60,435 bases of DNA, from contig JAHFRV010000015.1 of NCBI GenBank assembly GCA_023266095.1, forward strand, positions 1 to 60,435. Direction: 5' to 3'. The position numbers and the translations under genes are program-made. The notes beneath the pieces are model-generated. The model was not told where the DNA came from, made no database searches, and worked only from the letters and a program-made list of their open reading frames with translations. Source of the DNA: Gammaproteobacteria bacterium (GTDB lineage: Bacteria; Pseudomonadota; Gammaproteobacteria; DRLM01). This document shows, piece after piece, positions 1 to 60,435 of this stretch; within the stretch, counting starts at the first letter, position 1, and each line of letters begins with the position of its first letter.

Positions 1-1045
1 CACTTAGATGTGCGTTATGCATTTGCCCTAATGCGACATTGATACCCTCGGTTCGACCAATGGCGTCACCAAGCACAAAGGCGCGTCCAACGAAAGGCGA
101 CTCAAAAAATGATTTGCTCAAAGCGTAATCCCAGACCTCAAAGCGACCTGTCCCTTCAGTGATCTCCTTGACCGATTTTATCCCAAGCACCATGGCGTCC
201 GGATTTTTAGGCAAAAGGATCACAAAGAAGATCGCCACCAGCACCAACACATAGGGGATAAGGTAGCGAATCAAGTGTCGCAATCGCATATAAATGAATA
301 GCGCCTGCGCGGTAATAATAGCCATTAAGCTAGTAAATACCGTTTCAATCAGGGCGAATGGAAGAACTAACCCCCAGTAACTCCTAGCTATGCCTCGCAA
401 CCTTGCCACTTTCACGAGATAGAGGTTACCGAGGAAAGGAACTGTTCCCACAACAAAATGAAGGCTAACAATATTTAAACCCCATTCCGGTACCGACCAC
501 ATCCAATAGGCAATATATGCTGTCGCAAGATAAGCCAGCGCTATGACTGCGAGATAGCGGATGCGTTGTTCGATATTTTGTAGCCCTCCCATTGCCAATA
601 CCGCCACAGGAAGAAATACCGCACACTGTATGGCCTTGAATGCGGTAAGCAATGGCGCTTGTGACCAGAGCGTGCTCATACATGCAAAACCGATATAGAG
701 CGCAATCCATAGCAACGGTGATCGTGTGAATAATGGTAAAAGGCGTCTGAAGTTGGGTTTTAACAAAAGAAGTAAGAGATAGATACCCAAAATAGCCGTG
801 CTGCCAATCTGAAATATGGCGTAGTCGTCCAGTGCGACGAGCGAACGAATCTCTTCCGTCGATACCCGTTGTGCATTGAGAAGCCTATCGCCGACTACAT
901 ACAGCAAAAGACCGATGCGCGCACCCCATCCTAACGCGCTTGGATAACACCAAACCATTGCCATCGGCGTTGAATTAAAATATGGCGTGTTCAATGACAT
1001 CCCAAGTCTATCGCGCAACATCAACGGGCCGAGGTCCATTGGCAT
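1..1045 (-). CDS. O-antigen polymerase/ligase-like membrane protein (partial, C-terminus beyond window start)
   Basis: The minus-strand frame is open from the window edge to about 1045 and encodes a very hydrophobic protein with many membrane segments. Near the visible end are GRFEVWDYALSKSFFESPF-type residues followed by a HNAHLS motif. These are hallmarks of the O-antigen ligase/Wzy polymerase superfamily (PF04932-like), which joins or polymerises lipid-linked polysaccharide units on the periplasmic side of the inner membrane. I chose ATG 1043-1045 because GGAG lies 6 bases upstream (complement of 1051-1054). ATGs at 1021 and 1000 are in the same frame and possible. The start overlaps the acetyltransferase remnant ending at 1008. 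It is the last visible gene of the minus-strand polysaccharide locus. Ligase versus polymerase cannot be separated from sequence alone. Confidence 0.75.
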   Translation of the reverse strand, partial: MPMDLGPLMLRDRLGMSLNTPYFNSTPMAMVWCYPSALGWGARIGLLLYVVGDRLLNAQRVSTEEIRSLVALDDYAIFQIGSTAILGIYLLLLLLKPNFRRLLPLFTRSPLLWIALYIGFACMSTLWSQAPLLTAFKAIQCAVFLPVAVLAMGGLQNIEQRIRYLAVIALAYLATAYIAYWMWSVPEWGLNIVSLHFVVGTVPFLGNLYLVKVARLRGIARSYWGLVLPFALIETVFTSLMAIITAQALFIYMRLRHLIRYLIPYVLVLVAIFFVILLPKNPDAMVLGIKSVKEITEGTGRFEVWDYALSKSFFESPFVGRAFVLGDAIGRTEGINVALGQMHNAHLS

Positions 1046-1190
1046 CGATACTCCGCGCCACGCGGGCAGGAAAGCCGCCCGCAACGATGGCTTGCAGCAC
1101 ATTGGCGCTAACCGCAGCATCTTCGGCAACAATCGCATCGGCACCAACTGTCACGCCGACCAACACAAATACCCTAAAGCTACGCACATT
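1008..1190 (-). pseudogene. C-terminal remnant of a hexapeptide-repeat acetyltransferase
   Basis: This minus-strand frame ends at 1008 and reads GVTVGADAIVAEDAAVSANV, then IVAGGFPARVARSID. That is the last coils and tail of a left-handed beta-helix acetyltransferase (WcaF/CysE-like). The catalytic and N-terminal parts are absent. Upstream, the open frame runs into DNA that encodes the N-terminus of a different protein in another frame (next entry), so the two fragments seem joined by a deletion. In a polysaccharide locus the parent enzyme would have O-acetylated a sugar. The downstream polymerase gene starts inside this fragment, so it may still be transcribed through. Confidence 0.5.
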
Positions 1191-1272
1191 CGTCAATCGC
1201 ATCCAACGAGCGCTTCCAAGGCCAGATATCTTTTGCGCCTTCAAAATATGGACTAACGACATAAATTTCCAT
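1180..1272 (-). pseudogene. N-terminal remnant of a glycosyltransferase
   Basis: ATG at 1270-1272 (minus) opens a 30-residue frame beginning MEIYVVSPYFEGAKDIWPW and stopping at TAG 1180-1182. The start resembles that of sugar glycosyltransferases, whose first beta strand often reads MKIxxVSPYF. The match is to a general N-terminal pattern, so the family is tentative. The stop falls where the acetyltransferase remnant begins in another frame. The piece lies 35 bases after the stop of the FkbM-like gene, where the next gene of the operon would be expected. Confidence 0.4.
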
Positions 1273-1307
1273 AGAATGGCCCGCCCAACGGGATTGATGG
1301 TTCCTAG

Positions 1308-2231
1308 CTATTTAAGGTCACGATTATGGGTGCCCCGGGAAAGCCACTCAATGACCTTAGCTGTAGTCGAAAATGGCCGCCTAATAGCTGTAGATGCCAG
1401 CGATGCTACGAAATTAACTCGATAATACAATTGCCGTGCAAAAACTCGCGCCGGCTTGACAACTGGTTGCGGAAAAACTCCCCCCCCCCATGGAACCGAC
1501 ATTATTTCTGAAACTTGGTACCCCGCATCTCTACCCGCCGACCCGAGAATGAGAGTCCCATCGTACCCAAAAAAATATCTAGGCCCCCCTTTTATATTAG
1601 GATCATATAAATTAATAACTTTGAAATAATTTTGATTTCTTGATTTCTCAATGAAAATAAGGTTGCATGCTGTTATAGCAATCAAATTATACCCAATAGA
1701 ATTCGCGTACTCATAAATTGATCTGGCAGAATTTCCCTTATTATCTCCTGGCGGGTTCTCAAAAAAAACATCAAACGGAATTGTTGGATTATATTCAATC
1801 ACAACCACTACGGGACGAAAATCTTTAATAGAACGCCATATAGCAAGATCATCTGAATCGATATCTATAGATAGCAAATCGATGCTTCTTACACCCCCTT
1901 CATTATAAAGATTGCTGTTCGTCAGCAGTTTATCTAGTGAGTTATCTCCACTAACTGTTACCCAAGCACAAATCCTCTCTACACGGGGATTAGTGACATT
2001 AGCGACCAAATCGCGGAACCGCGTTTTGTCACCCTCGATATACCATCCCGTCCATCCCTTTTGATAAAGATTGAAAGTGTTACTCAGATGCTTTCCGTCC
2101 CAAGCACCAAATTCACAGAACGAACCACTTTTCACACCAAGGGTTCCGAATATTTTTTCAATGACACCATCCTCTCCACGCTGTGAAAAGGCATTTGTAT
2201 GAAAATCTTGCAAATCAATCATCGTGTCCAT
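1308..2231 (-). CDS. FkbM-like SAM-dependent methyltransferase
   Basis: The 307-residue protein begins with a FSQRGEDGVIEKIF segment and then SFCEFGAWDGKHLSNTFNLY, the glycine-rich SAM-binding strand and loop, followed by WTGWYIEGD whose acidic residue would bind the SAM ribose. LLSIDIDSDD is the later acidic motif. This layout is typical of FkbM-related proteins in polysaccharide clusters that O-methylate sugars; the substrate is unknown. The C-terminal ~90 residues have no obvious domain. The DNA is visibly AT-richer than its neighbours (2328-5525), which suggests separate transfer into the locus. It lies between the flippase gene and the glycosyltransferase/acetyltransferase remnants. Alternative start: Met4. 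Confidence 0.65.
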   Translation of the reverse strand: MDTMIDLQDFHTNAFSQRGEDGVIEKIFGTLGVKSGSFCEFGAWDGKHLSNTFNLYQKGWTGWYIEGDKTRFRDLVANVTNPRVERICAWVTVSGDNSLDKLLTNSNLYNEGGVRSIDLLSIDIDSDDLAIWRSIKDFRPVVVVIEYNPTIPFDVFFENPPGDNKGNSARSIYEYANSIGYNLIAITACNLIFIEKSRNQNYFKVINLYDPNIKGGPRYFFGYDGTLILGSAGRDAGYQVSEIMSVPWGGGVFPQPVVKPARVFARQLYYRVNFVASLASTAIRRPFSTTAKVIEWLSRGTHNRDLK

Positions 2232-2327
2232 ATTTAAGCCATCAGTTTAATAAGTCATAAAACATATAATATATGAGTGCAGCCTATGCTATCGGAATAA
2301 CAAGGCCTTATGCATTGAATTACCCCA

Positions 2328-3833
2328 TTACGAGACCCGCCGCCATTGCGGAAACAGTTGCAGCAGCGCTGTCCACTGTGGATGCCGCCAGACGAGCACC
2401 ACAATCATGACAGCCAGTAGGAGTACACCCGAGGCAAGGACAACCATCCAGTCCTCGGTGTCGCGCCAGCTATAGGCAAGGCCGTAGACGAGCGCCATCC
2501 CGAATAGGCACACCATAACAAGGGCGGCGCTCTGCCGCGGAAGAAGCTCACGCGCGGCGACACGATACTCCATGTGAAATGCGACAACGACGACGTAGCT
2601 CCCTGCCGCCAACGCCAGGGTTGTCCCGGCAAGCACACCAAAGCCGCCCCACAACCAACCCCCAATCACCGCGAGCACGACATTGAGACTGCCGATGGCG
2701 ACCTGAGTCCAAATGGTCCACCGCAACCGACCTATAGCGAGATAAAGAAAGTAGGCTGGGCCAACCATGGTGTTGAACATCCAACCGAGCCAACAAAGCA
2801 CGGCAACCGCAAGAAATTGCGGCTCGAAGCGTCCAAGCCAGAGCGTGAGAAGGATCGGAAGTGCAGCGCCGATTAACCCATAATACGGCGCGGCGAGAAC
2901 GACAAGAAGTCGGTAGGCGCCCAGGTATATTCTGCGGATTTCACCGGCATCCGTCGGTGTCTGGCCCATGCGCCCAGCCACATAGGGCACAAGCGTGTTG
3001 TAGGCCGACACGATGACGGCACGGAACTGTAGCATCATCCGGTTCGCCATTTCATAGTAGCCGGTTAGCGCCAGGCCACCGAACATGGTGAGGAGAGCCT
3101 TTGTCGTGGGCTCGAACAGCAGTTGTCCAATCGCGGCAACCTGGATACCGCCACCATAGCGGATAAGTTCTCTCATGCGTTTCCTGTCCCATCCGAACCA
3201 AGCGCTGATCGGTTGGCGGAGCTGGATCACAGTAAGCACGAGTGCGCCGAGCAGCAGGCATCCCGCCTGGATGAGCTGAACCGGGCCGAGGCCCACAAGC
3301 CCGTGGGTAGGCACCAGCACATAAGCCGCGCCAAGCTGCACCAACGCCGCCCCAACCTGGACGACTGCTCGCAAGTCGGAGCGCTGACAACCGTCGAGTG
3401 CGCCAAGGAATACATTCCCGATAGTCGCAGCGACAAGGGCGGCCAGCGCGTAGGGCAGCAGTGCGCGCGCTGCCGGCATCGCGCTCTCTGGCACCGCATG
3501 AACGAGCGCGGATTCGATCACTGGATAAAGGGCGATGCAGGCCACACCAACGATAGGCAGGACCATAAACACGGCCATCGCCACGGTACGCGCAGCAAGC
3601 CGGTGCTCGCCTGTGCCGATATCGCCCGCGACGAATTTCACCACGCCACCGCCGAGCCCGAATTCGGAGAGGCGGGCCACGGCGGTGCTCGCCATAACAA
3701 GCGACCACAGACCAATCTCCTCCACCCCGAGATGCCGCGTGAGCAAGCGGTAAAACTCGAATAGCACGAGCGCCGAAAACACCACCTGGGCAACTGAGAA
3801 CAGCGCGTTTTTGGCGAGCCTGTGGACACTCAC
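2328..3833 (-). CDS. Polysaccharide flippase (Wzx/MOP superfamily)
   Basis: The 501-residue protein is hydrophobic throughout, with about 12-14 membrane segments and basic loops, as in oligosaccharide flippases that move undecaprenyl-linked repeat units across the inner membrane. The N-terminus (KNALFSVAQVVFSALVLFEF and LLTRHLGVEEIGLWSLVMA) matches the first helices of the polysaccharide biosynthesis protein family, including the conserved GLWSL-type turn. The start is GTG at 3831-3833. It overlaps the stop of the upstream methyltransferase (GTGA), so translation is probably coupled. Together with the polymerase-like gene at the window start it indicates a Wzx/Wzy-dependent pathway. Confidence 0.85.
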   Translation of the reverse strand: MSVHRLAKNALFSVAQVVFSALVLFEFYRLLTRHLGVEEIGLWSLVMASTAVARLSEFGLGGGVVKFVAGDIGTGEHRLAARTVAMAVFMVLPIVGVACIALYPVIESALVHAVPESAMPAARALLPYALAALVAATIGNVFLGALDGCQRSDLRAVVQVGAALVQLGAAYVLVPTHGLVGLGPVQLIQAGCLLLGALVLTVIQLRQPISAWFGWDRKRMRELIRYGGGIQVAAIGQLLFEPTTKALLTMFGGLALTGYYEMANRMMLQFRAVIVSAYNTLVPYVAGRMGQTPTDAGEIRRIYLGAYRLLVVLAAPYYGLIGAALPILLTLWLGRFEPQFLAVAVLCWLGWMFNTMVGPAYFLYLAIGRLRWTIWTQVAIGSLNVVLAVIGGWLWGGFGVLAGTTLALAAGSYVVVVAFHMEYRVAARELLPRQSAALVMVCLFGMALVYGLAYSWRDTEDWMVVLASGVLLLAVMIVVLVWRHPQWTALLQLFPQWRRVS

Positions 3834-4786
3834 GCGTGCGTTTTCCTAAACACGGCGAGAAAATGGTCCCTCGCGGAAGGCCACAGCGGAGGGTAGTCCA
3901 CCTTCACCGGATGGGACAGCCGACCGACCCCGCGACGTCGCAAGAAGGCGATTGCCGATGGCGAGAGGCTGTACACCGCGCTCTTGATTACATCGAAAGC
4001 ACGCGCGAATAAGGGCCGCTCGACGCGGCGGTAGGGCAGTACCGACACAATTTCGAGCCCCACCGATGGCGCGATATTCGCGCACCACTGGGGGCTCACG
4101 AACGCAAGGTGCTCAGGGCAAATACAATACATATTTCGCGACCGCAATAACCGCCACGGGAGAGAACGCGCGTTGCCGGTTGCGATAATAAGCAAGCCGC
4201 CAGGCCGCAGCACCGTCGCACACTCTCCGAGAAGCTTCGCTGGGTTCTCGACGTGTTCGATAACGTCGAAAGCCGTAACAGCGTCGAAGCGCCCCTCGAA
4301 GGTGGCGAGGGACGCGAAGTCCGTCCCCACAATCGAGATACCGGCCGTGGCTGCGCGTGCCGCCGCCGCATGATTCAACTCAACGCCATGCCGCTTCCAG
4401 CCGGCGCTCAACGACAATAGAAACCGACCGTCGTAGCACCCGATGTCGAGGATGGACCCACTTTTACCCCACTTCGCGAGTGCTGCTCGGGCAAGGGCCC
4501 AGTCAACTCGTTGCTCAGACGGTGTTACCCAAGCCTCCTCGCTTCCTTGATTATATAAGTGATCGAGCATGCTTTTCGGAAGGGTGGGATAGCGGAACAT
4601 GAGCTCGCAACCTCTGCAGCTCCATAGCCCGCCGCCGCTGAGGGGTACTTCCACAGAATGACCCGCGAACTCCACGGCATCCGGAATCCGGCCGACGAAT
4701 CGAACGGTGCGACTACCGCACCCCGGACATGCCGGCGCAACAGAAGATGCGCCCCTGGCGTTATCGCTAGCGTATGAAGAGTGCAT
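3830..4786 (-). CDS. Class I SAM-dependent methyltransferase with N-terminal zinc-binding pair
   Basis: The protein (318 residues from the chosen start) opens with two Cys pairs, CPGCGS and CRGCELMF, a small zinc ribbon seen in front of many polysaccharide-cluster methyltransferases. It is followed by the SAM site SILDIGCYDGRFLLSL, and by FDAVTAFDVIEHVENP and LRPGGLLIIATGN, motifs of the Methyltransf_23/UbiE group. The frame is open further up, but ATG 4784-4786 lies just inside the upstream gene's end (20-base overlap) and gives a normal N-terminus; longer starts would run deep into that gene. The stop overlaps the flippase start. It probably methylates a sugar; the substrate is unknown. Confidence 0.75.
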   Translation of the reverse strand: MHSSYASDNARGASSVAPACPGCGSRTVRFVGRIPDAVEFAGHSVEVPLSGGGLWSCRGCELMFRYPTLPKSMLDHLYNQGSEEAWVTPSEQRVDWALARAALAKWGKSGSILDIGCYDGRFLLSLSAGWKRHGVELNHAAAARAATAGISIVGTDFASLATFEGRFDAVTAFDVIEHVENPAKLLGECATVLRPGGLLIIATGNARSLPWRLLRSRNMYCICPEHLAFVSPQWCANIAPSVGLEIVSVLPYRRVERPLFARAFDVIKSAVYSLSPSAIAFLRRRGVGRLSHPVKVDYPPLWPSARDHFLAVFRKTHA

Positions 4787-5477
4787 CGAGGTAGATGACG
4801 TGGCCATCGGTGCCATACGCTTGGTTGAGATTGCCGGCATACCGCAATCCCGCGGCATGGGCGAGATCGGAAACCTCTTTGAACGAGCTCTGACCTTGGT
4901 AGAGATCGTCAAGACACACCTCGGCGATGCACGCTCGCACCTGGCTCAAGACTCTGGTCGCACCACGCAGCACGGGCGCCTCGAAGCCTTGCACATCGAG
5001 CTTAAGGAGCATCTCGGCCGCCGGAGACTGCGGGAGTCCGGCCACGAAATCATCCAGCCGCTCAATTCTCACATCCACCTTTCGCTGGTGGGCAGTCACC
5101 GGATAGATCGCGTGCGACATACCCGTTGTCTCCAGCAGCGACGATGAAGGCGTATGATCGGAGTGCAGGTTTATCTCGCACTTGCCCGGGGAGTCCCCGA
5201 GGGCAAGATTCGCCGCCACCACGTTACCATCTGCCTCCGCCCAGTTCGCAAGCTTCTCATAGGCCTGCGGGGTCGGCTCAAAACAGTAGAGCGTTGCCTG
5301 CGGAAACACTCCTCGTGCAAATCGCGCGAACTGGCCCTCGTTCGCACCGACGTCGAAAATGCTCCTGAACGGAATGGCACGCAGTCCAAGCAGCGTCTGC
5401 ATAGGGTTCTGGCTCTGCCGCGTGACGTGCAGCCCTAGCCCTTCAGCCATATTTTTGAGAGTACTCTTGATGGTCAT
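4767..5477 (-). CDS. FkbM family methyltransferase
   Basis: The protein contains SIFDVGANEGQFARFARG (SAM-binding loop), LYCFEPTPQAYEKL (ribose-binding acidic strand), VRIERLDDF, and LLKLDVQGFEAPVLRGA, the classic order of FkbM-family O-methyltransferases. I chose ATG 5475-5477 (236 residues) because AAGG lies 6 bases upstream. The frame also has a TTG at 5525 overlapping the fcl stop, which would add 16 residues. Its end overlaps the next methyltransferase. Downstream of fcl, it may methylate fucose or a neighbouring sugar; this is an inference from position. Confidence 0.8.
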   Translation of the reverse strand: MTIKSTLKNMAEGLGLHVTRQSQNPMQTLLGLRAIPFRSIFDVGANEGQFARFARGVFPQATLYCFEPTPQAYEKLANWAEADGNVVAANLALGDSPGKCEINLHSDHTPSSSLLETTGMSHAIYPVTAHQRKVDVRIERLDDFVAGLPQSPAAEMLLKLDVQGFEAPVLRGATRVLSQVRACIAEVCLDDLYQGQSSFKEVSDLAHAAGLRYAGNLNQAYGTDGHVIYLDALFIR

Positions 5478-5521
5478 TAGAAACCTTGTGCTTTCCACAT
5501 TGATGCCAGACAACTTCCTAT

Positions 5522-6691
5522 TCAAACAGCATGCTCGACCTGATTCGCCCGGTGCGCTCTACTTAGAAAGTCCGCATATGCGTATGCAATACCATCTCTC
5601 AGAGTCATGCTTGGCCGCCAGCCGAGGTCATGGAGGCGCGCAACATCCAACAACTTTCTCGGGGTGCCATCCGGTTTGCCATGATCCCATATCGTCTCAC
5701 CTTCGAACCTCACGACATCCTTCACGCATTCCACCAAATCACTTATAGTCAAATCCTCACCACATCCAATATTGATCAATGGCGGTTCATGGACGGTGAA
5801 TAACGATGCGTATTTGCTCTCTGGCAAATTCATTAGAAACTGACATGCATCCGCCATGTCATCACTATAAAGGAATTCGCGGCGAGGCGCGCCTGTACCC
5901 CACAATTTGACGGCGGAACGATTTGCCACGGACGGTAATCTGGATGCCTCCCCCTGGCCCTCACAGGGGAGAGAAAATAAGGTCTCCTTGATATCTAGTG
6001 GAATTGGACCATAGCTTTTTTCATCATCATCGATCCCTTTCATGTCACCTAAAAACGCAAGTTTGGCGAGATGGAACTTACGGATCATCGCTGGCAAGAC
6101 GTGTGAGTTTTGCAAGTTGTAATTGTCACCAGGGCCATATAGGTTAGTGGGCATCACGGTAAGAAAGCGTGTGCCATATTGTCGATTGTACGCCCAGCAC
6201 ATTTCGACACCCGCAATCTTGGCTAAAGCATATGACCGGTTGGTTGCTTCCAGCGGCCCCGTCAGAAGATATTCTTCTTTGATAGGTTGCGGACAATCAC
6301 GCGGATATATACAGGACGAACCCAAAAAAAGCAGCCGTTTGACGCCCGATCGCCAAGCCTCGTGGATGACGTTGGTCTGGATGGATAGATTCTGTTGAAT
6401 GAACTCGGCTGGATAGGTGCTGTTGGCCAGGATGCCTCCCACCTTGGCGGCTGCGAGAAAGACATATTCGGGCTTTTCCTGCTCGAAGAAGGCGCGCACT
6501 GATGTTTGATCGGTGAGATCGAGTTCGGCGTGGGTGCGGGTGATGATGTTGGTGTAGGGTGGGTTACCCTCACCCCTGTCCTCTATCTGAGAGGCAGAGG
6601 TGGATGTTAAGCGGCGCATGATAGCCGAACCGACCAGCCCGCGATGGCCCGCCACATAGATTTTACTGTTCGGCTGCATCTCATTACTCAT
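5522..6691 (-). CDS. fcl: GDP-L-fucose synthase with two repeat-like inserts
   Basis: This is the NADPH-dependent epimerase/reductase that makes GDP-L-fucose from the Gmd product. Visible motifs are [15 protein letters not shown] (nucleotide-binding loop), [59 protein letters not shown] (catalytic YxxxK), [20 protein letters not shown] and the [10 protein letters not shown] substrate loop. The start ATG 6689-6691 overlaps the gmd stop by 8 bases; upstream starts lie deep in gmd. Compared with usual family members of about 310-325 residues, it is long (389). A 13-residue-scale insert lies between RRL and YTNII, and a longer loop (about 40 residues) lies before VKLWGTG. Both contain GC-rich repeat-like DNA (separate entries). 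All catalytic motifs are present, so it may still be active. Confidence 0.9.
5945..5999 (-). repeat. GC-rich repeat-like insert inside fcl (copy 1)
   Basis: This stretch reads CCTCCCCCTGGCCCTCACAG, then GGGAGAGAAAATAAGGTCTCC, on the plus strand. It is a short C-rich/G-rich pattern like the small dispersed repeats seen elsewhere in the window (6562, 10229, 52445). It is read in frame as an extra loop of the fucose synthase before the conserved VKLWGTG segment. That loop varies in length in this family, so part of the extra length may be normal. Confidence 0.4.
6562..6607 (-). repeat. GC-rich repeat-like insert inside fcl (copy 2)
   Basis: On the plus strand it reads GGTTACCCTCACCCCTGTCC, then a weakly palindromic CTCTATCTGAGAGGCAGAGG. 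It codes in frame for [12 protein letters not shown] in the first helix region of the fucose synthase, where related proteins go straight from RRL to the [12 protein letters not shown] segment. The TTACCCTCACCCC pattern is typical of small dispersed repeats. The match is by eye. Confidence 0.5.
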
Positions 6692-7772
6692 GGTGATCAT
6701 AGGCCGAATAACCATGACGCTTAACGAGCTCATCGCGCTCAGCCGCCTTTAAATCCTCTCGCACCATCTCAGCCACCAGCTCTTTGAACTTAATCCTGGG
6801 CGCCCAGCCCAATTTGGCTTTCGCCTTGCTGGCATCGCCCAATAAGGTCTCGACCTCGGTCGGACGAAAATAACGCGGATCAACCGCGACGATGCAGCGT
6901 CCCGTGGCTTCATCAAAGCCTTTTTCTTCGACGCCTGCACCTTTCCAAATCACCACGATACCTAATTCACGTGCCGCCGCATTCACGAAGTCGCGCACGC
7001 TGTGCTGCTCGCCGGTGGCGATTACAAAATCTTCCGGTTGTTCCTGTTGCAGCATCAGCCACTGCATTTCCACGTAATCCTTGGCATGTCCCCAGTCCCG
7101 CTTGGCATCCAGGTTGCCCAGATATAGGCAATCCTGAAGACCCAGTTTGATGCGCGCCAGGGCGCGGGTTATCTTGCGGGTAACGAAGGTCTCACCCCGC
7201 ACCGGCGATTCATGGTTAAAGAGAATGCCGTTGCAGGCATACATGCCATAGGCTTCTCGATAATTGACCGTGATCCAATAGGCATACAGTTTGGCTACCG
7301 CGTAAGGGGAACGCGGATAAAAAGGCGTGCTTTCCTTTTGCGGGATTTCTTGCACCAAACCATACAGCTCGGAAGTGGAAGCCTGGTAAAAACGAGTTTT
7401 CTTTTCCAAGCCAAGGATACGCATCGCCTCCAACAAGCGCAGCGTGCCCAGCGCATCGGAATTCGCGGTGTATTCGGGCTCTTCAAAGGATACGGCGACA
7501 TGACTTTGCGCCGCCAGATTGTAAATCTCATCGGGCTGCACTTGTTGCACGACACGCATCAGACTGCTTGAGTCGGTCAAGTCGCCATAATGCAGGATAA
7601 AGTTTCTGTTGTTTACGTGAGGGTCTTGATAGAGATGATCGATGCGATCGGTGTTAAATAAAGATGCGCGTCGCTTGATGCCGTGGACTTCATAGCCCTT
7701 TCCCAGCAGGAACTCCGCAAGGTAAGCTCCATCTTGGCCTGTTACCCCGGTTATCAACGCTCGCTTTTTCAT
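6684..7772 (-). CDS. gmd: GDP-mannose 4,6-dehydratase
   Basis: It converts GDP-D-mannose to GDP-4-keto-6-deoxy-D-mannose, the first step to GDP-L-fucose. Visible are [19 protein letters not shown] (NAD(P)-binding), [79 protein letters not shown] (catalytic YxxxK) and [16 protein letters not shown], all family signatures over a normal length (362 residues). I chose ATG 7770-7772 with GGAAG 5 bases upstream; an ATG 12 bases earlier (7784) is also possible. It is the first gene of the gmd-fcl-methyltransferase-flippase run; the promoter should lie in the repeat-rich gap 7785-8277. Confidence 0.95.
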
Positions 7773-7877
7773 TTGATCTTCCATCTACTTCTTGATGTGA
7801 ACAACCTTATAATTACGTGTCTTATGTAGATTTCTTATCCGTCCGCTTTGCAACTGGTCTCACTTAGCGAAAAAGCA

Positions 7878-7930
7878 AAACCACCCCGGCCCTGCGGGCC
7901 ACCCCTCCTTATGAAAGGAGGGGATAAAAT
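7878..7930. repeat. Dispersed GC-rich palindromic repeat
   Basis: The sequence has two nested short palindromes: GGCCCTGCGGGCC, then CCCCTCCTTATGAAAGGAGGGG. The CCCCGGCCC...GGGCCACCCCTCC pattern resembles small intergenic repeats found in many proteobacteria. The family assignment is from memory of the pattern and was not searched. Confidence 0.5.
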
Positions 7931-7952
7931 CATAAGCAAAGACCGCGTTGGC

Positions 7953-8098
7953 CAAACTCTGACACACAACCAAACCCTGACACACACTCAAGTCCTGACA
8001 CATACCCAAGCTCTGACGCACACCCAAGCTCTAACACTCGACTCAAGTTCTAACGCACACCCAAGCTCTGACGCATACCCAAGTTCTGACGTACAGGG
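7953..8098. repeat. Tandem array of eight 18-bp units
   Basis: Units start at 7953, 7971, 7989, 8007, 8025 (19 bp), 8044, 8062 and 8080. The consensus is CAAGCTCTGACRCACACC with drift at several positions. There are no spacers, so it is not a CRISPR. It lies 180-330 bases upstream of gmd and may be a minisatellite or hold repeated regulator sites; the sequence cannot tell which. Confidence 0.85.
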
Positions 8099-8131
8099 CA
8101 AACCTTGCGATGTGTCTCGGCTCCCAGGAAG

Positions 8132-8155
8132 AATTCGTACCTCCATGTGCGAATT
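8132..8155. repeat. Imperfect palindrome AATTCGTAC-N6-GTGCGAATT
   Basis: Nine-base arms with one mismatch and a six-base loop. The arms match the core of the perfect palindrome at 36894-36933, also with a six-base loop. Confidence 0.5.
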
Positions 8156-8277
8156 AATCTCAGTGTCTGGACATTAATTCCTTTTGCCCCGGACGTCCTG
8201 CCTCACCCCGACCGCTCCAACGCGCTATTCCGCAGCGCCTCGTGTGCTCTCCGGTAGGAGCGGGGTTTACCTCAAAA

Positions 8278-9246
8278 TTATTTAGCGCATTCCTTAACGC
8301 CTTCGGCAGACTGCCTCCGGATAGCCGATACAAGGAATGCCAGCAATATGCCGCCTGCCAAACCCAACATGATACCCACACCGACAATGAGCTTCCGATT
8401 CGGCTTCGCTCTTTTCTCCGGCACCACGGCGGGGTCGATAACCTTAAAAGCAAATTGATCCCGTACATTGGCCAACATGATTTTCTTGGTCTGCGCTTCA
8501 ATAAGCCGGTAGATGGCTTGTTGCACTTCCATCACACTGGTCTTCGGTAATTGTTCCTTCAAATAGGCGAGACTTTGTTCCGTCTCTTTGATGGCAAGCT
8601 GTTTTTCGTGGTCATTGATACGAAGCACCAGTTCATTCGCCCAAGCAGCTGCTTGCCCCGGATCTTGCCACTCCACCGCAAGGGTCACCAACCCACTCTT
8701 TTTATCTGGACTTACAGAGAGAATATTTTTAAATGCCTCATACGCGATGCCCATCGTAGGTTCATCAGCCGATGATTTCACTTTCCAAGTTTTAGATGTT
8801 GCATCCCATTTGTCGGCGAATAACACCGGCATTAATTTTTTTTCCGCGATAAAGTCGTTAATAAAGCGCCGCGAGGTCAAGGTGGCGAGTGCTTGGTCTG
8901 TACTGCTCGCGCCAGAATCCAGATTAATGCCGGCGAATGAAGCAAGCCCTCCAAACTGATTAGATATCGCGCTCATCGCCCCCTGCTCGTCGTCCGAGAC
9001 AGGCGCCAGCAATACCTCCGCCCGGTAGGTGGGTGTCATTATCAATGCCATGGTTACCGCGGCCGCGGTGGCAAGCAAGGTAATAACAATTATCATCAGC
9101 TTGTAACGCATCAGCACCCGCCAAAAATCGAGCAGATTAATCTCGTCATCCTCAGGGGGTGGGGGATAAGACGCGAGAACATATTGTACTTGCGGCGGTA
9201 CAGGCGGGGGATTGCCCGGAGGCGGCGGCGTGTTTTGAGTGTTCAT
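8278..9246 (-). CDS. Wzz/chain-length determinant family protein
   Basis: This inner-membrane polysaccharide co-polymerase sets chain length or assists export. After a proline-rich cytoplasmic N-terminus (about 35 residues), it has INLLDFWRVLMRYKLMIIVI leading into the first membrane segment (residues ~48-72), TPTYRAEVLLAPV just after it, a long helical periplasmic part, and KAKPNRKL-type residues (KRAKPNRKLIV) with the second membrane segment near the C-terminus (residues ~283-305). No tyrosine kinase domain is attached. ATG 9244-9246 is preferred over the in-frame GTG one codon earlier. It lies downstream of the wza-like gene with the mntA-hepT pair between them. Confidence 0.85.
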   Translation of the reverse strand: MNTQNTPPPPGNPPPVPPQVQYVLASYPPPPEDDEINLLDFWRVLMRYKLMIIVITLLATAAAVTMALIMTPTYRAEVLLAPVSDDEQGAMSAISNQFGGLASFAGINLDSGASSTDQALATLTSRRFINDFIAEKKLMPVLFADKWDATSKTWKVKSSADEPTMGIAYEAFKNILSVSPDKKSGLVTLAVEWQDPGQAAAWANELVLRINDHEKQLAIKETEQSLAYLKEQLPKTSVMEVQQAIYRLIEAQTKKIMLANVRDQFAFKVIDPAVVPEKRAKPNRKLIVGVGIMLGLAGGILLAFLVSAIRRQSAEGVKECAK

Positions 9247-9259
9247 CACAGCATGATTC

Positions 9260-9340
9260 TTATAAAGCGCCCACGGTGTTCCATACCGCGATGGCCAAAC
9301 CGAATTGATAGACGATTTGGTTCACGCTGGTCCACATCAT
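9260..9340 (-). pseudogene. Detached copy of the wza 3' end
   Basis: This minus-strand stretch encodes WTSVNQIVYQFGLAIAVW, then NTVGAL and a stop at 9260-9262. It aligns with the last residues of the neighbouring export protein, WTSVSQIVYQFGLAIAAW, then NTVGVL and stop (10270-10344). The two DNA copies differ at about 11 of 75 positions, so this is a divergent allele rather than a fresh duplication. Homology stops at about 9336. The mntA-hepT pair lies exactly between the two copies. Confidence 0.85.
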
Positions 9341-9373
9341 GTGCGGCCATGAATCTCCGCATCGCACTTGTCG

Positions 9374-9790
9374 TCATACGGTAATCCTGGCCGAAATAGC
9401 CTTGGCGAATACGGTGAAATCGCCAAAATGATGGCGAGCCAGAGTATGGACTATGGCCCAGTCGATAGCCTGGTAGTTGTGCACTGCGATATTGCGGAAA
9501 CCGACAGCTTTCTTAAGTTGTGTGCCTAGGTTGCTGTCGATGACACCAACCTGCGCAGGATATCGAAAGTTTGGCCCATCGTATCCGGGGGGCGGCACGT
9601 CCCTCTCGGCAATAAGATGCGAACCGATATCGACGCGCAGTTGCACCGCCCGAGTGAGATTGAGTGTAATGATGTCTTGCAGATCGGGCTCTCGTTCCAA
9701 GGTGGCCGGGTCGGACGGACATTTCTCTTCAACTCGCTTGCGGCAACGTCGCAATGACTTGAGTTTTTGCGCAATCACTTCCCTATCCAC
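9374..9790 (-). CDS. hepT: HepT-like toxin (HEPN ribonuclease family, DUF86)
   Basis: The 138-residue helical protein has the HEPN signature RNIAVHNY near its C-terminus (RX4HXY), the catalytic motif of HepT-type toxins, which are RNases or tRNA-targeting enzymes. It starts with GTG at 9788-9790 inside the 3' end of the mntA-like gene (16-base overlap), the usual arrangement for the MntA-HepT pair. MntA-type partners neutralise HepT by adding AMP residues to the tyrosine of this motif; the tyrosine is present here. The pair lies between two wza 3' ends and looks like a cassette within the polysaccharide locus. Confidence 0.85.
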   Translation of the reverse strand: MDREVIAQKLKSLRRCRKRVEEKCPSDPATLEREPDLQDIITLNLTRAVQLRVDIGSHLIAERDVPPPGYDGPNFRYPAQVGVIDSNLGTQLKKAVGFRNIAVHNYQAIDWAIVHTLARHHFGDFTVFAKAISARITV

Positions 9791-10218
9791 AGCTGCCTCC
9801 TGTGCGCGAGAATGCGGTTGCGATAAGGCAGGAAATCCGCCTGGTCGAAGACATGTCTGCGAATCAATTCGCCATAGTGCGTATCACTGCCGAGAATTCT
9901 TTTGCCCTGCTTTAACACTTGTCCAAGCAGAGGCTCGCCGATGGCACGGATGTCCACCAAGTCGATCGGACGGCCGGTTTTCTCCGCCAATTCGGTAATC
10001 AACTGTATTTTTTCTTCGGCCGTAAGACGGCGGCCAGCATCCACCGCAAGATCAAGATCGCTGTCCGCGCGTCCTTTACCTGCCGCCAATGAACCGAACA
10101 AGATCGCCAGGCGTATAGGGGGATACGCGCTTAAGACGGCTAGCAGAGTTTGGTTTAGTTCGGTGTTGGTGGTCATGTCGTAGTAATGGATATCATCAAG
10201 GCACTTCGCCCTAGGCAT
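9775..10218 (-). CDS. mntA: MntA-like nucleotidyltransferase antitoxin
   Basis: The protein has the minimal nucleotidyltransferase motif: ILFGSLAAGKGRADSDLDLA carries GS followed by DxD, and a third acidic residue lies in RPIDLVDI. Length (147) fits the MntA antitoxin family that AMPylates HepT. ATG 10216-10218 has GTGGA about 8 bases upstream. A second ATG at 10176 (MTTNTELNQ) is equally plausible from family length. A GC-rich repeat lies directly upstream at 10229-10263 and may contain the promoter or mark the cassette boundary. Confidence 0.85.
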   Translation of the reverse strand: MPRAKCLDDIHYYDMTTNTELNQTLLAVLSAYPPIRLAILFGSLAAGKGRADSDLDLAVDAGRRLTAEEKIQLITELAEKTGRPIDLVDIRAIGEPLLGQVLKQGKRILGSDTHYGELIRRHVFDQADFLPYRNRILAHRRQLWIGK

Positions 10219-10228
10219 TGCTATGTTC

Positions 10229-10263
10229 CACTTCCCTGCCCCTCTCCCGAGAGGGGAAGAGAA
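10229..10263. repeat. GC-rich palindromic repeat next to the toxin-antitoxin pair
   Basis: CCCCTCTCCCGAGAGGGG forms a short palindrome followed by AAGAGA. It resembles the inserts in fcl and the repeat at 52445-52473. It lies between the wza stop and the mntA start. Confidence 0.5.
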
Positions 10264-10269
10264 ACAGCA

Positions 10270-12765
10270 CTAGAGTACACCCACGGTATTCCAGGCCGCG
10301 ATGGCCAAACCGAATTGATAGACGATCTGGCTCACGCTGGTCCATAAAGTGAGGGGGCGCAGGCGTTCCACATCCAAGGGCACCACGATGGTATCACCGG
10401 GTTTTATATTCACCGAATTGCGGTAAAACCAACTACTGGACTTGCCTGCGATGACCGCGCCATTGGCACGCACTACATAAATGCGGTCGTCATCGGCCTT
10501 TTTGGTCAGGCCGCCGCTGGAGTTGATGTATTCATCCCGCTCAAGGTCAGCACGATAAAGGTGCGAGGTGGGATGAAATACTTCGCCGATCACCGTGACT
10601 TCTTGCGTGAAGGCCGGCACCACCAAGGTGTCACCTTCCTTTAAGGCCACATCGGCTTCTGCTTTGCCCGCGACGACGGCAGGCAGATCGATCACCAAGC
10701 GGCCGGCGGCCTTGACTCGCTCCAGTTGGTTGGACAAGTCTCTCATGACTTGCAGCTCCTGCTGTTGATTGGCATCCCCTCCCTGTATTTGTTGCAGGCT
10801 AAGAGTCGCCAAATCTTCCTGCAGGCGTTGCTGCAGCCCGTCCAGCTGTTCCTGTTCACGCCGGCGCAGTTCTTCGCGCATGAATACCGCGCCGTCGGCG
10901 TAGGCGTAATCGGTGAGCCCGCCGGCGCGGGCGATTACGCTGCTGAGGGTTTCACCGCGGCGTATCGGATAGGTGCCAGGGAAACGCACCTCTCCGCTGA
11001 GTTTTATTTGGCCTTGCGCCGCCCACTGCGGCACTTCCTTCACGTTGAGGTGATCGTGCGGATGCAGCGCCACATCGGCGCCGGGCTTGCCGGCCAGCGC
11101 CTCACCCAAATTGATCTTTTGCAGTTGCACTTCGCGGTATTCGCCGTTGACCACGCCATAACGGGTCAGCTCGGCCTCGAGGGAGTAGGCCGCCTCGCCC
11201 AGTTGTCCGCCCGCCCGCAGCAAATCGCTGACGCGCATATTGGCTTCCAGCGGATATTTGCCGGGGAAACGCACATTGCCATCCACCGTCACTACCGGCG
11301 CCGGCTGTTCCAAGCTCGATTGTTGGGTAAGTTGGTCCACCAACTGCTCAATCGCTCCACCGCGGGTTTGGGTGGCGCTGAAGACGAACACTTCATCGCG
11401 CGAGGTCAGGCGCACGTCCGCGGCCGAGCCCGGCTGTTCATGAGCCTTGCGCAAGCTACTGGAAAATACCAGCGTGCGCCGGTCCGGTTTCAGTTCACGT
11501 TTAATCACTACGTAATCAAGATCAGGTTTGGGCAACAGTTCGTCCGGCGACGTAATCAAATTGCTCAAGCGCATGCCTTCCCGCCATTGATAGCCGCCGG
11601 GTCGCTGCACATGACCGGTGAGTAATACGATGCCTTCCATCTTTTCCAATATGGAATGAACCCGCAGCACATCGCCGTTTTGCACGGGGATGGTGAGCAC
11701 GGCCGGCATACTTAAATTCACATCCAGCAAGATACGTTCGCGCTGCTGGTTGATCCGCTCCAACTGCGCACCGGTCGGGTACGCCGTGGAGAGCAGGCCG
11801 CCGCTGAAGGCAAGTACGTCTTCGAGGGTCTTTTCGTGTTTTATTTCGTAAATCGCCGGCCGCTTCACCTCGCCGGCCACCCCGACCGTGGCGCCGATGG
11901 GCGGGACGAAGATGACATCTCCCGGTTGCAGACGGGCGTCGGCGCGGGTATCGCCGCGCAGCAGGAGGTCGTAAAGATCCAGATGAGTGATCACTGCGCC
12001 GTTACGTTTGAGTTGGATGTTGCGCAATGACCCGATGGGCTTGACGCCGCCGCTCACCAGCAAGGCATTGGTCATGGTGGACAGACCGCTCACCGTGTAA
12101 GAGCCTGGCTGTTGCACGTCGCCCAGCACGAAGATGCGGATGGAGCGCAGCGGACCCAGACTGACGGTGGCGCGAACGCCGATTAGTTGCTGCTCGACCC
12201 GCTGCATGAGGTTGTCTTTGAGTTCCGGGAAGCGCAGCCCCGCCACCGGCACCGGACCGATGCCCGGGAAATTCAATGTGCCGTCGCGGCCCACCGGCAG
12301 GGTGTATTCGGCATTGTCCTTGCCGAACAATTGCACTTGCACCATGTCGCCGGGGCCGATGATGTATTCGGCGGGCACCGGGATATCGGTGGCCGGGGCG
12401 AAGGTGGTGGGGGAACCGGCGAAGAGGTCATAGCCGAATTGCTTGAGGCGCTGATCGATCTTTTGCGACTCTGGTTTCTCGCCGAGATGAGGCGCATCAA
12501 CCGCCTTGCTTGCCTCCTCTTCCATGGGTGAGGTTGGCTGCACGGGACGCGGCTTCATCAGCTCGGGAAATGCCGGCGCGGCTTGAGTCCGGCCGCCACC
12601 CTCCCGTTGGTTGAGCAATTCCTGGGCCTTGGCCTGTTCCGCCGGGGGTAGCTGTTGGAATAACTGGCGCTGTTCGGGGGTAAGCTCCACCGCCTGCGCG
12701 GTCCACGCAAAACAGCAGGCCAGCACGGCTATCAACACACCTTGAATGACTTTCCTAAACTTCAA
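10270..12765 (-). CDS. Polysaccharide export protein, Wza-like with multiple SLBB domains
   Basis: The 831-residue exported protein has a signal peptide (residues 1-25, VLIAVLACCFAWTAQAV), a coiled N-terminal part, the Poly_export domain (EYIIGPGDMVQVQLFG, residues ~130-215), then about six SLBB-type repeats recognisable by phrases such as GDVQQPGSYTV, GEVKRPAIYEI, GHVQRPGGYQW, GNVRFPGKYPL, GEVRFPGTYPI and GEVFHPTSHLY. It ends with a predicted helix or membrane segment, IVYQFGLAIAAW. It is twice the length of E. coli Wza and has no lipobox. The family forms the outer-membrane or periplasmic channel for exopolysaccharide. The start codon is TTG with AGAGAGG upstream. A divergent copy of its 3' end lies at 9260. 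Confidence 0.9.
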   Translation of the reverse strand: MKFRKVIQGVLIAVLACCFAWTAQAVELTPEQRQLFQQLPPAEQAKAQELLNQREGGGRTQAAPAFPELMKPRPVQPTSPMEEEASKAVDAPHLGEKPESQKIDQRLKQFGYDLFAGSPTTFAPATDIPVPAEYIIGPGDMVQVQLFGKDNAEYTLPVGRDGTLNFPGIGPVPVAGLRFPELKDNLMQRVEQQLIGVRATVSLGPLRSIRIFVLGDVQQPGSYTVSGLSTMTNALLVSGGVKPIGSLRNIQLKRNGAVITHLDLYDLLLRGDTRADARLQPGDVIFVPPIGATVGVAGEVKRPAIYEIKHEKTLEDVLAFSGGLLSTAYPTGAQLERINQQRERILLDVNLSMPAVLTIPVQNGDVLRVHSILEKMEGIVLLTGHVQRPGGYQWREGMRLSNLITSPDELLPKPDLDYVVIKRELKPDRRTLVFSSSLRKAHEQPGSAADVRLTSRDEVFVFSATQTRGGAIEQLVDQLTQQSSLEQPAPVVTVDGNVRFPGKYPLEANMRVSDLLRAGGQLGEAAYSLEAELTRYGVVNGEYREVQLQKINLGEALAGKPGADVALHPHDHLNVKEVPQWAAQGQIKLSGEVRFPGTYPIRRGETLSSVIARAGGLTDYAYADGAVFMREELRRREQEQLDGLQQRLQEDLATLSLQQIQGGDANQQQELQVMRDLSNQLERVKAAGRLVIDLPAVVAGKAEADVALKEGDTLVVPAFTQEVTVIGEVFHPTSHLYRADLERDEYINSSGGLTKKADDDRIYVVRANGAVIAGKSSSWFYRNSVNIKPGDTIVVPLDVERLRPLTLWTSVSQIVYQFGLAIAAWNTVGVL

Positions 12766-12918
12766 GCTGTAGAACCTCTCTGTTCATGACCATGCTGTCA
12801 ACGTCTCCCTCATCCTTGCCAGTAAAGGCCGGAGAAATGTATCACAATACAAGAAGATAAAATACCGTGGAGGGTGATTTTTCCCGATGAGGCGAGTGTT
12901 TGATGCCGAGTTGATCAC

Positions 12919-14460
12919 TTAATACCGCCACTGCCACTGCGCATCCAGCTGGCCTTCATAGTCGGTCCCGCCGGCTTGTTCGGTTCGCACCGCGCCCACG
13001 CTTAGGCTGACCTCCTGCTCGCGCCAGATCAGACGATGACCCAACTCGACACTCAGCAATGTGGGACTGGCGGGGTTGTCACGATGCGGTTCGATGCGGC
13101 GCAGCAAAATCTCCCAAGGTCTGCCGCGCTCCGTCACATATAAAAAACCGAGGGACAGCATGCGTCCGTCACCCCCCAGGGTGTGACCGATGACGCGGCC
13201 GCGATAGGTATAGCCGTCGCTATAAATACTGTGACGATAGGCGCAGCCAAACGCAGGTTGATCATTGTTGAACCCGCAAGCGGTGTCGGCATATTCGCCG
13301 TGCACCCGCCAGGAAGCACCGCGCTCGCCCCCCGCGCCCCAGGCTTCTATCCCGGCCATACCCAAATATTTGGATGGCCAGCCGCCTGATTCATCTTCTC
13401 CGATGATTTGGCCGTACACTGCATACGGTGCATCGAATAACGGCGACTGCCAGCGCACATCGAAACCGCCCAGTTGATTGCCGGGTTCATTCGCCGCGGT
13501 GATGCCGGCGGAACCACGATTGTCCTTGCCGAGCAGCAATTCCTTGAAGGTGCTCAAATCCTCCGGCCGCCCCTCACCGCCCCATTGCGCGGTACGTGAC
13601 AAACCCACTTCCAGCGCCGGCGTCGGACGGAAATTCAAACGCATGCCCATAAACAAGGCATCGGGCACTTCACGGCCGCCTTCCAATTGGCCGAGGGTGA
13701 ACAGAAATTGCCACGGCCCGATCCAACGCAGCCAGTCGTTTTGGAATGGATCGGCGTAATGGCGCTGCACGGACAAGGCGGGAATCGGCCGCGCGTTATT
13801 CGAGAGAATCAAGCTGCCGTCCCAACCCGGCCCCCACCAGCGCTCCACTGCGCCGGCGGACCAGGCCCAGTTTCCCCAGATGGCCGCCACATAAGAGCCG
13901 TCGTAGCGGACGGCTTGGTCGTCATCCGGCGCATCCACCGCGGCCATCTGCAAACGATAGGCGAACACCTCGCCGGTCCAATCGATACCCGCTTCCAGCT
14001 CACCGCCTTCGCGCGACGTATCGCCGAAGCTGCGATATGGCCGCGGGTGGTAGGCGACGGCGGCCCGCAGATGCGGACGCACAGCCTGCGTGCGCGATTC
14101 GGCGCGATAACGCCGCAATAAACGGCTACGCGCATTCGCCAGCGGTGCCGGCAACAGCTGCGCAGCGTCTTCGAGATCACGCCCGATCGCGCCCCAGGAC
14201 AACGGCCAAGCGGTGAGCGGCACACTAAGCACGCCGGCGTCGCTCAGCAATTGAATATCGTGGCGTAAGGCCGGCTCAGCAGGATCAAGCCAGGGCGCGG
14301 CCGGCGCCGCAACTGTCCACGCGCAGAGCAACGCCCATAAACTTGCGGAAACGCCGCGGAAACGCCGGGTGCAAAGCACGCTGGTCACTGTGGATAACAA
14401 TCCATGATCCTTGTGATGAAGAGGGAAACCGCTGAATAGCCTTTCGTTCTTCAAAGCCAT
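12919..14460 (-). CDS. Wzi-like capsule assembly outer-membrane protein
   Basis: The 513-residue protein has an N-terminal hydrophobic segment (SLWALLCAWTVAAPAAP, residues ~40-56), HDIQLLSDAGVLSVPLTAWP typical of the Wzi family, RWWGPGWDGSLILSNNARPI (a strongly conserved stretch), DWLRWIGPWQFLFTLGQLEG and an aromatic-rich strand pattern to the C-terminus (WQWRY), as in Wzi/CapsAssemb_Wzi barrels that anchor or assemble surface polysaccharide. The annotated start is an ATG without a clear ribosome site; a start about 25-35 residues later would put the signal peptide at the N-terminus. It is the first gene of the export part, about 150 bases upstream of the wza-like gene. Confidence 0.88.
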   Translation of the reverse strand: MALKNERLFSGFPLHHKDHGLLSTVTSVLCTRRFRGVSASLWALLCAWTVAAPAAPWLDPAEPALRHDIQLLSDAGVLSVPLTAWPLSWGAIGRDLEDAAQLLPAPLANARSRLLRRYRAESRTQAVRPHLRAAVAYHPRPYRSFGDTSREGGELEAGIDWTGEVFAYRLQMAAVDAPDDDQAVRYDGSYVAAIWGNWAWSAGAVERWWGPGWDGSLILSNNARPIPALSVQRHYADPFQNDWLRWIGPWQFLFTLGQLEGGREVPDALFMGMRLNFRPTPALEVGLSRTAQWGGEGRPEDLSTFKELLLGKDNRGSAGITAANEPGNQLGGFDVRWQSPLFDAPYAVYGQIIGEDESGGWPSKYLGMAGIEAWGAGGERGASWRVHGEYADTACGFNNDQPAFGCAYRHSIYSDGYTYRGRVIGHTLGGDGRMLSLGFLYVTERGRPWEILLRRIEPHRDNPASPTLLSVELGHRLIWREQEVSLSVGAVRTEQAGGTDYEGQLDAQWQWRY

Positions 14461-14686
14461 AGCAAGAGGTTTGAACGAAGGACGTTAGTTAGACAGACTC
14501 ATGGTTTTGCAAGCCTGCCCGTTCCCGACAATTAGGGAAAAGCCGCAGAATGGCCGAGATACGGCTCTCGGACATTTTTCCACGAATCCGACTGCATGGA
14601 AAGCCGTAGCCGTGGAGCGGAAAATTCGGGCGCCCGAAGACGCCCGAATCAAATTCAACGTCATCTTACCTATTTTAAGCAACCGA

Positions 14687-14971
14687 TCAACGGACAGGCT
14701 TGGCCTCACCCACCGTGATCACTTCCCGATTTTCCTCGACGAGTTTTTTGCCTATTCCGCTCACATCCGCCAACTGATCGGGGGATTTAAACGGCCCGTT
14801 TTTCTTACGGTACTCGACGATAGCCTCCGCCTTGGCCGGCCCCACACCTTTGAGTATCTTCATCAAGGTGTCGGCATCGGCGGTATTGATATTCACCGAA
14901 CCGCCTCCCGCCATCACTACAGCGGCGCCACTCAGCAGTAAAACAAACAACATTTTCTGAACGTACTTCAT
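14687..14971 (-). CDS. ComEA-family helix-hairpin-helix protein
   Basis: This small exported protein (94 residues) has a signal peptide (MLFVLLLSGAAVVMAGG) and the helix-hairpin-helix pair SVNINTADADTLMKILKGVG, then PAKAEAIVEYRKKNGPF and SGIGKKLVEENRE. This is the ComEA DNA-binding fold, which in competent bacteria binds incoming DNA in the periplasm. GGAG lies 7 bases upstream of the ATG. Such single-domain versions are common in gammaproteobacteria; a role in DNA uptake here is not proven. Confidence 0.9.
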   Translation of the reverse strand: MKYVQKMLFVLLLSGAAVVMAGGGSVNINTADADTLMKILKGVGPAKAEAIVEYRKKNGPFKSPDQLADVSGIGKKLVEENREVITVGEAKPVR

Positions 14972-15277
14972 TCCTGGTCTCCTTCCAATAGGCGTTAAGT
15001 TTTGGAAGTATCCTTGGAGACAACCGCCGAACTATCTATCTCCTCCCTGGCGCTAGCTGGCACCGCCGTCGAGCCTAGCAGCTCGCATAAAAGCTGGCAA
15101 TTCACCGAGCATAAATTAGCGTAACAAAATATGCGGATACACATGTCAATGCTAGGCCGCTGCAACGGCGATGACCCGCTTGAATATTCGCGGCAAAACA
15201 GGGTTATTGTCGTGATCGATCAACGCTTTCTACCAGCCGAAAATATTTTTTCGGGGTTTAGCCCAAGACACGCGGGC
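14972..15277. other. Gap of ~300 bases, no gene seen
   Basis: No ribosome-site-linked frame or clear hairpin is seen. The upstream control region of the comEA-like gene should be within the part next to 14971. Confidence 0.4.
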
Positions 15278-16459
15278 TTAACGCGACGCAGTCAGATACC
15301 GCCGCAAACGCCGCACCCCTTCCTCCAACCGTTCAAACGAGGTGGTGTAGGCGAAACGCAAATAACGAGCGGGCTGGTCGGTACCGAAATCCAGACCGGG
15401 AGTGATGCACACCCCGGCTTTTTCCAACAACGCCATGGCGAAAGCGTAACTGTCATCGGTGAATTTTCGGCAGTCGGCATACAGATAAAACGCGCCGCCG
15501 GGCACGACGGGAATAGCGAAACCCAACTCGCGCAGAGCCGGGATGAGATAGTCACGGCGCCGCTCGAATTCTCGCCGCCGTTCCTCCAAGATTGCCAAGG
15601 TCTCGGGCAGGAATGCCGCCAGGGCCGCATATTGCGCCGGGGTTGAAGCGGCCAGAAACATATTCTGCGCCAGACGATCCAGCGCCGGCACATACTCTTC
15701 CGGCGCCACCAGCCAGCCCAAACGCCAGCCGGTCATACCGAAGTATTTGGAGAAGCTGTTGACGACGAAGACGCCGCTGGACAAGGCCAAGGCAGTGCCG
15801 GAGGCCGTGTCGCCGTAGACCAAGCCTTGATAAATCTCGTCGACGATCACGCGGCCGCCCCGCGCCTCGACCTCGCTGAGTATCCGCGCCAGCTCATCGC
15901 CGGCCACCAAGGTGCCGGTGGGATTCGACGGCGAGGCCAGCAAGACCGCCACGCTGGCGGGCGTCCAGGCCGCGGCGATCTGCATAGCGGTCAATTGGAA
16001 CTGCTGCTCGGCGCCGACCGGCAGACCCACCGCCTTGCCGTCGAAGAGGCGCACCAGATGGCGGTTGGATGGATAACCCGGATCGGCAATCAACACCTCG
16101 CGGCCGGGATCCACCAGCACCGCAAGCGCAAGTTGCAAAGCCCCCGATGCGCCCGGCGCAACGATGATGCGTTCCGCCGCGACGGCCACACCGTAACGCG
16201 CGCGGTAAAAACCGCTGATGGCTTCACGCAAAACCGGCAGACCGAGCGTCGGGGTGTAATGGGTGCGGCCTTCGCGCAACGCCCGCAGGCCCGCCTCGAC
16301 GATGGGTGCCGGCGTTGCGAAGTCGGGCTCACCGATTTCCATGTGCACGATGGAACGGCCCGCCGCCTCCAAGTCCCGCGCCCGCGCCAGCAGTTCCATC
16401 ACGTAGAACGGGGCGATCTCCCCCGCCCGTGCCGAAAACGGCGACGGCCGCTCAACCAT
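15278..16459 (-). CDS. Pyridoxal-phosphate aminotransferase (class I/II)
   Basis: The 393-residue protein has VHMEIGEPDFATPAPIVEAG, GRTHYTPTLGLPVLREAI, APGASGALQLAL, LLASPSNPTGTL, GGRVIVDEIYQGLVYGD (PLP-ring-binding Asp-Glu), NSFSKYFGMTGWRLGWLVAP (PLP lysine in SFSKYFGM) and a C-terminal RYLRFAYTTSFE arginine, the standard order for fold-type I aspartate/alanine-type aminotransferases. The exact amino acid substrate cannot be read from sequence. It lies 18 bases after the CbbY-like gene on the same strand, so the two are probably co-transcribed. Confidence 0.9.
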   Translation of the reverse strand: MVERPSPFSARAGEIAPFYVMELLARARDLEAAGRSIVHMEIGEPDFATPAPIVEAGLRALREGRTHYTPTLGLPVLREAISGFYRARYGVAVAAERIIVAPGASGALQLALAVLVDPGREVLIADPGYPSNRHLVRLFDGKAVGLPVGAEQQFQLTAMQIAAAWTPASVAVLLASPSNPTGTLVAGDELARILSEVEARGGRVIVDEIYQGLVYGDTASGTALALSSGVFVVNSFSKYFGMTGWRLGWLVAPEEYVPALDRLAQNMFLAASTPAQYAALAAFLPETLAILEERRREFERRRDYLIPALRELGFAIPVVPGGAFYLYADCRKFTDDSYAFAMALLEKAGVCITPGLDFGTDQPARYLRFAYTTSFERLEEGVRRLRRYLTASR

Positions 16460-16477
16460 GCCGCGTCCCGTGCCCGC

Positions 16478-17284
16478 TCACCGCGCCCCCTGCTGATAGA
16501 CGCCATCTTGCATGGCATGGCGATGTACACGACGCAAGGCCGGCACATCGATCCAAGCCGATGAGGCGCTGTCCCACGCACCGTCGATGAGAGCGAACGG
16601 CTGACCCGGTTCGCCGAGTTGATCCACCACCAGCGCCGCACCGCTGAAATGATCCTCCCGTGTGTAATCACAGACGGTCACCAGCGTAGGAATTCCCGCC
16701 GCCAACGCGGAACGCAGGCCGTTCGCCGAATCCTCCAAGGCCAAACAGGCGGCGGGCGGCAGGCCCAGTTCATTCAAAGTGTAGTGATAAATATCCGGAG
16801 CGGGTTTTTTGGCCGGCACCACATCTCCGGCGCCTATCACTTCAAACCAGCTCATGGCGTCGGCGGCCAGGGCATGGATCAACAAGGCCTCGACATTTTC
16901 CAGAGAGGTCGTCGTAGCGATGGCCAACCGCAGGCCCGCCTCGCGCGCCTCGTTCAGCAAACGCCTCACACCCGGCCGCAAGGGAATCTTACCCGCGGCG
17001 GCCAGCGCGGCGTAGTGGCCGTTCTTGGCGCGATGCAAACCGGTGATGAAGGCGTCCAAATCGGCGGGGCCGCTGAAGCCGGGCACATATTGATCGATGT
17101 AACGGCGGATCCGCTCTTTGCCGCCGGTCACCTTCAGTAATTCGCCATACAATGCGGGCGACCATAGCCAATCCAAACCGGCTTCGGCGAAGGCCTGGTT
17201 GAAGGCCACCCGGTGACCATGCAATTCCGTGTCGGCCAAGGTGCCGTCCACGTCGAAAATTACTGCTCGCAAATCGTTGTTCAT
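16478..17284 (-). CDS. cbbY: HAD-superfamily phosphatase, CbbY-like
   Basis: HAD motif I is VIFDVDGTLADTELHGH. It is followed by the cap region VAFNQAFAEAGLDW and YGELLKVTGGKERIRRYI, motif II TTT, the lysine in VPAKKPAPDIY and the acidic pair in CLALEDSANG. The TELHGHR...GGKERI phrasing matches CbbY proteins, which in phototrophs and chemoautotrophs dephosphorylate xylulose-1,5-bisphosphate, a RuBisCO inhibitor. No RuBisCO gene is in this window. A generic sugar phosphatase role is the alternative. It precedes the aminotransferase gene. Confidence 0.8.
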   Translation of the reverse strand: MNNDLRAVIFDVDGTLADTELHGHRVAFNQAFAEAGLDWLWSPALYGELLKVTGGKERIRRYIDQYVPGFSGPADLDAFITGLHRAKNGHYAALAAAGKIPLRPGVRRLLNEAREAGLRLAIATTTSLENVEALLIHALAADAMSWFEVIGAGDVVPAKKPAPDIYHYTLNELGLPPAACLALEDSANGLRSALAAGIPTLVTVCDYTREDHFSGAALVVDQLGEPGQPFALIDGAWDSASSAWIDVPALRRVHRHAMQDGVYQQGAR

Positions 17285-17468
17285 GCCTCTCCACCCAATA
17301 TAAATTAACGTCGCTTCAATATGCTATCATGCCGCGCAACGCACAGCCCCGCGCCAAACGGACCGTCCTGATCCGGCTTTTTCCAGCGGCCCAGTATAAA
17401 CAGTTGTTGCGTCCACCCCATGGTTTTGGTATAGAAACGAGCTTTATCTCAGGCAGGAGACGCCAAGC

Positions 17469-18071
17469 ATGCCAGCTACGAAAAAAGCGAGCGCCAAAGC
17501 GGCCGCCCCCAAGGGGAATAAAAAGGCCTCGCCTCAACCCAACCCGGCCGTGAAAAAGGCCGACCCTCAAAAAGCCGCGCCTGCCGCCAGCACTAAAAGT
17601 AAAAGCGCCGGTCCGGCCGCCGCGCCCAAATCGGCGGCGTCCGCTGATTCTTTGATCACCTCGTTCAAAGACTTCAAGCCCTATCCGATCAAGAAGGACG
17701 AGGAGTACATGAATGAGCGGCAAGTAGCCCACTTCCGCGGCATCCTCCACGCCTGGAAACGGGATCTGATGGAGGAAGTGGATCGCACCATGCATTACAT
17801 GCAGGACGAAGCGGCCAACTTCCCCGATCCCAATGACCGCGCCTCGCAGGAGTCGGACTTCACCTTGGAATTGCGCGCGCGCGATCGCGAACGCAAACTC
17901 ATCAAAAAGATTGACGAAGCGCTGGCACGGCTGGAAGCCAACGAATACGGCGAATGCGAAAGCTGCGGCGTGGAGATCGGCATCCGCCGTCTCGAGGCGC
18001 GTCCCACCGCCACTTTATGTATCGATTGTAAAACCTTGGACGAGATCCGCGAAAAACAATTGGGCGACTGA
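17469..18071 (+). CDS. dksA: DksA/TraR family transcription factor with basic N-terminal tail
   Basis: The C-terminal ~135 residues are a DksA: a coiled-coil with [39 protein letters not shown] (the tip acidic residues), [15 protein letters not shown] and the zinc finger [19 protein letters not shown]...CIDCK with four Cys. DksA enters the RNA polymerase secondary channel and works with ppGpp. The first ~65 residues are rich in Ala, Lys and Pro and look disordered; E. coli DksA lacks such a tail. AGGAG lies upstream of the ATG. A strong hairpin follows at 18092. It is divergently transcribed from the CbbY-like gene. Confidence 0.95.
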
Positions 18072-18091
18072 ACTTCCGTCATCATGAAAAG

Positions 18092-18115
18092 CCGGCCCGC
18101 CGCACGGCGGGCCGG
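18092..18115 (+). terminator. Rho-independent-type terminator after dksA
   Basis: A perfect 10-bp stem CCGGCCCGCC / GGCGGGCCGG with a four-base loop is followed by GTCTT. It lies 21 bases after the dksA stop. Confidence 0.7.
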
Positions 18116-18295
18116 GTCTTGTACCGCACGCAAACTCGATTGAATATTGCCGGTCACTCCGAACAGGGTGGGTGTTTCCATCACGGGTACCGGCCAGTGC
18201 AGCGCCTACCTTGCCGCTTTTAATGAGCATGCATTGCGCTCGTTCCACCCCTTACACACATCGCGCCACCTGAAGCGGCTTCACATTGAAGGCAA

Positions 18296-18334
18296 GAACC
18301 GTTCGGCATGGTGGCTTTGTCAATCCGGTTCTTA
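18296..18334 (+). promoter_or_regulatory. Hairpin upstream of acs
   Basis: AAGAACCG and CGGTTCTT are separated by about 23 bases, ending 50 bases before the acs start. It could be a leader hairpin or a chance palindrome. The rest of the 18116-18383 gap holds no gene that I can see. Confidence 0.3.
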
Positions 18335-18383
18335 GTAACATGGGCGGCCACGGACCAATCGCGCAGCCAGCTTGGGAGACTTT

Positions 18384-20351
18384 ATGAGCCACGACAGAAT
18401 TGATTCTATCCTTCAGGAAGAACGTCAATTTGCCCCACCTCCCGCCTTCACCCGGCTCGCCCGTATTCGTTCCGCATCGGAACTCGCCGCTCTGCGTGAC
18501 CGCGCCGCCGCCGACCACACCGGCTTTTGGGCCGACCTCGCGCGGGGGGAACTGAGCTGGCACAGTCCGTTTCAAACCGCACTCGACGACAGCGCGGCGC
18601 CGCGCTACCAATGGTTCACGGAAGGCACTTTGAATGTGTCCTACAATTGCCTAGACCGCCAGCTGGCCAACCGCGGCGACAAAACCGCCATAATCTTCGA
18701 GGGCGAATCGGGCGACACCCGCCGCATCACCTATGCCGAACTGCATCGCGAGGTCTGCCGTTTCGCCAATGCGTTGAAAGCACAAGGTGTAGTCAAGGGC
18801 GACCGGGTGGTGATCTACATGCCGATGATCCCCGAGGCGGTGATCGCCATGCAGGCCTGCGCGCGCATCGGCGCCATACACTCGGTGGTGTTCGGCGGCT
18901 TCTCCGCCGAGTCACTGAAAGACCGCATCGAAGACGCCGGCGCGAAGCTACTGATCACCGCCGACGGCGGCCATCGTGGCGGCAAGATCATCGAACTCAA
19001 AGCCGCCGCCGACAAAGCGCTCAGCCACGGCTGCGCCAGCATCGAAAAAGTCATCGTCTATAAACGCAGCGGCCACACCATTAATATGCAAGCGGGCCGC
19101 GATGTGTGGTGGTCGGATGCCGTCGCCGCTCAAGCCGCACAATGCGAACCGCTGTGGGTCGAGAGTGAACACCCGCTGTTTTTGCTCTACACCTCCGGCT
19201 CGACCGGCAAACCCAAAGGCATACAGCATTCCAGCGCCGGTTATCTGCTCGGCGCCACCGTTACGATGAAGTGGGTATTCGACATCCGCGACGACGATGT
19301 ATTCTGGTGCACCGCCGACGTCGGTTGGATCACCGGCCACAGTTACGTCGCTTACGGCCCGCTGGCCTGCGGCGCCACCCTGGTGATCTACGAAGGCTCG
19401 CCCGCCGTGCCCGACACCGGACGTTTCTGGAAGTTGTGCCAAGACCACCACGTCACGATTTTCTACACCGCGCCCACCGCCATCCGCGCGCTGATGAAAC
19501 ACGGCGACGCGATTCCCGGCCGCTATGATTTATCCAAGTTGCGCCTGCTCGGCACCGTCGGTGAACCGATCAATCCGGAGGCGTGGATGTGGTATCACCG
19601 GATCATCGGGCACGAGCGTTGCCCCATCGTCGACACCTGGTGGCAAACTGAGACCGGCGCTCATATGATCGCACCGGTGCCGGGCGCCGTGCCCACCAAA
19701 CCCGGCTCCTGCACCCTGCCTTTGCCCGGCATCGCCGCCGACGTGGTCGACGAACAAGGCAACAGCATCACTAAGCCGGACAAAGGCGGCTATCTCGTCA
19801 TCAAAAAACCCTGGCCGTTCATGCTGCGCACCATTTGGGGCGACCATGACCGCTATATAAAAACCTATTGGGGCAAGTTCGGCGGCAAATATTATCTGGC
19901 CGGCGACAGCGCCCGCCGCGATCAGGACGACTATTTCTGGATCATGGGCCGCATCGACGACGTGCTCAATGTCTCCGGCCATCGCCTCGGCACCATGGAA
20001 GTGGAATCAGCGCTGGTCGCGCATCCGCGCGTCGCCGAGGCGGCGGTGGTCGGTCGGCCCGATGACATCAAAGGCGAGGCGATCTTCGCTTATGTGGTAT
20101 TGAAGGGCGAACGCCCCGCCGGCGGTGTGGATACCGCGCTCACCGAAGAACTCCGCGCGTGGGTGACCGAACAAATCGGCGCCATCGCCAAACCGGACGA
20201 CATCCGCTACGCCGACAATCTGCCCAAAACCCGCTCAGGCAAAATCATGCGCCGTTTATTGCGCAGCATCGCGGCCGGCGAAGCCATTACGCAAGACACC
20301 TCCACCTTGGAGAACGAAGCGATCCTGTTGCAGCTTCAGGGCAAACAATGA
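18384..20351 (+). CDS. acs: Acetyl-CoA synthetase
   Basis: It forms acetyl-CoA from acetate, ATP and CoA. Seen are [18 protein letters not shown], the P-loop-like [58 protein letters not shown] (hinge) and [20 protein letters not shown] with the lysine that is acetylated for control in this family. The start ATG 18384 has GGGAG upstream and gives 655 residues, the usual length; a Met four codons earlier is less likely. The stop overlaps the start of the PHP-domain gene (ATGA), so the two are translated together. Confidence 0.96.
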
Positions 20352-21646
20352 GTCCATGCGGAAAGATTCCGCCGCTGCCGCACTCTTTCCGCCGAACCGC
20401 GTGCGGCACGGTCGCATTCGCCCTGCTGCTGCCACTCGCCGCCTGCTCGGCGCCGCCCCCGGCGGAGTATGTCACCCAGATTCCCTGGGCGCTCGTCGGT
20501 CCCACTATCGTGATGGACAGCCATAGCCACACCCGTTACTCCGATGGTGCTCTCACTGTGCAGGAAATCGCCGAAAAGGCCGCGCTCAACGGCTGCCAGG
20601 CGCTGGCCATCACCGATCATTCCGACCTCTCGGAGCGCGCCGCCACGCCGGCGTATTTCGCTGACATCGCCGCCATGCGCCGTGCCCTGCCGGAGATGCT
20701 GATCTTCGGCGGCCTGGAGTGGAACATCCCTCCTTATCATGGCCGTGAACACGTCACCGTCTTGCTCGACCCGGCGCTGGAAGCCAAGCTGCTGCCCGAA
20801 TTCAAACAACGTTATGATCGCGACGATGCCGACGCCGGCACGGCGCTGGGCTGGCTGGCGCAACAGATCGGCGACCCGCACCGCGCCGTCCTGTTCTACA
20901 ACCACCCCAGCCGCAAAGATGACAGCGTCGAGGAAAACCTCACCGACATGCGGCGCTGGCGCGCCGTGAATCCGCTGTTCGTCGGCTTCGAGGGCGGACC
21001 CGGCCACCAGCGCGCCGCCGCGCCGGGTTCGTACGAGCGAAAATTCACGACCGAAGATCGCTGGGACCCTCTGGTCGCGCAGGTGGGCGGCGTATGGGAC
21101 CAGATGCTCGACGCGGGTCAGGATATCTGGGCGGCGCTCGCCAGCTCTGACTATCACAATGAGGATATGGATTACCCACCTTGCAGCTTCTCGCGCACCC
21201 ACGTGCAGGCGGCCGACCGCAGTTACCGTGGCGTCCTGAAAGCGCTGCGGGCGGGTTCGTTCTGGGCCGAGCACGGTCCGCTACTCGATAGCTTTATGTT
21301 CGCGGTGTCGGTGCCGGGGCTGCCGCTGCCCGTCACGCCGGGCGAAACCGTCCGCATCCGCCGCGACACAGGCGTGCATCTCCAGATTGCAATCAAACGT
21401 AGTAGCGGCTCGAAAGACAGCCCGCTCACCATCGAAATCATCGGCAACGGCCGCAGCGGACAGCCGGAGTTATTGCACACCCAGACACTGGCGCAGAACG
21501 AGGAAAGCCTGGTCTTTGATCCGCAAACACTGACGGCAGGCGCCGACGGCAAGAGCGTCTACTTCCGCGTGCGGGTACGCAAAATCATCGACGACGGCCC
21601 CGATCTTCTCGCCTACGGCAACCCCATCCGGCTGCAATTGCGCTGA
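20348..21646 (+). CDS. PHP-domain lipoprotein (putative phosphoesterase/metal-dependent hydrolase)
   Basis: The protein (432 residues) begins with a lipoprotein signal: [14 protein letters not shown] has a lipobox with Cys. It then has the PHP metal-binding motifs [50 protein letters not shown] and [13 protein letters not shown]. The C-terminal ~120 residues look like a beta sandwich. PHP domains hydrolyse phosphoesters; surface or periplasmic lipoprotein forms are little studied. The ATG overlaps the acs stop. The frame is open further upstream inside acs, but the lipobox fixes the start here. Confidence 0.85.
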
Positions 21647-21716
21647 CGGGTCAAACAGGAAACCCCGGCGCAAGGCCCGGGTCAGTCGCGTGGATTTGTT
21701 ATATATTGAATAAGCC

Positions 21717-22523
21717 ATGAGACAAAAAATGCACAAACACGCCAAAGTACCAGCAGTCATCACAGCTGCGGCTGCTATGGATAAGCAGACATACAAACGC
21801 ACTCTGCGCCAACTCCAGGTCGAACTCGTGAAACTGCAGCGCCACTTCATTCGCTGCGGCGACAAAATCCTGATCATCTTCGAAGGTCGGGACGCCGCCG
21901 GAAAAGACGGCGCGATCAAGCGCATCGTCCAGCATTTGAGTCCGCGCGAAACGCGTGTCGTTGCGCTCGGCAAACCCTCCGACCGGGATCGTAGCTCGTG
22001 GTATTTTCAGCGCTACGTTGCCCATCTGCCAACCGCTCAGGAGCTCGTGCTGTTTAACCGCAGTTGGTACAACCGCGCGGGTGTCGAGCGCGTCATGGGT
22101 TTTTGCAGTGATGAGGAGTACGAAGAATTCATGGATTCGGTGGTGGAGTTCGAGCATATGTTGGTGCGCTCGGGTATCAAGCTTCTCAAATACTATCTCA
22201 ACATCAGTAAAGCCGAGCAGAGGCGGCGTTTGCATGAACGCAAGACAGATCCGCTCACGCAATGGAAGATCAGCGCACTTGACGATCAAGCGCTCAAGAA
22301 GTGGAAACAATACAGTCTAGCGCGCAATGAAATGCTGGCACGTTCGCACAACCCGGTGACGCCATGGACCATGGTGCACGCCGACGACAAACACTCGGCA
22401 CGGATTAACATCATGAAGGATATGCTTAATCGGCTGGACTACGCCGATAAAGACCAGCAACTCGTCCGACCCGATCCACAGATCGTGTTGACCTACGATA
22501 GCAACAGCGTGCTTGAGCCATAA
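21717..22523 (+). CDS. ppk2: Polyphosphate kinase 2 (class I PPK2)
   Basis: The 268-residue protein carries the Walker A motif IIFEGRDAAGKDGAIKRI, then RSSWYFQRYVAHLP, Walker B LFNRSWYNRAGVERVMGF, the lid region SKAEQRRRLHERKTDPLTQWK and NPVTPWTMVHADDKHSARIN, typical of PPK2 enzymes that transfer phosphate between polyphosphate and nucleoside diphosphates. Single-domain length fits class I. There is no clear ribosome site before the first ATG; starts at 21729 or 21777 are possible. Confidence 0.95.
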   Translation: MRQKMHKHAKVPAVITAAAAMDKQTYKRTLRQLQVELVKLQRHFIRCGDKILIIFEGRDAAGKDGAIKRIVQHLSPRETRVVALGKPSDRDRSSWYFQRYVAHLPTAQELVLFNRSWYNRAGVERVMGFCSDEEYEEFMDSVVEFEHMLVRSGIKLLKYYLNISKAEQRRRLHERKTDPLTQWKISALDDQALKKWKQYSLARNEMLARSHNPVTPWTMVHADDKHSARINIMKDMLNRLDYADKDQQLVRPDPQIVLTYDSNSVLEP

Positions 22524-22710
22524 ACGACTGTTATCCAGATCTGGCCGATCACCTTCTTAAACCATGCGCGCATCGATGCAGCTCGTGATGTGTTGATTGG
22601 CATGGGGTGCGGTTCTGCTCGGCGTCGGCACCGGCTCATTGCGGCGGTAAAAGCGTCAGCGCAAGCTATACTTTGCTAAATCTATCTTACCCAAATCAAG
22701 ACGAGCTGAA

Positions 22711-23907
22711 ATGAACATCAATCCAGCTACCGACAGTGCGATTACCGAAAACCACAATGACGCGGAGAATGAGCTGGACAAATCCATAATTAGTCCGGCG
22801 ACGCCCGATGTCCGCATACCGATGGAAGTGTATAACATTTCACTCACGCTACTCGCGTTAATCGCAGTCATTGTCATGTTGCAATGGGCCAGCGCGGTCT
22901 TCATTCCGCTGATGTTCGGTGTGATGATCAGTTATGCGTTTTCACCCCTCGTCAACTTGCTGCAAAAATGGCGTATTCCGCGCGCGATCGGGGCCGCCTT
23001 ATTACTAATGGGGATCGTGGGTGGAATTGGCTCTCTGGCTTATTCACTCAGCGACGAGGCGGCCGCCACGATAGAAAGTTTGCCCGAAGCCGCGCAGAAG
23101 TTCCGCCAGACGCTACGCAAGGAACGGGGGACGTCAGAAAGCGCAATCGAGAAAGTGCAAAAGGCCACCACCGAGCTTGAACGGGCGGCGAGCGATACGG
23201 TCACCCCTGCTCCCACGACCCCGCGAGGGGTGACGCGAGTACAAATCGAAAAACCCAAGTTTAATATCCAAGAATACCTTTGGGCCGGAACAATGGGTGC
23301 AGTCGGCTTTACCGCCCAGTTCATCGTAGTGATGTTTCTCGCCTATTTTCTGCTGGTTTCCGGTGACAGTTTCCGGCGAAAATTGGTCAGGATAAGCGGC
23401 CCCACTTTTAGTAAGAAAAAAATCACTATTCAGGTGCTGGATGAAATCACCAGCCAGATTCAGCGGTATTTGCTGGTACAGCTATTCACCAGTTTTCTGG
23501 TGGGGGTGGCGACCTGGCTTGTGTTTCTGTTGATCGGCGTGGAACATGCTGCGATTTGGGGGATCGCCGCCGCGATATTAAATACTATTCCCTATCTCGG
23601 CGCGGCAATCATTACGATTGGCACGGCTCTGGTCGCTTTTCTCCAATTCGGAACCGTAAGCATGGCGCTTTTTGTCTCCGGCATCGCACTGGTCATCACC
23701 AGTCTCGAAGGCTTTTGGCTGACGCCGTGGCTTACTAGCCGGGCAAGCCAGATGAATGCGGTGGTGATTTTCGCAGGCATGCTATTTTGGGGTTGGTTGT
23801 GGGGCGTGTGGGGTCTATTGTTAGGTATACCCATCCTCATGGCGATCAAGGCCGTCTGCGATCATGTGGAAGATCTGAAACCCATCGGCGAGCTTCTGGA
23901 AAAGTAA
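22711..23907 (+). CDS. AI-2E family transporter (PerM/YdiK-like)
   Basis: The 398-residue membrane protein has an N-terminal pair of membrane segments (ISLTLLALIAVIVMLQWASA, VFIPLMFGVMISYAFSPLVN), a helical loop with charged residues (residues ~115-185), and four or more C-terminal segments with FLVGVATWLVFLLIGVEHA, IWGIAAAILNTIPYLGAAI and GLLLGIPILMAIKAVCDHVE, characteristic of the AI-2E/UPF0118 family. Members export small molecules or act as Na+/H+ antiporters; the substrate here is unknown. Confidence 0.9.
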   Translation: MNINPATDSAITENHNDAENELDKSIISPATPDVRIPMEVYNISLTLLALIAVIVMLQWASAVFIPLMFGVMISYAFSPLVNLLQKWRIPRAIGAALLLMGIVGGIGSLAYSLSDEAAATIESLPEAAQKFRQTLRKERGTSESAIEKVQKATTELERAASDTVTPAPTTPRGVTRVQIEKPKFNIQEYLWAGTMGAVGFTAQFIVVMFLAYFLLVSGDSFRRKLVRISGPTFSKKKITIQVLDEITSQIQRYLLVQLFTSFLVGVATWLVFLLIGVEHAAIWGIAAAILNTIPYLGAAIITIGTALVAFLQFGTVSMALFVSGIALVITSLEGFWLTPWLTSRASQMNAVVIFAGMLFWGWLWGVWGLLLGIPILMAIKAVCDHVEDLKPIGELLEK

Positions 23908-24445
23908 CCAGAGTTTTTGCGTCTATATTTTTCATGGATGGGTATGCGATAGTGGTGAATCCGCCCTCATTTGAGCGGAGCGAAGTCGGCCTCGATGCGT
24001 TTCGGTTCAAAGCAGGAACCTTGCCGCTATCTCGTACGGATACGATTGACCAGCTGATGCCGCCTTTTTCCAGCGGCCCTGCAGCGGCTCATCCTTTGTA
24101 AATGGTGCTCAATGAATGGAGTACCATAGCCTTAATTTGGTTATTTACTAAATGTCGGTAATCTCATTGCCAGCATGACTCGGTGGGTTCACCCCCATAG
24201 TAGAGCCATTTTTGCGGCCTAGCAGGCATAGCATAAAATGGAACGTCATAAGTTCACGGATTTCACCAAATCCTTTCAACGATCAGCAGTGGATGCGCGG
24301 CGATCACTCAACGGATGAATATGAATCTATCGCGTGTTGAATTAAACAGGATTCTCTTTTTAAGTGGGAAGATAATTTACTTCCGATCCAGCCTCTGTTT
24401 GGATACCCAAACATCGGTCCATCCCTCAACTAAATGCGCCTCTAA
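23908..24445. other. Gap of ~540 bases before the cyclic glucan synthase gene
   Basis: No gene that I can support. It is AT-richer than the flanks near 24100-24400 and probably holds the promoter of the ndvB-like gene, but no motif stands out. Confidence 0.4.
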
Positions 24446-27400
24446 ATGAAAAGCAGCGACGTTAATTTCATACGCTATTTGTACCAGTTGAGGACCCATT
24501 TGCGCGGCGCTATTCCCGCGAAACACGCCTTTGATGAGCCTCCGTTGCGTTCGGAGTTGTTCGGCACCGAGCAAATGGAACAGCATGGCAGACGCCTCGC
24601 GGCCATGCACACCTTGACGCCACAACACGCGCAGGATCAGCTTCTATCGCGCCTGGCGGCGAACGAAACGGTCTTGGTTGATGTTTGCGGCCGGCTCATG
24701 GCGGCGGTAAAAGCCGAACAGCAGATCACGCCGGCCAGCGAATGGCTGCTCGATAACTTCTATCTGATCGAAGAGCAGATTCGTACCGCCAAGCGTCACT
24801 TCCCCAAGGGCTACAGCCGTGAATTGCCGCGTTTAGCGAATGGACCTTCGGCTGGATTACCGCGGGTATACGACATTGCGCTGGAGATTATTTCGCACGG
24901 CGATGGACGGGTGGATCCGGAAAGCCTCAACCGTTTCGTTGCCGCCTATCAGACGGTCAGCGTGCTCAAGTTGGGCGAGTTATGGGCCATCCCCATCATG
25001 CTGCGGCTGGCGCTGATCGAAAATCTGCGGCGGGTTGCCGTTCGCATTGCCGCCGGCCGGGTGGATCGTGACCTCGCTGCCGGCTGGGCGGAACAGATGA
25101 CCACGGTCGCGGAGAAGGATCCGAAGAGCCTGGTGCTGGTGATCGCGGACATGGCGCGTTCACACCCGCCGATGACGACGCCTTTTGTCTCGGAGTTTAC
25201 CCGCCGGCTGCAAGGACAAAGCCTCGCCTTGGCTTTGCCGCTGACCTGGCTCGAGCAAGTGCTCGCCGAGTCGGGCCTGACCATCGAGCAGGTCGTGCGT
25301 TCGGGAAATCAACAGCAGGCCGCCGACCAGGTTTCCATCAGCAACAGCATCGGCAGTCTGCGCTTTCTGAGTGAAGTAGATTGGCGCGACTTCGTCGAGA
25401 CCATGAGCATGGTCGAGCAAACCCTGCGCGAAGATCCTGACGGTACTTATAGTGCAATGGATTTCGCGACCCGTGACCGGTATCGGCATGTGGTCGAGCG
25501 GATTGCGAAATCCAGCCCCCTCTCCGAAACCGAGGTGGCGCGGAGCGCGGTCCAGCTTGCGCGATCGGCCCAAACGATACAGCCACTCGATCCCGCGCAT
25601 CAGGATAGTGGCGCGCGTACGGCGCATGTCGGCTTTTATTTAATCGACCGGGGCTTGAGTACACTCGAAACGAAGGTGCAAGCGCGTCTTCCCCTAGTCG
25701 CGCGCCTCGGCAGAATAAGTTCCCGTCATTCTTTGAGTCTGTATCTCGGTGCGATCGTGCTGCTGACCTTGCTGTTCAGCGCGGGCCTAGTGGCGATAGC
25801 ACGACCCCAAGTGGTGGCGGACGAGATATTGGTGCCGATCGGCCTGCTCACGTTGCTGGCCACCAGCCAGTTGGGTTTGGCGCTGGTGAATTGGCTGGTG
25901 ACTTTGTTGGTGCGACCGCATCTGCTGCCGCGCATGGATTTCTCCACCGGCATTCCTGCGCAAGCGCGGACGCTGGTGGTAGTGCCGACCCTACTCACCG
26001 ATCCGCAGAATGTCGACGATCTGCTCGAGGCGCTGGAAGTGCGTTTCCTGGCGAATTGGGACGACAATTTGTATTTCAGCTTGTTGACCGATTTTCGGGA
26101 TGCACATCAAGAAATGCTCGCCGAGGACGAGCCGCTGCTGCGGCTGGCCCTCGCGGGCATCGAGGCGCTTAATAATAAATATGGCACCCCGGATAATGAC
26201 ATATTCTTTCTTTTTCATCGTCCGCGCCGCTGGAACCCCCAAGAGCGGTGCTGGATGGGCTACGAACGTAAGCGTGGCAAGCTTGCCGACTTGAATGCAT
26301 TGCTGCGCGGTGAAACGCACAGCGCTGCCGGCGAACGTTTTTCACGCATCGCCGGCGATATCAGCTGTCTCGCCGATGTGAAGTACGTCATCACCTTGGA
26401 CACCGATACCCAGCTTCCGCGTGACGTCGTACGGCAATTGGTGGGTGCCATGATGCATCCGCTGAATCGCGCGCACTACGACGCCGAGAAACAGCGGGTC
26501 TGTGAGGGTTACGGCATTCTGCAGCCGCGGGTCAGTATGAGCCTGGAAGGTACCAACCGTTCGCGTTATGCGCGTTTGCATGGCTTCGACCCTGGCATCG
26601 ACCCCTATACCCGTGCCATCTCCGATGTCTATCAAGACCTGTTCGACGAGGGTTCGTTCATTGGTAAGGGTATCTATGACGTGGATATCGTCGAACGGGT
26701 CTTGAACGGACGCTTGCCCGAGAACCGGATTCTCAGCCACGATTTACTGGAAGGATGTTATGTGCGCGCCGGCCTATTGAGCGATGTGCATTTGTATGAG
26801 GATTATCCCGCGCATTACAGCACGGATGTGAGCCGGCGCCATCGCTGGATACGCGGCGACTGGCAGTTACTGGGGTGGCTGCGGCGGCGGGTTCCCGGCC
26901 CCGCTGGGCACCGACAGCCTAATCCGCTGTCGTGGCTTTCACAATGGAAACTCTTCGATAACCTGCGGCGCAGTCTGGTACCGATGGCATTGACGCTGCT
27001 ATTACTGCTGGGTTGGTGCCTGCTGGCATCGCCCTGGTTTTGGACGACGGCGGTGATTGGCGTCGTGTTGATTCCGCCCATAATCGTTTCTATCCTGGAA
27101 ATATTTAACAAACCGCGTGAAGTGTTGCTCAGGCAACATTTTGTCGCCGCGTTCAATACCGCCGTCCAACGCATGGCACAAGCGGTTTTTAACCTGGCCT
27201 GCCTGCCCTATGAGGCCTATTTTAGTCTGGATGCCATCCTGCGCACGGCGGGTCGCATGTTGTTCACACACCGACGGCTGCTCGAATGGAATCCTTCGGG
27301 CGAAGCGGCACGTAATAGCCGCACAGACTTGGCTTCTGCTTTGCGCGCGATGTGGATCGCGCCGCTGATCGCGGTTGCGACAATACTCTACCTGCTGTTG

Positions 27401-30400
27401 TTCAAGCCGGCCGTGCTCGCCATAGCGGCGCCTATCCTGTTGCTGTGGTTGAGCTCGCCCGTGCTGGTGTGGTGGGTCAGCCAACCGCCCGCGCGCCGTG
27501 TAGCGCAGCTGACGTTGGAGCAGAACCTTTTCCTGCGCAAGCTGACGCGCAAGACCTGGGCGTTTTTCGAGGCATTTGTCGGTCCGGAAGATCATTGGCT
27601 GCCGCCGGATAACTATCAGGAATACCGCGGCGCCGCGGTTGCGCATCGCACCTCGCCGACCAATATCGGATTGGCGCTACTCGCTAATTTAGCCGCGTAC
27701 GATTTCGGGTACCTGCCGGCGGGACAACTCATCGAGCGTACCGCGAACACCCTGCGCACGATGCAGGGCTTGCAACGTTACCGCTACCATTTTTACAACT
27801 GGTACGACACGTTATCGCTAGAGCCACTCCACCCTAAGTATATTTCGACGGTGGACAGCGGCAATCTCGCGGGCCATTTACTGACCTTGCGGCCGGGCCT
27901 GCGTGCGCTTGCCGACGACCCTATCGTGGGCGTGCGATGGTTTGACGGTCTTCAAGACACGCTGGCCATCTTGGTGGACGCCGCGGAAAGCGTTCCCTCG
28001 GACATGCTCGCCGGATTGCAGGCGGATTTCGCGGCGGCATGCGCTTCCCGGCCAACCACACTCAGGCAAGTGTGGCTTAGCCTTGATCGACTGGTTAAAC
28101 GCGCGACGGAGTTTGCCGACAGCCTCGCCGCCGGCTCGCCGGGGTCACAAAAAAGCGATAAAAAAATCGCGGCCGGAGGTGGAGATAGTGCCGTTGCAGC
28201 GGAGATGGATATTCAACATAGATATAACCAAAACGAAACGTACCCCGAAGTCGATGAAGACGGGATACTCCACCCGCGCATGAATCAAGCCGGCACAGTT
28301 CTCGCCGTCACCGCCGCCGAGAACGATGTCAGTTGGTGGGCCCTGGCCCTGGTCCGACAATGTCGCGCGGCCCACGATGAGTTGGCGTTGCTTGCACCGT
28401 GGTTATTGCTGCCGGTCGCGCCGAGCGGCTGCGGTGATCACCCCGCGCTCGATGCGATCCCAACCTTGCGTGAGTTGGCGAGATTCGAAGAAGAACTGCT
28501 ACCGCTGATCGAGCAGCAGCTGCTTGCGGCTGCTGTGACGCCGACGGAACGTGAGTGGTTGCGAGAGCTTCAACACTGCATCACGCTAGCCGGACACCGC
28601 GCCGGGGAGCGCCTGGCGGCTATCGAACGGCTGGCACGTCAGGCGGGTGACTTTGCGTGGATGGAGTATGACTTCCTGTACGACAAGGCATCGCGTTTGC
28701 TGGCGATCGGTTACAACGTGGATGAACTGCGGCGCGACCCGAGTTACTACGACCTGCTGGCGTCGGAAGCGCGATTGATCAACTTCGTCGCCATCGCCCA
28801 GGGACAAGTGCCGCAGGAGAGCTGGTTTGCCTTAGGCAGGCTGCTCACCTCGACCGGCGGTGAACCGATTCTGTTGTCGTGGAGCGGTTCGATGTTCGAA
28901 TACCTGATGCCGCTGCTGGTGATGCCGACTTTTGATAAGACTCTGCTCGATCAAACCTATCGGGCGGCGGTAGAGCGCCAGATCGAATACGGGAGGCAGT
29001 GCGGCGTAGCGTGGGGCATGTCGGAATCCGGTTATAACCTGGTCGACGCCCGTTTCAATTACCAGTATCGCGCCTTTGGCGTGCCCGGCCTGGGACTCAA
29101 ACGCGGACTCGCCGATGATTTGGTCATCGCGCCATATGCGTCGGTGCTGGCGTTGATGGTCGCGCCCGAGGCGGCGTGTCTGAATCTGCAACGACTGGCC
29201 GCCGAAGGACTGCAAGGCCGATTCGGCTTTTATGAAGCGGTCGATTACACCCCGTCTCGTCAACGTCGCGGCGAATCGAGGGCGGTGGTGCGGTCCTATA
29301 TGGCGCATCATCAGGGGATGAGTCTGCTCTCCCTGGCCTATCTGCTGCTGGATCGTCCGATGCAAAAGCGCTTCGTATCGGACCCGTTGTTCCAGGCGAC
29401 TCTGCTGTTGCTCCAGGAACGGATTCCCAGGGCCACGGCGTTCTTTCCGCACTCGGCCCAACTCTCCGACATTCGACCTATTTCCGGCGTTCAGCAAGCG
29501 TCGATTCGCGTTTTCAACCGCCCTGACACGCCGATACCGGAAGTACAGTTATTATCCAATGGCCGCTATCACCTCATGGTTACCAACGCCGGCGGCGGTT
29601 ATAGTCGCTGGAAAGATCTCGCCGTCACGCGCTGGCGCGAAGACACCACCTGCGACCACTGGGGTACCTTCTGTTATTTGCACGACCTGAGCAGCGGAGA
29701 AGTCTGGTCGACCGCCTATCAGCCGACCCTGAAACCGTCGCCGCGTTACGAAGCGATTTTTTCCGAGGGCCGCGCCGAATTCCGCCGCCGTGATCACGAT
29801 TTCGAAACTCATACCGAGATCGTGGTATCGCCGGAAGACGATATCGAGCTGCGCCGTCTCCATATCACCAATCGCGGCCGGACTCGCCGCAGCATCGCCG
29901 TTACCAGTTACGCGGAAGTGGTGCTTAACGTCGCCGCCGCCGACGCGCTGCATCCCGCCTTCAGCAATCTATTTGTACAGACCGAGATCCTCGAGCAACG
30001 CCAGGCGATACTCTGCACGCGCCGGCCGCGCTCGCTCAGCGAGCAAACACCGTGGCTGTTGCACCTGATGGCGGTGCGCGGGGCGGACAGCGACGACATT
30101 TCTTATGAGACCGATCGGATGCAATTCATCGGCCGCGGCCGCACCGCCGCCGATCCGCAAGCGCTGAGCGGCACACCGGCGCCCGCAGGCAGGCTCTCCG
30201 GCAGTCAAGGTTCGGTGTTGGACCCGATCGTCGCCATCCGTCATGTCATCAGCCTCGATCCGCAACAAACGGTCATCATTGATATGGTGACCGGCATGGG
30301 AGAAAGCCGCGATGCAGTGTTAGGCCTGGTCGAAAAATACCACGATAGACGGCTCGCGGACCGCGTTTTCGAACTCGCCTGGACACACGCCCATGTGGTG

Positions 30401-33400
30401 TTACGCCAGCTCAACGCCAGCGAGGCCGATGCGCAACTCTACGGACGTCTAGCCAATTGCGTGGTCTATGCCAATGCCTCGCTGCGCGCCGATGCCGGCA
30501 TCCTGGTCCAGAATCGCCGCGGGCAATCCGGTTTATGGAGTTACGCCATTTCCGGCGACTTGCCCATCGTGCTGTTGCAGATTGGCGACGCGGCCAATAT
30601 CGAACTGGTTCGGCAACTGGTGCAGGCGCATGCCTATTGGCGTTTGAAAGGGCTGGCGGTGGACTTGGTGATCTGGAACGAGGACCACGCCGGTTACCGG
30701 CAACTGCTTCAAGATCAAATTATCGGTTTGATCGCAGCGGGGGTCGAAGCGCATGTGATCGATCGGCCGGGCGGCATCTTCGTGCGCCCCGCGGAACAGA
30801 TATCGCACGAAGACCGCATCCTGTTCCAATCCGTCGCGCGCGTCATCATCAGCGATAGCCGCGGCACGCTGGCGGAACAGATCAACCGTCGGCAGCTTCG
30901 GGAGGTGCGGGTGCCACGCTTGCAACCGACCCGCAGCCACCGCGCCGAATCCGCGGTCGGCAGCGAATCGCGGCGCGATCTCATTCTGGACAACGGTCTG
31001 GGTGGATTCACCCCGGACGGACACGAGTATGTCATTACCACCACCGCCGAGCAAAAGACGCCCGCGCCGTGGGTGAACGTGCTCGCGAATGCGCATTTCG
31101 GTACGGTCATTTCCGAAAACGGCATGGCTTATACCTGGAGCGAGAATGCGCACGAGTTCCGTCTCACGCCCTGGCACAACGATCCGGTGTCCGATGCGAG
31201 TGGCGAAGCGTTTTATCTGCGCGATGAAGAAAGCGGTCATTTCTGGTCACCCACACCGCTGCCCAGCCGCGGTGCGAATGCCTATGTCAGCCGGCACGGA
31301 TTCGGCTACAGCGTGTTCGAACATAACGAAGCGGGCATCGTCTCAGAGTTGTGGGTATACGTGGCACTGGACGCGGCGGTCAAGTTCTCGGTATTGAAAG
31401 TACGCAACACCTCAGGCCGGCCGCGGCGGCTGTCCGCCACAGGCTGTGTGGAATGGGTATTGGGCGATTTGCGGCCGAAATCGACGCCGCACGTGCTTAC
31501 CGAAGTGGATGCCGAGAGCGGCGCGCTGTTCGCGCGCAATCCTTACAACATGGAATTCGCCGACCGGATCGCCTTCTTCGACGTGGATGACTCCAACCGC
31601 ACCATCAGCGGCGACCGCGGCGAATTCATCGGCCGTAATGGTTCGCTGAAAAATCCGGCGGCGATGTCGCGCGCACGGTTGTCGGGTAAGGTGGGCGCGG
31701 CGCTCGATCCCTGCGCCGCGATCCAAGTGAGCTTCGATTTGGTCGACGGGCAAGAACGCGAGATCGTCTTCCGGTTAGGTATTGCCGGAAGACGCGGCGC
31801 CGATGACGCGCGCAAACTGGTCCGCCGTTTCCGCGGATCGGCCGTCGCGCATAATGTGCTCGAAGCGGTGCATCAGTATTGGAATCACACGCTCGGCGCC
31901 GTGCAAGTGGAAACACCCGACGCGTCGCTCAACGTGCTGACCAACGGCTGGCTGGTGTACCAAACGCTGGCCTGCCGTCTGTGGGCACGCAGCGGCTATT
32001 ATCAATCGGGCGGCGCCTTCGGTTTCCGCGACCAGTTGCAGGACGTGATGGCGCTGGTTCACGCCGAGCCGCAACGGGTACGCGAGCAATTACTATTGTG
32101 TGCGGCACATCAATTTGTCGAAGGCGATGTCCAGCATTGGTGGCATCCGCCGGCGAGTCGCGGCGTGCGCACCCATTGTTCCGACGATTACCTCTGGCTG
32201 CCGCTGGCGGTGTGCCGCTATGTGTCTTGCACCGGCGATACCGGCGTGCTGGATGAATCCATTTCCTTTCTCGAAGGCCGTCCAGTCAACCCCGGCGAAG
32301 ACTCGTATTACGATCTGCCAGGACACTCCAGCGCTACCGCCAGCCTGTATCAGCATTGCGTACGGGCGATCCGGCACGGCCTGCGTTTCGGCGAACATGG
32401 CCTGCCGCTGATCGGCTCCGGCGATTGGAACGACGGCATGAACTTGGTGGGCTTGCACGGCAAGGGCGAAAGCGTCTGGCTCGGCTTCTTCTTATATGAA
32501 GTGCTGACCCGTTACGCTGAATTGGCGGAGCGGATGGGCGACTCGTCGTTTGCCGAGCAGTGCCGGACCGACGCCGCGCAGCTGCGCCGGCATATCGAAC
32601 AATACGCCTGGGACGGCGGTTGGTACCGCCGCGCTTACTTCGACGACGGCACCCCACTGGGATCGGCGGCCAATAGCGAATGCCAAATCGATTCGATCTC
32701 GCAAAGCTGGTCGGTCATTTCCAGCGCCGGTGATGCGGCACGTTCACGCCAAGGCATGGATGCCGTCTATGCCCGTCTGGTGCGGGGTGATCACGGACTG
32801 ATTCAACTCTTGGATCCTCCGTTCGATACCGCGGATATGGATCCAGGGTACATTAAAGGTTACGTGCCCGGCGTGCGTGAAAATGGCGGGCAATATACCC
32901 ATGCCGCCATTTGGACCGTGATGGCGTTCGCCGCCTTGGGCGACAGCCGGCGCGCCTGGGAATTGTTGGAGATGATCAATCCCGTCAATCACGCAAAATC
33001 GCCAGCGGGCGTGGCGATCTATAAAGTCGAACCCTACGTGGTCGCCGCCGACGTCTACGCGGTTGCGCCGCACACCGGTCGCGGCGGATGGAGTTGGTAC
33101 ACAGGCTCGGCCGGCTGGATGTACCGGCTGATCGTGGAATCCCTGCTGGGCCTAAGGCTGGAAGTGGACAAACTGTATTTCGCGCCTTGCCTACCCGCGA
33201 ATTGGACGGCGTTCAAACTGCACTACCGGTATCGAGAGACGGTTTACCATATCGCCGTGACGCAAACGGTAACCGCCGCTGTGGCGCACAGCGACGCGAT
33301 GCGCGTGACGGTGGATGGCGTCGAACGCTCGGACAACACCATTCCACTGACCGACGACCACCTGGATCACGTCGCCGAAGTGAAAATAATCACATTGCCA

Positions 33401-33454
33401 GCCGTGCACCAACCACAATCAGCTCAAACTGCGCATGACTTAAGAAACCTCTGA
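24446..33454 (+). CDS. ndvB: Cyclic beta-1,2-glucan synthase (NdvB type, GT84-GH94)
   Basis: The 3002-residue protein has the known order of the family. An N-terminal region is followed by membrane segments (residues ~430-500) and a GT84 glycosyltransferase with ITLDTDTQLPRDVV (DxD), EGCYVRAGLLSDVHLYEDYP and RHRWIRGDWQLLGWLRRR, then further membrane segments (~840-1010). The glycoamylase-like region has VAWGMSESGYNLVDARFNYQ and YMAHHQGMSLLSLAYL, and the C-terminal GH94 phosphorylase has FGFRDQLQDVMALVHAEP, HCSDDYLWLPLA, GSGDWNDGMNLVG (catalytic Asp) and GYVPGVRENGGQYTHAAIW. The enzyme initiates, elongates, trims and cyclises periplasmic glucan in the inner membrane. It is slightly longer than rhizobial NdvB. 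No strong ribosome site precedes the ATG, and an in-frame stop lies just upstream. It seems to be transcribed alone. Confidence 0.95.
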   Translation: MKSSDVNFIRYLYQLRTHLRGAIPAKHAFDEPPLRSELFGTEQMEQHGRRLAAMHTLTPQHAQDQLLSRLAANETVLVDVCGRLMAAVKAEQQITPASEWLLDNFYLIEEQIRTAKRHFPKGYSRELPRLANGPSAGLPRVYDIALEIISHGDGRVDPESLNRFVAAYQTVSVLKLGELWAIPIMLRLALIENLRRVAVRIAAGRVDRDLAAGWAEQMTTVAEKDPKSLVLVIADMARSHPPMTTPFVSEFTRRLQGQSLALALPLTWLEQVLAESGLTIEQVVRSGNQQQAADQVSISNSIGSLRFLSEVDWRDFVETMSMVEQTLREDPDGTYSAMDFATRDRYRHVVERIAKSSPLSETEVARSAVQLARSAQTIQPLDPAHQDSGARTAHVGFYLIDRGLSTLETKVQARLPLVARLGRISSRHSLSLYLGAIVLLTLLFSAGLVAIARPQVVADEILVPIGLLTLLATSQLGLALVNWLVTLLVRPHLLPRMDFSTGIPAQARTLVVVPTLLTDPQNVDDLLEALEVRFLANWDDNLYFSLLTDFRDAHQEMLAEDEPLLRLALAGIEALNNKYGTPDNDIFFLFHRPRRWNPQERCWMGYERKRGKLADLNALLRGETHSAAGERFSRIAGDISCLADVKYVITLDTDTQLPRDVVRQLVGAMMHPLNRAHYDAEKQRVCEGYGILQPRVSMSLEGTNRSRYARLHGFDPGIDPYTRAISDVYQDLFDEGSFIGKGIYDVDIVERVLNGRLPENRILSHDLLEGCYVRAGLLSDVHLYEDYPAHYSTDVSRRHRWIRGDWQLLGWLRRRVPGPAGHRQPNPLSWLSQWKLFDNLRRSLVPMALTLLLLLGWCLLASPWFWTTAVIGVVLIPPIIVSILEIFNKPREVLLRQHFVAAFNTAVQRMAQAVFNLACLPYEAYFSLDAILRTAGRMLFTHRRLLEWNPSGEAARNSRTDLASALRAMWIAPLIAVATILYLLLFKPAVLAIAAPILLLWLSSPVLVWWVSQPPARRVAQLTLEQNLFLRKLTRKTWAFFEAFVGPEDHWLPPDNYQEYRGAAVAHRTSPTNIGLALLANLAAYDFGYLPAGQLIERTANTLRTMQGLQRYRYHFYNWYDTLSLEPLHPKYISTVDSGNLAGHLLTLRPGLRALADDPIVGVRWFDGLQDTLAILVDAAESVPSDMLAGLQADFAAACASRPTTLRQVWLSLDRLVKRATEFADSLAAGSPGSQKSDKKIAAGGGDSAVAAEMDIQHRYNQNETYPEVDEDGILHPRMNQAGTVLAVTAAENDVSWWALALVRQCRAAHDELALLAPWLLLPVAPSGCGDHPALDAIPTLRELARFEEELLPLIEQQLLAAAVTPTEREWLRELQHCITLAGHRAGERLAAIERLARQAGDFAWMEYDFLYDKASRLLAIGYNVDELRRDPSYYDLLASEARLINFVAIAQGQVPQESWFALGRLLTSTGGEPILLSWSGSMFEYLMPLLVMPTFDKTLLDQTYRAAVERQIEYGRQCGVAWGMSESGYNLVDARFNYQYRAFGVPGLGLKRGLADDLVIAPYASVLALMVAPEAACLNLQRLAAEGLQGRFGFYEAVDYTPSRQRRGESRAVVRSYMAHHQGMSLLSLAYLLLDRPMQKRFVSDPLFQATLLLLQERIPRATAFFPHSAQLSDIRPISGVQQASIRVFNRPDTPIPEVQLLSNGRYHLMVTNAGGGYSRWKDLAVTRWREDTTCDHWGTFCYLHDLSSGEVWSTAYQPTLKPSPRYEAIFSEGRAEFRRRDHDFETHTEIVVSPEDDIELRRLHITNRGRTRRSIAVTSYAEVVLNVAAADALHPAFSNLFVQTEILEQRQAILCTRRPRSLSEQTPWLLHLMAVRGADSDDISYETDRMQFIGRGRTAADPQALSGTPAPAGRLSGSQGSVLDPIVAIRHVISLDPQQTVIIDMVTGMGESRDAVLGLVEKYHDRRLADRVFELAWTHAHVVLRQLNASEADAQLYGRLANCVVYANASLRADAGILVQNRRGQSGLWSYAISGDLPIVLLQIGDAANIELVRQLVQAHAYWRLKGLAVDLVIWNEDHAGYRQLLQDQIIGLIAAGVEAHVIDRPGGIFVRPAEQISHEDRILFQSVARVIISDSRGTLAEQINRRQLREVRVPRLQPTRSHRAESAVGSESRRDLILDNGLGGFTPDGHEYVITTTAEQKTPAPWVNVLANAHFGTVISENGMAYTWSENAHEFRLTPWHNDPVSDASGEAFYLRDEESGHFWSPTPLPSRGANAYVSRHGFGYSVFEHNEAGIVSELWVYVALDAAVKFSVLKVRNTSGRPRRLSATGCVEWVLGDLRPKSTPHVLTEVDAESGALFARNPYNMEFADRIAFFDVDDSNRTISGDRGEFIGRNGSLKNPAAMSRARLSGKVGAALDPCAAIQVSFDLVDGQEREIVFRLGIAGRRGADDARKLVRRFRGSAVAHNVLEAVHQYWNHTLGAVQVETPDASLNVLTNGWLVYQTLACRLWARSGYYQSGGAFGFRDQLQDVMALVHAEPQRVREQLLLCAAHQFVEGDVQHWWHPPASRGVRTHCSDDYLWLPLAVCRYVSCTGDTGVLDESISFLEGRPVNPGEDSYYDLPGHSSATASLYQHCVRAIRHGLRFGEHGLPLIGSGDWNDGMNLVGLHGKGESVWLGFFLYEVLTRYAELAERMGDSSFAEQCRTDAAQLRRHIEQYAWDGGWYRRAYFDDGTPLGSAANSECQIDSISQSWSVISSAGDAARSRQGMDAVYARLVRGDHGLIQLLDPPFDTADMDPGYIKGYVPGVRENGGQYTHAAIWTVMAFAALGDSRRAWELLEMINPVNHAKSPAGVAIYKVEPYVVAADVYAVAPHTGRGGWSWYTGSAGWMYRLIVESLLGLRLEVDKLYFAPCLPANWTAFKLHYRYRETVYHIAVTQTVTAAVAHSDAMRVTVDGVERSDNTIPLTDDHLDHVAEVKIITLPAVHQPQSAQTAHDLRNL

Positions 33455-33468
33455 TGTATTCAGAGGTT
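33446..33468 (+). terminator. Hairpin at the ndvB stop
   Basis: AACCTCTGA and TCAGAGGTT form a perfect 9-bp stem with a TGTAT loop. The ndvB stop codon lies inside the left arm. There is no T run after it. The surrounding 46 bases recur in altered form at 37836-37882, so it may be part of a mobile repeat rather than a pure terminator. Confidence 0.5.
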
Positions 33469-33482
33469 GCTACAGCACATGG

Positions 33483-33861
33483 ATGGGTCGCCATTTCAAT
33501 GGGCGGTAGGCCATGCTTGTTTTATGGCGCAGGCCCAGTCGAATCGAAACAATCGCGATTCGATCAGAAAGTAGCCGATCTTCCTGTCCGGTCGATGCCG
33601 GTCTGATGACACGTCAATGACTGAAGCCTATGCGCGATCTCTGATGACGACTTGACGCAAGATGGTGCAGGCGAGCGATGAAATGGCGAGTGCTGAGCTG
33701 CTGAGTTTCACGAGTTCAACCCGACTGCTGGATCGATGCCATCATGATAAAAATGGGCGCTTGCCATCGGCTACGCCGAATCCTATCATCGGGCTAATGA
33801 ACGCCGATGAAGAACGCCCACATCACCCGATTACTTCCTTTCAAGCACAGTGAGGTGCCAC
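33483..33861. other. Gap of ~380 bases, no gene seen
   Basis: No protein-like frame. Several direct repeats of GATG-rich words occur but no element could be named. Confidence 0.35.
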
Positions 33862-34178
33862 ATGAAAATCACATTGACCCGCGCCGTCGTCCTCGCCGGA
33901 TTAGTCGGTATCGGCAATGCGGCCATGGCCGACATGCAATTGGCCAAACAACACGGCTGCACAGGCTGTCATGCCCTGGACAAAAAGTCCGTCGGCCCGG
34001 CCTTCAAGGACGTTGCCGCCAAATACGCCGGTGATGCCACGGCTCAAACCAAATTAGTGGAAAAGTGAAAAACGGCGGCAAGGGAGTATGGGGCCAAGCG
34101 GCGATGCCCGCCAACTCACCGCGCGTCCCAACAGCCGATATCGAGAAGCTGGTAAGCTTCATCCTCTCCATCAAGTGA
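33862..34178 (+). pseudogene. c-type cytochrome (c551/c5-like) with a one-base frameshift
   Basis: ATG 33862 (GAGG upstream) starts a signal peptide (LTRAVVLAGLVGIGNAAMA) and the haem motif QHGCTGCHALDKKSVGPAF. The frame hits TGA at 34066-34068, but the +1 continuation reads KNGGKGVWGQAAMPANSPRV, then LVSFILSIK and a stop at 34176-34178, the exact tail of a small cytochrome c with the axial Met in AAMPAN. A missing G before TGAAAAAC explains the break. Unless this is a sequencing error, the product loses its Met ligand. The parent would be a ~105-residue periplasmic electron carrier. Confidence 0.85.
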
Positions 34179-34643
34179 TGTAGCGAGATACTGGGCTGCA
34201 CAAGTTCAGCGCAACTTGCCGCACTGTAACCGCCAGGGATGGCGGGAATGCCGATATTGCAGGTGCAACTATCTGCTATGACACAACGGCCGGATTGTGC
34301 AGCGCGAATTCGTGGCCTTCGTGGGCCTGTGCTTACTCGGCTCTGCTGCTCAGCCTTTTATTCTATTTTCGTTAGTCGGCTCGTCGTTTTGTACGCCGTT
34401 GTTGCCCGGCCACTCTCTACACGCACGGTCTTTCGCGGTTTACTCATCACCGCTCACCTTCAGCCAATCCCCCACGGGATTGCCCTTGCCGTCGACTAGT
34501 CATTATAATCGTTAATATGATTAACGCTGAATTCTCCGACAGCGCGCTTACACCCCATAAGGTCATGCCCCTACTGGACTTAGACGCGGTGCTTAAACGG
34601 ACAGCTACGCCGCCACCTAGCTCTGCGCTATGCAAAAAATAGT
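34179..34643. other. Gap of ~465 bases with a possible decayed fragment
   Basis: Nothing convincing. A short minus-strand piece near 34450-34500 reads LVDGKGNPVGDWLKVSGDE before a stop and looks like the tail of a lost gene, but has no recognisable start or family. Confidence 0.3.
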
Positions 34644-35156
34644 ATGACTACATCGAAGAAAATTCTATTCACCATTATTGCGGTACTCGCAGTTGGATTC
34701 TTGATTCCAGAAAGGATAAAAATTCCAGTCGTGGGCGCATCCAAAAACGATTGGAATCATAAATCTTTCTGGTTTGAACCATGGGGTACATCTGGGGTTC
34801 ATAAAGGCATTGATATATTCGGCAAGCTGGGCTCCGGTGTCGCAAGTACAACTGACGGCGTTGTTATTTTTACGGGCCATATTCCAAAAGGCGGCAATGT
34901 CATTGTCGTGTTCGGGCCAAAATGGCGTTTCCACTATTTTGCGCATTTAAACACTGTAAATACGTCCATGTTCAGCTTGGTTGGTTCCGGTGATTTGATT
35001 GGCACAGTTGGTGATAGCGGTAACGCCAAGGGCAAACCACCCCATCTTCATTATTCTATCGTTCGTCTAATTCCAGTTCCCTGGGCAATCGATGGCTCAA
35101 CCCAAGGTTATAAAAAGGCTATGTTTATCGATCCAAGCTCATATTTAAGAGCTTGA
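34644..35156 (+). CDS. M23 family metallopeptidase
   Basis: The 170-residue protein has an N-terminal membrane anchor (residues ~6-22, ILFTIIAVLAVGFLIP) and the LytM/M23 zinc site: HKGIDIFGK (H and D ligands), VIVVFGPKWRFHYFAHL and PPHLHYSIV (HxH). Such enzymes cut peptidoglycan cross-bridges or peptides in the periplasm. It is shorter than most M23 proteins and has no coiled-coil or SH3 part. The DNA is clearly AT-richer than nearby genes, and it sits in a gene-poor stretch with IS remnants, which suggests horizontal acquisition. Confidence 0.8.
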   Translation: MTTSKKILFTIIAVLAVGFLIPERIKIPVVGASKNDWNHKSFWFEPWGTSGVHKGIDIFGKLGSGVASTTDGVVIFTGHIPKGGNVIVVFGPKWRFHYFAHLNTVNTSMFSLVGSGDLIGTVGDSGNAKGKPPHLHYSIVRLIPVPWAIDGSTQGYKKAMFIDPSSYLRA

Positions 35157-35540
35157 TGGGAGCGGCATGAATCGAACGGTGCATGCACTGACCGGTGAGA
35201 GGGCCGGGAGTACAATTCCTCCAGCCGACTTGCCAACCTCTACACAAGAAATTATTTTCGACGCCGAAATATATCGACCTCCTGCGAGGCTTTCTATTCG
35301 ACGATTTCCTCCTTGGGAGGGTTTGAGCAACCTTGTTTTTTTGTGTTCTCGGCATTGCCGGGATTTTTTCTGCATCCTTGATTGTTCAAAGACTGTTACT
35401 GCCTAAGAGTTAGATCGCTATGCCATCGCCCTGTGGCTCCATGACAGTTCACTGTATGTCGCCAACCAGCCAGTGGACGAAACTAAATCTCGACATGCCC
35501 AAGATCACCCTTGGTCTCTCATTGGGAACAGCCCATCTCT
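35157..35540. other. Gap of ~380 bases, no gene seen
   Basis: Overlapping short frames exist on both strands but none has a ribosome site or family-like residues. The convergent M23 gene and host-attachment-like gene both end into this gap. Confidence 0.4.
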
Positions 35541-36044
35541 TCAACCTGCCTTCGGCCCATGCCGTGCCGGCAGCACACCGGCCGCCGCCAGGTGATCGTG
35601 CAGCTGGCTAGGTATCAGTTTGCTCAGATCCTTGGCCAGCTCACGAACCTCAATCCCAGACTTCACCGGTATCTTCAGCGCATCACGCAACAAGCCCAGC
35701 ATGTGCTTCTCCGCCGTCAGCACCAAGTGACCGGTGTGGTTTTCTTGCGCCAAGACAACCGCGCGCGCCGCGATGTCCTGAGCAAAGCGGCGCTCGTGCT
35801 CCTGTTCGTGTTGGGTGCGATGATCATCGTAGCCGTGACTGGGGCCGGCGCGCGGGTTTAGATTGACGCCGGTGCGGGTAGAGCTGTATTTGTCCCCACC
35901 GCCTTGCTCATGTTCGGGATTCACCAAGTCATCGTGTTCGAGCAGGTGCGGCCCGGATTCCAGAGACGGCTGGGTTGCCGCGTCCAGGGTGAAAAAACGC
36001 GCACATGTCCCATCGGCTACGACCACCAAATAATCGTTTTGCAT
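35541..36044 (-). CDS. Host attachment protein family (PF10116-like)
   Basis: From ATG 36042-36044 (GGAGAG upstream) the 167-residue protein starts MQNDYLVVVADGTCARFF, continues with a HEHDD/NPEHEQGGGDK-type acidic-basic linker, FAQDIAARAVVLAQENHTGH and LVLTAEKHMLGLLRDAL, then EVRELAKDLSKLIPSQLHDHL, a pattern known from proteins annotated as required for attachment to host cells. Related proteins adopt an eRF1/release-factor-like fold; the function is uncertain. The frame is open upstream only because it runs into the IS30 remnant. Confidence 0.75.
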   Translation of the reverse strand: MQNDYLVVVADGTCARFFTLDAATQPSLESGPHLLEHDDLVNPEHEQGGGDKYSSTRTGVNLNPRAGPSHGYDDHRTQHEQEHERRFAQDIAARAVVLAQENHTGHLVLTAEKHMLGLLRDALKIPVKSGIEVRELAKDLSKLIPSQLHDHLAAAGVLPARHGPKAG

Positions 36045-36069
36045 GTCTCTCTCCTTAGGGTGTATTGTG

Positions 36070-36624
36070 GGGATGCTCCGTCTATTACCGACCTCGGATT
36101 CAAATTCGAAGTGCAACGCCCTTTTTTCTAGCGGCTTCCATAGCACCTCTCTTGGGGTTTTATAACCCAACGTTTTCCGAGGCCGACTGTTCGCTGGTAG
36201 GCAACATGCTGAACATCAGTATCGGTGATCGTATCGAACCAGCATGACTTTGGAAAGTATTGTCTCACCAAACCAGTTGCCTCTTCATTCAAGCCTCGCC
36301 CCATGAACAGTATGGATGAAAAAAAGTCTTAGCCTCAGAATTCCTTGCAATCTGTTCGTGCTCTGCAAATTCAGTCCCACTTTCTATGGTCAGGGTAGGT
36401 GCAAGCGCCTTAAGCCGTTTAAGTTTAGGGATGATCACCTCGCTCACGGAAACGGCTGTTTTGCATTCGACCTTCGCCAGCACGGTGAACGTGAACTTGC
36501 GTTCAACCACTGAAACCGGGGCTTGACACTGACCCGCACCGATAATAGCGTCGCCATCCCAATCTCCCACTCGACGCTTGACCTCTAACACACTGGCCCT
36601 GTTTGGGACGATAGCCGGGCTCAA
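36070..36624 (-). mobile_element. Decayed IS30-family transposase
   Basis: Minus-strand pieces in three frames together give the IS30 catalytic domain. One frame (36289-36624) reads KRRVGDWDGDAIIG (first Asp), SVVERKFTFTVLAKV and IESGTEFAEHEQIARNSEA. A second frame (about 36160-36300) reads RGLNEEATGLVRQYFPKS (the catalytic Glu part). A third near 36090-36170 reads GYKTPREVLWKPLEKRALHF. The usual second catalytic Asp (FDNG) is IESG here. The N-terminal HTH is missing. It is an inactive relic beside the host-attachment-like gene. Terminal inverted repeats were not found. Confidence 0.8.
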
Positions 36625-37205
36625 ATTAACAAGGCAGGATGCTATTGCATCCCAACCCCCTTAGTCGCTGTTAATCAAAGTTACACTTCAGACTTGAATC
36701 CGCGCTTGTTTTTATACTCGTCCAGCGCAGTGAACTTATCGAACCTATCGCAAGGAATCCATATTCATGCAGCGAACTGAAGTTCAGCTATGCTTTTCTA
36801 AAGTCTCCAAGGCATGGGTATAGGCTGAAATATATTTGTAGTTCCAGGATGCTCCCCGCACTACCGACATATCCATTCCCTGCAACACAGGAACAGGAAA
36901 CAATTCGCACACCGAGGTGCGAATTGTTTCCTGAGGGCCGCGGCATATCGCGCCATTCTCGTTAATTTGATTATGAGTTCACTGCCAGAACCGTGGAGCT
37001 AGACGTTGAACGCCGATGGTAGAGAGCGTGAGGTATTGGCAAGGTAGGCGTTGCCGCGAAATAAGAATATACGGCACGGCGCCGTGCCCCGCGCATCGTT
37101 TCTTCAGCACGTGGCGTCGCTACAGCGCATGCTCGCCACTCGCACCATCAGCCACATGGCCGGACCTGGCGCTATGGCGGAGGCCGTCTCTTTAACGTTT
37201 TGAGT
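36625..37205. other. Gap of ~580 bases with one long palindrome
   Basis: No gene seen. The perfect palindrome at 36894-36933 is the only clear structure. Sequence just upstream of 37205 is unremarkable. Confidence 0.35.
36894..36933. repeat. Perfect 17-bp palindrome with six-base loop
   Basis: CAGGAAACAATTCGCAC and its exact reverse complement flank ACCGAG. There is no T run, so a plain terminator is less likely. The core AATTCGCAC-N6-GTGCGAATT matches 8132-8155 with one change. It could be a REP-like element or a protein-binding site. Confidence 0.75.
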
Positions 37206-37520
37206 TTATCGTTTCATGTGCTGCTCAATTTCCGCCTCGGCCGCCAACCAGTCCGCGGTGGGGTCGCCGCCGCAGAAGCCGCGTTGTTCCGCGCGCAGAT
37301 AGGCGGCAACCGCGATCATACCGCGGCGCTGCTCTTCGTCGATCTGACTCGGAGCCATTACCGCAGTTGGCGTGGTAATTTTTTTCGGCATGGTTTTACG
37401 GGTGGAGGTCGGACTGGTCTCGGTTTTCACCGCGGTGGTTTTCGCACCGGACTTCGTCGAGTTCATTTTTCCGCTACTCTTTCTCTCGCTGCTGATGGGG
37501 GCTTTACCTAGATTATCCAT
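37206..37520 (-). CDS. DUF2934 domain-containing protein
   Basis: The 104-residue protein has a Ser/Thr/Lys-rich, probably disordered first ~58 residues, followed by the DUF2934 signature: IAVAAYLRAEQRGFCGGDPT, then ADWLAAEAEIEQHM. The domain is common in stress-island genes of environmental proteobacteria and its function is unknown. ATG 37518-37520 is the only good start. It stands alone among IS remnants and repeats. Confidence 0.8.
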   Translation of the reverse strand: MDNLGKAPISSERKSSGKMNSTKSGAKTTAVKTETSPTSTRKTMPKKITTPTAVMAPSQIDEEQRRGMIAVAAYLRAEQRGFCGGDPTADWLAAEAEIEQHMKR

Positions 37521-37835
37521 GATTCGATACCTCAGATGGTGAATGTAATAGCCGGGGGGTGACGATTACCAATATAATAATACTACATATTGGCGAGCTT
37601 GGATTTTCACAATAATTTAGATTGCGGGGGTGGAGGTTGTGGTAGGCCAAGATATTTTTTGGGTTCCGCCACGGTGTATGGCAAGGGACGATACAGAGTA
37701 AAACTGTCGGGAATATCACTGAGTTCACTGACCGCCACCGCTTTGCAAGCCCTCTCCCGCGTGATAAACGGTATGGGACTGACCAGAATATGGCGCGCCC
37801 ATTGCTACGTAATGGGGTCGGGCTGGAATGGTCCT

Positions 37836-37882
37836 AACTTAACGAACCTCTGATTTATTCAGAAATTCCTGCGGCACAGGGA
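37836..37882. repeat. Degenerate copy of the repeat found at the ndvB stop
   Basis: It aligns over about 46 bases with 33437-33482 (shared words AACCTCTGAT, TATTCAGA, GCACA). The right arm of the hairpin is degraded here (TCAGAAATT instead of TCAGAGGTT). Confidence 0.6.
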
Positions 37883-38034
37883 AGAGCTAAGCAAAGGACC
37901 CCTGCCGCTATTTTCAATAGCGGTTAACCATTGAAAATGAAGGAAAGCGAAAATCACCTTTTTTCGCTTTCCTTGCTCTGAAAATTCCAGGATGGAATTA
38001 TTAAGTGCTTCGTTAAATGCACGCATATTATTTG

Positions 38035-38067
38035 AAGGGTCGACGCGGATTCGTGTGGGTCATTTTC
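38035..38067. mobile_element. Solo terminal sequence of an ISL3-like element
   Basis: These 33 bases match 60317-60349 at 30 positions. At the second site the sequence overlaps the stop of an ISL3-type transposase, so this is probably an orphan IS end. No transposase fragment is seen next to it. Confidence 0.6.
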
Positions 38068-38255
38068 TGGTTTCAGACCCGGCAGGGAGCTCTAGTATAA
38101 GTTTTTTCATGATTCCGCAGTAAAAGGGAAGGCCGATGAAGCGTGACGAACCTGGTGTGAGTTGTATTCGTTCTCCGGCTTCACAGTGGCTGCAAACTCA
38201 CCGAGGCTCAGTTTAATCCGACATAGGCGTGTCAGATCGAGCCGGAAGCATACGT

Positions 38256-39359
38256 TTAAGGCGATACTTCAAGCATGCGTTCCAGGGCAATGCGCGCATA
38301 GCATGCCTCTTCCGCCGGCACCTTGATCTGATTCACCACCTTGCCCTCCACCAGATTTTCCAAGACCCATAACAGGTGTTGGGGATTGATGCGAAACATG
38401 GTGGAACACATGCAAATGGTCGGCGACATGAAGTGCACCTGTTTGCTGTCGGCCTTGACCCGTTCGGCGAGGCGGTTGACGAGATTGAGTTCAGTGCCCA
38501 CCAGCCAGCGGCTGCCGGGTTCGGCCGCGGTGATGGTTCTCACGATGTATTCGGTCGAACCGACATAATCGGACTTCTGACAGACTTCGAAACTGCATTC
38601 AGGATGGGAAATGACTTTGCCTTGGGGATACTTGGCGCGGAAGGCGTCGATGTGCTGAGGCTGAAACATCTGGTGCACGGAACAGAAGCCCTTCCACAAA
38701 ATAATCTTGGACCATTTGATTTGCTCAGCTGTCAAACCGCCCATGGGTTGCGTGAAATCCCAAGTCACCATGTCTTCGAGCGGGATGCCCATGCCGTAGC
38801 CGGTGTTGCGGCCAAGGTGTTGATCCGGGAAAAACAGCACTTTTTCGCGCTGGCCGAAAGACCAGCTCAACACTTGCTTGGCATTGGACGAGGTGCAGAC
38901 GATGCCGCCGTGGCGGCCGCAAAACGCTTTGAGATCGGCGGCGGAATTGATGTAGGTCACCGGTGTGATCACTTGATCGGCATCACCCAACACCTCGTTC
39001 AATTCGCGCCAGGCGCGCTCCACTTTGGCGAGGTTGGCCATGTCGGCCATCGAACAACCAGCGGCCAGATCGGGCAAGATGGCAATCTGCTCGGGCCGCG
39101 ACAGGATGTCGGCGACCTCGGCCATGAAATGCACGCCGCAGAATACGATGTATTCGGCATTCGACTGCGCCGCCATGCGCGACAACTTCAACGAATCGCC
39201 AGAAATATCCGCGTGACGAAACACTTCTTCGCGCTGGTAGTGATGGCCGAGAATCACCGCCCGTCCGCCGAGTTTTTGTTTGGCGGCGACGATGCGCGTA
39301 TCGATCTCGGCTTCACTGAGCTCGGCAAATTGCTGGACTGCGAGTGCGTTGGCGGCCAT
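38256..39359 (-). CDS. nadA: Quinolinate synthase
   Basis: It condenses iminoaspartate with dihydroxyacetone phosphate to quinolinate for NAD synthesis, using a [4Fe-4S] cluster. Visible are AVILGHHYQREEVFRHADIS, SNAEYIVFCGVHFMAE (first Cys ligand), PDLAAGCSMADMA, GIVCTSSNAKQVL (second Cys), FFPDQHLGRNTG, HPECSFEV and ICMCSTMFRINPQHLLWVLE (third Cys). Length (367) fits the longer NadA type. It is transcribed alone on the minus strand. Confidence 0.97.
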   Translation of the reverse strand: MAANALAVQQFAELSEAEIDTRIVAAKQKLGGRAVILGHHYQREEVFRHADISGDSLKLSRMAAQSNAEYIVFCGVHFMAEVADILSRPEQIAILPDLAAGCSMADMANLAKVERAWRELNEVLGDADQVITPVTYINSAADLKAFCGRHGGIVCTSSNAKQVLSWSFGQREKVLFFPDQHLGRNTGYGMGIPLEDMVTWDFTQPMGGLTAEQIKWSKIILWKGFCSVHQMFQPQHIDAFRAKYPQGKVISHPECSFEVCQKSDYVGSTEYIVRTITAAEPGSRWLVGTELNLVNRLAERVKADSKQVHFMSPTICMCSTMFRINPQHLLWVLENLVEGKVVNQIKVPAEEACYARIALERMLEVSP

Positions 39360-39519
39360 GTTTACAACCTAATCGTTACCCGAAGTTTGGTGGGATACGC
39401 TGCGTAGCCCTCCCCACATTAATTCACTACATCGATCATGTGACGCAGTGAACCTCAACCACCACATAGATTCACTCTAAAGCCTATCGTTCCCTGCATG
39501 CAAGGAATATATGCCGGTT

Positions 39520-41310
<1,791 letters not shown>

Positions 41311-41369
41311 CTTGTGTTCCCGATTTATAAATTAGATCGGCGTTTTCGCCGCCGTGAAGGGGGCCAATG

Positions 41370-42011
41370 TTACTTTTTGAGTGAAATTTCCGCAATGGCA
41401 GCCGGATTGGTGCGCCATTTGGGCACGACCACTCCCATGGAAATGATCATTTTCAGGCCTTCATCCACACTCATGTCCAACTCGACCACGTCCTTGCTCG
41501 GTAACATGAGAAAAAAACCCGAGGTGGGGTTGGGTGTAGTCGGCACGTAGACGCTGATGACTTCTTCACCGGTCTTGGCCTGGGCCTCACCCATTTCGGT
41601 ACCGGTCTGAAAGGCCAGTGTCCAGGCCCCGCGGCGAGGATATTCTATCAACAGGACTTTGCGGAAGGATTGTCCGCCAGTGCTGAGCAGGGTTTCGGAA
41701 AGTTGCTTAACACTCGCATAAATGGAACGCACCAAGGGTATGCGATTCAGAATCGATTCCCAAGCCGCCAATATTTGCTGGCCGAAGAAGTGGGCCATGA
41801 TCACCCCGGTAGTCAGGATCACCAATACCGACAACAACACGCCCAAACCCGGAATGTGAAAACCCAGTAAATGGTCGGGGCGGAAGGCCTCAGGCAACAG
41901 CAGCAGGGTTTGATCCATGGTGTCGACCAGCAGCTTGACCACCAGCACGGTGACACCCAGCGGCAGCCACACCAGCAAACCGGTAATTAAATAGCGACGT
42001 ATTCTGGTCAT
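41370..42011 (-). CDS. DUF502 family membrane protein
   Basis: The 213-residue protein has two membrane segments (YLITGLLVWLPLGVTVLVV and LGVLLSVLVILTTGVIMAHF), then IPLVRSIYASVKQLSETL, FRKVLLIEYPRRGAWTLAF and VYVPTTPNPTSGFFLMLPSK, the hallmark order of DUF502. Its function is unknown. It starts 12 bases after the fmdB-like stop and is followed by aspS, a conserved neighbourhood. Confidence 0.92.
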   Translation of the reverse strand: MTRIRRYLITGLLVWLPLGVTVLVVKLLVDTMDQTLLLLPEAFRPDHLLGFHIPGLGVLLSVLVILTTGVIMAHFFGQQILAAWESILNRIPLVRSIYASVKQLSETLLSTGGQSFRKVLLIEYPRRGAWTLAFQTGTEMGEAQAKTGEEVISVYVPTTPNPTSGFFLMLPSKDVVELDMSVDEGLKMIISMGVVVPKWRTNPAAIAEISLKK

Positions 42012-42023
42012 CTCACAACAGCC

Positions 42024-42296
42024 TTATTCAGTGGTAGATGCGGCAACAGCCGGTGCGGGCGTGGCGCTCGCCCCCGCCTCCGGCGCCTTGTCTGCGGCCG
42101 CGGGTTTTTTACCGCTGCCTTTGAAATCGGTAGCGTACCAGCCATTCCCCTTGAGCTGAAAACCAGCCGCCGAAATCAACTTACGTAATGTTGGCTGATG
42201 GCATTCCGGACACTCGCTAAGTGGCGCTTCACTCATCTTTTGCATAGTTTCCAAACGATGCTGGCAGGCCGCACACTCATACTCATATATAGGCAT
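42024..42296 (-). CDS. FmdB-family zinc ribbon protein
   Basis: The 90-residue protein begins MPIYEYECAACQHRLE with the first Cys pair and has the second in LSECPECHQPTLRKLIS, the FmdB/CxxC_CxxC_SSSS zinc ribbon. It then has GFQLKGNGWYATDFK and an Ala/Pro-rich tail. It is a regulator-like protein of unknown target. It is first in the run with the DUF502 gene and aspS. Confidence 0.93.
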   Translation of the reverse strand: MPIYEYECAACQHRLETMQKMSEAPLSECPECHQPTLRKLISAAGFQLKGNGWYATDFKGSGKKPAAADKAPEAGASATPAPAVAASTTE

Positions 42297-42511
42297 GATA
42301 AATCTCCGGTTTTTACATTTCTTGTGCCGTCAACGGCACCCAAATAGATATTATCTTACTAATTTGATTAAGTATTTTTCCACAAATCATTCTTGCATAA
42401 TTCACTTATAGCTACTAATGTTAAACACGTAATGCATTACACGTATTAATAGCCTGGGAATTTTACTCAACAATTCCGTCAATTTTCCTATATAAATTTA
42501 GGAGTACAACC

Positions 42512-42616
42512 ATGACTACCCAAAGACTCATTTCCTCGGACGACTGGCCCATTTGCGTCGGCCTCATCGCCATCTTTATATTCTTAGGATTCGTATTCAG
42601 CGCCGTGACTTTGTAA
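42512..42616 (+). CDS. 34-residue single-span membrane protein
   Basis: ATG 42512 has GGAG 8 bases upstream and opens a frame of 34 codons, MTTQRLISSDDWPICVG then LIAIFIFLGFVFSAVTL, ending at TAA 42614. The charged N-terminus followed by one hydrophobic helix is typical of small membrane proteins. I do not recognise a family. A strong terminator-like hairpin follows at 42671, which supports a short independent transcript. Confidence 0.55.
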   Translation: MTTQRLISSDDWPICVGLIAIFIFLGFVFSAVTL

Positions 42617-42670
42617 AGACTGACGGCTGGCGGGTCATCGCCAGGCAGGTAAGCGTATTTATCATCCCTA

Positions 42671-42705
42671 CAAACGGCGGGGCTGTCGTGGTACCCCGCC
42701 GTTTG
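42671..42705 (+). terminator. Terminator-like hairpin after the small membrane protein
   Basis: A perfect 12-bp stem CAAACGGCGGGG / CCCCGCCGTTTG has an 11-base loop. There is no T run after it. It lies 54 bases after the small gene. Confidence 0.6.
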
Positions 42706-42887
42706 CAGCAAACGCCGCCCTGCGTGCGCTTATGTTTCATCGAGCGCGATGCCTTTCAAGATCGGCGGTCAGCGTCGCGGCGGTCTACCGTCCGGCTGGA
42801 TAGCATTACCCCCCACTTTTTCAAGACCGACCATTATAGCCCACCACGGGTTTCCACCCAGCACCTTGTTACGGGTACACTGCGCGC

Positions 42888-44705
42888 ATGCGTCCATCCA
42901 GTAGCCCCACCCCCACCGGTCGCCAAGACTGGCGAGCCATCCGCACTCTATTACCCTACCTCTGGGAATACCGCACCCGGGTGATGTGGGCCATGGGCTG
43001 TCTGATCCTCGCCAAAGCCGCTACCGTTGCCATTCCCTTGATGCTCAAAGGCATCGTCGATCAGCTGGACGTCGCCCACAATCCGGTGCTGATCCTGCCC
43101 GTCGCTTTTTTGATCGGCTACGGTGCCATGCGCCTCGCGAGTTCAGCCTTCGGCGAGCTGCGCGATGCCATTTTCGCCAAAGTCACTCAACGAGCCATCC
43201 GCCGGGTCGCTCTGCAAGTCTTCCGTCATCTGCACAAACTCGCTCTCAAATTCCATTTGGAGCGTCAGACCGGCGGCGTATCGCGCGACATCGAACGCGG
43301 CTCGCGCGGCATCAGCTTTCTGCTGACTTTTATGCTGTTCAATGTCATTCCCACCCTGGTCGAGATCGGACTGGTGGCCTTGATCCTGTTCATCAATTAT
43401 CAAGCCTCATTCGCGATCATCACCTTCGCCACCGTGACGCTGTATATCGTGTTCACCCTGATCACCACTGAGTGGCGCATGAAGTTCCGCCGTCAGATGA
43501 ATGAGATGGACTCCAAGGCCAACACCCGCGCCATCGACAGCCTGCTCAACTACGAAACGGTGAAATATTTCGGCAACGAGGACTACGAGGCCCGTCGCTA
43601 CGATGAGAATCTCGCAGTGTGGGAACAGGCCGCGGTGCGCAATCAGACCTCGCTGTCCTTTCTCAACTTCGGCCAAGGCGCGATCATCGCCGCCGGCATC
43701 ACCTGGCTGATGTTCCTCGCCGCCGAAGGCGTAGTGGCCAAGACGCTGACCATGGGCGACCTGGTGCTGATCAACGCGTATTTATTGCAATTGTTTATTC
43801 CCATGAACTTCCTCGGCTTCGTCTACCGCGAGATCAAACACTCGCTGGCCGATATGGAAAAGATGTTCAGCCTGCTCGATCAGAATGCCGACGTCAGCGA
43901 CAAATCCGACGCCAAAGAACTCATCGTCGGCGACGGCGCCGTGCGTTTCGAGGCTGTGAACTTCGGCTACACACCGCAGCGCCAAATCCTCTTCGAGGTC
44001 GACTTCGATATACCCGCCGGCCACAAAGTGGCGGTGGTGGGCCACAGCGGCTCCGGCAAATCCACTCTTGCCCGCCTGTTGTTCCGTTTTTACGATGTGA
44101 ACGGCGGCCGGATAACGATCAATGGCCAGGACATCCGCGGCGTAAGGCAGCACAGCCTGCGCGCCGCTATCGGCATCGTGCCGCAGGACACCGTACTGTT
44201 CAACGACACGCTTTACTACAACATCCAGTACGCCAAACCGGATGCGCCGCGCGAGGACGTGATCCGCGCCGCCCAGATGGCCCACATCCACGACTTCATC
44301 GAGTCGCTGCCGGAAGGGTATGACACCCAAGTCGGCGAACGCGGCCTCAAACTCTCGGGCGGCGAAAAACAGCGCGTCGCCATCGCCCGCGTCATTTTAA
44401 AAAATCCGCGTATCCTGATCTTCGATGAAGCCACCTCGGCGCTCGACTCCAAATCGGAACAAGCCATCCTCGCCGAACTGCGCAACGTCGCCACCGATCA
44501 CACCACCCTGGTGATCGCCCACCGCCTCTCCACCATCATCGACGCCGAACAAATCCTGGTAATGGATCACGGCCGCATCATCGAGCGCGGCAACCACCAA
44601 GCGCTACTCGCCAGCGGCGGCAGTTATGCCCAGATGTGGGCGCTGCAACAGGAGGAGCGGAAAAAGGGCGCGGTGGAATCCACTGCCTCTTTGGCAGTCG
44701 ACTGA
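42888..44705 (+). CDS. ABC transporter, fused permease and ATPase (Atm1/HMT type)
   Basis: The 605-residue half-transporter has six membrane segments (residues ~25-310) containing FHLERQTGGVSRDIERGSRG and FGNEDYEARRYDENL (NYETVKYFGNE is typical of Atm1/HMT1 mitochondrial-type exporters). The ATPase has Walker A VVGHSGSGKSTLARLLFRF, Q-loop GIVPQDTVLFNDT, signature KLSGGEKQRVAIAR, Walker B ILIFDEATSALDSKSE and an IAHRLST switch. Relatives export glutathione-linked metals or persulfides from the cytosol. It is transcribed alone; no clear terminator follows. Confidence 0.93.
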   Translation: MRPSSSPTPTGRQDWRAIRTLLPYLWEYRTRVMWAMGCLILAKAATVAIPLMLKGIVDQLDVAHNPVLILPVAFLIGYGAMRLASSAFGELRDAIFAKVTQRAIRRVALQVFRHLHKLALKFHLERQTGGVSRDIERGSRGISFLLTFMLFNVIPTLVEIGLVALILFINYQASFAIITFATVTLYIVFTLITTEWRMKFRRQMNEMDSKANTRAIDSLLNYETVKYFGNEDYEARRYDENLAVWEQAAVRNQTSLSFLNFGQGAIIAAGITWLMFLAAEGVVAKTLTMGDLVLINAYLLQLFIPMNFLGFVYREIKHSLADMEKMFSLLDQNADVSDKSDAKELIVGDGAVRFEAVNFGYTPQRQILFEVDFDIPAGHKVAVVGHSGSGKSTLARLLFRFYDVNGGRITINGQDIRGVRQHSLRAAIGIVPQDTVLFNDTLYYNIQYAKPDAPREDVIRAAQMAHIHDFIESLPEGYDTQVGERGLKLSGGEKQRVAIARVILKNPRILIFDEATSALDSKSEQAILAELRNVATDHTTLVIAHRLSTIIDAEQILVMDHGRIIERGNHQALLASGGSYAQMWALQQEERKKGAVESTASLAVD

Positions 44706-45005
44706 GGAAAATCGGTCACAGAGACGTTATGGAAATCCTGAATGATTCCTACCACGTCAGCCCGGTGAAGCCGCAAACCGGCAATATCGATATGGGCGCT
44801 GGGACTGGGCCGCGCTGCTCCCGTATGATCCGCGCTTTGACGGTTATCAGCGCGCCGGGAACTACGCTACGAAACAGTCTGCAGCGCCTGGACTGATGAC
44901 AACAAACTCTGCGAACGTCTTACCGTCTTTCAAAGACGATGTGATGGGCCGTGCCTTCTCATTTTTATACTCGGCGGCATATCCCTGCGTCTATTCACTC
45001 CCTCC
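44706..45005. other. Gap of ~300 bases with a possible gene fragment
   Basis: A plus-strand frame near 44793-44890 reads DWAALLPYDPRFDGYQRAGN and looks protein-like, but has no start or ribosome site. It may be a decayed gene end. The family is unknown. Confidence 0.25.
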
Positions 45006-48000
45006 TCAAAAGCGACGCAGGACGCCGATGCGCGGCACGAGAAATTCCGTATCGCTGCCGCTGGTGAAGATGAGATGGTAGTCGACGCCCGCCTCAATGC
45101 TCCAGTATCGATCGATGTTGTAGTCCACACCCAGACCGCCATTGCCGCCAACGCGGATTGAGCCGCTCTCCGGAATATAGATGCCTAGACCGGCGGTGAT
45201 GTAAGGCCGCAGACCTTGGGGCGTGAAAGCGTATTTGACATTAGCGGTGAGACTCCACCAATAGGTGTCACTGACTGCCGTCGTGTCACCCTTGAAGGCG
45301 TGATAAGCCGCGGCGCCGACAAAAGAGAGTTGCGGTGTGACATGGTAATCGAGGTCCAGGGCAAGACTGTAGTCGCCGTCGTAGAGATTGTTCAGCGAGC
45401 CCCGCGGGATGGTGGCACCGAGATGCAAGCTCAAATCAAGACGTCGCTGCGCAGGTAGTTTGGAGGCCGAGCCTGCGTAAAGCCGCTGATCCAGCACGAC
45501 GACACTGATGTCGGGATCGGCAGCGGTGGGCACCTCCAACCAGGCCTCGTACGCGCCATCGAGGAGATCGCGAATATCCGATGCCACGCTACCGGGCGCC
45601 ACGGTGATGTGGATGCGATCGGCGTAGTCCGGTCCCAGATAGTTGCCGTGCGCATCCAACGGCTCTATGCGCAAACGCAGGCGATCGACATCGCTACCCA
45701 CGATGCGCTCGATCACGCTCAGGTCCGAGGTGTCGATGTCGGCCTGCGCAAATTCGATCAGCGTGGATAGGGTTTCGGTGCGCGTATAAGGGCCAATGTC
45801 CGGGTGTTCACCGGCGATGGTAAATTCCACCGTGTAGATGCCGGGCACGTCGGTATCGGCAAAGCTCGCGACGTAAAAGCCGTTGCTGTGATGGACCAGC
45901 GGGATTTCTCTGACCAGGGACTGCACCTTGTCCCAGAACCCGGGTGTTTGCAGCAGCCGTTCCAGTTTCAACTGCCCGCCGGTGGCGGCAGGCTCACCGC
46001 CGTCACTCGGACCCGGCGTGGGTGTGGTCGACAGCAGCGTGCCCAGACCTTGCCCCGGCGTGCGGATGCGTGCAATAGCGGTTCCCGCGTCGGTGAGTGC
46101 CTCTCCATTCACGCTCAGGCGCGCCAGTAGTTGCAGCGGCTCACCGAGCTTGGGCCGGTTGCCTAGGGAGAATACATAATCCAGACCTGCCTCGTCGGCG
46201 ATGGCGGCGGCCTCGTAATGCTCGCCTTTGACCCCGCTGAGAGATATCTGCCACGGCCCTTGCGGCAGCACATGGATGCCACGCATGGCGGGAATGTCGG
46301 CCAGGTCGAGGGAGAAAATCCGATAGTAATCGCCGCGCACAAGCTGGCCGTATTGAATCAGGTCGCGGCCGTCCTTTGCTATGCCGGTGATCTCCACGGG
46401 GGTTTGGCCGCGTTGCCAACTCACCTTGAAAAACAGCCGCCGCGTACTGCTGCTGACCACAAAACTCTCGGCCTGTGTCGTCGATCTCAATTGGCCGTGG
46501 CGATAATCGATGAGCTGCGGGCTGGCCTCCCGCAACGCATCGACCAGTTGCTCCACATAGAAGCGCCGCAGATCGTCGTCGGGGGCGACGGTAAATTGGC
46601 TCACCCCACCGGTCGCCGTGGCGATATCGGTGAGCAGCGCGACGAAGGGATCGGTCGCTCCGACGCCGATGGTGTTTATCTTGCGGTCGAGGTCGATATC
46701 GAGCGCGGTGGGCGGGACGGTCGGATCGACGTCGGAATTAGTGCGGCCGGGTTGGTTGTCGATGTGCAGCTCGGCGTCGCTGCGCACCACCATGGGATTG
46801 ACGTTTTGCATGCCGTCGGTGAAGAGAATGACGTTGCGCGGCCGCGTCGCGTCCGTCAACCGATTGATGGCGGATTGCAGGCCCCCGCCCATGGGCGTGA
46901 GATTGCGCGTCACGGTCGTCTGCGCCTGCACATCCGCAATCACCGCGCCGGCGTTGTCCGGCACCGTGAACAGCGCATCACCGGCGACGGTGAACTCCCG
47001 CACCGACAGGTTCTGGAAATAGGTGACGCCGAGGCGGTGTTCGGGCACCGCCATGCGGCTCCACAGCTGCACGAAGATTTCCACGGCATCCTTCAATACC
47101 TGAAGCTTGGGCGCGCAGGTCGGACAGGCCGGCGACAGCATGCTGCCGGAGAGTTCCAAGACCAGCATGACGTCCACGGGGTTTTGCGCCGTCAGGGGTT
47201 GCGCCGGCGAATACACCAGCGAATAACGCTGCGGCCCTTCGGCCACCGAGTGACCGCTGACGGTGACGGTGTAGGTCGCGCCAGCCGCGGGTGGTGTGAC
47301 CACCACCTGCTCCAGATTGTTGAGGTGGTCCTCCCTATCCTGACGTGCGTTGTCGGCGGGATGGGCCGCGTCCAGTGTCCAGGGAAAATAGCGCGTGCCG
47401 GCGGCGTCAGTAATCACCAGGTCAAGATCGTTCACCAAGGCCACGGCCGCGCCCGGCAGGGCTGGCGCGTCGTCCCACGCCAGCGTGAAGCGGGCCGGGC
47501 CGCCGCCAGCGGGCACAGTGAAGGAATAGGGTACCGTCTGACCGTCATCCACCTGATCCTCGATTACCGATTGGTCATGGATCAAATCGATTGCATCGTT
47601 GATATGCAACAGGCCATAGCCCGAGGCGTAGTCCGGCCCCGGGTTGTAGGTAGTGGCGTCGTCCATATCCAGGGCGCTGTGCACCAGCAGGGACTTGACC
47701 GTGGACGGCAGCGGATCACTTAAGCCGGGAAACTGATCGCGCCAGGCCTGGATCAACAAGGCCACGGCGGCGGAGGTCTGCCCGTGGCGACCGTAGTTCG
47801 CCACGGTAGTGTCGTAATAGGTGGTGAGATAGCCTTGCGCCGTCGCGTCCCACACGGAAATGCCGGCGCTGTTGGTGCCGTTGTGGTGGCCCGAGGCGAC
47901 CAGCTCGGGCTTGATACGCCCATCGGCCAAAGGGCCCCAGCTGCTGTAGGCGCTCATACGGTTGTTGGCCGCCGGCGCCGAATCCACGGCGCCGATGACC

Positions 48001-49285
48001 AGGATGTTCTTGGCCGCCTTGGGCGAGTTGATCGAGCCGTAATTGCGAAAGGGGGCGGCGTGATCCACCGTGCACCCGTCCAGCACGTCGGCGCCGGCGG
48101 CTGAGTCCCACCAGCCGTCGCGCTCGTTGCCGGCCGAGAAGACGATGCTCAGCGGGCGCTCGAAACCCTCGGCAGACTCACCGCGAACAGCCGCGTCCAA
48201 TATTGGACTGAGATCGATATACTCACCATAAGGATAGGCGGCGCAACCGCCGATGCGGCCCCAGGCATTGCTGACCACCACCGCCCGATGGGTGTTAACG
48301 GCGGTCTGCAGGTCACCGAAATAGTTGGCGTCCTCGGCCGCGGTGTCGGCATCTTTATAGGCATGGCTGTACAGGGTCGAGGCCGGCGCCATGCCGCGAT
48401 AACGCTCGGCGTTGGCGCCCGCCTCGCCGTCACCGGCAATGAAACCCGCGGTCATGGTCGGATGAAAGTTAGCCATGTCAGTCGGATCGGTGTCGCCCTT
48501 ATGGGCGCGCGCCACACCGCCGGTGGTGAAATCCGGATGGTTCCAATTGGCATGCTGGTATTCGAGCACGCCGATGACCACACCGTCGCCGTCACCGCTG
48601 GCGGCCTGCACGACATCCACCCGCGGGTGTTGGCGTGCTCTGTCCGCCTCCGGTCGAGCGGGTGGGGCACTGGCTTCGATCCACTGCACCGCATCGTCGG
48701 CCGCCAGGTCACCCACGGCTGTTTGCGGCACGAGTACCACAAAGCGGCGCAGCTGCGGATAGCTCTCGGCAATCACCACACCCGAGTCCTCGAGGCGGCC
48801 GCGCAACGCCTTGCCTTCGGCATCGGCGAAATACGTAACGACTAACCGCAGGCGACCCTCCGCCTCACGGGCCCCTGGCCAGACACGCCCGGCGCGCAGT
48901 CCAGGCTCCAGCTTGTCCTCCGGCTCGATCGCACCGACCCAACGCAGCTTGGACAAGGCCGGATGCCCGCGGCCAAACTCACCGGCACCGAGGCGAACCA
49001 GGTGTTGTGCGGGACATAGTTCAACAGCTGCACCCCCGCCTGTTGCAAAGCAAACTTCTGCTCCGCGTCGGGGATGCGTTCGAACTGGAGCAGCATATGC
49101 ACACGCTCGCCTTTGGCGCGCGCGATGACGGTATTAAACGCAATGGGTCGATCGGCGGGCGGTGAAAACTTACGGGACTTGAGTTGTATCTCCAAGACAT
49201 TTTGCCCAAGGGGCTTACCATAGACCAAGCCGAGCGGTTCGACCAGAAAGAGTCCGATGATTACAGTAAACAATACGCGTTTCAT
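45006..49285 (-). pseudogene. S8 protease-VWA-outer membrane barrel protein, split by one frameshift
   Basis: The first frame starts at ATG 49283-49285 with a signal peptide (VLFTVIIGLFLVEPLGLVYG). It reads to VSLAAG and then shifts at about 48960; the second frame continues HPALSKLRWVGAIEPEDKLE to the stop at 45006, giving about 1,420 residues in all. Counting from the in-frame Met at 48956, the S8 domain has IGVLEYQHANWNHPD (Glu132 where Asp is expected), FHPTMTAGFIAG (His165), FSAGNE (Asn276) and HGQTSAAVALL (Ser395). A beta-sandwich follows (~465-585), then a VWA domain (~593-790) with ELSGS (Glu601), linker domains, and a 160-residue C-terminal barrel with alternating aromatic strands ending VLRRF. 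The whole looks like a secreted, outer-membrane-anchored protease. The frameshift may be a sequencing error. Confidence 0.8.
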
Positions 49286-50047
49286 CTTGGTGTCTCCCAT
49301 CCTTGACTATCTGGGTCGGCAGTCAGATGAATAGTCGCGTCTCTATTGGCGCGGGTGTCGTCACTCTTCAGCCTCGCTGATCAATGTAAACAAAGATGAG
49401 GAGGCTCCTGGCGCGCGCATCACCGGATACCGGTCTTGTTCAATCCGTTGTGATTTTGTGAACCCTTTTTATAACCATAGTTGACCAGGCAGAAACTGCA
49501 ACGACAATGTGTGAGACGGTGTGTCGTTTAAGTGGCCGGCGATAAATCCCGCGTTTTCCCGGCCGAAAGATAGCCTGTGGACGTATTCTCCAGGCGTGCG
49601 GGAAGGCGACGACACGCAGCATAAAATGAAAATCGTTATCGACAAAATACTCGATCAAGCAGAGGTGGTATCGACGCAACCTCTTCTTGAAGAGCAAGAC
49701 CACCATCACAATCATCGACGCGAGTCTCCAAATGGCAGAATCGCCTACTTGAATATTCGTGAACAAGCGGCGTCTTAGCGTCAATATGAAATGGACCTAT
49801 CTCAAAAGCGGATTAACCAAAATCCTGTCATAGATGACACCACGACAATTGCGATATTTCCCGAAAAATACTGATGTCGAGGATGATTCATCAAATTGTT
49901 TTTAGCCTCCATTTCAATTTTGAGATAGGTTCATAGAAAAACGGGGATTCCTTATCTTCGGTTCTGCACCACTCCCATGGAGATGATGCGGAAAATCAAC
50001 TTTGATCGGAGCACCCCACCTATTAACCCGGCAATCAATTACATGAA
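49286..50047. other. Gap of ~760 bases containing a MITE-like element
   Basis: No gene I can support. Overlapping open frames at 49440-49784 occur on both strands without ribosome sites. The element at 49791-49934 is described separately. Confidence 0.4.
49791..49934. mobile_element. 144-bp MITE-like element with 17-bp terminal inverted repeats
   Basis: ATGGACCTATCTCAAAA at the left end and the reverse complement of ATGAACCTATCTCAAAA at the right end match at 16 of 17 positions. The interior is AT-rich and non-coding. No obvious target duplication is seen. The parent IS is not in the window. Confidence 0.65.
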
Positions 50048-50812
50048 TTAAGCGGCATAAGAAATTTTGTTGTGCCGAAACTATGTCTGAACCCGAGTAG
50101 GCTTCTTTTGCAACATGCGCATATGACTCACCACCTTTGCTGCCAGTGGCTTCCTGTTTCGCGCAGGTTCCCCACTGTGAACACCGGCTTTTAAATCGCA
50201 ATTGAGATACTCATCGGGATTCAACTCAGGCGAATACGAGGGGAAGTAAAAGACCTCGATTTTGTCCTTCTGCTCTGCAAGCCACGCCTTTGCAATTTTG
50301 GCATGATGCACTCGCAGATTATCCAATATCAAAATGACTTTGCCGTTGGCGGTTTTTATCAATCGTTTCATAAAATCGATCGGCAAATCTGCATTCATAG
50401 TGCCTTCAAATAATCTGAAACGTACTTTCCCCTGATTCGTCACCGCGGAGATCATGTTGATTGACTCGCGCTTGGCATTGAGCTCGATCATAGGCGTTTT
50501 CCCCTTTGGCGGATAACCTCGCTCGTGCTGACAGTCATTGCGCAGCCCTGTCTCGTCACCCCAGTAAATCTCGGCATTTTCCCGCTTGGTCTGCGCCTTG
50601 ATTACCGGATACGCTTCATTCAGCCATTGCTTAACGGCCTCAGGGCGCTGTTCATAGGCCTTCTTCAATGATTTCTGGGGCGTGATGCCCCAGCGCGTGA
50701 GGTATTCACCGACCGTGCGAATGGGGAGTTCTATTCCGGCACGCTGATGAATAACCTCTTGTACCGATTTACGTGGCCATAACGCATAGGCAAGCTTTCC
50801 CGCCTCATTTCA
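50048..50812 (-). mobile_element. Truncated IS630-family transposase
   Basis: The minus-strand frame reads NEAGKLAYALWPRKSVQEVI and RTVGEYLTRWGITPQKSLKK (end of the HTH region), then the DDE domain: EIYWGDETGL, KVILILDNLRVHHAKIA, FPSYSPELNPDEYLNCDLKAG. A TAG at 50081 interrupts the tail, and the same frame continues FRHNKISYAA to TAA at 50048-50050, the normal IS630 C-terminus. The N-terminal ~100 residues are missing; the frame meets a stop at about 50815. The truncated end abuts the AMP phosphorylase gene on the other strand, so the insertion or deletion probably shaped that gene's upstream region. Confidence 0.85.
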
Positions 50813-50844
50813 AACCTCACCCCAAGCTGTGCTAACGTAGTCCC

Positions 50845-52404
50845 ATGGACAAGCCAAATGCCCCCCCGCCCGGCGAACCGCTCACTCTGCGGCGCGTCGC
50901 CATCGATACCTACCGCGAAAACGTCGCCTATCTGCATCGTGACTGCGCGGTGTACCGCGCTGAAGGCTTCCAGGCCTTATCGAAGGTCGAAGTGCGCGCC
51001 GACGGCGTTCGCATCCTCGCAGTGCTCAATGTTGTGGATGACAGCGTCATCGTCACCGAGCATCAGTTAGGCTTGTCGGAGCAGGCCTACACCCAGCTCG
51101 GCTTGCAGGAAGGTGCGCCCATCACGATTGATCATGCCGAACCGCCCCGTTCCATGGACGCCGTGCGGCGCAAGATGCTCGGCGAACGCCTCACCGCAGC
51201 AGACCTCCACGCCATCGCCTTCGAGATTGCCGACCATCGTTATTCGAAGATGGAGATGGCGGCGTTTTTGGTAGCCTCGGCGCAGGCGGGTCTCGACCGC
51301 GATGAGGTGTTGCACCTCACGCGGGCGATGGTGGATTCGGGCGACCGCCTCGACTGGCAGGAACCGCTGGTGGCGGACAAACATTGCATCGGCGGCATCC
51401 CCGGCAATCGCAGCTCCATGCTGGTGGTGCCCATCGTCGCCGCCCACGGCATGCTGATTCCGAAAACCTCGAGCCGCGCCATCACATCCCCCGCCGGCAC
51501 CGCCGACACCATGGAAGTCTTGGCCGAGGTGAATCTCGCGCCGGAGAGGCTGCGCGACATCGTGCGTCATCACCGCGGTTGCCTGGCCTGGGGCGGCACC
51601 GCCCGCCTCGCGCCGGTGGACGATGTCTTGATTTCGGTGGAGCGGCCGCTCGGCATCGACGCACCGGGGCAGATGGTCGCCTCCATTCTCGCCAAAAAAC
51701 TCGCGGCCGGCTCGACGCATCTGCTCATCGACATTCCGGTCGGTCCCACCGCCAAAGTGCGCCACATGCGCGAGGCATTACAACTGCGCAAATTGTTCGA
51801 ATACGTCGGTGACCGTCTGGGCTTGCATATCGAAGTGGTCATCACCGACGGCCGCCAACCCATCGGCCGCGGCATCGGCCCCTTACTCGAAGCGCGCGAT
51901 GTCATGCAGGTGCTGGAGAATCACCCGCAGGCGCCGGCGGATCTGCGGCAAAAAGCCCTGCGGCTCGCCGGCCGGGTGCTGGAATTCGACCCCGACGTGC
52001 GCGGCGGCCAAGGTTTTGCCATCGCCCGCGACATCCTCGACTCCGGCCGCGCCCTGGCCAAGATGAACGCGCTCATCGACGCCCAGAGCCGGCGCACACC
52101 GGCCCCGCAACTCGGCACCATCAGCTACGAAGTCGGCGCCGAGCAAAGCGGCGTGGTCACCGCCATCGACAATTTCCTGCTGGCGCGCATCGCGCGCATG
52201 GCCGGCGCGCCCATGGACAAAGGCGCGGGGGTGGATCTGCTGAAAAAATTGGGCGACACGGTGGAACAGGGCGAACCGCTTTATCGGGTGTATGCCGAAT
52301 TCAACGCCGACTTCAAATTCGCCCGCGCCTTCAATGCCGAACACGGCAGCGGTTACCGCATCGGCACGGCGGACGAAGTGCCGAAATTATATGTGGAGTT
52401 TTAA
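50845..52404 (+). CDS. AMP phosphorylase / thymidine phosphorylase family
   Basis: The 519-residue protein has an N-terminal domain of ~100 residues seen in archaeal-type AMP phosphorylases but not in short DeoA. It is followed by the pyrimidine phosphorylase core: [52 protein letters not shown] (phosphate-binding), [20 protein letters not shown], and the barrel-hammerhead C-terminal half [20 protein letters not shown]. Archaeal homologues turn AMP and phosphate into adenine and ribose-1,5-bisphosphate. Bacterial members of this long type are less studied. The gene is followed by a PRPP synthetase and a DUF1614 gene on the same strand. Confidence 0.8.
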
Positions 52405-52517
52405 TTTTCATGCGCTGGTCGACTACAGACCTGGAATTAGCGCGTTCCCCTCTCCCATCCGGCGACGAGGGAATGTAGTCATATTGGGTTAATCAACACG
52501 GAGCGCAACGAATCGAT
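52405..52517. repeat. Short gap with a GC-rich repeat-like sequence
   Basis: TTCCCCTCTCCCATCCGGCG, then ACGAGGGAA (52445-52473), resembles the repeats at 10229 and in fcl. It separates the phosphorylase gene from the PRPP synthetase gene by 113 bases. Confidence 0.35.
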
Positions 52518-53396
52518 ATGCCAACAAGCTTGTTGCTGGGATTTCCCGACTACAGCGCAGCCGCCCATCGTCTGGCGCAATGTCTAAATCTGCCTTGTGA
52601 AATCGCCGTGCTGCATCGCTTTCCCGATGGCGAAAGCAAATTACGCCTGCCGACGGGGTTACCGGAACGGTTGATCGTCTGCCGCAGCCTGGACCATCCC
52701 AACGACAAACTCATCGAATTGCTGTTGACGGCGGAGACCGCGCGCGCCGCCGGCGTCAAGCATCTCACCCTGGTGGCGCCCTACCTCTGTTACATGCGCC
52801 AGGACATGGCTTTCGCACCCGGTGAAGCGGTGAGCCAGCGCATCATCGCGCCCTGGCTGGGCCGTTTGTTCGATACGGTGATCACCGTCGATCCGCATCT
52901 GCACCGCATCGACGAATTGCGCGAAGTCATGCCCGCCGCGCGGGCGATCACCCTCAGCGCAGGCAATTTGATCGGCGATTTATTGAAAGCGCGACTGGGC
53001 GCGCCGCTGCTGGTGGGGCCCGACAGCGAATCGCGGCAATGGGTAGCGCGCATCGCCACTCATGCCGGGCTGGAATTTCTCATTGCGGAAAAACAGCGAC
53101 GCTCCGATCACGAGGTGGACATCGCTTTGCCACCGGGGGAACTGCGCGGCCGTACGGCGGTGATCGTCGACGACATGGCCAGCACCGGCTGCACCCTCGC
53201 CACCACCGCCGCGCTGTTGTATCAAGCCGGCGCGGCGACGGTGCACTGCTGCGTGACCCATCCCTTGTTCGTCGGTGACGCCATAACGGTATTGCACGCG
53301 GCGGGTGTACAACAGATTTGGAGCAGCGACAGCGTGCCCCACGCCAGCAACGCGTTCACACTCGCGCCCCTGCTCGCCGCGGCGCTCGCCGGTTAG
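52518..53396 (+). CDS. prs: Ribose-phosphate pyrophosphokinase-like protein
   Basis: The 292-residue protein has FPDGESKLRLP, VAPYLCYMRQDMAFAPGEAV, ITVDPHLHRIDELREVMP, LLVGPDSESRQWVARIA, EKQRRSDHEVDIALPP and the PRPP loop TAVIVDDMASTGCTLATTAALL, the family order for PRPP synthetase. It is about 25 residues shorter than canonical Prs, and some regulatory loop residues differ, so it may be a specialised paralogue rather than the housekeeping enzyme. Its position behind the AMP phosphorylase gene suggests a shared role in ribose phosphate or nucleotide salvage. Confidence 0.85.
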   Translation: MPTSLLLGFPDYSAAAHRLAQCLNLPCEIAVLHRFPDGESKLRLPTGLPERLIVCRSLDHPNDKLIELLLTAETARAAGVKHLTLVAPYLCYMRQDMAFAPGEAVSQRIIAPWLGRLFDTVITVDPHLHRIDELREVMPAARAITLSAGNLIGDLLKARLGAPLLVGPDSESRQWVARIATHAGLEFLIAEKQRRSDHEVDIALPPGELRGRTAVIVDDMASTGCTLATTAALLYQAGAATVHCCVTHPLFVGDAITVLHAAGVQQIWSSDSVPHASNAFTLAPLLAAALAG

Positions 53397-53405
53397 GCCC
53401 GTCCC

Positions 53406-54068
53406 ATGCCCGCCAATCCCATGCAAATGATCTTTTTCGTCATCGTGCTGGGATTGCTGCTGACTTTCATTCAAGTCGGCGCCCTCACCGTGGCCTTCGA
53501 AAAACTCGGGCTCTCGGCGCAATCGGCCTTTTTATTATTATTTTGCTCATTGATCGGCAGCGCCATCAATTTACCATTCATGACGGTCGACGCCGAACGG
53601 CCGGCTAGCGACAGCATCCCCGCACATTTGCGAGAATTGGTTCAACGCAACCTGCAGCGTTTCAACGGCACGACCCATATCGCCATCAATGTCGGCGGTT
53701 GCCTGATTCCGGTGATCTTTTCCTATTATCTGATTTTTCACCATCCCTTGCCGATACCGGACGTCATCGCCGCCACGCTCATCGTCACGTTCATCAGTCG
53801 CCTCACCAGTCGGCCGGTGCCGGGCGTGGGCATCGCCATGCCGATCTTCGTCGGCCCGCTCGCCGCCGCCGTCACCGCGATCGGCATCAATCCCGACCAA
53901 AGCGCGCCCTTGGCCTACATCTGCGGCACGCTGGGCGTACTCATCGGCGCGGATTTGTTACGGCTGCGCGACATTCGCAAAATGGGTGCTCCCATCGCCT
54001 CTATCGGCGGCGCCGGCACCTTCGACGGTATTTTCATCACCGGCATCGTCGCGGTATTACTGGCCTGA
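53406..54068 (+). CDS. DUF1614 family membrane protein
   Basis: The 220-residue protein has about six to seven membrane segments (IFFVIVLGLLLTFIQVGALT, LLLFCSLIGSAINLPF, AINVGGCLIPVIFSYYLI and others) and the conserved ending APLAYICGTLGVLIGADLLR, then GAPIASIGGAGTFDGIFITG, as in DUF1614. Function unknown. It starts 9 bases after the prs-like stop, so it is in the same operon. A transport role for a nucleoside or sugar would be a guess. Confidence 0.85.
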   Translation: MPANPMQMIFFVIVLGLLLTFIQVGALTVAFEKLGLSAQSAFLLLFCSLIGSAINLPFMTVDAERPASDSIPAHLRELVQRNLQRFNGTTHIAINVGGCLIPVIFSYYLIFHHPLPIPDVIAATLIVTFISRLTSRPVPGVGIAMPIFVGPLAAAVTAIGINPDQSAPLAYICGTLGVLIGADLLRLRDIRKMGAPIASIGGAGTFDGIFITGIVAVLLA

Positions 54069-54437
54069 CGACCTGTTCATGATTCCGAGTAAGAGATGCA
54101 CAACAAAGACCCTTGTATAAAAACCACAACAGGTTCGTAATCCACCTCTTCGACTTGCCGTCTTCCACGGGCGAAACGCGCGGCATAGTTCACCTGCTTA
54201 GTCCCGTTAGATGTATTAAACGCCTGACAGGTCACCACCTGAGCGGCTGTGTTTCAATGTCCCCTCAAGCAAAGAAATTTGCCCTAGATATTCTTGACCG
54301 TGCCGATTATTTATGCGAATTTTAATCATCTCCCTCGAAGAGTAAACCTCTTCATTTGTAAGTTAATGTCCCAGGGACAGCCGGTCATCCGCACAGTCCT
54401 ATTTCCGCTCAAATCGCGCCACGGTTTGGAGGTCACC
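54069..54437. other. Gap of ~370 bases, no gene seen
   Basis: Two short frames (from 54113 and 54294) are open but lack ribosome sites. A strong SD at 54428-54433 marks the histidine kinase start instead. Confidence 0.4.
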
Positions 54438-56030
54438 ATGCTAAACATCGAGCAATACCAAGCGACATCTCAACGAGATACCTATCCGGAAATCGCTCGA
54501 CGCGGCAGTGAATTGCAGTTCTACCGCTTATTGGAAAAATTACCGGCGGGCGCCTATACCTGTGATCCCCAGGGGCTCATCACCTATTACAATTCACATG
54601 CGGTCCAGCTATGGGGACGGGAGCCGAAGCTTCATGATCCCGTGGATCGTTACTGCGGTTCTTTTAAACTGTTTTCCGCCAATGACGGTATCGCCATACG
54701 ACACGATCAATGCTGGATGGCACTCACGCTGCAGAGCGGCAACGAATACAACGGCCACGAAATCGTCATCGAGCGTCCCGATGGACGCCGCCTCACCGTG
54801 TTGGCCCACGCCAATCCCATCCGCAATGAATCAGGCCAGCTGATCGGCGCCATGAACGTCCTGATCGACATCAGCGAGCGCAAACGCACGGAAGATTTAT
54901 TGAAAGAGGCCGATCGTTACAAAAACGAGTTTCTGGCAATCTTGGCCCATGAATTACGTAATCCACTGGCACCCATTTACAATGCCGTGCGTATTTTGAA
55001 AAGTACCGCCTCTGGCGCCGAGCAAAACTGGGCGATCGATGTGATAAACCGCCAAACTCAACAAATGACCCGCCTCATTAATGATTTGCTGGACGTTGGC
55101 CGCATCAACGCCAATTTGTTGCATCTGCATAAAGAGCGGGTCAAACTCGACACGCTGATCGAAACCGCGGTCGAAACCAGCCAGCCGCTGATCGATACGT
55201 TCGGTCAAGAGCTGATTATCAACACCCCATCCCAGCCGATTTATCTCGACGCCGACTCTGCCCGGCTGGCTCAGGTAATCGCAAACCTGCTGAACAACGC
55301 TGCCAAATATACCGACCGGGGCGGCCGCATCTGGCTGAGCGCCGAGCAATGCGACGGCGAGATCGTGGTCTCGGTACGCGATAGCGGCATCGGGATTTCC
55401 GCCAAGGCCCTGCCCCACATCTTCGAGATGTTCATGCAAATACCCCGCGCAGCGGATGAGACCGCCAATCAGGCAGAGGGCGGTTTGGGCGTCGGTCTCA
55501 CCCTCGCCAAGCGATTGGTAACCATGCACGGCGGCACGATCGCGGCCTACAGTGAAGGTCTGGGTAAAGGTAGCGAATTCATCCTGCGACTACCGGCGGC
55601 AATCACTACCCCCCAAGATACTCGCTCTCGCCAAACCTCTTCCGACACTCCAGCATTCCGCTCACTGCCCATACTGGTGGTGGACGACAACCGGGACACC
55701 GCCGCCAGCATGGGCATGCTGTTACAGCTTATGGGACACGAAATCCGCACCGCGCATGATGGCCTTGATGCCGTACGTATCGCCGAGCAATTCCGGCCCG
55801 AGGTACTCCTGCTCGATATCGGCCTGCCACTCGCCGACGGTTATCAAGTGGCGAAGATGATCCGCGAACAATCCTGGGGCAAGGACATGATGTTGATCGC
55901 GGTGACCGGCTGGGGCCAAGAAGCCGACAAGCGGCGTACGCTGGAGGCTGGATTCAATCATCATCTGGTCAAACCGGTGGACCCCGCGACGCTGACGCGA
56001 TTGCTGGCCTCGTTACAGCCACGGCGGTAG
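54438..56030 (+). CDS. Hybrid histidine kinase: PAS, HisKA, HATPase and receiver domains
   Basis: ATG 54438 has a perfect GGAGGT 4 bases upstream. The 530-residue protein carries a PAS domain (RLLEKLPAGAYTCDPQGLIT to DISERKRTEDLLKEA, residues ~25-160), the HisKA box FLAILAHELRNPLAPIYNAV with the phosphorylated His, an HATPase with NLLNNAAKYTDRGG, VRDSGIGISAKALP and EGGLGVGLTLAKRLVTMHGG, and a C-terminal receiver (ILVVDDNRDTAASMGM, LLDIGLPLADGY, LVKPVDP) with the acceptor Asp. There are no membrane segments, so it is a cytoplasmic sensor. No DNA-binding output regulator lies nearby. Confidence 0.94.
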   Translation: MLNIEQYQATSQRDTYPEIARRGSELQFYRLLEKLPAGAYTCDPQGLITYYNSHAVQLWGREPKLHDPVDRYCGSFKLFSANDGIAIRHDQCWMALTLQSGNEYNGHEIVIERPDGRRLTVLAHANPIRNESGQLIGAMNVLIDISERKRTEDLLKEADRYKNEFLAILAHELRNPLAPIYNAVRILKSTASGAEQNWAIDVINRQTQQMTRLINDLLDVGRINANLLHLHKERVKLDTLIETAVETSQPLIDTFGQELIINTPSQPIYLDADSARLAQVIANLLNNAAKYTDRGGRIWLSAEQCDGEIVVSVRDSGIGISAKALPHIFEMFMQIPRAADETANQAEGGLGVGLTLAKRLVTMHGGTIAAYSEGLGKGSEFILRLPAAITTPQDTRSRQTSSDTPAFRSLPILVVDDNRDTAASMGMLLQLMGHEIRTAHDGLDAVRIAEQFRPEVLLLDIGLPLADGYQVAKMIREQSWGKDMMLIAVTGWGQEADKRRTLEAGFNHHLVKPVDPATLTRLLASLQPRR

Positions 56031-56237
56031 TGAAGACCGACAATGCCTGCGATGTGACGGTAACCGGACGCTGCGCGGAGAGGTCCGTCGCGCTTCATTC
56101 GCCGCATCACCCATTACGCGGATGACCGGGGAATGACCGCGATCGACAACCATGGGTCGCGCCGGCTGTCGATGATCTTGTTCTTCATTGAAGGCGACTA
56201 AGGCGGCATGCATCGCTATGGATAGCGGGAGGAACCT

Positions 56238-56966
56238 ATGGCACAGAATGCGAAGTCTCAACGAGTCGTCATCGTCACCGGCGCGGGCCACGGCATCGGT
56301 TCGGCCACAGCGCAGCGGTTCGCCGCTGACGGCTGGCGAGTAATCGCGGCGGACAAGGACAAAGCGGCCGCCGATCGGGTCGCGGCGCACATTCACGGTC
56401 ACTCCGCAGCGGTGGATGTCAGCATCGCCGCGGACATCGAGCTGCTGATCACCACCAGCTTGCACAACCACGGCCGGCTGGACGCGGTGGTTTCTAACGC
56501 CGGCATCAGCCGTTTCGGCAGTTTAAAGGACACCACTCTCGGCGAGTGGAACCTCGTGCTCGCCACCAATCTGACCGCTGCTTTCCTGCTCGCCAAATAC
56601 GCGGAAGATGCGCTGCGTCAAGCGCAAGGCGCGATGGTATTGATCGCGTCCACCCGCGCGCATATGTCCGAGCCCAATACCCACGCTTATTCCGCTTCCA
56701 AAGGCGGTCTATTGGCGCTCACCCATTCCTTGGCAGTCAGTCTCGGCCCTGACGTCCGCGTCAATTGCATCTCACCCGGTTGGATCGACACCGAGGGTAA
56801 ACCGCTCTCCGAAGCGGATCACGCGCAGCATCCGGGCGGGCGGGTCGGGCGGGCCGACGACGTCGCCGCGGGCATCGCCTGGTTAGTTTCGGAACAGGCC
56901 GGATTCATCACTGGCGCGGAACTAGTCATCGATGGTGGAATGACGCGGAAGATGATCTATCTCTAA
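56238..56966 (+). CDS. Short-chain dehydrogenase/reductase
   Basis: The 242-residue SDR has VVIVTGAGHGIGSATAQRFA (TGxxxGxG cofactor loop), VSNAGISRFG (NAG), LIASTRAHMSEPNTHAYSAS with YSASKGG (catalytic YxxxK) and CISPGWIDTEG (PG). ADKDK after the second strand suggests NAD preference. The substrate is unknown. It lies about 200 bases after the kinase gene and is followed by a gap with remnants. Confidence 0.93.
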   Translation: MAQNAKSQRVVIVTGAGHGIGSATAQRFAADGWRVIAADKDKAAADRVAAHIHGHSAAVDVSIAADIELLITTSLHNHGRLDAVVSNAGISRFGSLKDTTLGEWNLVLATNLTAAFLLAKYAEDALRQAQGAMVLIASTRAHMSEPNTHAYSASKGGLLALTHSLAVSLGPDVRVNCISPGWIDTEGKPLSEADHAQHPGGRVGRADDVAAGIAWLVSEQAGFITGAELVIDGGMTRKMIYL

Positions 56967-56998
56967 GCACATTGATAAGGCAAGTGCGTTGCCCGCGG

Positions 56999-57187
56999 TC
57001 ATCCGCCCGTCAGCATCCTGGCCAACTGACCGGTATCGAACCAGCGCTGCAGTTCGCCGGAGCCACCCACCAGCATGCCCTTTATAAAGATCATCATCGG
57101 AAAAGTGTGCCAACCCATCCACAACTTGAGCGCCAGGCGGCGGCGCCACCCGCTGAGATAACCGCCGTTTCTAGGTACTATTAATCT
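56999..57187 (-). pseudogene. C-terminal fragment of a glutaredoxin-like protein
   Basis: The minus-strand frame ending at TGA 56999-57001 reads WRRRLALKLWMGWHTFPMMI, then FIKGMLVGGSGELQRWFDTG and QLARMLTGG. GW-TFP...FIKG-LVGG-ELQ resembles the C-terminal half of monothiol glutaredoxins and related thioredoxin-fold proteins (cis-Pro in TFP). The CxxC/CGFS part and a start codon are missing. It is likely a decayed gene. Confidence 0.45.
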
Positions 57188-57236
57188 GTGATGCGGCGCG
57201 TATCCGGTATTCTTCTCGCCTTGCGCGAAAGGGATT

Positions 57237-57404
57237 ATGCCTCATGCCGACTGTCACGACATCATTCGCCGCGACCTCGGTCTGAACTTCGCGGAGCAGG
57301 CGGATCTGATGCGTGACGATCACCGCGCGCGCGGTTTGAATGCGGTGGTTATCGTCAAGAACAACGCGGCTCATGATCCGCCCCCTGAATACGAGTCTTT
57401 TTAA
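57237..57404 (+). CDS. Possible small protein of 55 residues
   Basis: ATG 57237 has AAAGGG upstream and opens a 55-codon frame, MPHADCHDIIRRDLGLNFAE to NNAAHDPPPEYESF. Composition is protein-like (amphipathic segments, few rare residues). No family is recognised, and a frame on the other strand is also open. It may be a fragment. Confidence 0.3.
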   Translation: MPHADCHDIIRRDLGLNFAEQADLMRDDHRARGLNAVVIVKNNAAHDPPPEYESF

Positions 57405-57447
57405 AAGGGGGATACTACCCACTCCTATGCTATGCAAATCGGTGCGC

Positions 57448-57594
57448 TCAGGTATCCTCCCATCGGCGCAGCTTGCTCGGATCGACCTCGCTTTGTTGTT
57501 TTTTCGCTTGGCGATTGAGTTTAATTAAATAGAGGGCAAAGCCCACGCCGGTGAACACCAACACGATTAAACCAATTATCACGCCCGTACTCAT
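57448..57594 (-). CDS. DUF2897 family small membrane protein
   Basis: ATG 57592-57594 has GGAGG upstream. The 48-residue product has one membrane helix (VIIGLIVLVFTGVGFALYLI) followed by a basic, Gln-rich tail (KLNRQAKKQQSEVDPSKLRR) and WEDT. This matches the short DUF2897 proteins of gammaproteobacteria, which have no known function. Confidence 0.75.
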   Translation of the reverse strand: MSTGVIIGLIVLVFTGVGFALYLIKLNRQAKKQQSEVDPSKLRRWEDT

Positions 57595-57655
57595 TAATCC
57601 ACCTCCACTCACAGCGCCCACAATCGCGGCTGGTCGTCATCGGCAAGGTGGATGG

Positions 57656-58666
57656 CTACTCCGTTCCGATCTGCCGCCGATATTCACTGTGTTTCATTTC
57701 GAGATATTTGGCACGCTCCATTTCGTGAAGTTGCTCCGGATAGCTGGCCGCCGCCGCGAACCAATCGTTCAGCCGTTTTTCGAGGCGAGCCGGCGCGGGC
57801 ACCGCCAAGCCGCCGAAAAAACTTTCGAGAGCGAGGTAATAACGCATGGTATTACGTTCCACTACCCCGCGCATTCCCTTGACATAAATGGCCTGCCCGT
57901 TTTCTTGTGCGCCGGTGATGGTGAAGCCTACTTTATTCCGGCCGGCAGTACCGAGATAGGTCTGCATGGCCAAACGACCCAGCAAACCATAGGAATAGGA
58001 ATACGCCAAATGAATGATGGTCCGCTTATCGTCCAGCGCCACCGCCTCGATCATGATCCGATAATCTCGGGTGGCAAAGGGACCCGCGTCGGCATGGAGT
58101 TGCACTTGCAGGTAGTCAGCGGTTTTCTCGATGGGGTTATATTTGAAATTTACCTGCGAAGCGTCTTCGAGTGGCTGGTCGTATTTGCGCCCGACATAAA
58201 CCGTGATGACGGTCACCGGTTCACTGGGCGCCGCGCGACAATATTTAGTATTGGGGTGCAATATCAGAATATCGCACCAATTTTCCGCTTTAGTGAGGGT
58301 GGCGGCCACCGTTGAATAAGGGTGATCGAGCAAAGCATGAATATCGCCCGCCACGTTATCCGCGGTTTCCTTGGAATCGAGATAAAGCGGTTTATGAAAC
58401 TGATTATTCTTGATCCGGTCATCCAAGCTTTGGTATTGGCTGCGCAACGCCGCGGCTGGGTCGGGTTTTTCCGGTCCGGCCTGCGCCCGACCCACGGCCA
58501 GCCACAACACTACGATTACCAATAAGTTCACCGCCGCCCAGTTTAAAGGGGCGGACCCGCGATTGCCCGGCGAGCAAGAGTCGATACGCAAATCAATCCT
58601 TTCCAATTTATCCCGCCAACGCACCTCGCAAGCGGGCGACAAATCTTCATTTATCACGCGACCCAA
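57656..58666 (-). CDS. Hypothetical exported protein
   Basis: The 336-residue protein has a hydrophobic segment (AAVNLLVIVVLWLAVGRAQA, residues ~44-63), probably a signal peptide or anchor. The rest is soluble, with HPYSTVAATLTKAENWCDIL, HPNTKYCRA and VGRKYDQPLEDASQVNFKYN, probably a beta-rich domain. No named family comes to mind; similar proteins occur near cardiolipin synthase-like genes. The start is uncertain: the frame opens with a TTG, and a later start nearer the signal is likely. It begins 19 bases after the phospholipase D gene stop, so the two are probably co-transcribed. Confidence 0.65.
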   Translation of the reverse strand: MGRVINEDLSPACEVRWRDKLERIDLRIDSCSPGNRGSAPLNWAAVNLLVIVVLWLAVGRAQAGPEKPDPAAALRSQYQSLDDRIKNNQFHKPLYLDSKETADNVAGDIHALLDHPYSTVAATLTKAENWCDILILHPNTKYCRAAPSEPVTVITVYVGRKYDQPLEDASQVNFKYNPIEKTADYLQVQLHADAGPFATRDYRIMIEAVALDDKRTIIHLAYSYSYGLLGRLAMQTYLGTAGRNKVGFTITGAQENGQAIYVKGMRGVVERNTMRYYLALESFFGGLAVPAPARLEKRLNDWFAAAASYPEQLHEMERAKYLEMKHSEYRRQIGTE

Positions 58667-58685
58667 CCGACAGATAAAGCCGCCG

Positions 58686-60086
58686 CTAGAGCCAGTACGC
58701 CCATACCCGCGCCGCCATTTCCTTTAGCCGCAGCGTCAGCGACCTGTTACGCCATTGTTCGAGCGTAACGGGTCGGGACGACAATAAATCCTTCTCGAAC
58801 ATTGCCAGCATCTTCTTGCCGAAACTCGGCCCCAGGATAACCGCGTTCAGTTCGTCGTTATGCAGGAAACTGCGCCAATCCAAATTGGTGGATCCGATAG
58901 TCGACCATACCCCGTCGATGAGCGCGGTCTTGGCATGCAACATCGCGGCATGGCGTTCATAAATCTTAATGCCACCACTCAACAGCTCATCATAATAGGA
59001 CCGCCCGGCGTGGAACACCAAGCCGGAATCGGTGCTGCTCGGCAAAATAATCTTCACGTCCACCCCGCGCCGGGCGGCCTGCATGAGCGCGCCAAGCAAC
59101 TGCGGATCGGGAACGAAATAGGCATTGGTTAAATAAATGCTGGTTTCGGCGCTGGCAATCGCTGAAAGGAGAGTCGCGTGAATCAGGCTATAACCATAAT
59201 CAGACGAACTGCCGATGACTCGGACCACTTCTTCGCCCTGGTTGGCGAGCGGCGGAAAGTAATTGCTTGGTGCGAGCGGCGCACCGCGTTGTTTTTCCCA
59301 CGTCGCGACAAACAGTTTTTGCAACTCGCCCACCACCGGTCCTTGAACTTGAAAATGCGTGTCGCGCCAAGGCAAGCCACCGGTGGCGGCTGGTTTGGCG
59401 CGGCGCTTGAATGAACCGCTGGAATACACACTGCTTATATTGATCCCGCCGAGGAAGGCGGACTCTCCATCGACGATCAACAGTTTTCTATGATCGCGCT
59501 GATTTACCTCCCAACCTTTTTTCAATTTCAGCGGATTGATGGGATTGAACTCCAGGGTTTGGATGCCGTTGTCGGCAAGACGCTGGAAAAATTGGGATGG
59601 GGTGTTAAGCGTGCCTACGCTGTCATAGATCAAATTCACCTGCACACCCTGCGCCCGTTTCGCGATCAACGCCTCGGCGAAACGCCCGCCCACTTCGTCA
59701 TCATCGATGATATAGGTTTCCATATTGATATGGTATTTTGCATTACGAATGGCATCGAACATCGCTTTGAACGTGGCCGGACCGTCCTCCAGCAAAACGA
59801 CTTTATTACCCACCACCAACGGACTCCCCACGATGGCTTCTTCGACGGCCAGATGCCGCTCGAAGATATTGGTGTCTTTGTGGCGGAGTTTGAGGCGGTC
59901 GAGGATCAACTGGCTTTGTTTGACGGAGAGCGGCCCGCGCGCGCCTTCGAGTTGAATAGGTGGAGATGAACGGACCGCCATGTCTGGTACGATGGTCGGC
60001 AGGGAGGCACAGCCGGTAAAATTGCCTAACGCAATCACTCCCCAGTAAGCGGCGGTCCCGCAGCGTCTAACTGGGTGAGCTGCCAT
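58686..60086 (-). CDS. Phospholipase D family lipoprotein (cardiolipin synthase-like)
   Basis: The 466-residue protein starts with a lipoprotein signal (lipobox GNFTGC). It has two HxKxxxxD catalytic motifs: QRDHRKLLIVDGESAFLGGI in the first half and AMLHAKTALIDGVWSTIGS in the second, plus TYIIDDDEVGGRFAEALI and YLTNAYFVPDPQLLGALM, typical of ClsC/PLD enzymes that form cardiolipin or other phosphatidyl-transfer products. Lipoprotein anchoring would place it outside the inner membrane, which is unusual for cardiolipin synthases. The following gene encodes an exported hypothetical protein, perhaps a partner. Confidence 0.9.
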   Translation of the reverse strand: MAAHPVRRCGTAAYWGVIALGNFTGCASLPTIVPDMAVRSSPPIQLEGARGPLSVKQSQLILDRLKLRHKDTNIFERHLAVEEAIVGSPLVVGNKVVLLEDGPATFKAMFDAIRNAKYHINMETYIIDDDEVGGRFAEALIAKRAQGVQVNLIYDSVGTLNTPSQFFQRLADNGIQTLEFNPINPLKLKKGWEVNQRDHRKLLIVDGESAFLGGINISSVYSSGSFKRRAKPAATGGLPWRDTHFQVQGPVVGELQKLFVATWEKQRGAPLAPSNYFPPLANQGEEVVRVIGSSSDYGYSLIHATLLSAIASAETSIYLTNAYFVPDPQLLGALMQAARRGVDVKIILPSSTDSGLVFHAGRSYYDELLSGGIKIYERHAAMLHAKTALIDGVWSTIGSTNLDWRSFLHNDELNAVILGPSFGKKMLAMFEKDLLSSRPVTLEQWRNRSLTLRLKEMAARVWAYWL

Positions 60087-60316
60087 TCGTGACCATCACG
60101 TAATTGTTCATGGCATTTTCGAGCCGGCACCAGGATAAGCATCTACCCTCGAATAGAGCGCTGATTTAGCGTCGCGCTTGAACATCGCACTCCACTTTTT
60201 GGTTAAGAACACCGGAAATTCACCATAATCGAGCACAATATCACGACTAGGCAAGCCATTGCCTAGGAAGTGACGAGTTGACGGCCAGGGCGAGTCGATC
60301 CCCGGTATTAATTTTT

Positions 60317-60435
60317 AAGGGTCTACGCGGATTAGTGTGGGTCATTTTTCGTGAATTTCGGTAGTGGCGGCAAGAAGGCAGCGATGATTTTCAACTTGAG
60401 ATACTCCTCATCGCGGTAGCCGTAAGCCCGCCGCT
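60317..60435 (-). mobile_element. ISL3-type transposase C-terminus and element end (partial)
   Basis: The minus-strand frame entering at the window end reads RRAYGYRDEEYLKLKIIAAF, then LPPLPKFTKNDPH, stopping at 60332-60334. This is the tail typical of ISL3 family (IS204/IS1001/IS1165) transposases. The stop codon lies inside a 33-base sequence (60317-60349) shared with 38035-38067, taken as the element's terminal repeat. The rest of the element lies outside the window. Confidence 0.7.

Follow-up and report, generated by a model that had tools for sequence, protein, structure and literature searches.

A subtilase-like head, a VWA core and an eight-strand outer-membrane barrel fused in one gammaproteobacterial gene

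The fusion gene and its surroundings

The fusion gene is carried by the minus strand at positions 45006-49285 of the window, the 60,435-nucleotide stretch of DNA that was analysed here as a whole. Its main ORF, 45006-48956(-), encodes 1316 aa, and a second ORF in a different frame, 48842-49300(-), encodes a signal peptide together with the initial half of a prodomain. The signal peptide (MKRVLFTVIIGLFLVEPLGLVYG, 49217..49285(-)) was identified by eye: it is read from the Met at 49285, downstream of an additional in-frame Met at 49300, and aligns to the N-terminus of two intact relatives, L050 and L060. The first half of the prodomain (48968..49216(-)) follows in this upstream frame, with 47-48% identity to residues 4-105 of the same relatives (E 1e-27), and the second half lies together with the start of the S8 region in the main ORF (residues 1-122, 48591..48956(-), aligned with L050/L060). 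Because residues 8-111 of the upstream-frame fragment align with residues 4-105 of the relatives and residue 1 of the main ORF aligns with their residue 110, the two ORFs are consecutive parts of one gene with a single frameshift. The frames join at 48956..48968(-), where fragment residue 111 corresponds to residue 105 of the relatives, and other genomes have intact copies. The earlier note had described one reading line of about 1,420 residues; all of its parts are present in one gene and in the order given, but they are divided between two ORFs in different frames.

Together with a DDE_3 transposase fragment (50081..50668(-), PF13358 E 1.1e-38), the fusion gene lies within the 6.1 kb found between an ABC transporter gene and a thymidine phosphorylase gene (window 44705-50845). 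The gap between these flanking genes measures 450 bp in G003 and 162 bp in G004, which represent two related genera. A congener (G001) has a different 9 kb at the same site, and in G002 other genes again follow the transporter. Given this variable content across G001-G004 and the window, the fusion gene was probably acquired at an insertion-prone site. The VWA core of the encoded protein was not found in congener G001, and the gene's own genome has no second copy of it. Elsewhere in the window, a polysaccharide export cluster (10270-14460) comprises a Poly_export/SLBB protein and a Wzi-type capsule assembly protein, and a 3002-aa ORF with GH94 and glucoamylase-type domains (24446-33454) probably encodes a cyclic beta-glucan synthase.

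The S8 head and the VWA core

The head of the protein is an S8 subtilase-like domain of the KP-43 type (ORF residues 123-448, 47613..48590(-)), which matches PF00082 (E 4.7e-25) and whose closest relatives in the PDB are KP-43 (1wmd, E 1.8e-24) and SubHal (5fax). The alignment with 1wmd and 5fax extends through the C-terminal beta-sandwich of KP-43, unbroken for 1wmd up to residue 431, and places the remaining S8 region and a KP-43-like beta-sandwich at 47202..47612(-). Both an S8 fold and a following sandwich had been proposed from the sequence, and the S8 identity of the head is assigned here from profiles alone. In two modelling attempts, the head reached a pLDDT of ~25-40, a low confidence ascribed to the few S8 rows in the alignment, and these models were not interpreted.

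At the catalytic positions of the window protein, His165, Asn277 and Ser395 are kept and Glu132 replaces the Asp. The same substitution is observed in L050 and L060, the other two S8-VWA-barrel proteins: in all three, the Asp-His-Ser triad is incomplete (His and Ser kept, Glu for Asp), the GTS motif reads QTS (QTSAA in the window) and the oxyanion Asn is retained, as AGN or TGN in the alignment. The window protein thus shares with KP-43 and SubHal an S8 domain and the sandwich behind it, and differs from them in the Glu, the QTS motif and the fused VWA, Ig-like and barrel regions. The S8 domain of L054 keeps an Asp, and the same-family S8 paralogues L006-L010 have canonical His and GTS motifs. 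The three proteins offer a subtilase branch, open to experimental test, in which Glu stands where the catalytic Asp is expected. In the window copy only, ~7 residues are absent directly after Ser395, and its catalytic-Ser helix (the GTSxA motif with the residues behind it) is not intact. A KP-43-like S8 paralogue, whose GTSMAS motif is canonical and whose tail is GlyGly-CTERM-like, lies on another contig of the same genome (G000:C43:38675-40383, L002 and L003); it is interrupted in the assembly by an N run and stops, and intact counterparts (L006-L009) are found in same-family genomes.

The S8 region is followed by a VWA domain (ORF residues 590-811, 46524..47189(-)). From this domain through the barrel, the AlphaFold model has a pLDDT of ~90, and the comparison of the VWA model with 4fx5 (Z 22.5, rmsd 2.2 over 194 residues) indicates a Rossmann-type VWA fold. 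A profile built from the family core matches VWA proteins of the PDB at E ~1e-12; scanned as a single sequence, the window protein has no VWA match in Pfam and matches VWA only at E 0.024 in NCBIfam. The VWA domain claimed in the earlier note is therefore borne out by both profile search and structure prediction. Its MIDAS retains T687 and D714 and reads ExSGS, with Glu for the first-position Asp. In the motif table, this Glu is confined to the window, and the other 24 of the 25 members have DxSxS. A CPTC motif lies directly after the MIDAS loop.

Past the VWA domain, the secondary structure of the model shows a beta-sandwich and linker that are conserved in 25 relatives (ORF residues ~812-1013, 45918..46523(-)). 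Two Ig-like units follow (ORF residues ~1014-1160, 45477..45917(-)), one choice-of-anchor-X-like and one Invasin-D3-like; the Ig-like linker proposed earlier is supported by matches of relatives to NF041940 and PF09134 and by a Foldseek match to invasin (1cwv). The core formed by the VWA domain, the beta-sandwich and the two Ig-like units would act as a binding and spacer module, in which the MIDAS could bind a protein partner or substrate and keep either near the enzyme.

That the window copy, regardless of what the family does, is a decaying pseudogene or an inactive pseudo-enzyme is a serious contender at somewhat below even chances. Decay would account for the frameshift between 48968 and 48956, the absence of ~7 residues behind the catalytic Ser and the change from DxSGS to ExSGS in this copy alone among 25, and it would suit a gene that adjoins a mobile-element fragment and whose VWA core was not found in congener G001. 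However, the 1316 codons are otherwise open with normal codon-position GC throughout, apart from the frameshift every loss preserves the reading frame, and 38 of the 39 strongly conserved core columns are retained, the exception being the first MIDAS residue. With one deviating column in 39 and codon bias kept, the core still looks coding, and since the assembly is a draft, the frameshift may be erroneous. Either the damage to the gene is recent, or the frameshift is a sequencing mistake in a gene whose head and MIDAS have been retuned. Judged from its sequence, the window copy may be inactive (frameshift, post-Ser loss, MIDAS Asp to Glu), and its protease activity, including any residual catalysis, is doubtful given the Glu for Asp, the ~7 missing residues and the MIDAS Glu.

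The barrel and the topology of the protein

The protein ends in an eight-strand outer-membrane barrel with a C-terminal Phe (ORF residues 1168-1316, 45009..45455(-)), in agreement with the small barrel recognized in the earlier note. It matches the OMP_b-brl profile (PF13505, E 1.7e-7), and its AlphaFold model has eight strands and matches NspA with Z 20.2 over 145 residues. Most of the strands are amphipathic, with alternating polar and hydrophobic residues, and the links are short and of near-constant length; an orientation test weakly favours an N-terminus on the inside. The fold is that of the eight-strand barrels NspA, OmpA, OprF and OmpW (Z ~20), but here the barrel anchors a very large protein at its C-terminus. 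With S8 autotransporters (type Va), the window protein shares a signal peptide, an S8 head and a C-terminal outer-membrane barrel. It differs from them in the eight-strand OMP_b-brl barrel, the lack of an autotransporter domain and the VWA domain in between. No Pfam match to the autotransporter barrel PF03797 was obtained in the window protein, and a type V autotransporter was rejected on this ground and on the strand number (eight, not 12), which upholds the contrast with 12-strand S8 autotransporters drawn earlier.

The barrel raises a clear question of topology, namely whether the head is periplasmic or surface-exposed. An even-stranded C-terminal barrel leaves the preceding chain in the periplasm unless there is a separate export route, and the best-known such route for cargo with an eight-strand barrel is T11SS/Slam (PF04575). 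A periplasm-facing head is favoured because the barrel is even-stranded and because TM-anchored relatives would place their heads there too; from the strand number and turn pattern, the head most likely faces the periplasm, tethered to the outer membrane.

The earlier suggestion of a surface adhesin-protease places the head outside the cell, with the barrel as anchor and a specialized export system (autotransport, T11SS-like or T2SS) as carrier, and it is considered unlikely. Heads such as a prodomain-bearing subtilase, M36 or lipase are typical of secreted enzymes and would also suit surface exposure by some other route, and adhesins are known to contain VWA and invasin-like Ig domains. T11SS cargo also combines a variable N-terminal effector and a beta 'pedestal' with a C-terminal eight-strand barrel (PMC12282271), a plan resembled here by the variable N-terminal effector, the beta-rich middle and the barrel. 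However, the barrel is not of the autotransporter type and has only eight strands, and it resembles membrane barrels (NspA, OmpA). Unlike that of T11SS cargo, it is of the membrane type with a terminal Phe, and no TbpB-type domain was matched in the window protein by Pfam or structure comparison. The T11SS outer-membrane protein PF04575 was not found in the window's own genome (G000), in that of L050 (G057) or in that of L060, and is absent from 14 of the 16 genomes searched. T11SS export was rejected because PF04575 was not detected in genomes with the S8-VWA-barrel order, and the predicted periplasmic position of the head makes the surface location first suggested the less likely reading.

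A modular family and the exchange of its parts

The same domain order occurs unbroken in two other genomes: in L050 (1454 aa, from the Ectothiorhodospiraceae MAG G057) and L060 (1465 aa, from a Chromatiaceae MAG), one uninterrupted frame encodes S8, VWA, Ig and barrel. The relatives thus keep these parts fused, and the VWA and barrel folds are both predicted. At E 1e-30, no further S8-VWA-barrel carrier was found in 398 genomes of the phylum, and the architecture is therefore rare. When relatives were gathered by searching with the core alone, matches were obtained in Pseudomonadota, Bacteroidota, Planctomycetota, Acidobacteriota, Thermodesulfobacteriota, Chloroflexota, Zixiibacteriota and others; none was found on a plasmid. 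Their heads comprise S8 domains in proteins without an anchor (L054 from Marimonas, L056 from Planctomycetota), an M36 fungalysin (L063), a GDSL lipase with DUF6242 (L068), lipase-like alpha/beta hydrolases (L018/L057, L062, L073), a calcineurin-type phosphoesterase (L019/L069), beta-propellers (L051, L052), a redoxin (L070) and a CHAP domain (L074), and a trypsin-like LVITAGHC motif was recognized by eye at the N-terminus of L028. At the C-terminus, 14 of 25 proteins have an outer-membrane barrel; L057, L059, L072 and L075 have a TM helix followed by a short tail, with no match of the TM tails to known sorting signals above the cut-off; and further members are anchorless. The fusion that had been called unusual in design is real, but its design is one example among those of a broader modular family.

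The core tree contains two deep groups. In nearly all members of the branch formed by the window protein and L050-L062, a CxxC motif (ACPxC) directly follows DxSGSM, possibly as a disulfide or a metal site. The motif is missing in the other branch (L065-L069, L072, L073, L075). Mapped on this tree, the heads change 11 times, a rough figure since 'unknown' was scored as a state and some labels (that of L059 and the 'unassigned' ones of L065-L067, L072 and L075) were set by eye.

The barrel of the window protein departs from the grouping of its core. Core identity is 60% to L050, 59% to L060 and 23-26% to L065-L069; barrel identity is 50-51% to L065-L067 and 27-28% to L050/L060. The switch falls at residues ~1150-~1210, the border between the Ig-like units and the barrel. 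In the barrel tree, the window groups with L063 and L065-L069 (support 100/99) and L050/L060 lie outside. In a test whose clade was taken from the core tree, constraining the window barrel to join L050/L060 is rejected (delta lnL 71, p-AU 7e-5). Because a barrel origin shared with L050/L060 is rejected, the anchor of the window copy was exchanged, its barrel coming from the other main branch. This exchange is the strongest new result: the sequences document a real swap in which an eight-strand outer-membrane barrel serves as an interchangeable anchor. L051 provides the complementary case, as in the trees its core and its barrel both fall close to those of L050 and its head is a beta-propeller; together, the barrel swap and this difference in head indicate that head and anchor are exchanged separately.

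An assembly chimera at the barrel junction, or throughout the fusion, would likewise give a barrel whose closest relative differs from that of the rest of the protein, and the draft genome consists of 110 contigs. Such an artefact is nevertheless highly improbable: two further assemblies have the same domain order, the nearest known relative of the barrel shares only ~50% identity with it, the genome has no second core copy, and reading frame and codon bias are continuous across the junction.

On balance, the window protein is best read as an S8-headed member of a modular envelope family, with independent exchange of head and anchor, a periplasmic head and a swapped barrel. Sec export, BAM insertion and folding aided by a prodomain are established for these families. 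A secreted-type enzyme would be plugged in at the N-terminus of the core and a membrane anchor at its C-terminus. After export by Sec, the subtilisin-like head would fold with the help of its prodomain, BAM would insert the eight-strand barrel in the outer membrane through the C-terminal Phe, and the head would most likely hang into the periplasm. In the family's evolution, head and anchor have been exchanged independently of each other.

The nearest described architecture is that of the CLCA proteins, which, bacterial ones included, consist of a metalloprotease, VWA, DUF1973 and Fn3 (PMC3650047). The likeness lies in an N-terminal protease followed by VWA, a beta-sandwich and Ig/Fn3-like units; the difference lies in the head, which is S8 rather than CLCA_N, and in the C-terminal outer-membrane barrel. 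The CLCA model TIGR00868 is matched by 9 of the 25 cores, with the window protein below the model, and the core matches the CLCA1 VWA structure 6pyo (E 3.7e-5). CLCA_N (PF08434) was not found in the window's own genome, and a single sub-threshold match in 369 genomes of the class left nothing usable for profile comparison. Head exchange has a precedent, since replacement of CLCA_N by M10 or CHAP is reported for two prokaryotes (PMC3650047). Proteins with choice-of-anchor X (NF041940, matched by 9 of 25 relatives at E 0.01, the window not among them) similarly place a small domain beside a C-terminal anchor, but the members of the present family vary the N-terminal head too. In a literature search, no description was found of S8-VWA-barrel fusions, of the outer-membrane barrel anchor and its exchange between branches, or of the Glu-type S8 head. 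The present protein connects bacterial enzyme-VWA fusions with the CLCA architecture known from animals. More tentatively, the family could represent a cross-phylum plug-in envelope platform, built on one VWA-sandwich-Ig core, with enzyme heads and anchors that are independently interchangeable by recombination, whole barrels included, that contains a Glu-His-Ser subtilase branch and is a prokaryotic counterpart of CLCA.

Two further relatives extend the range of forms. In an Aminicenantes protein (L070:5494-7719), the redoxin domain precedes the VWA core, and in L024 (G343) the core lies within a 2368-aa open frame that ends in a TM helix and a basic tail.
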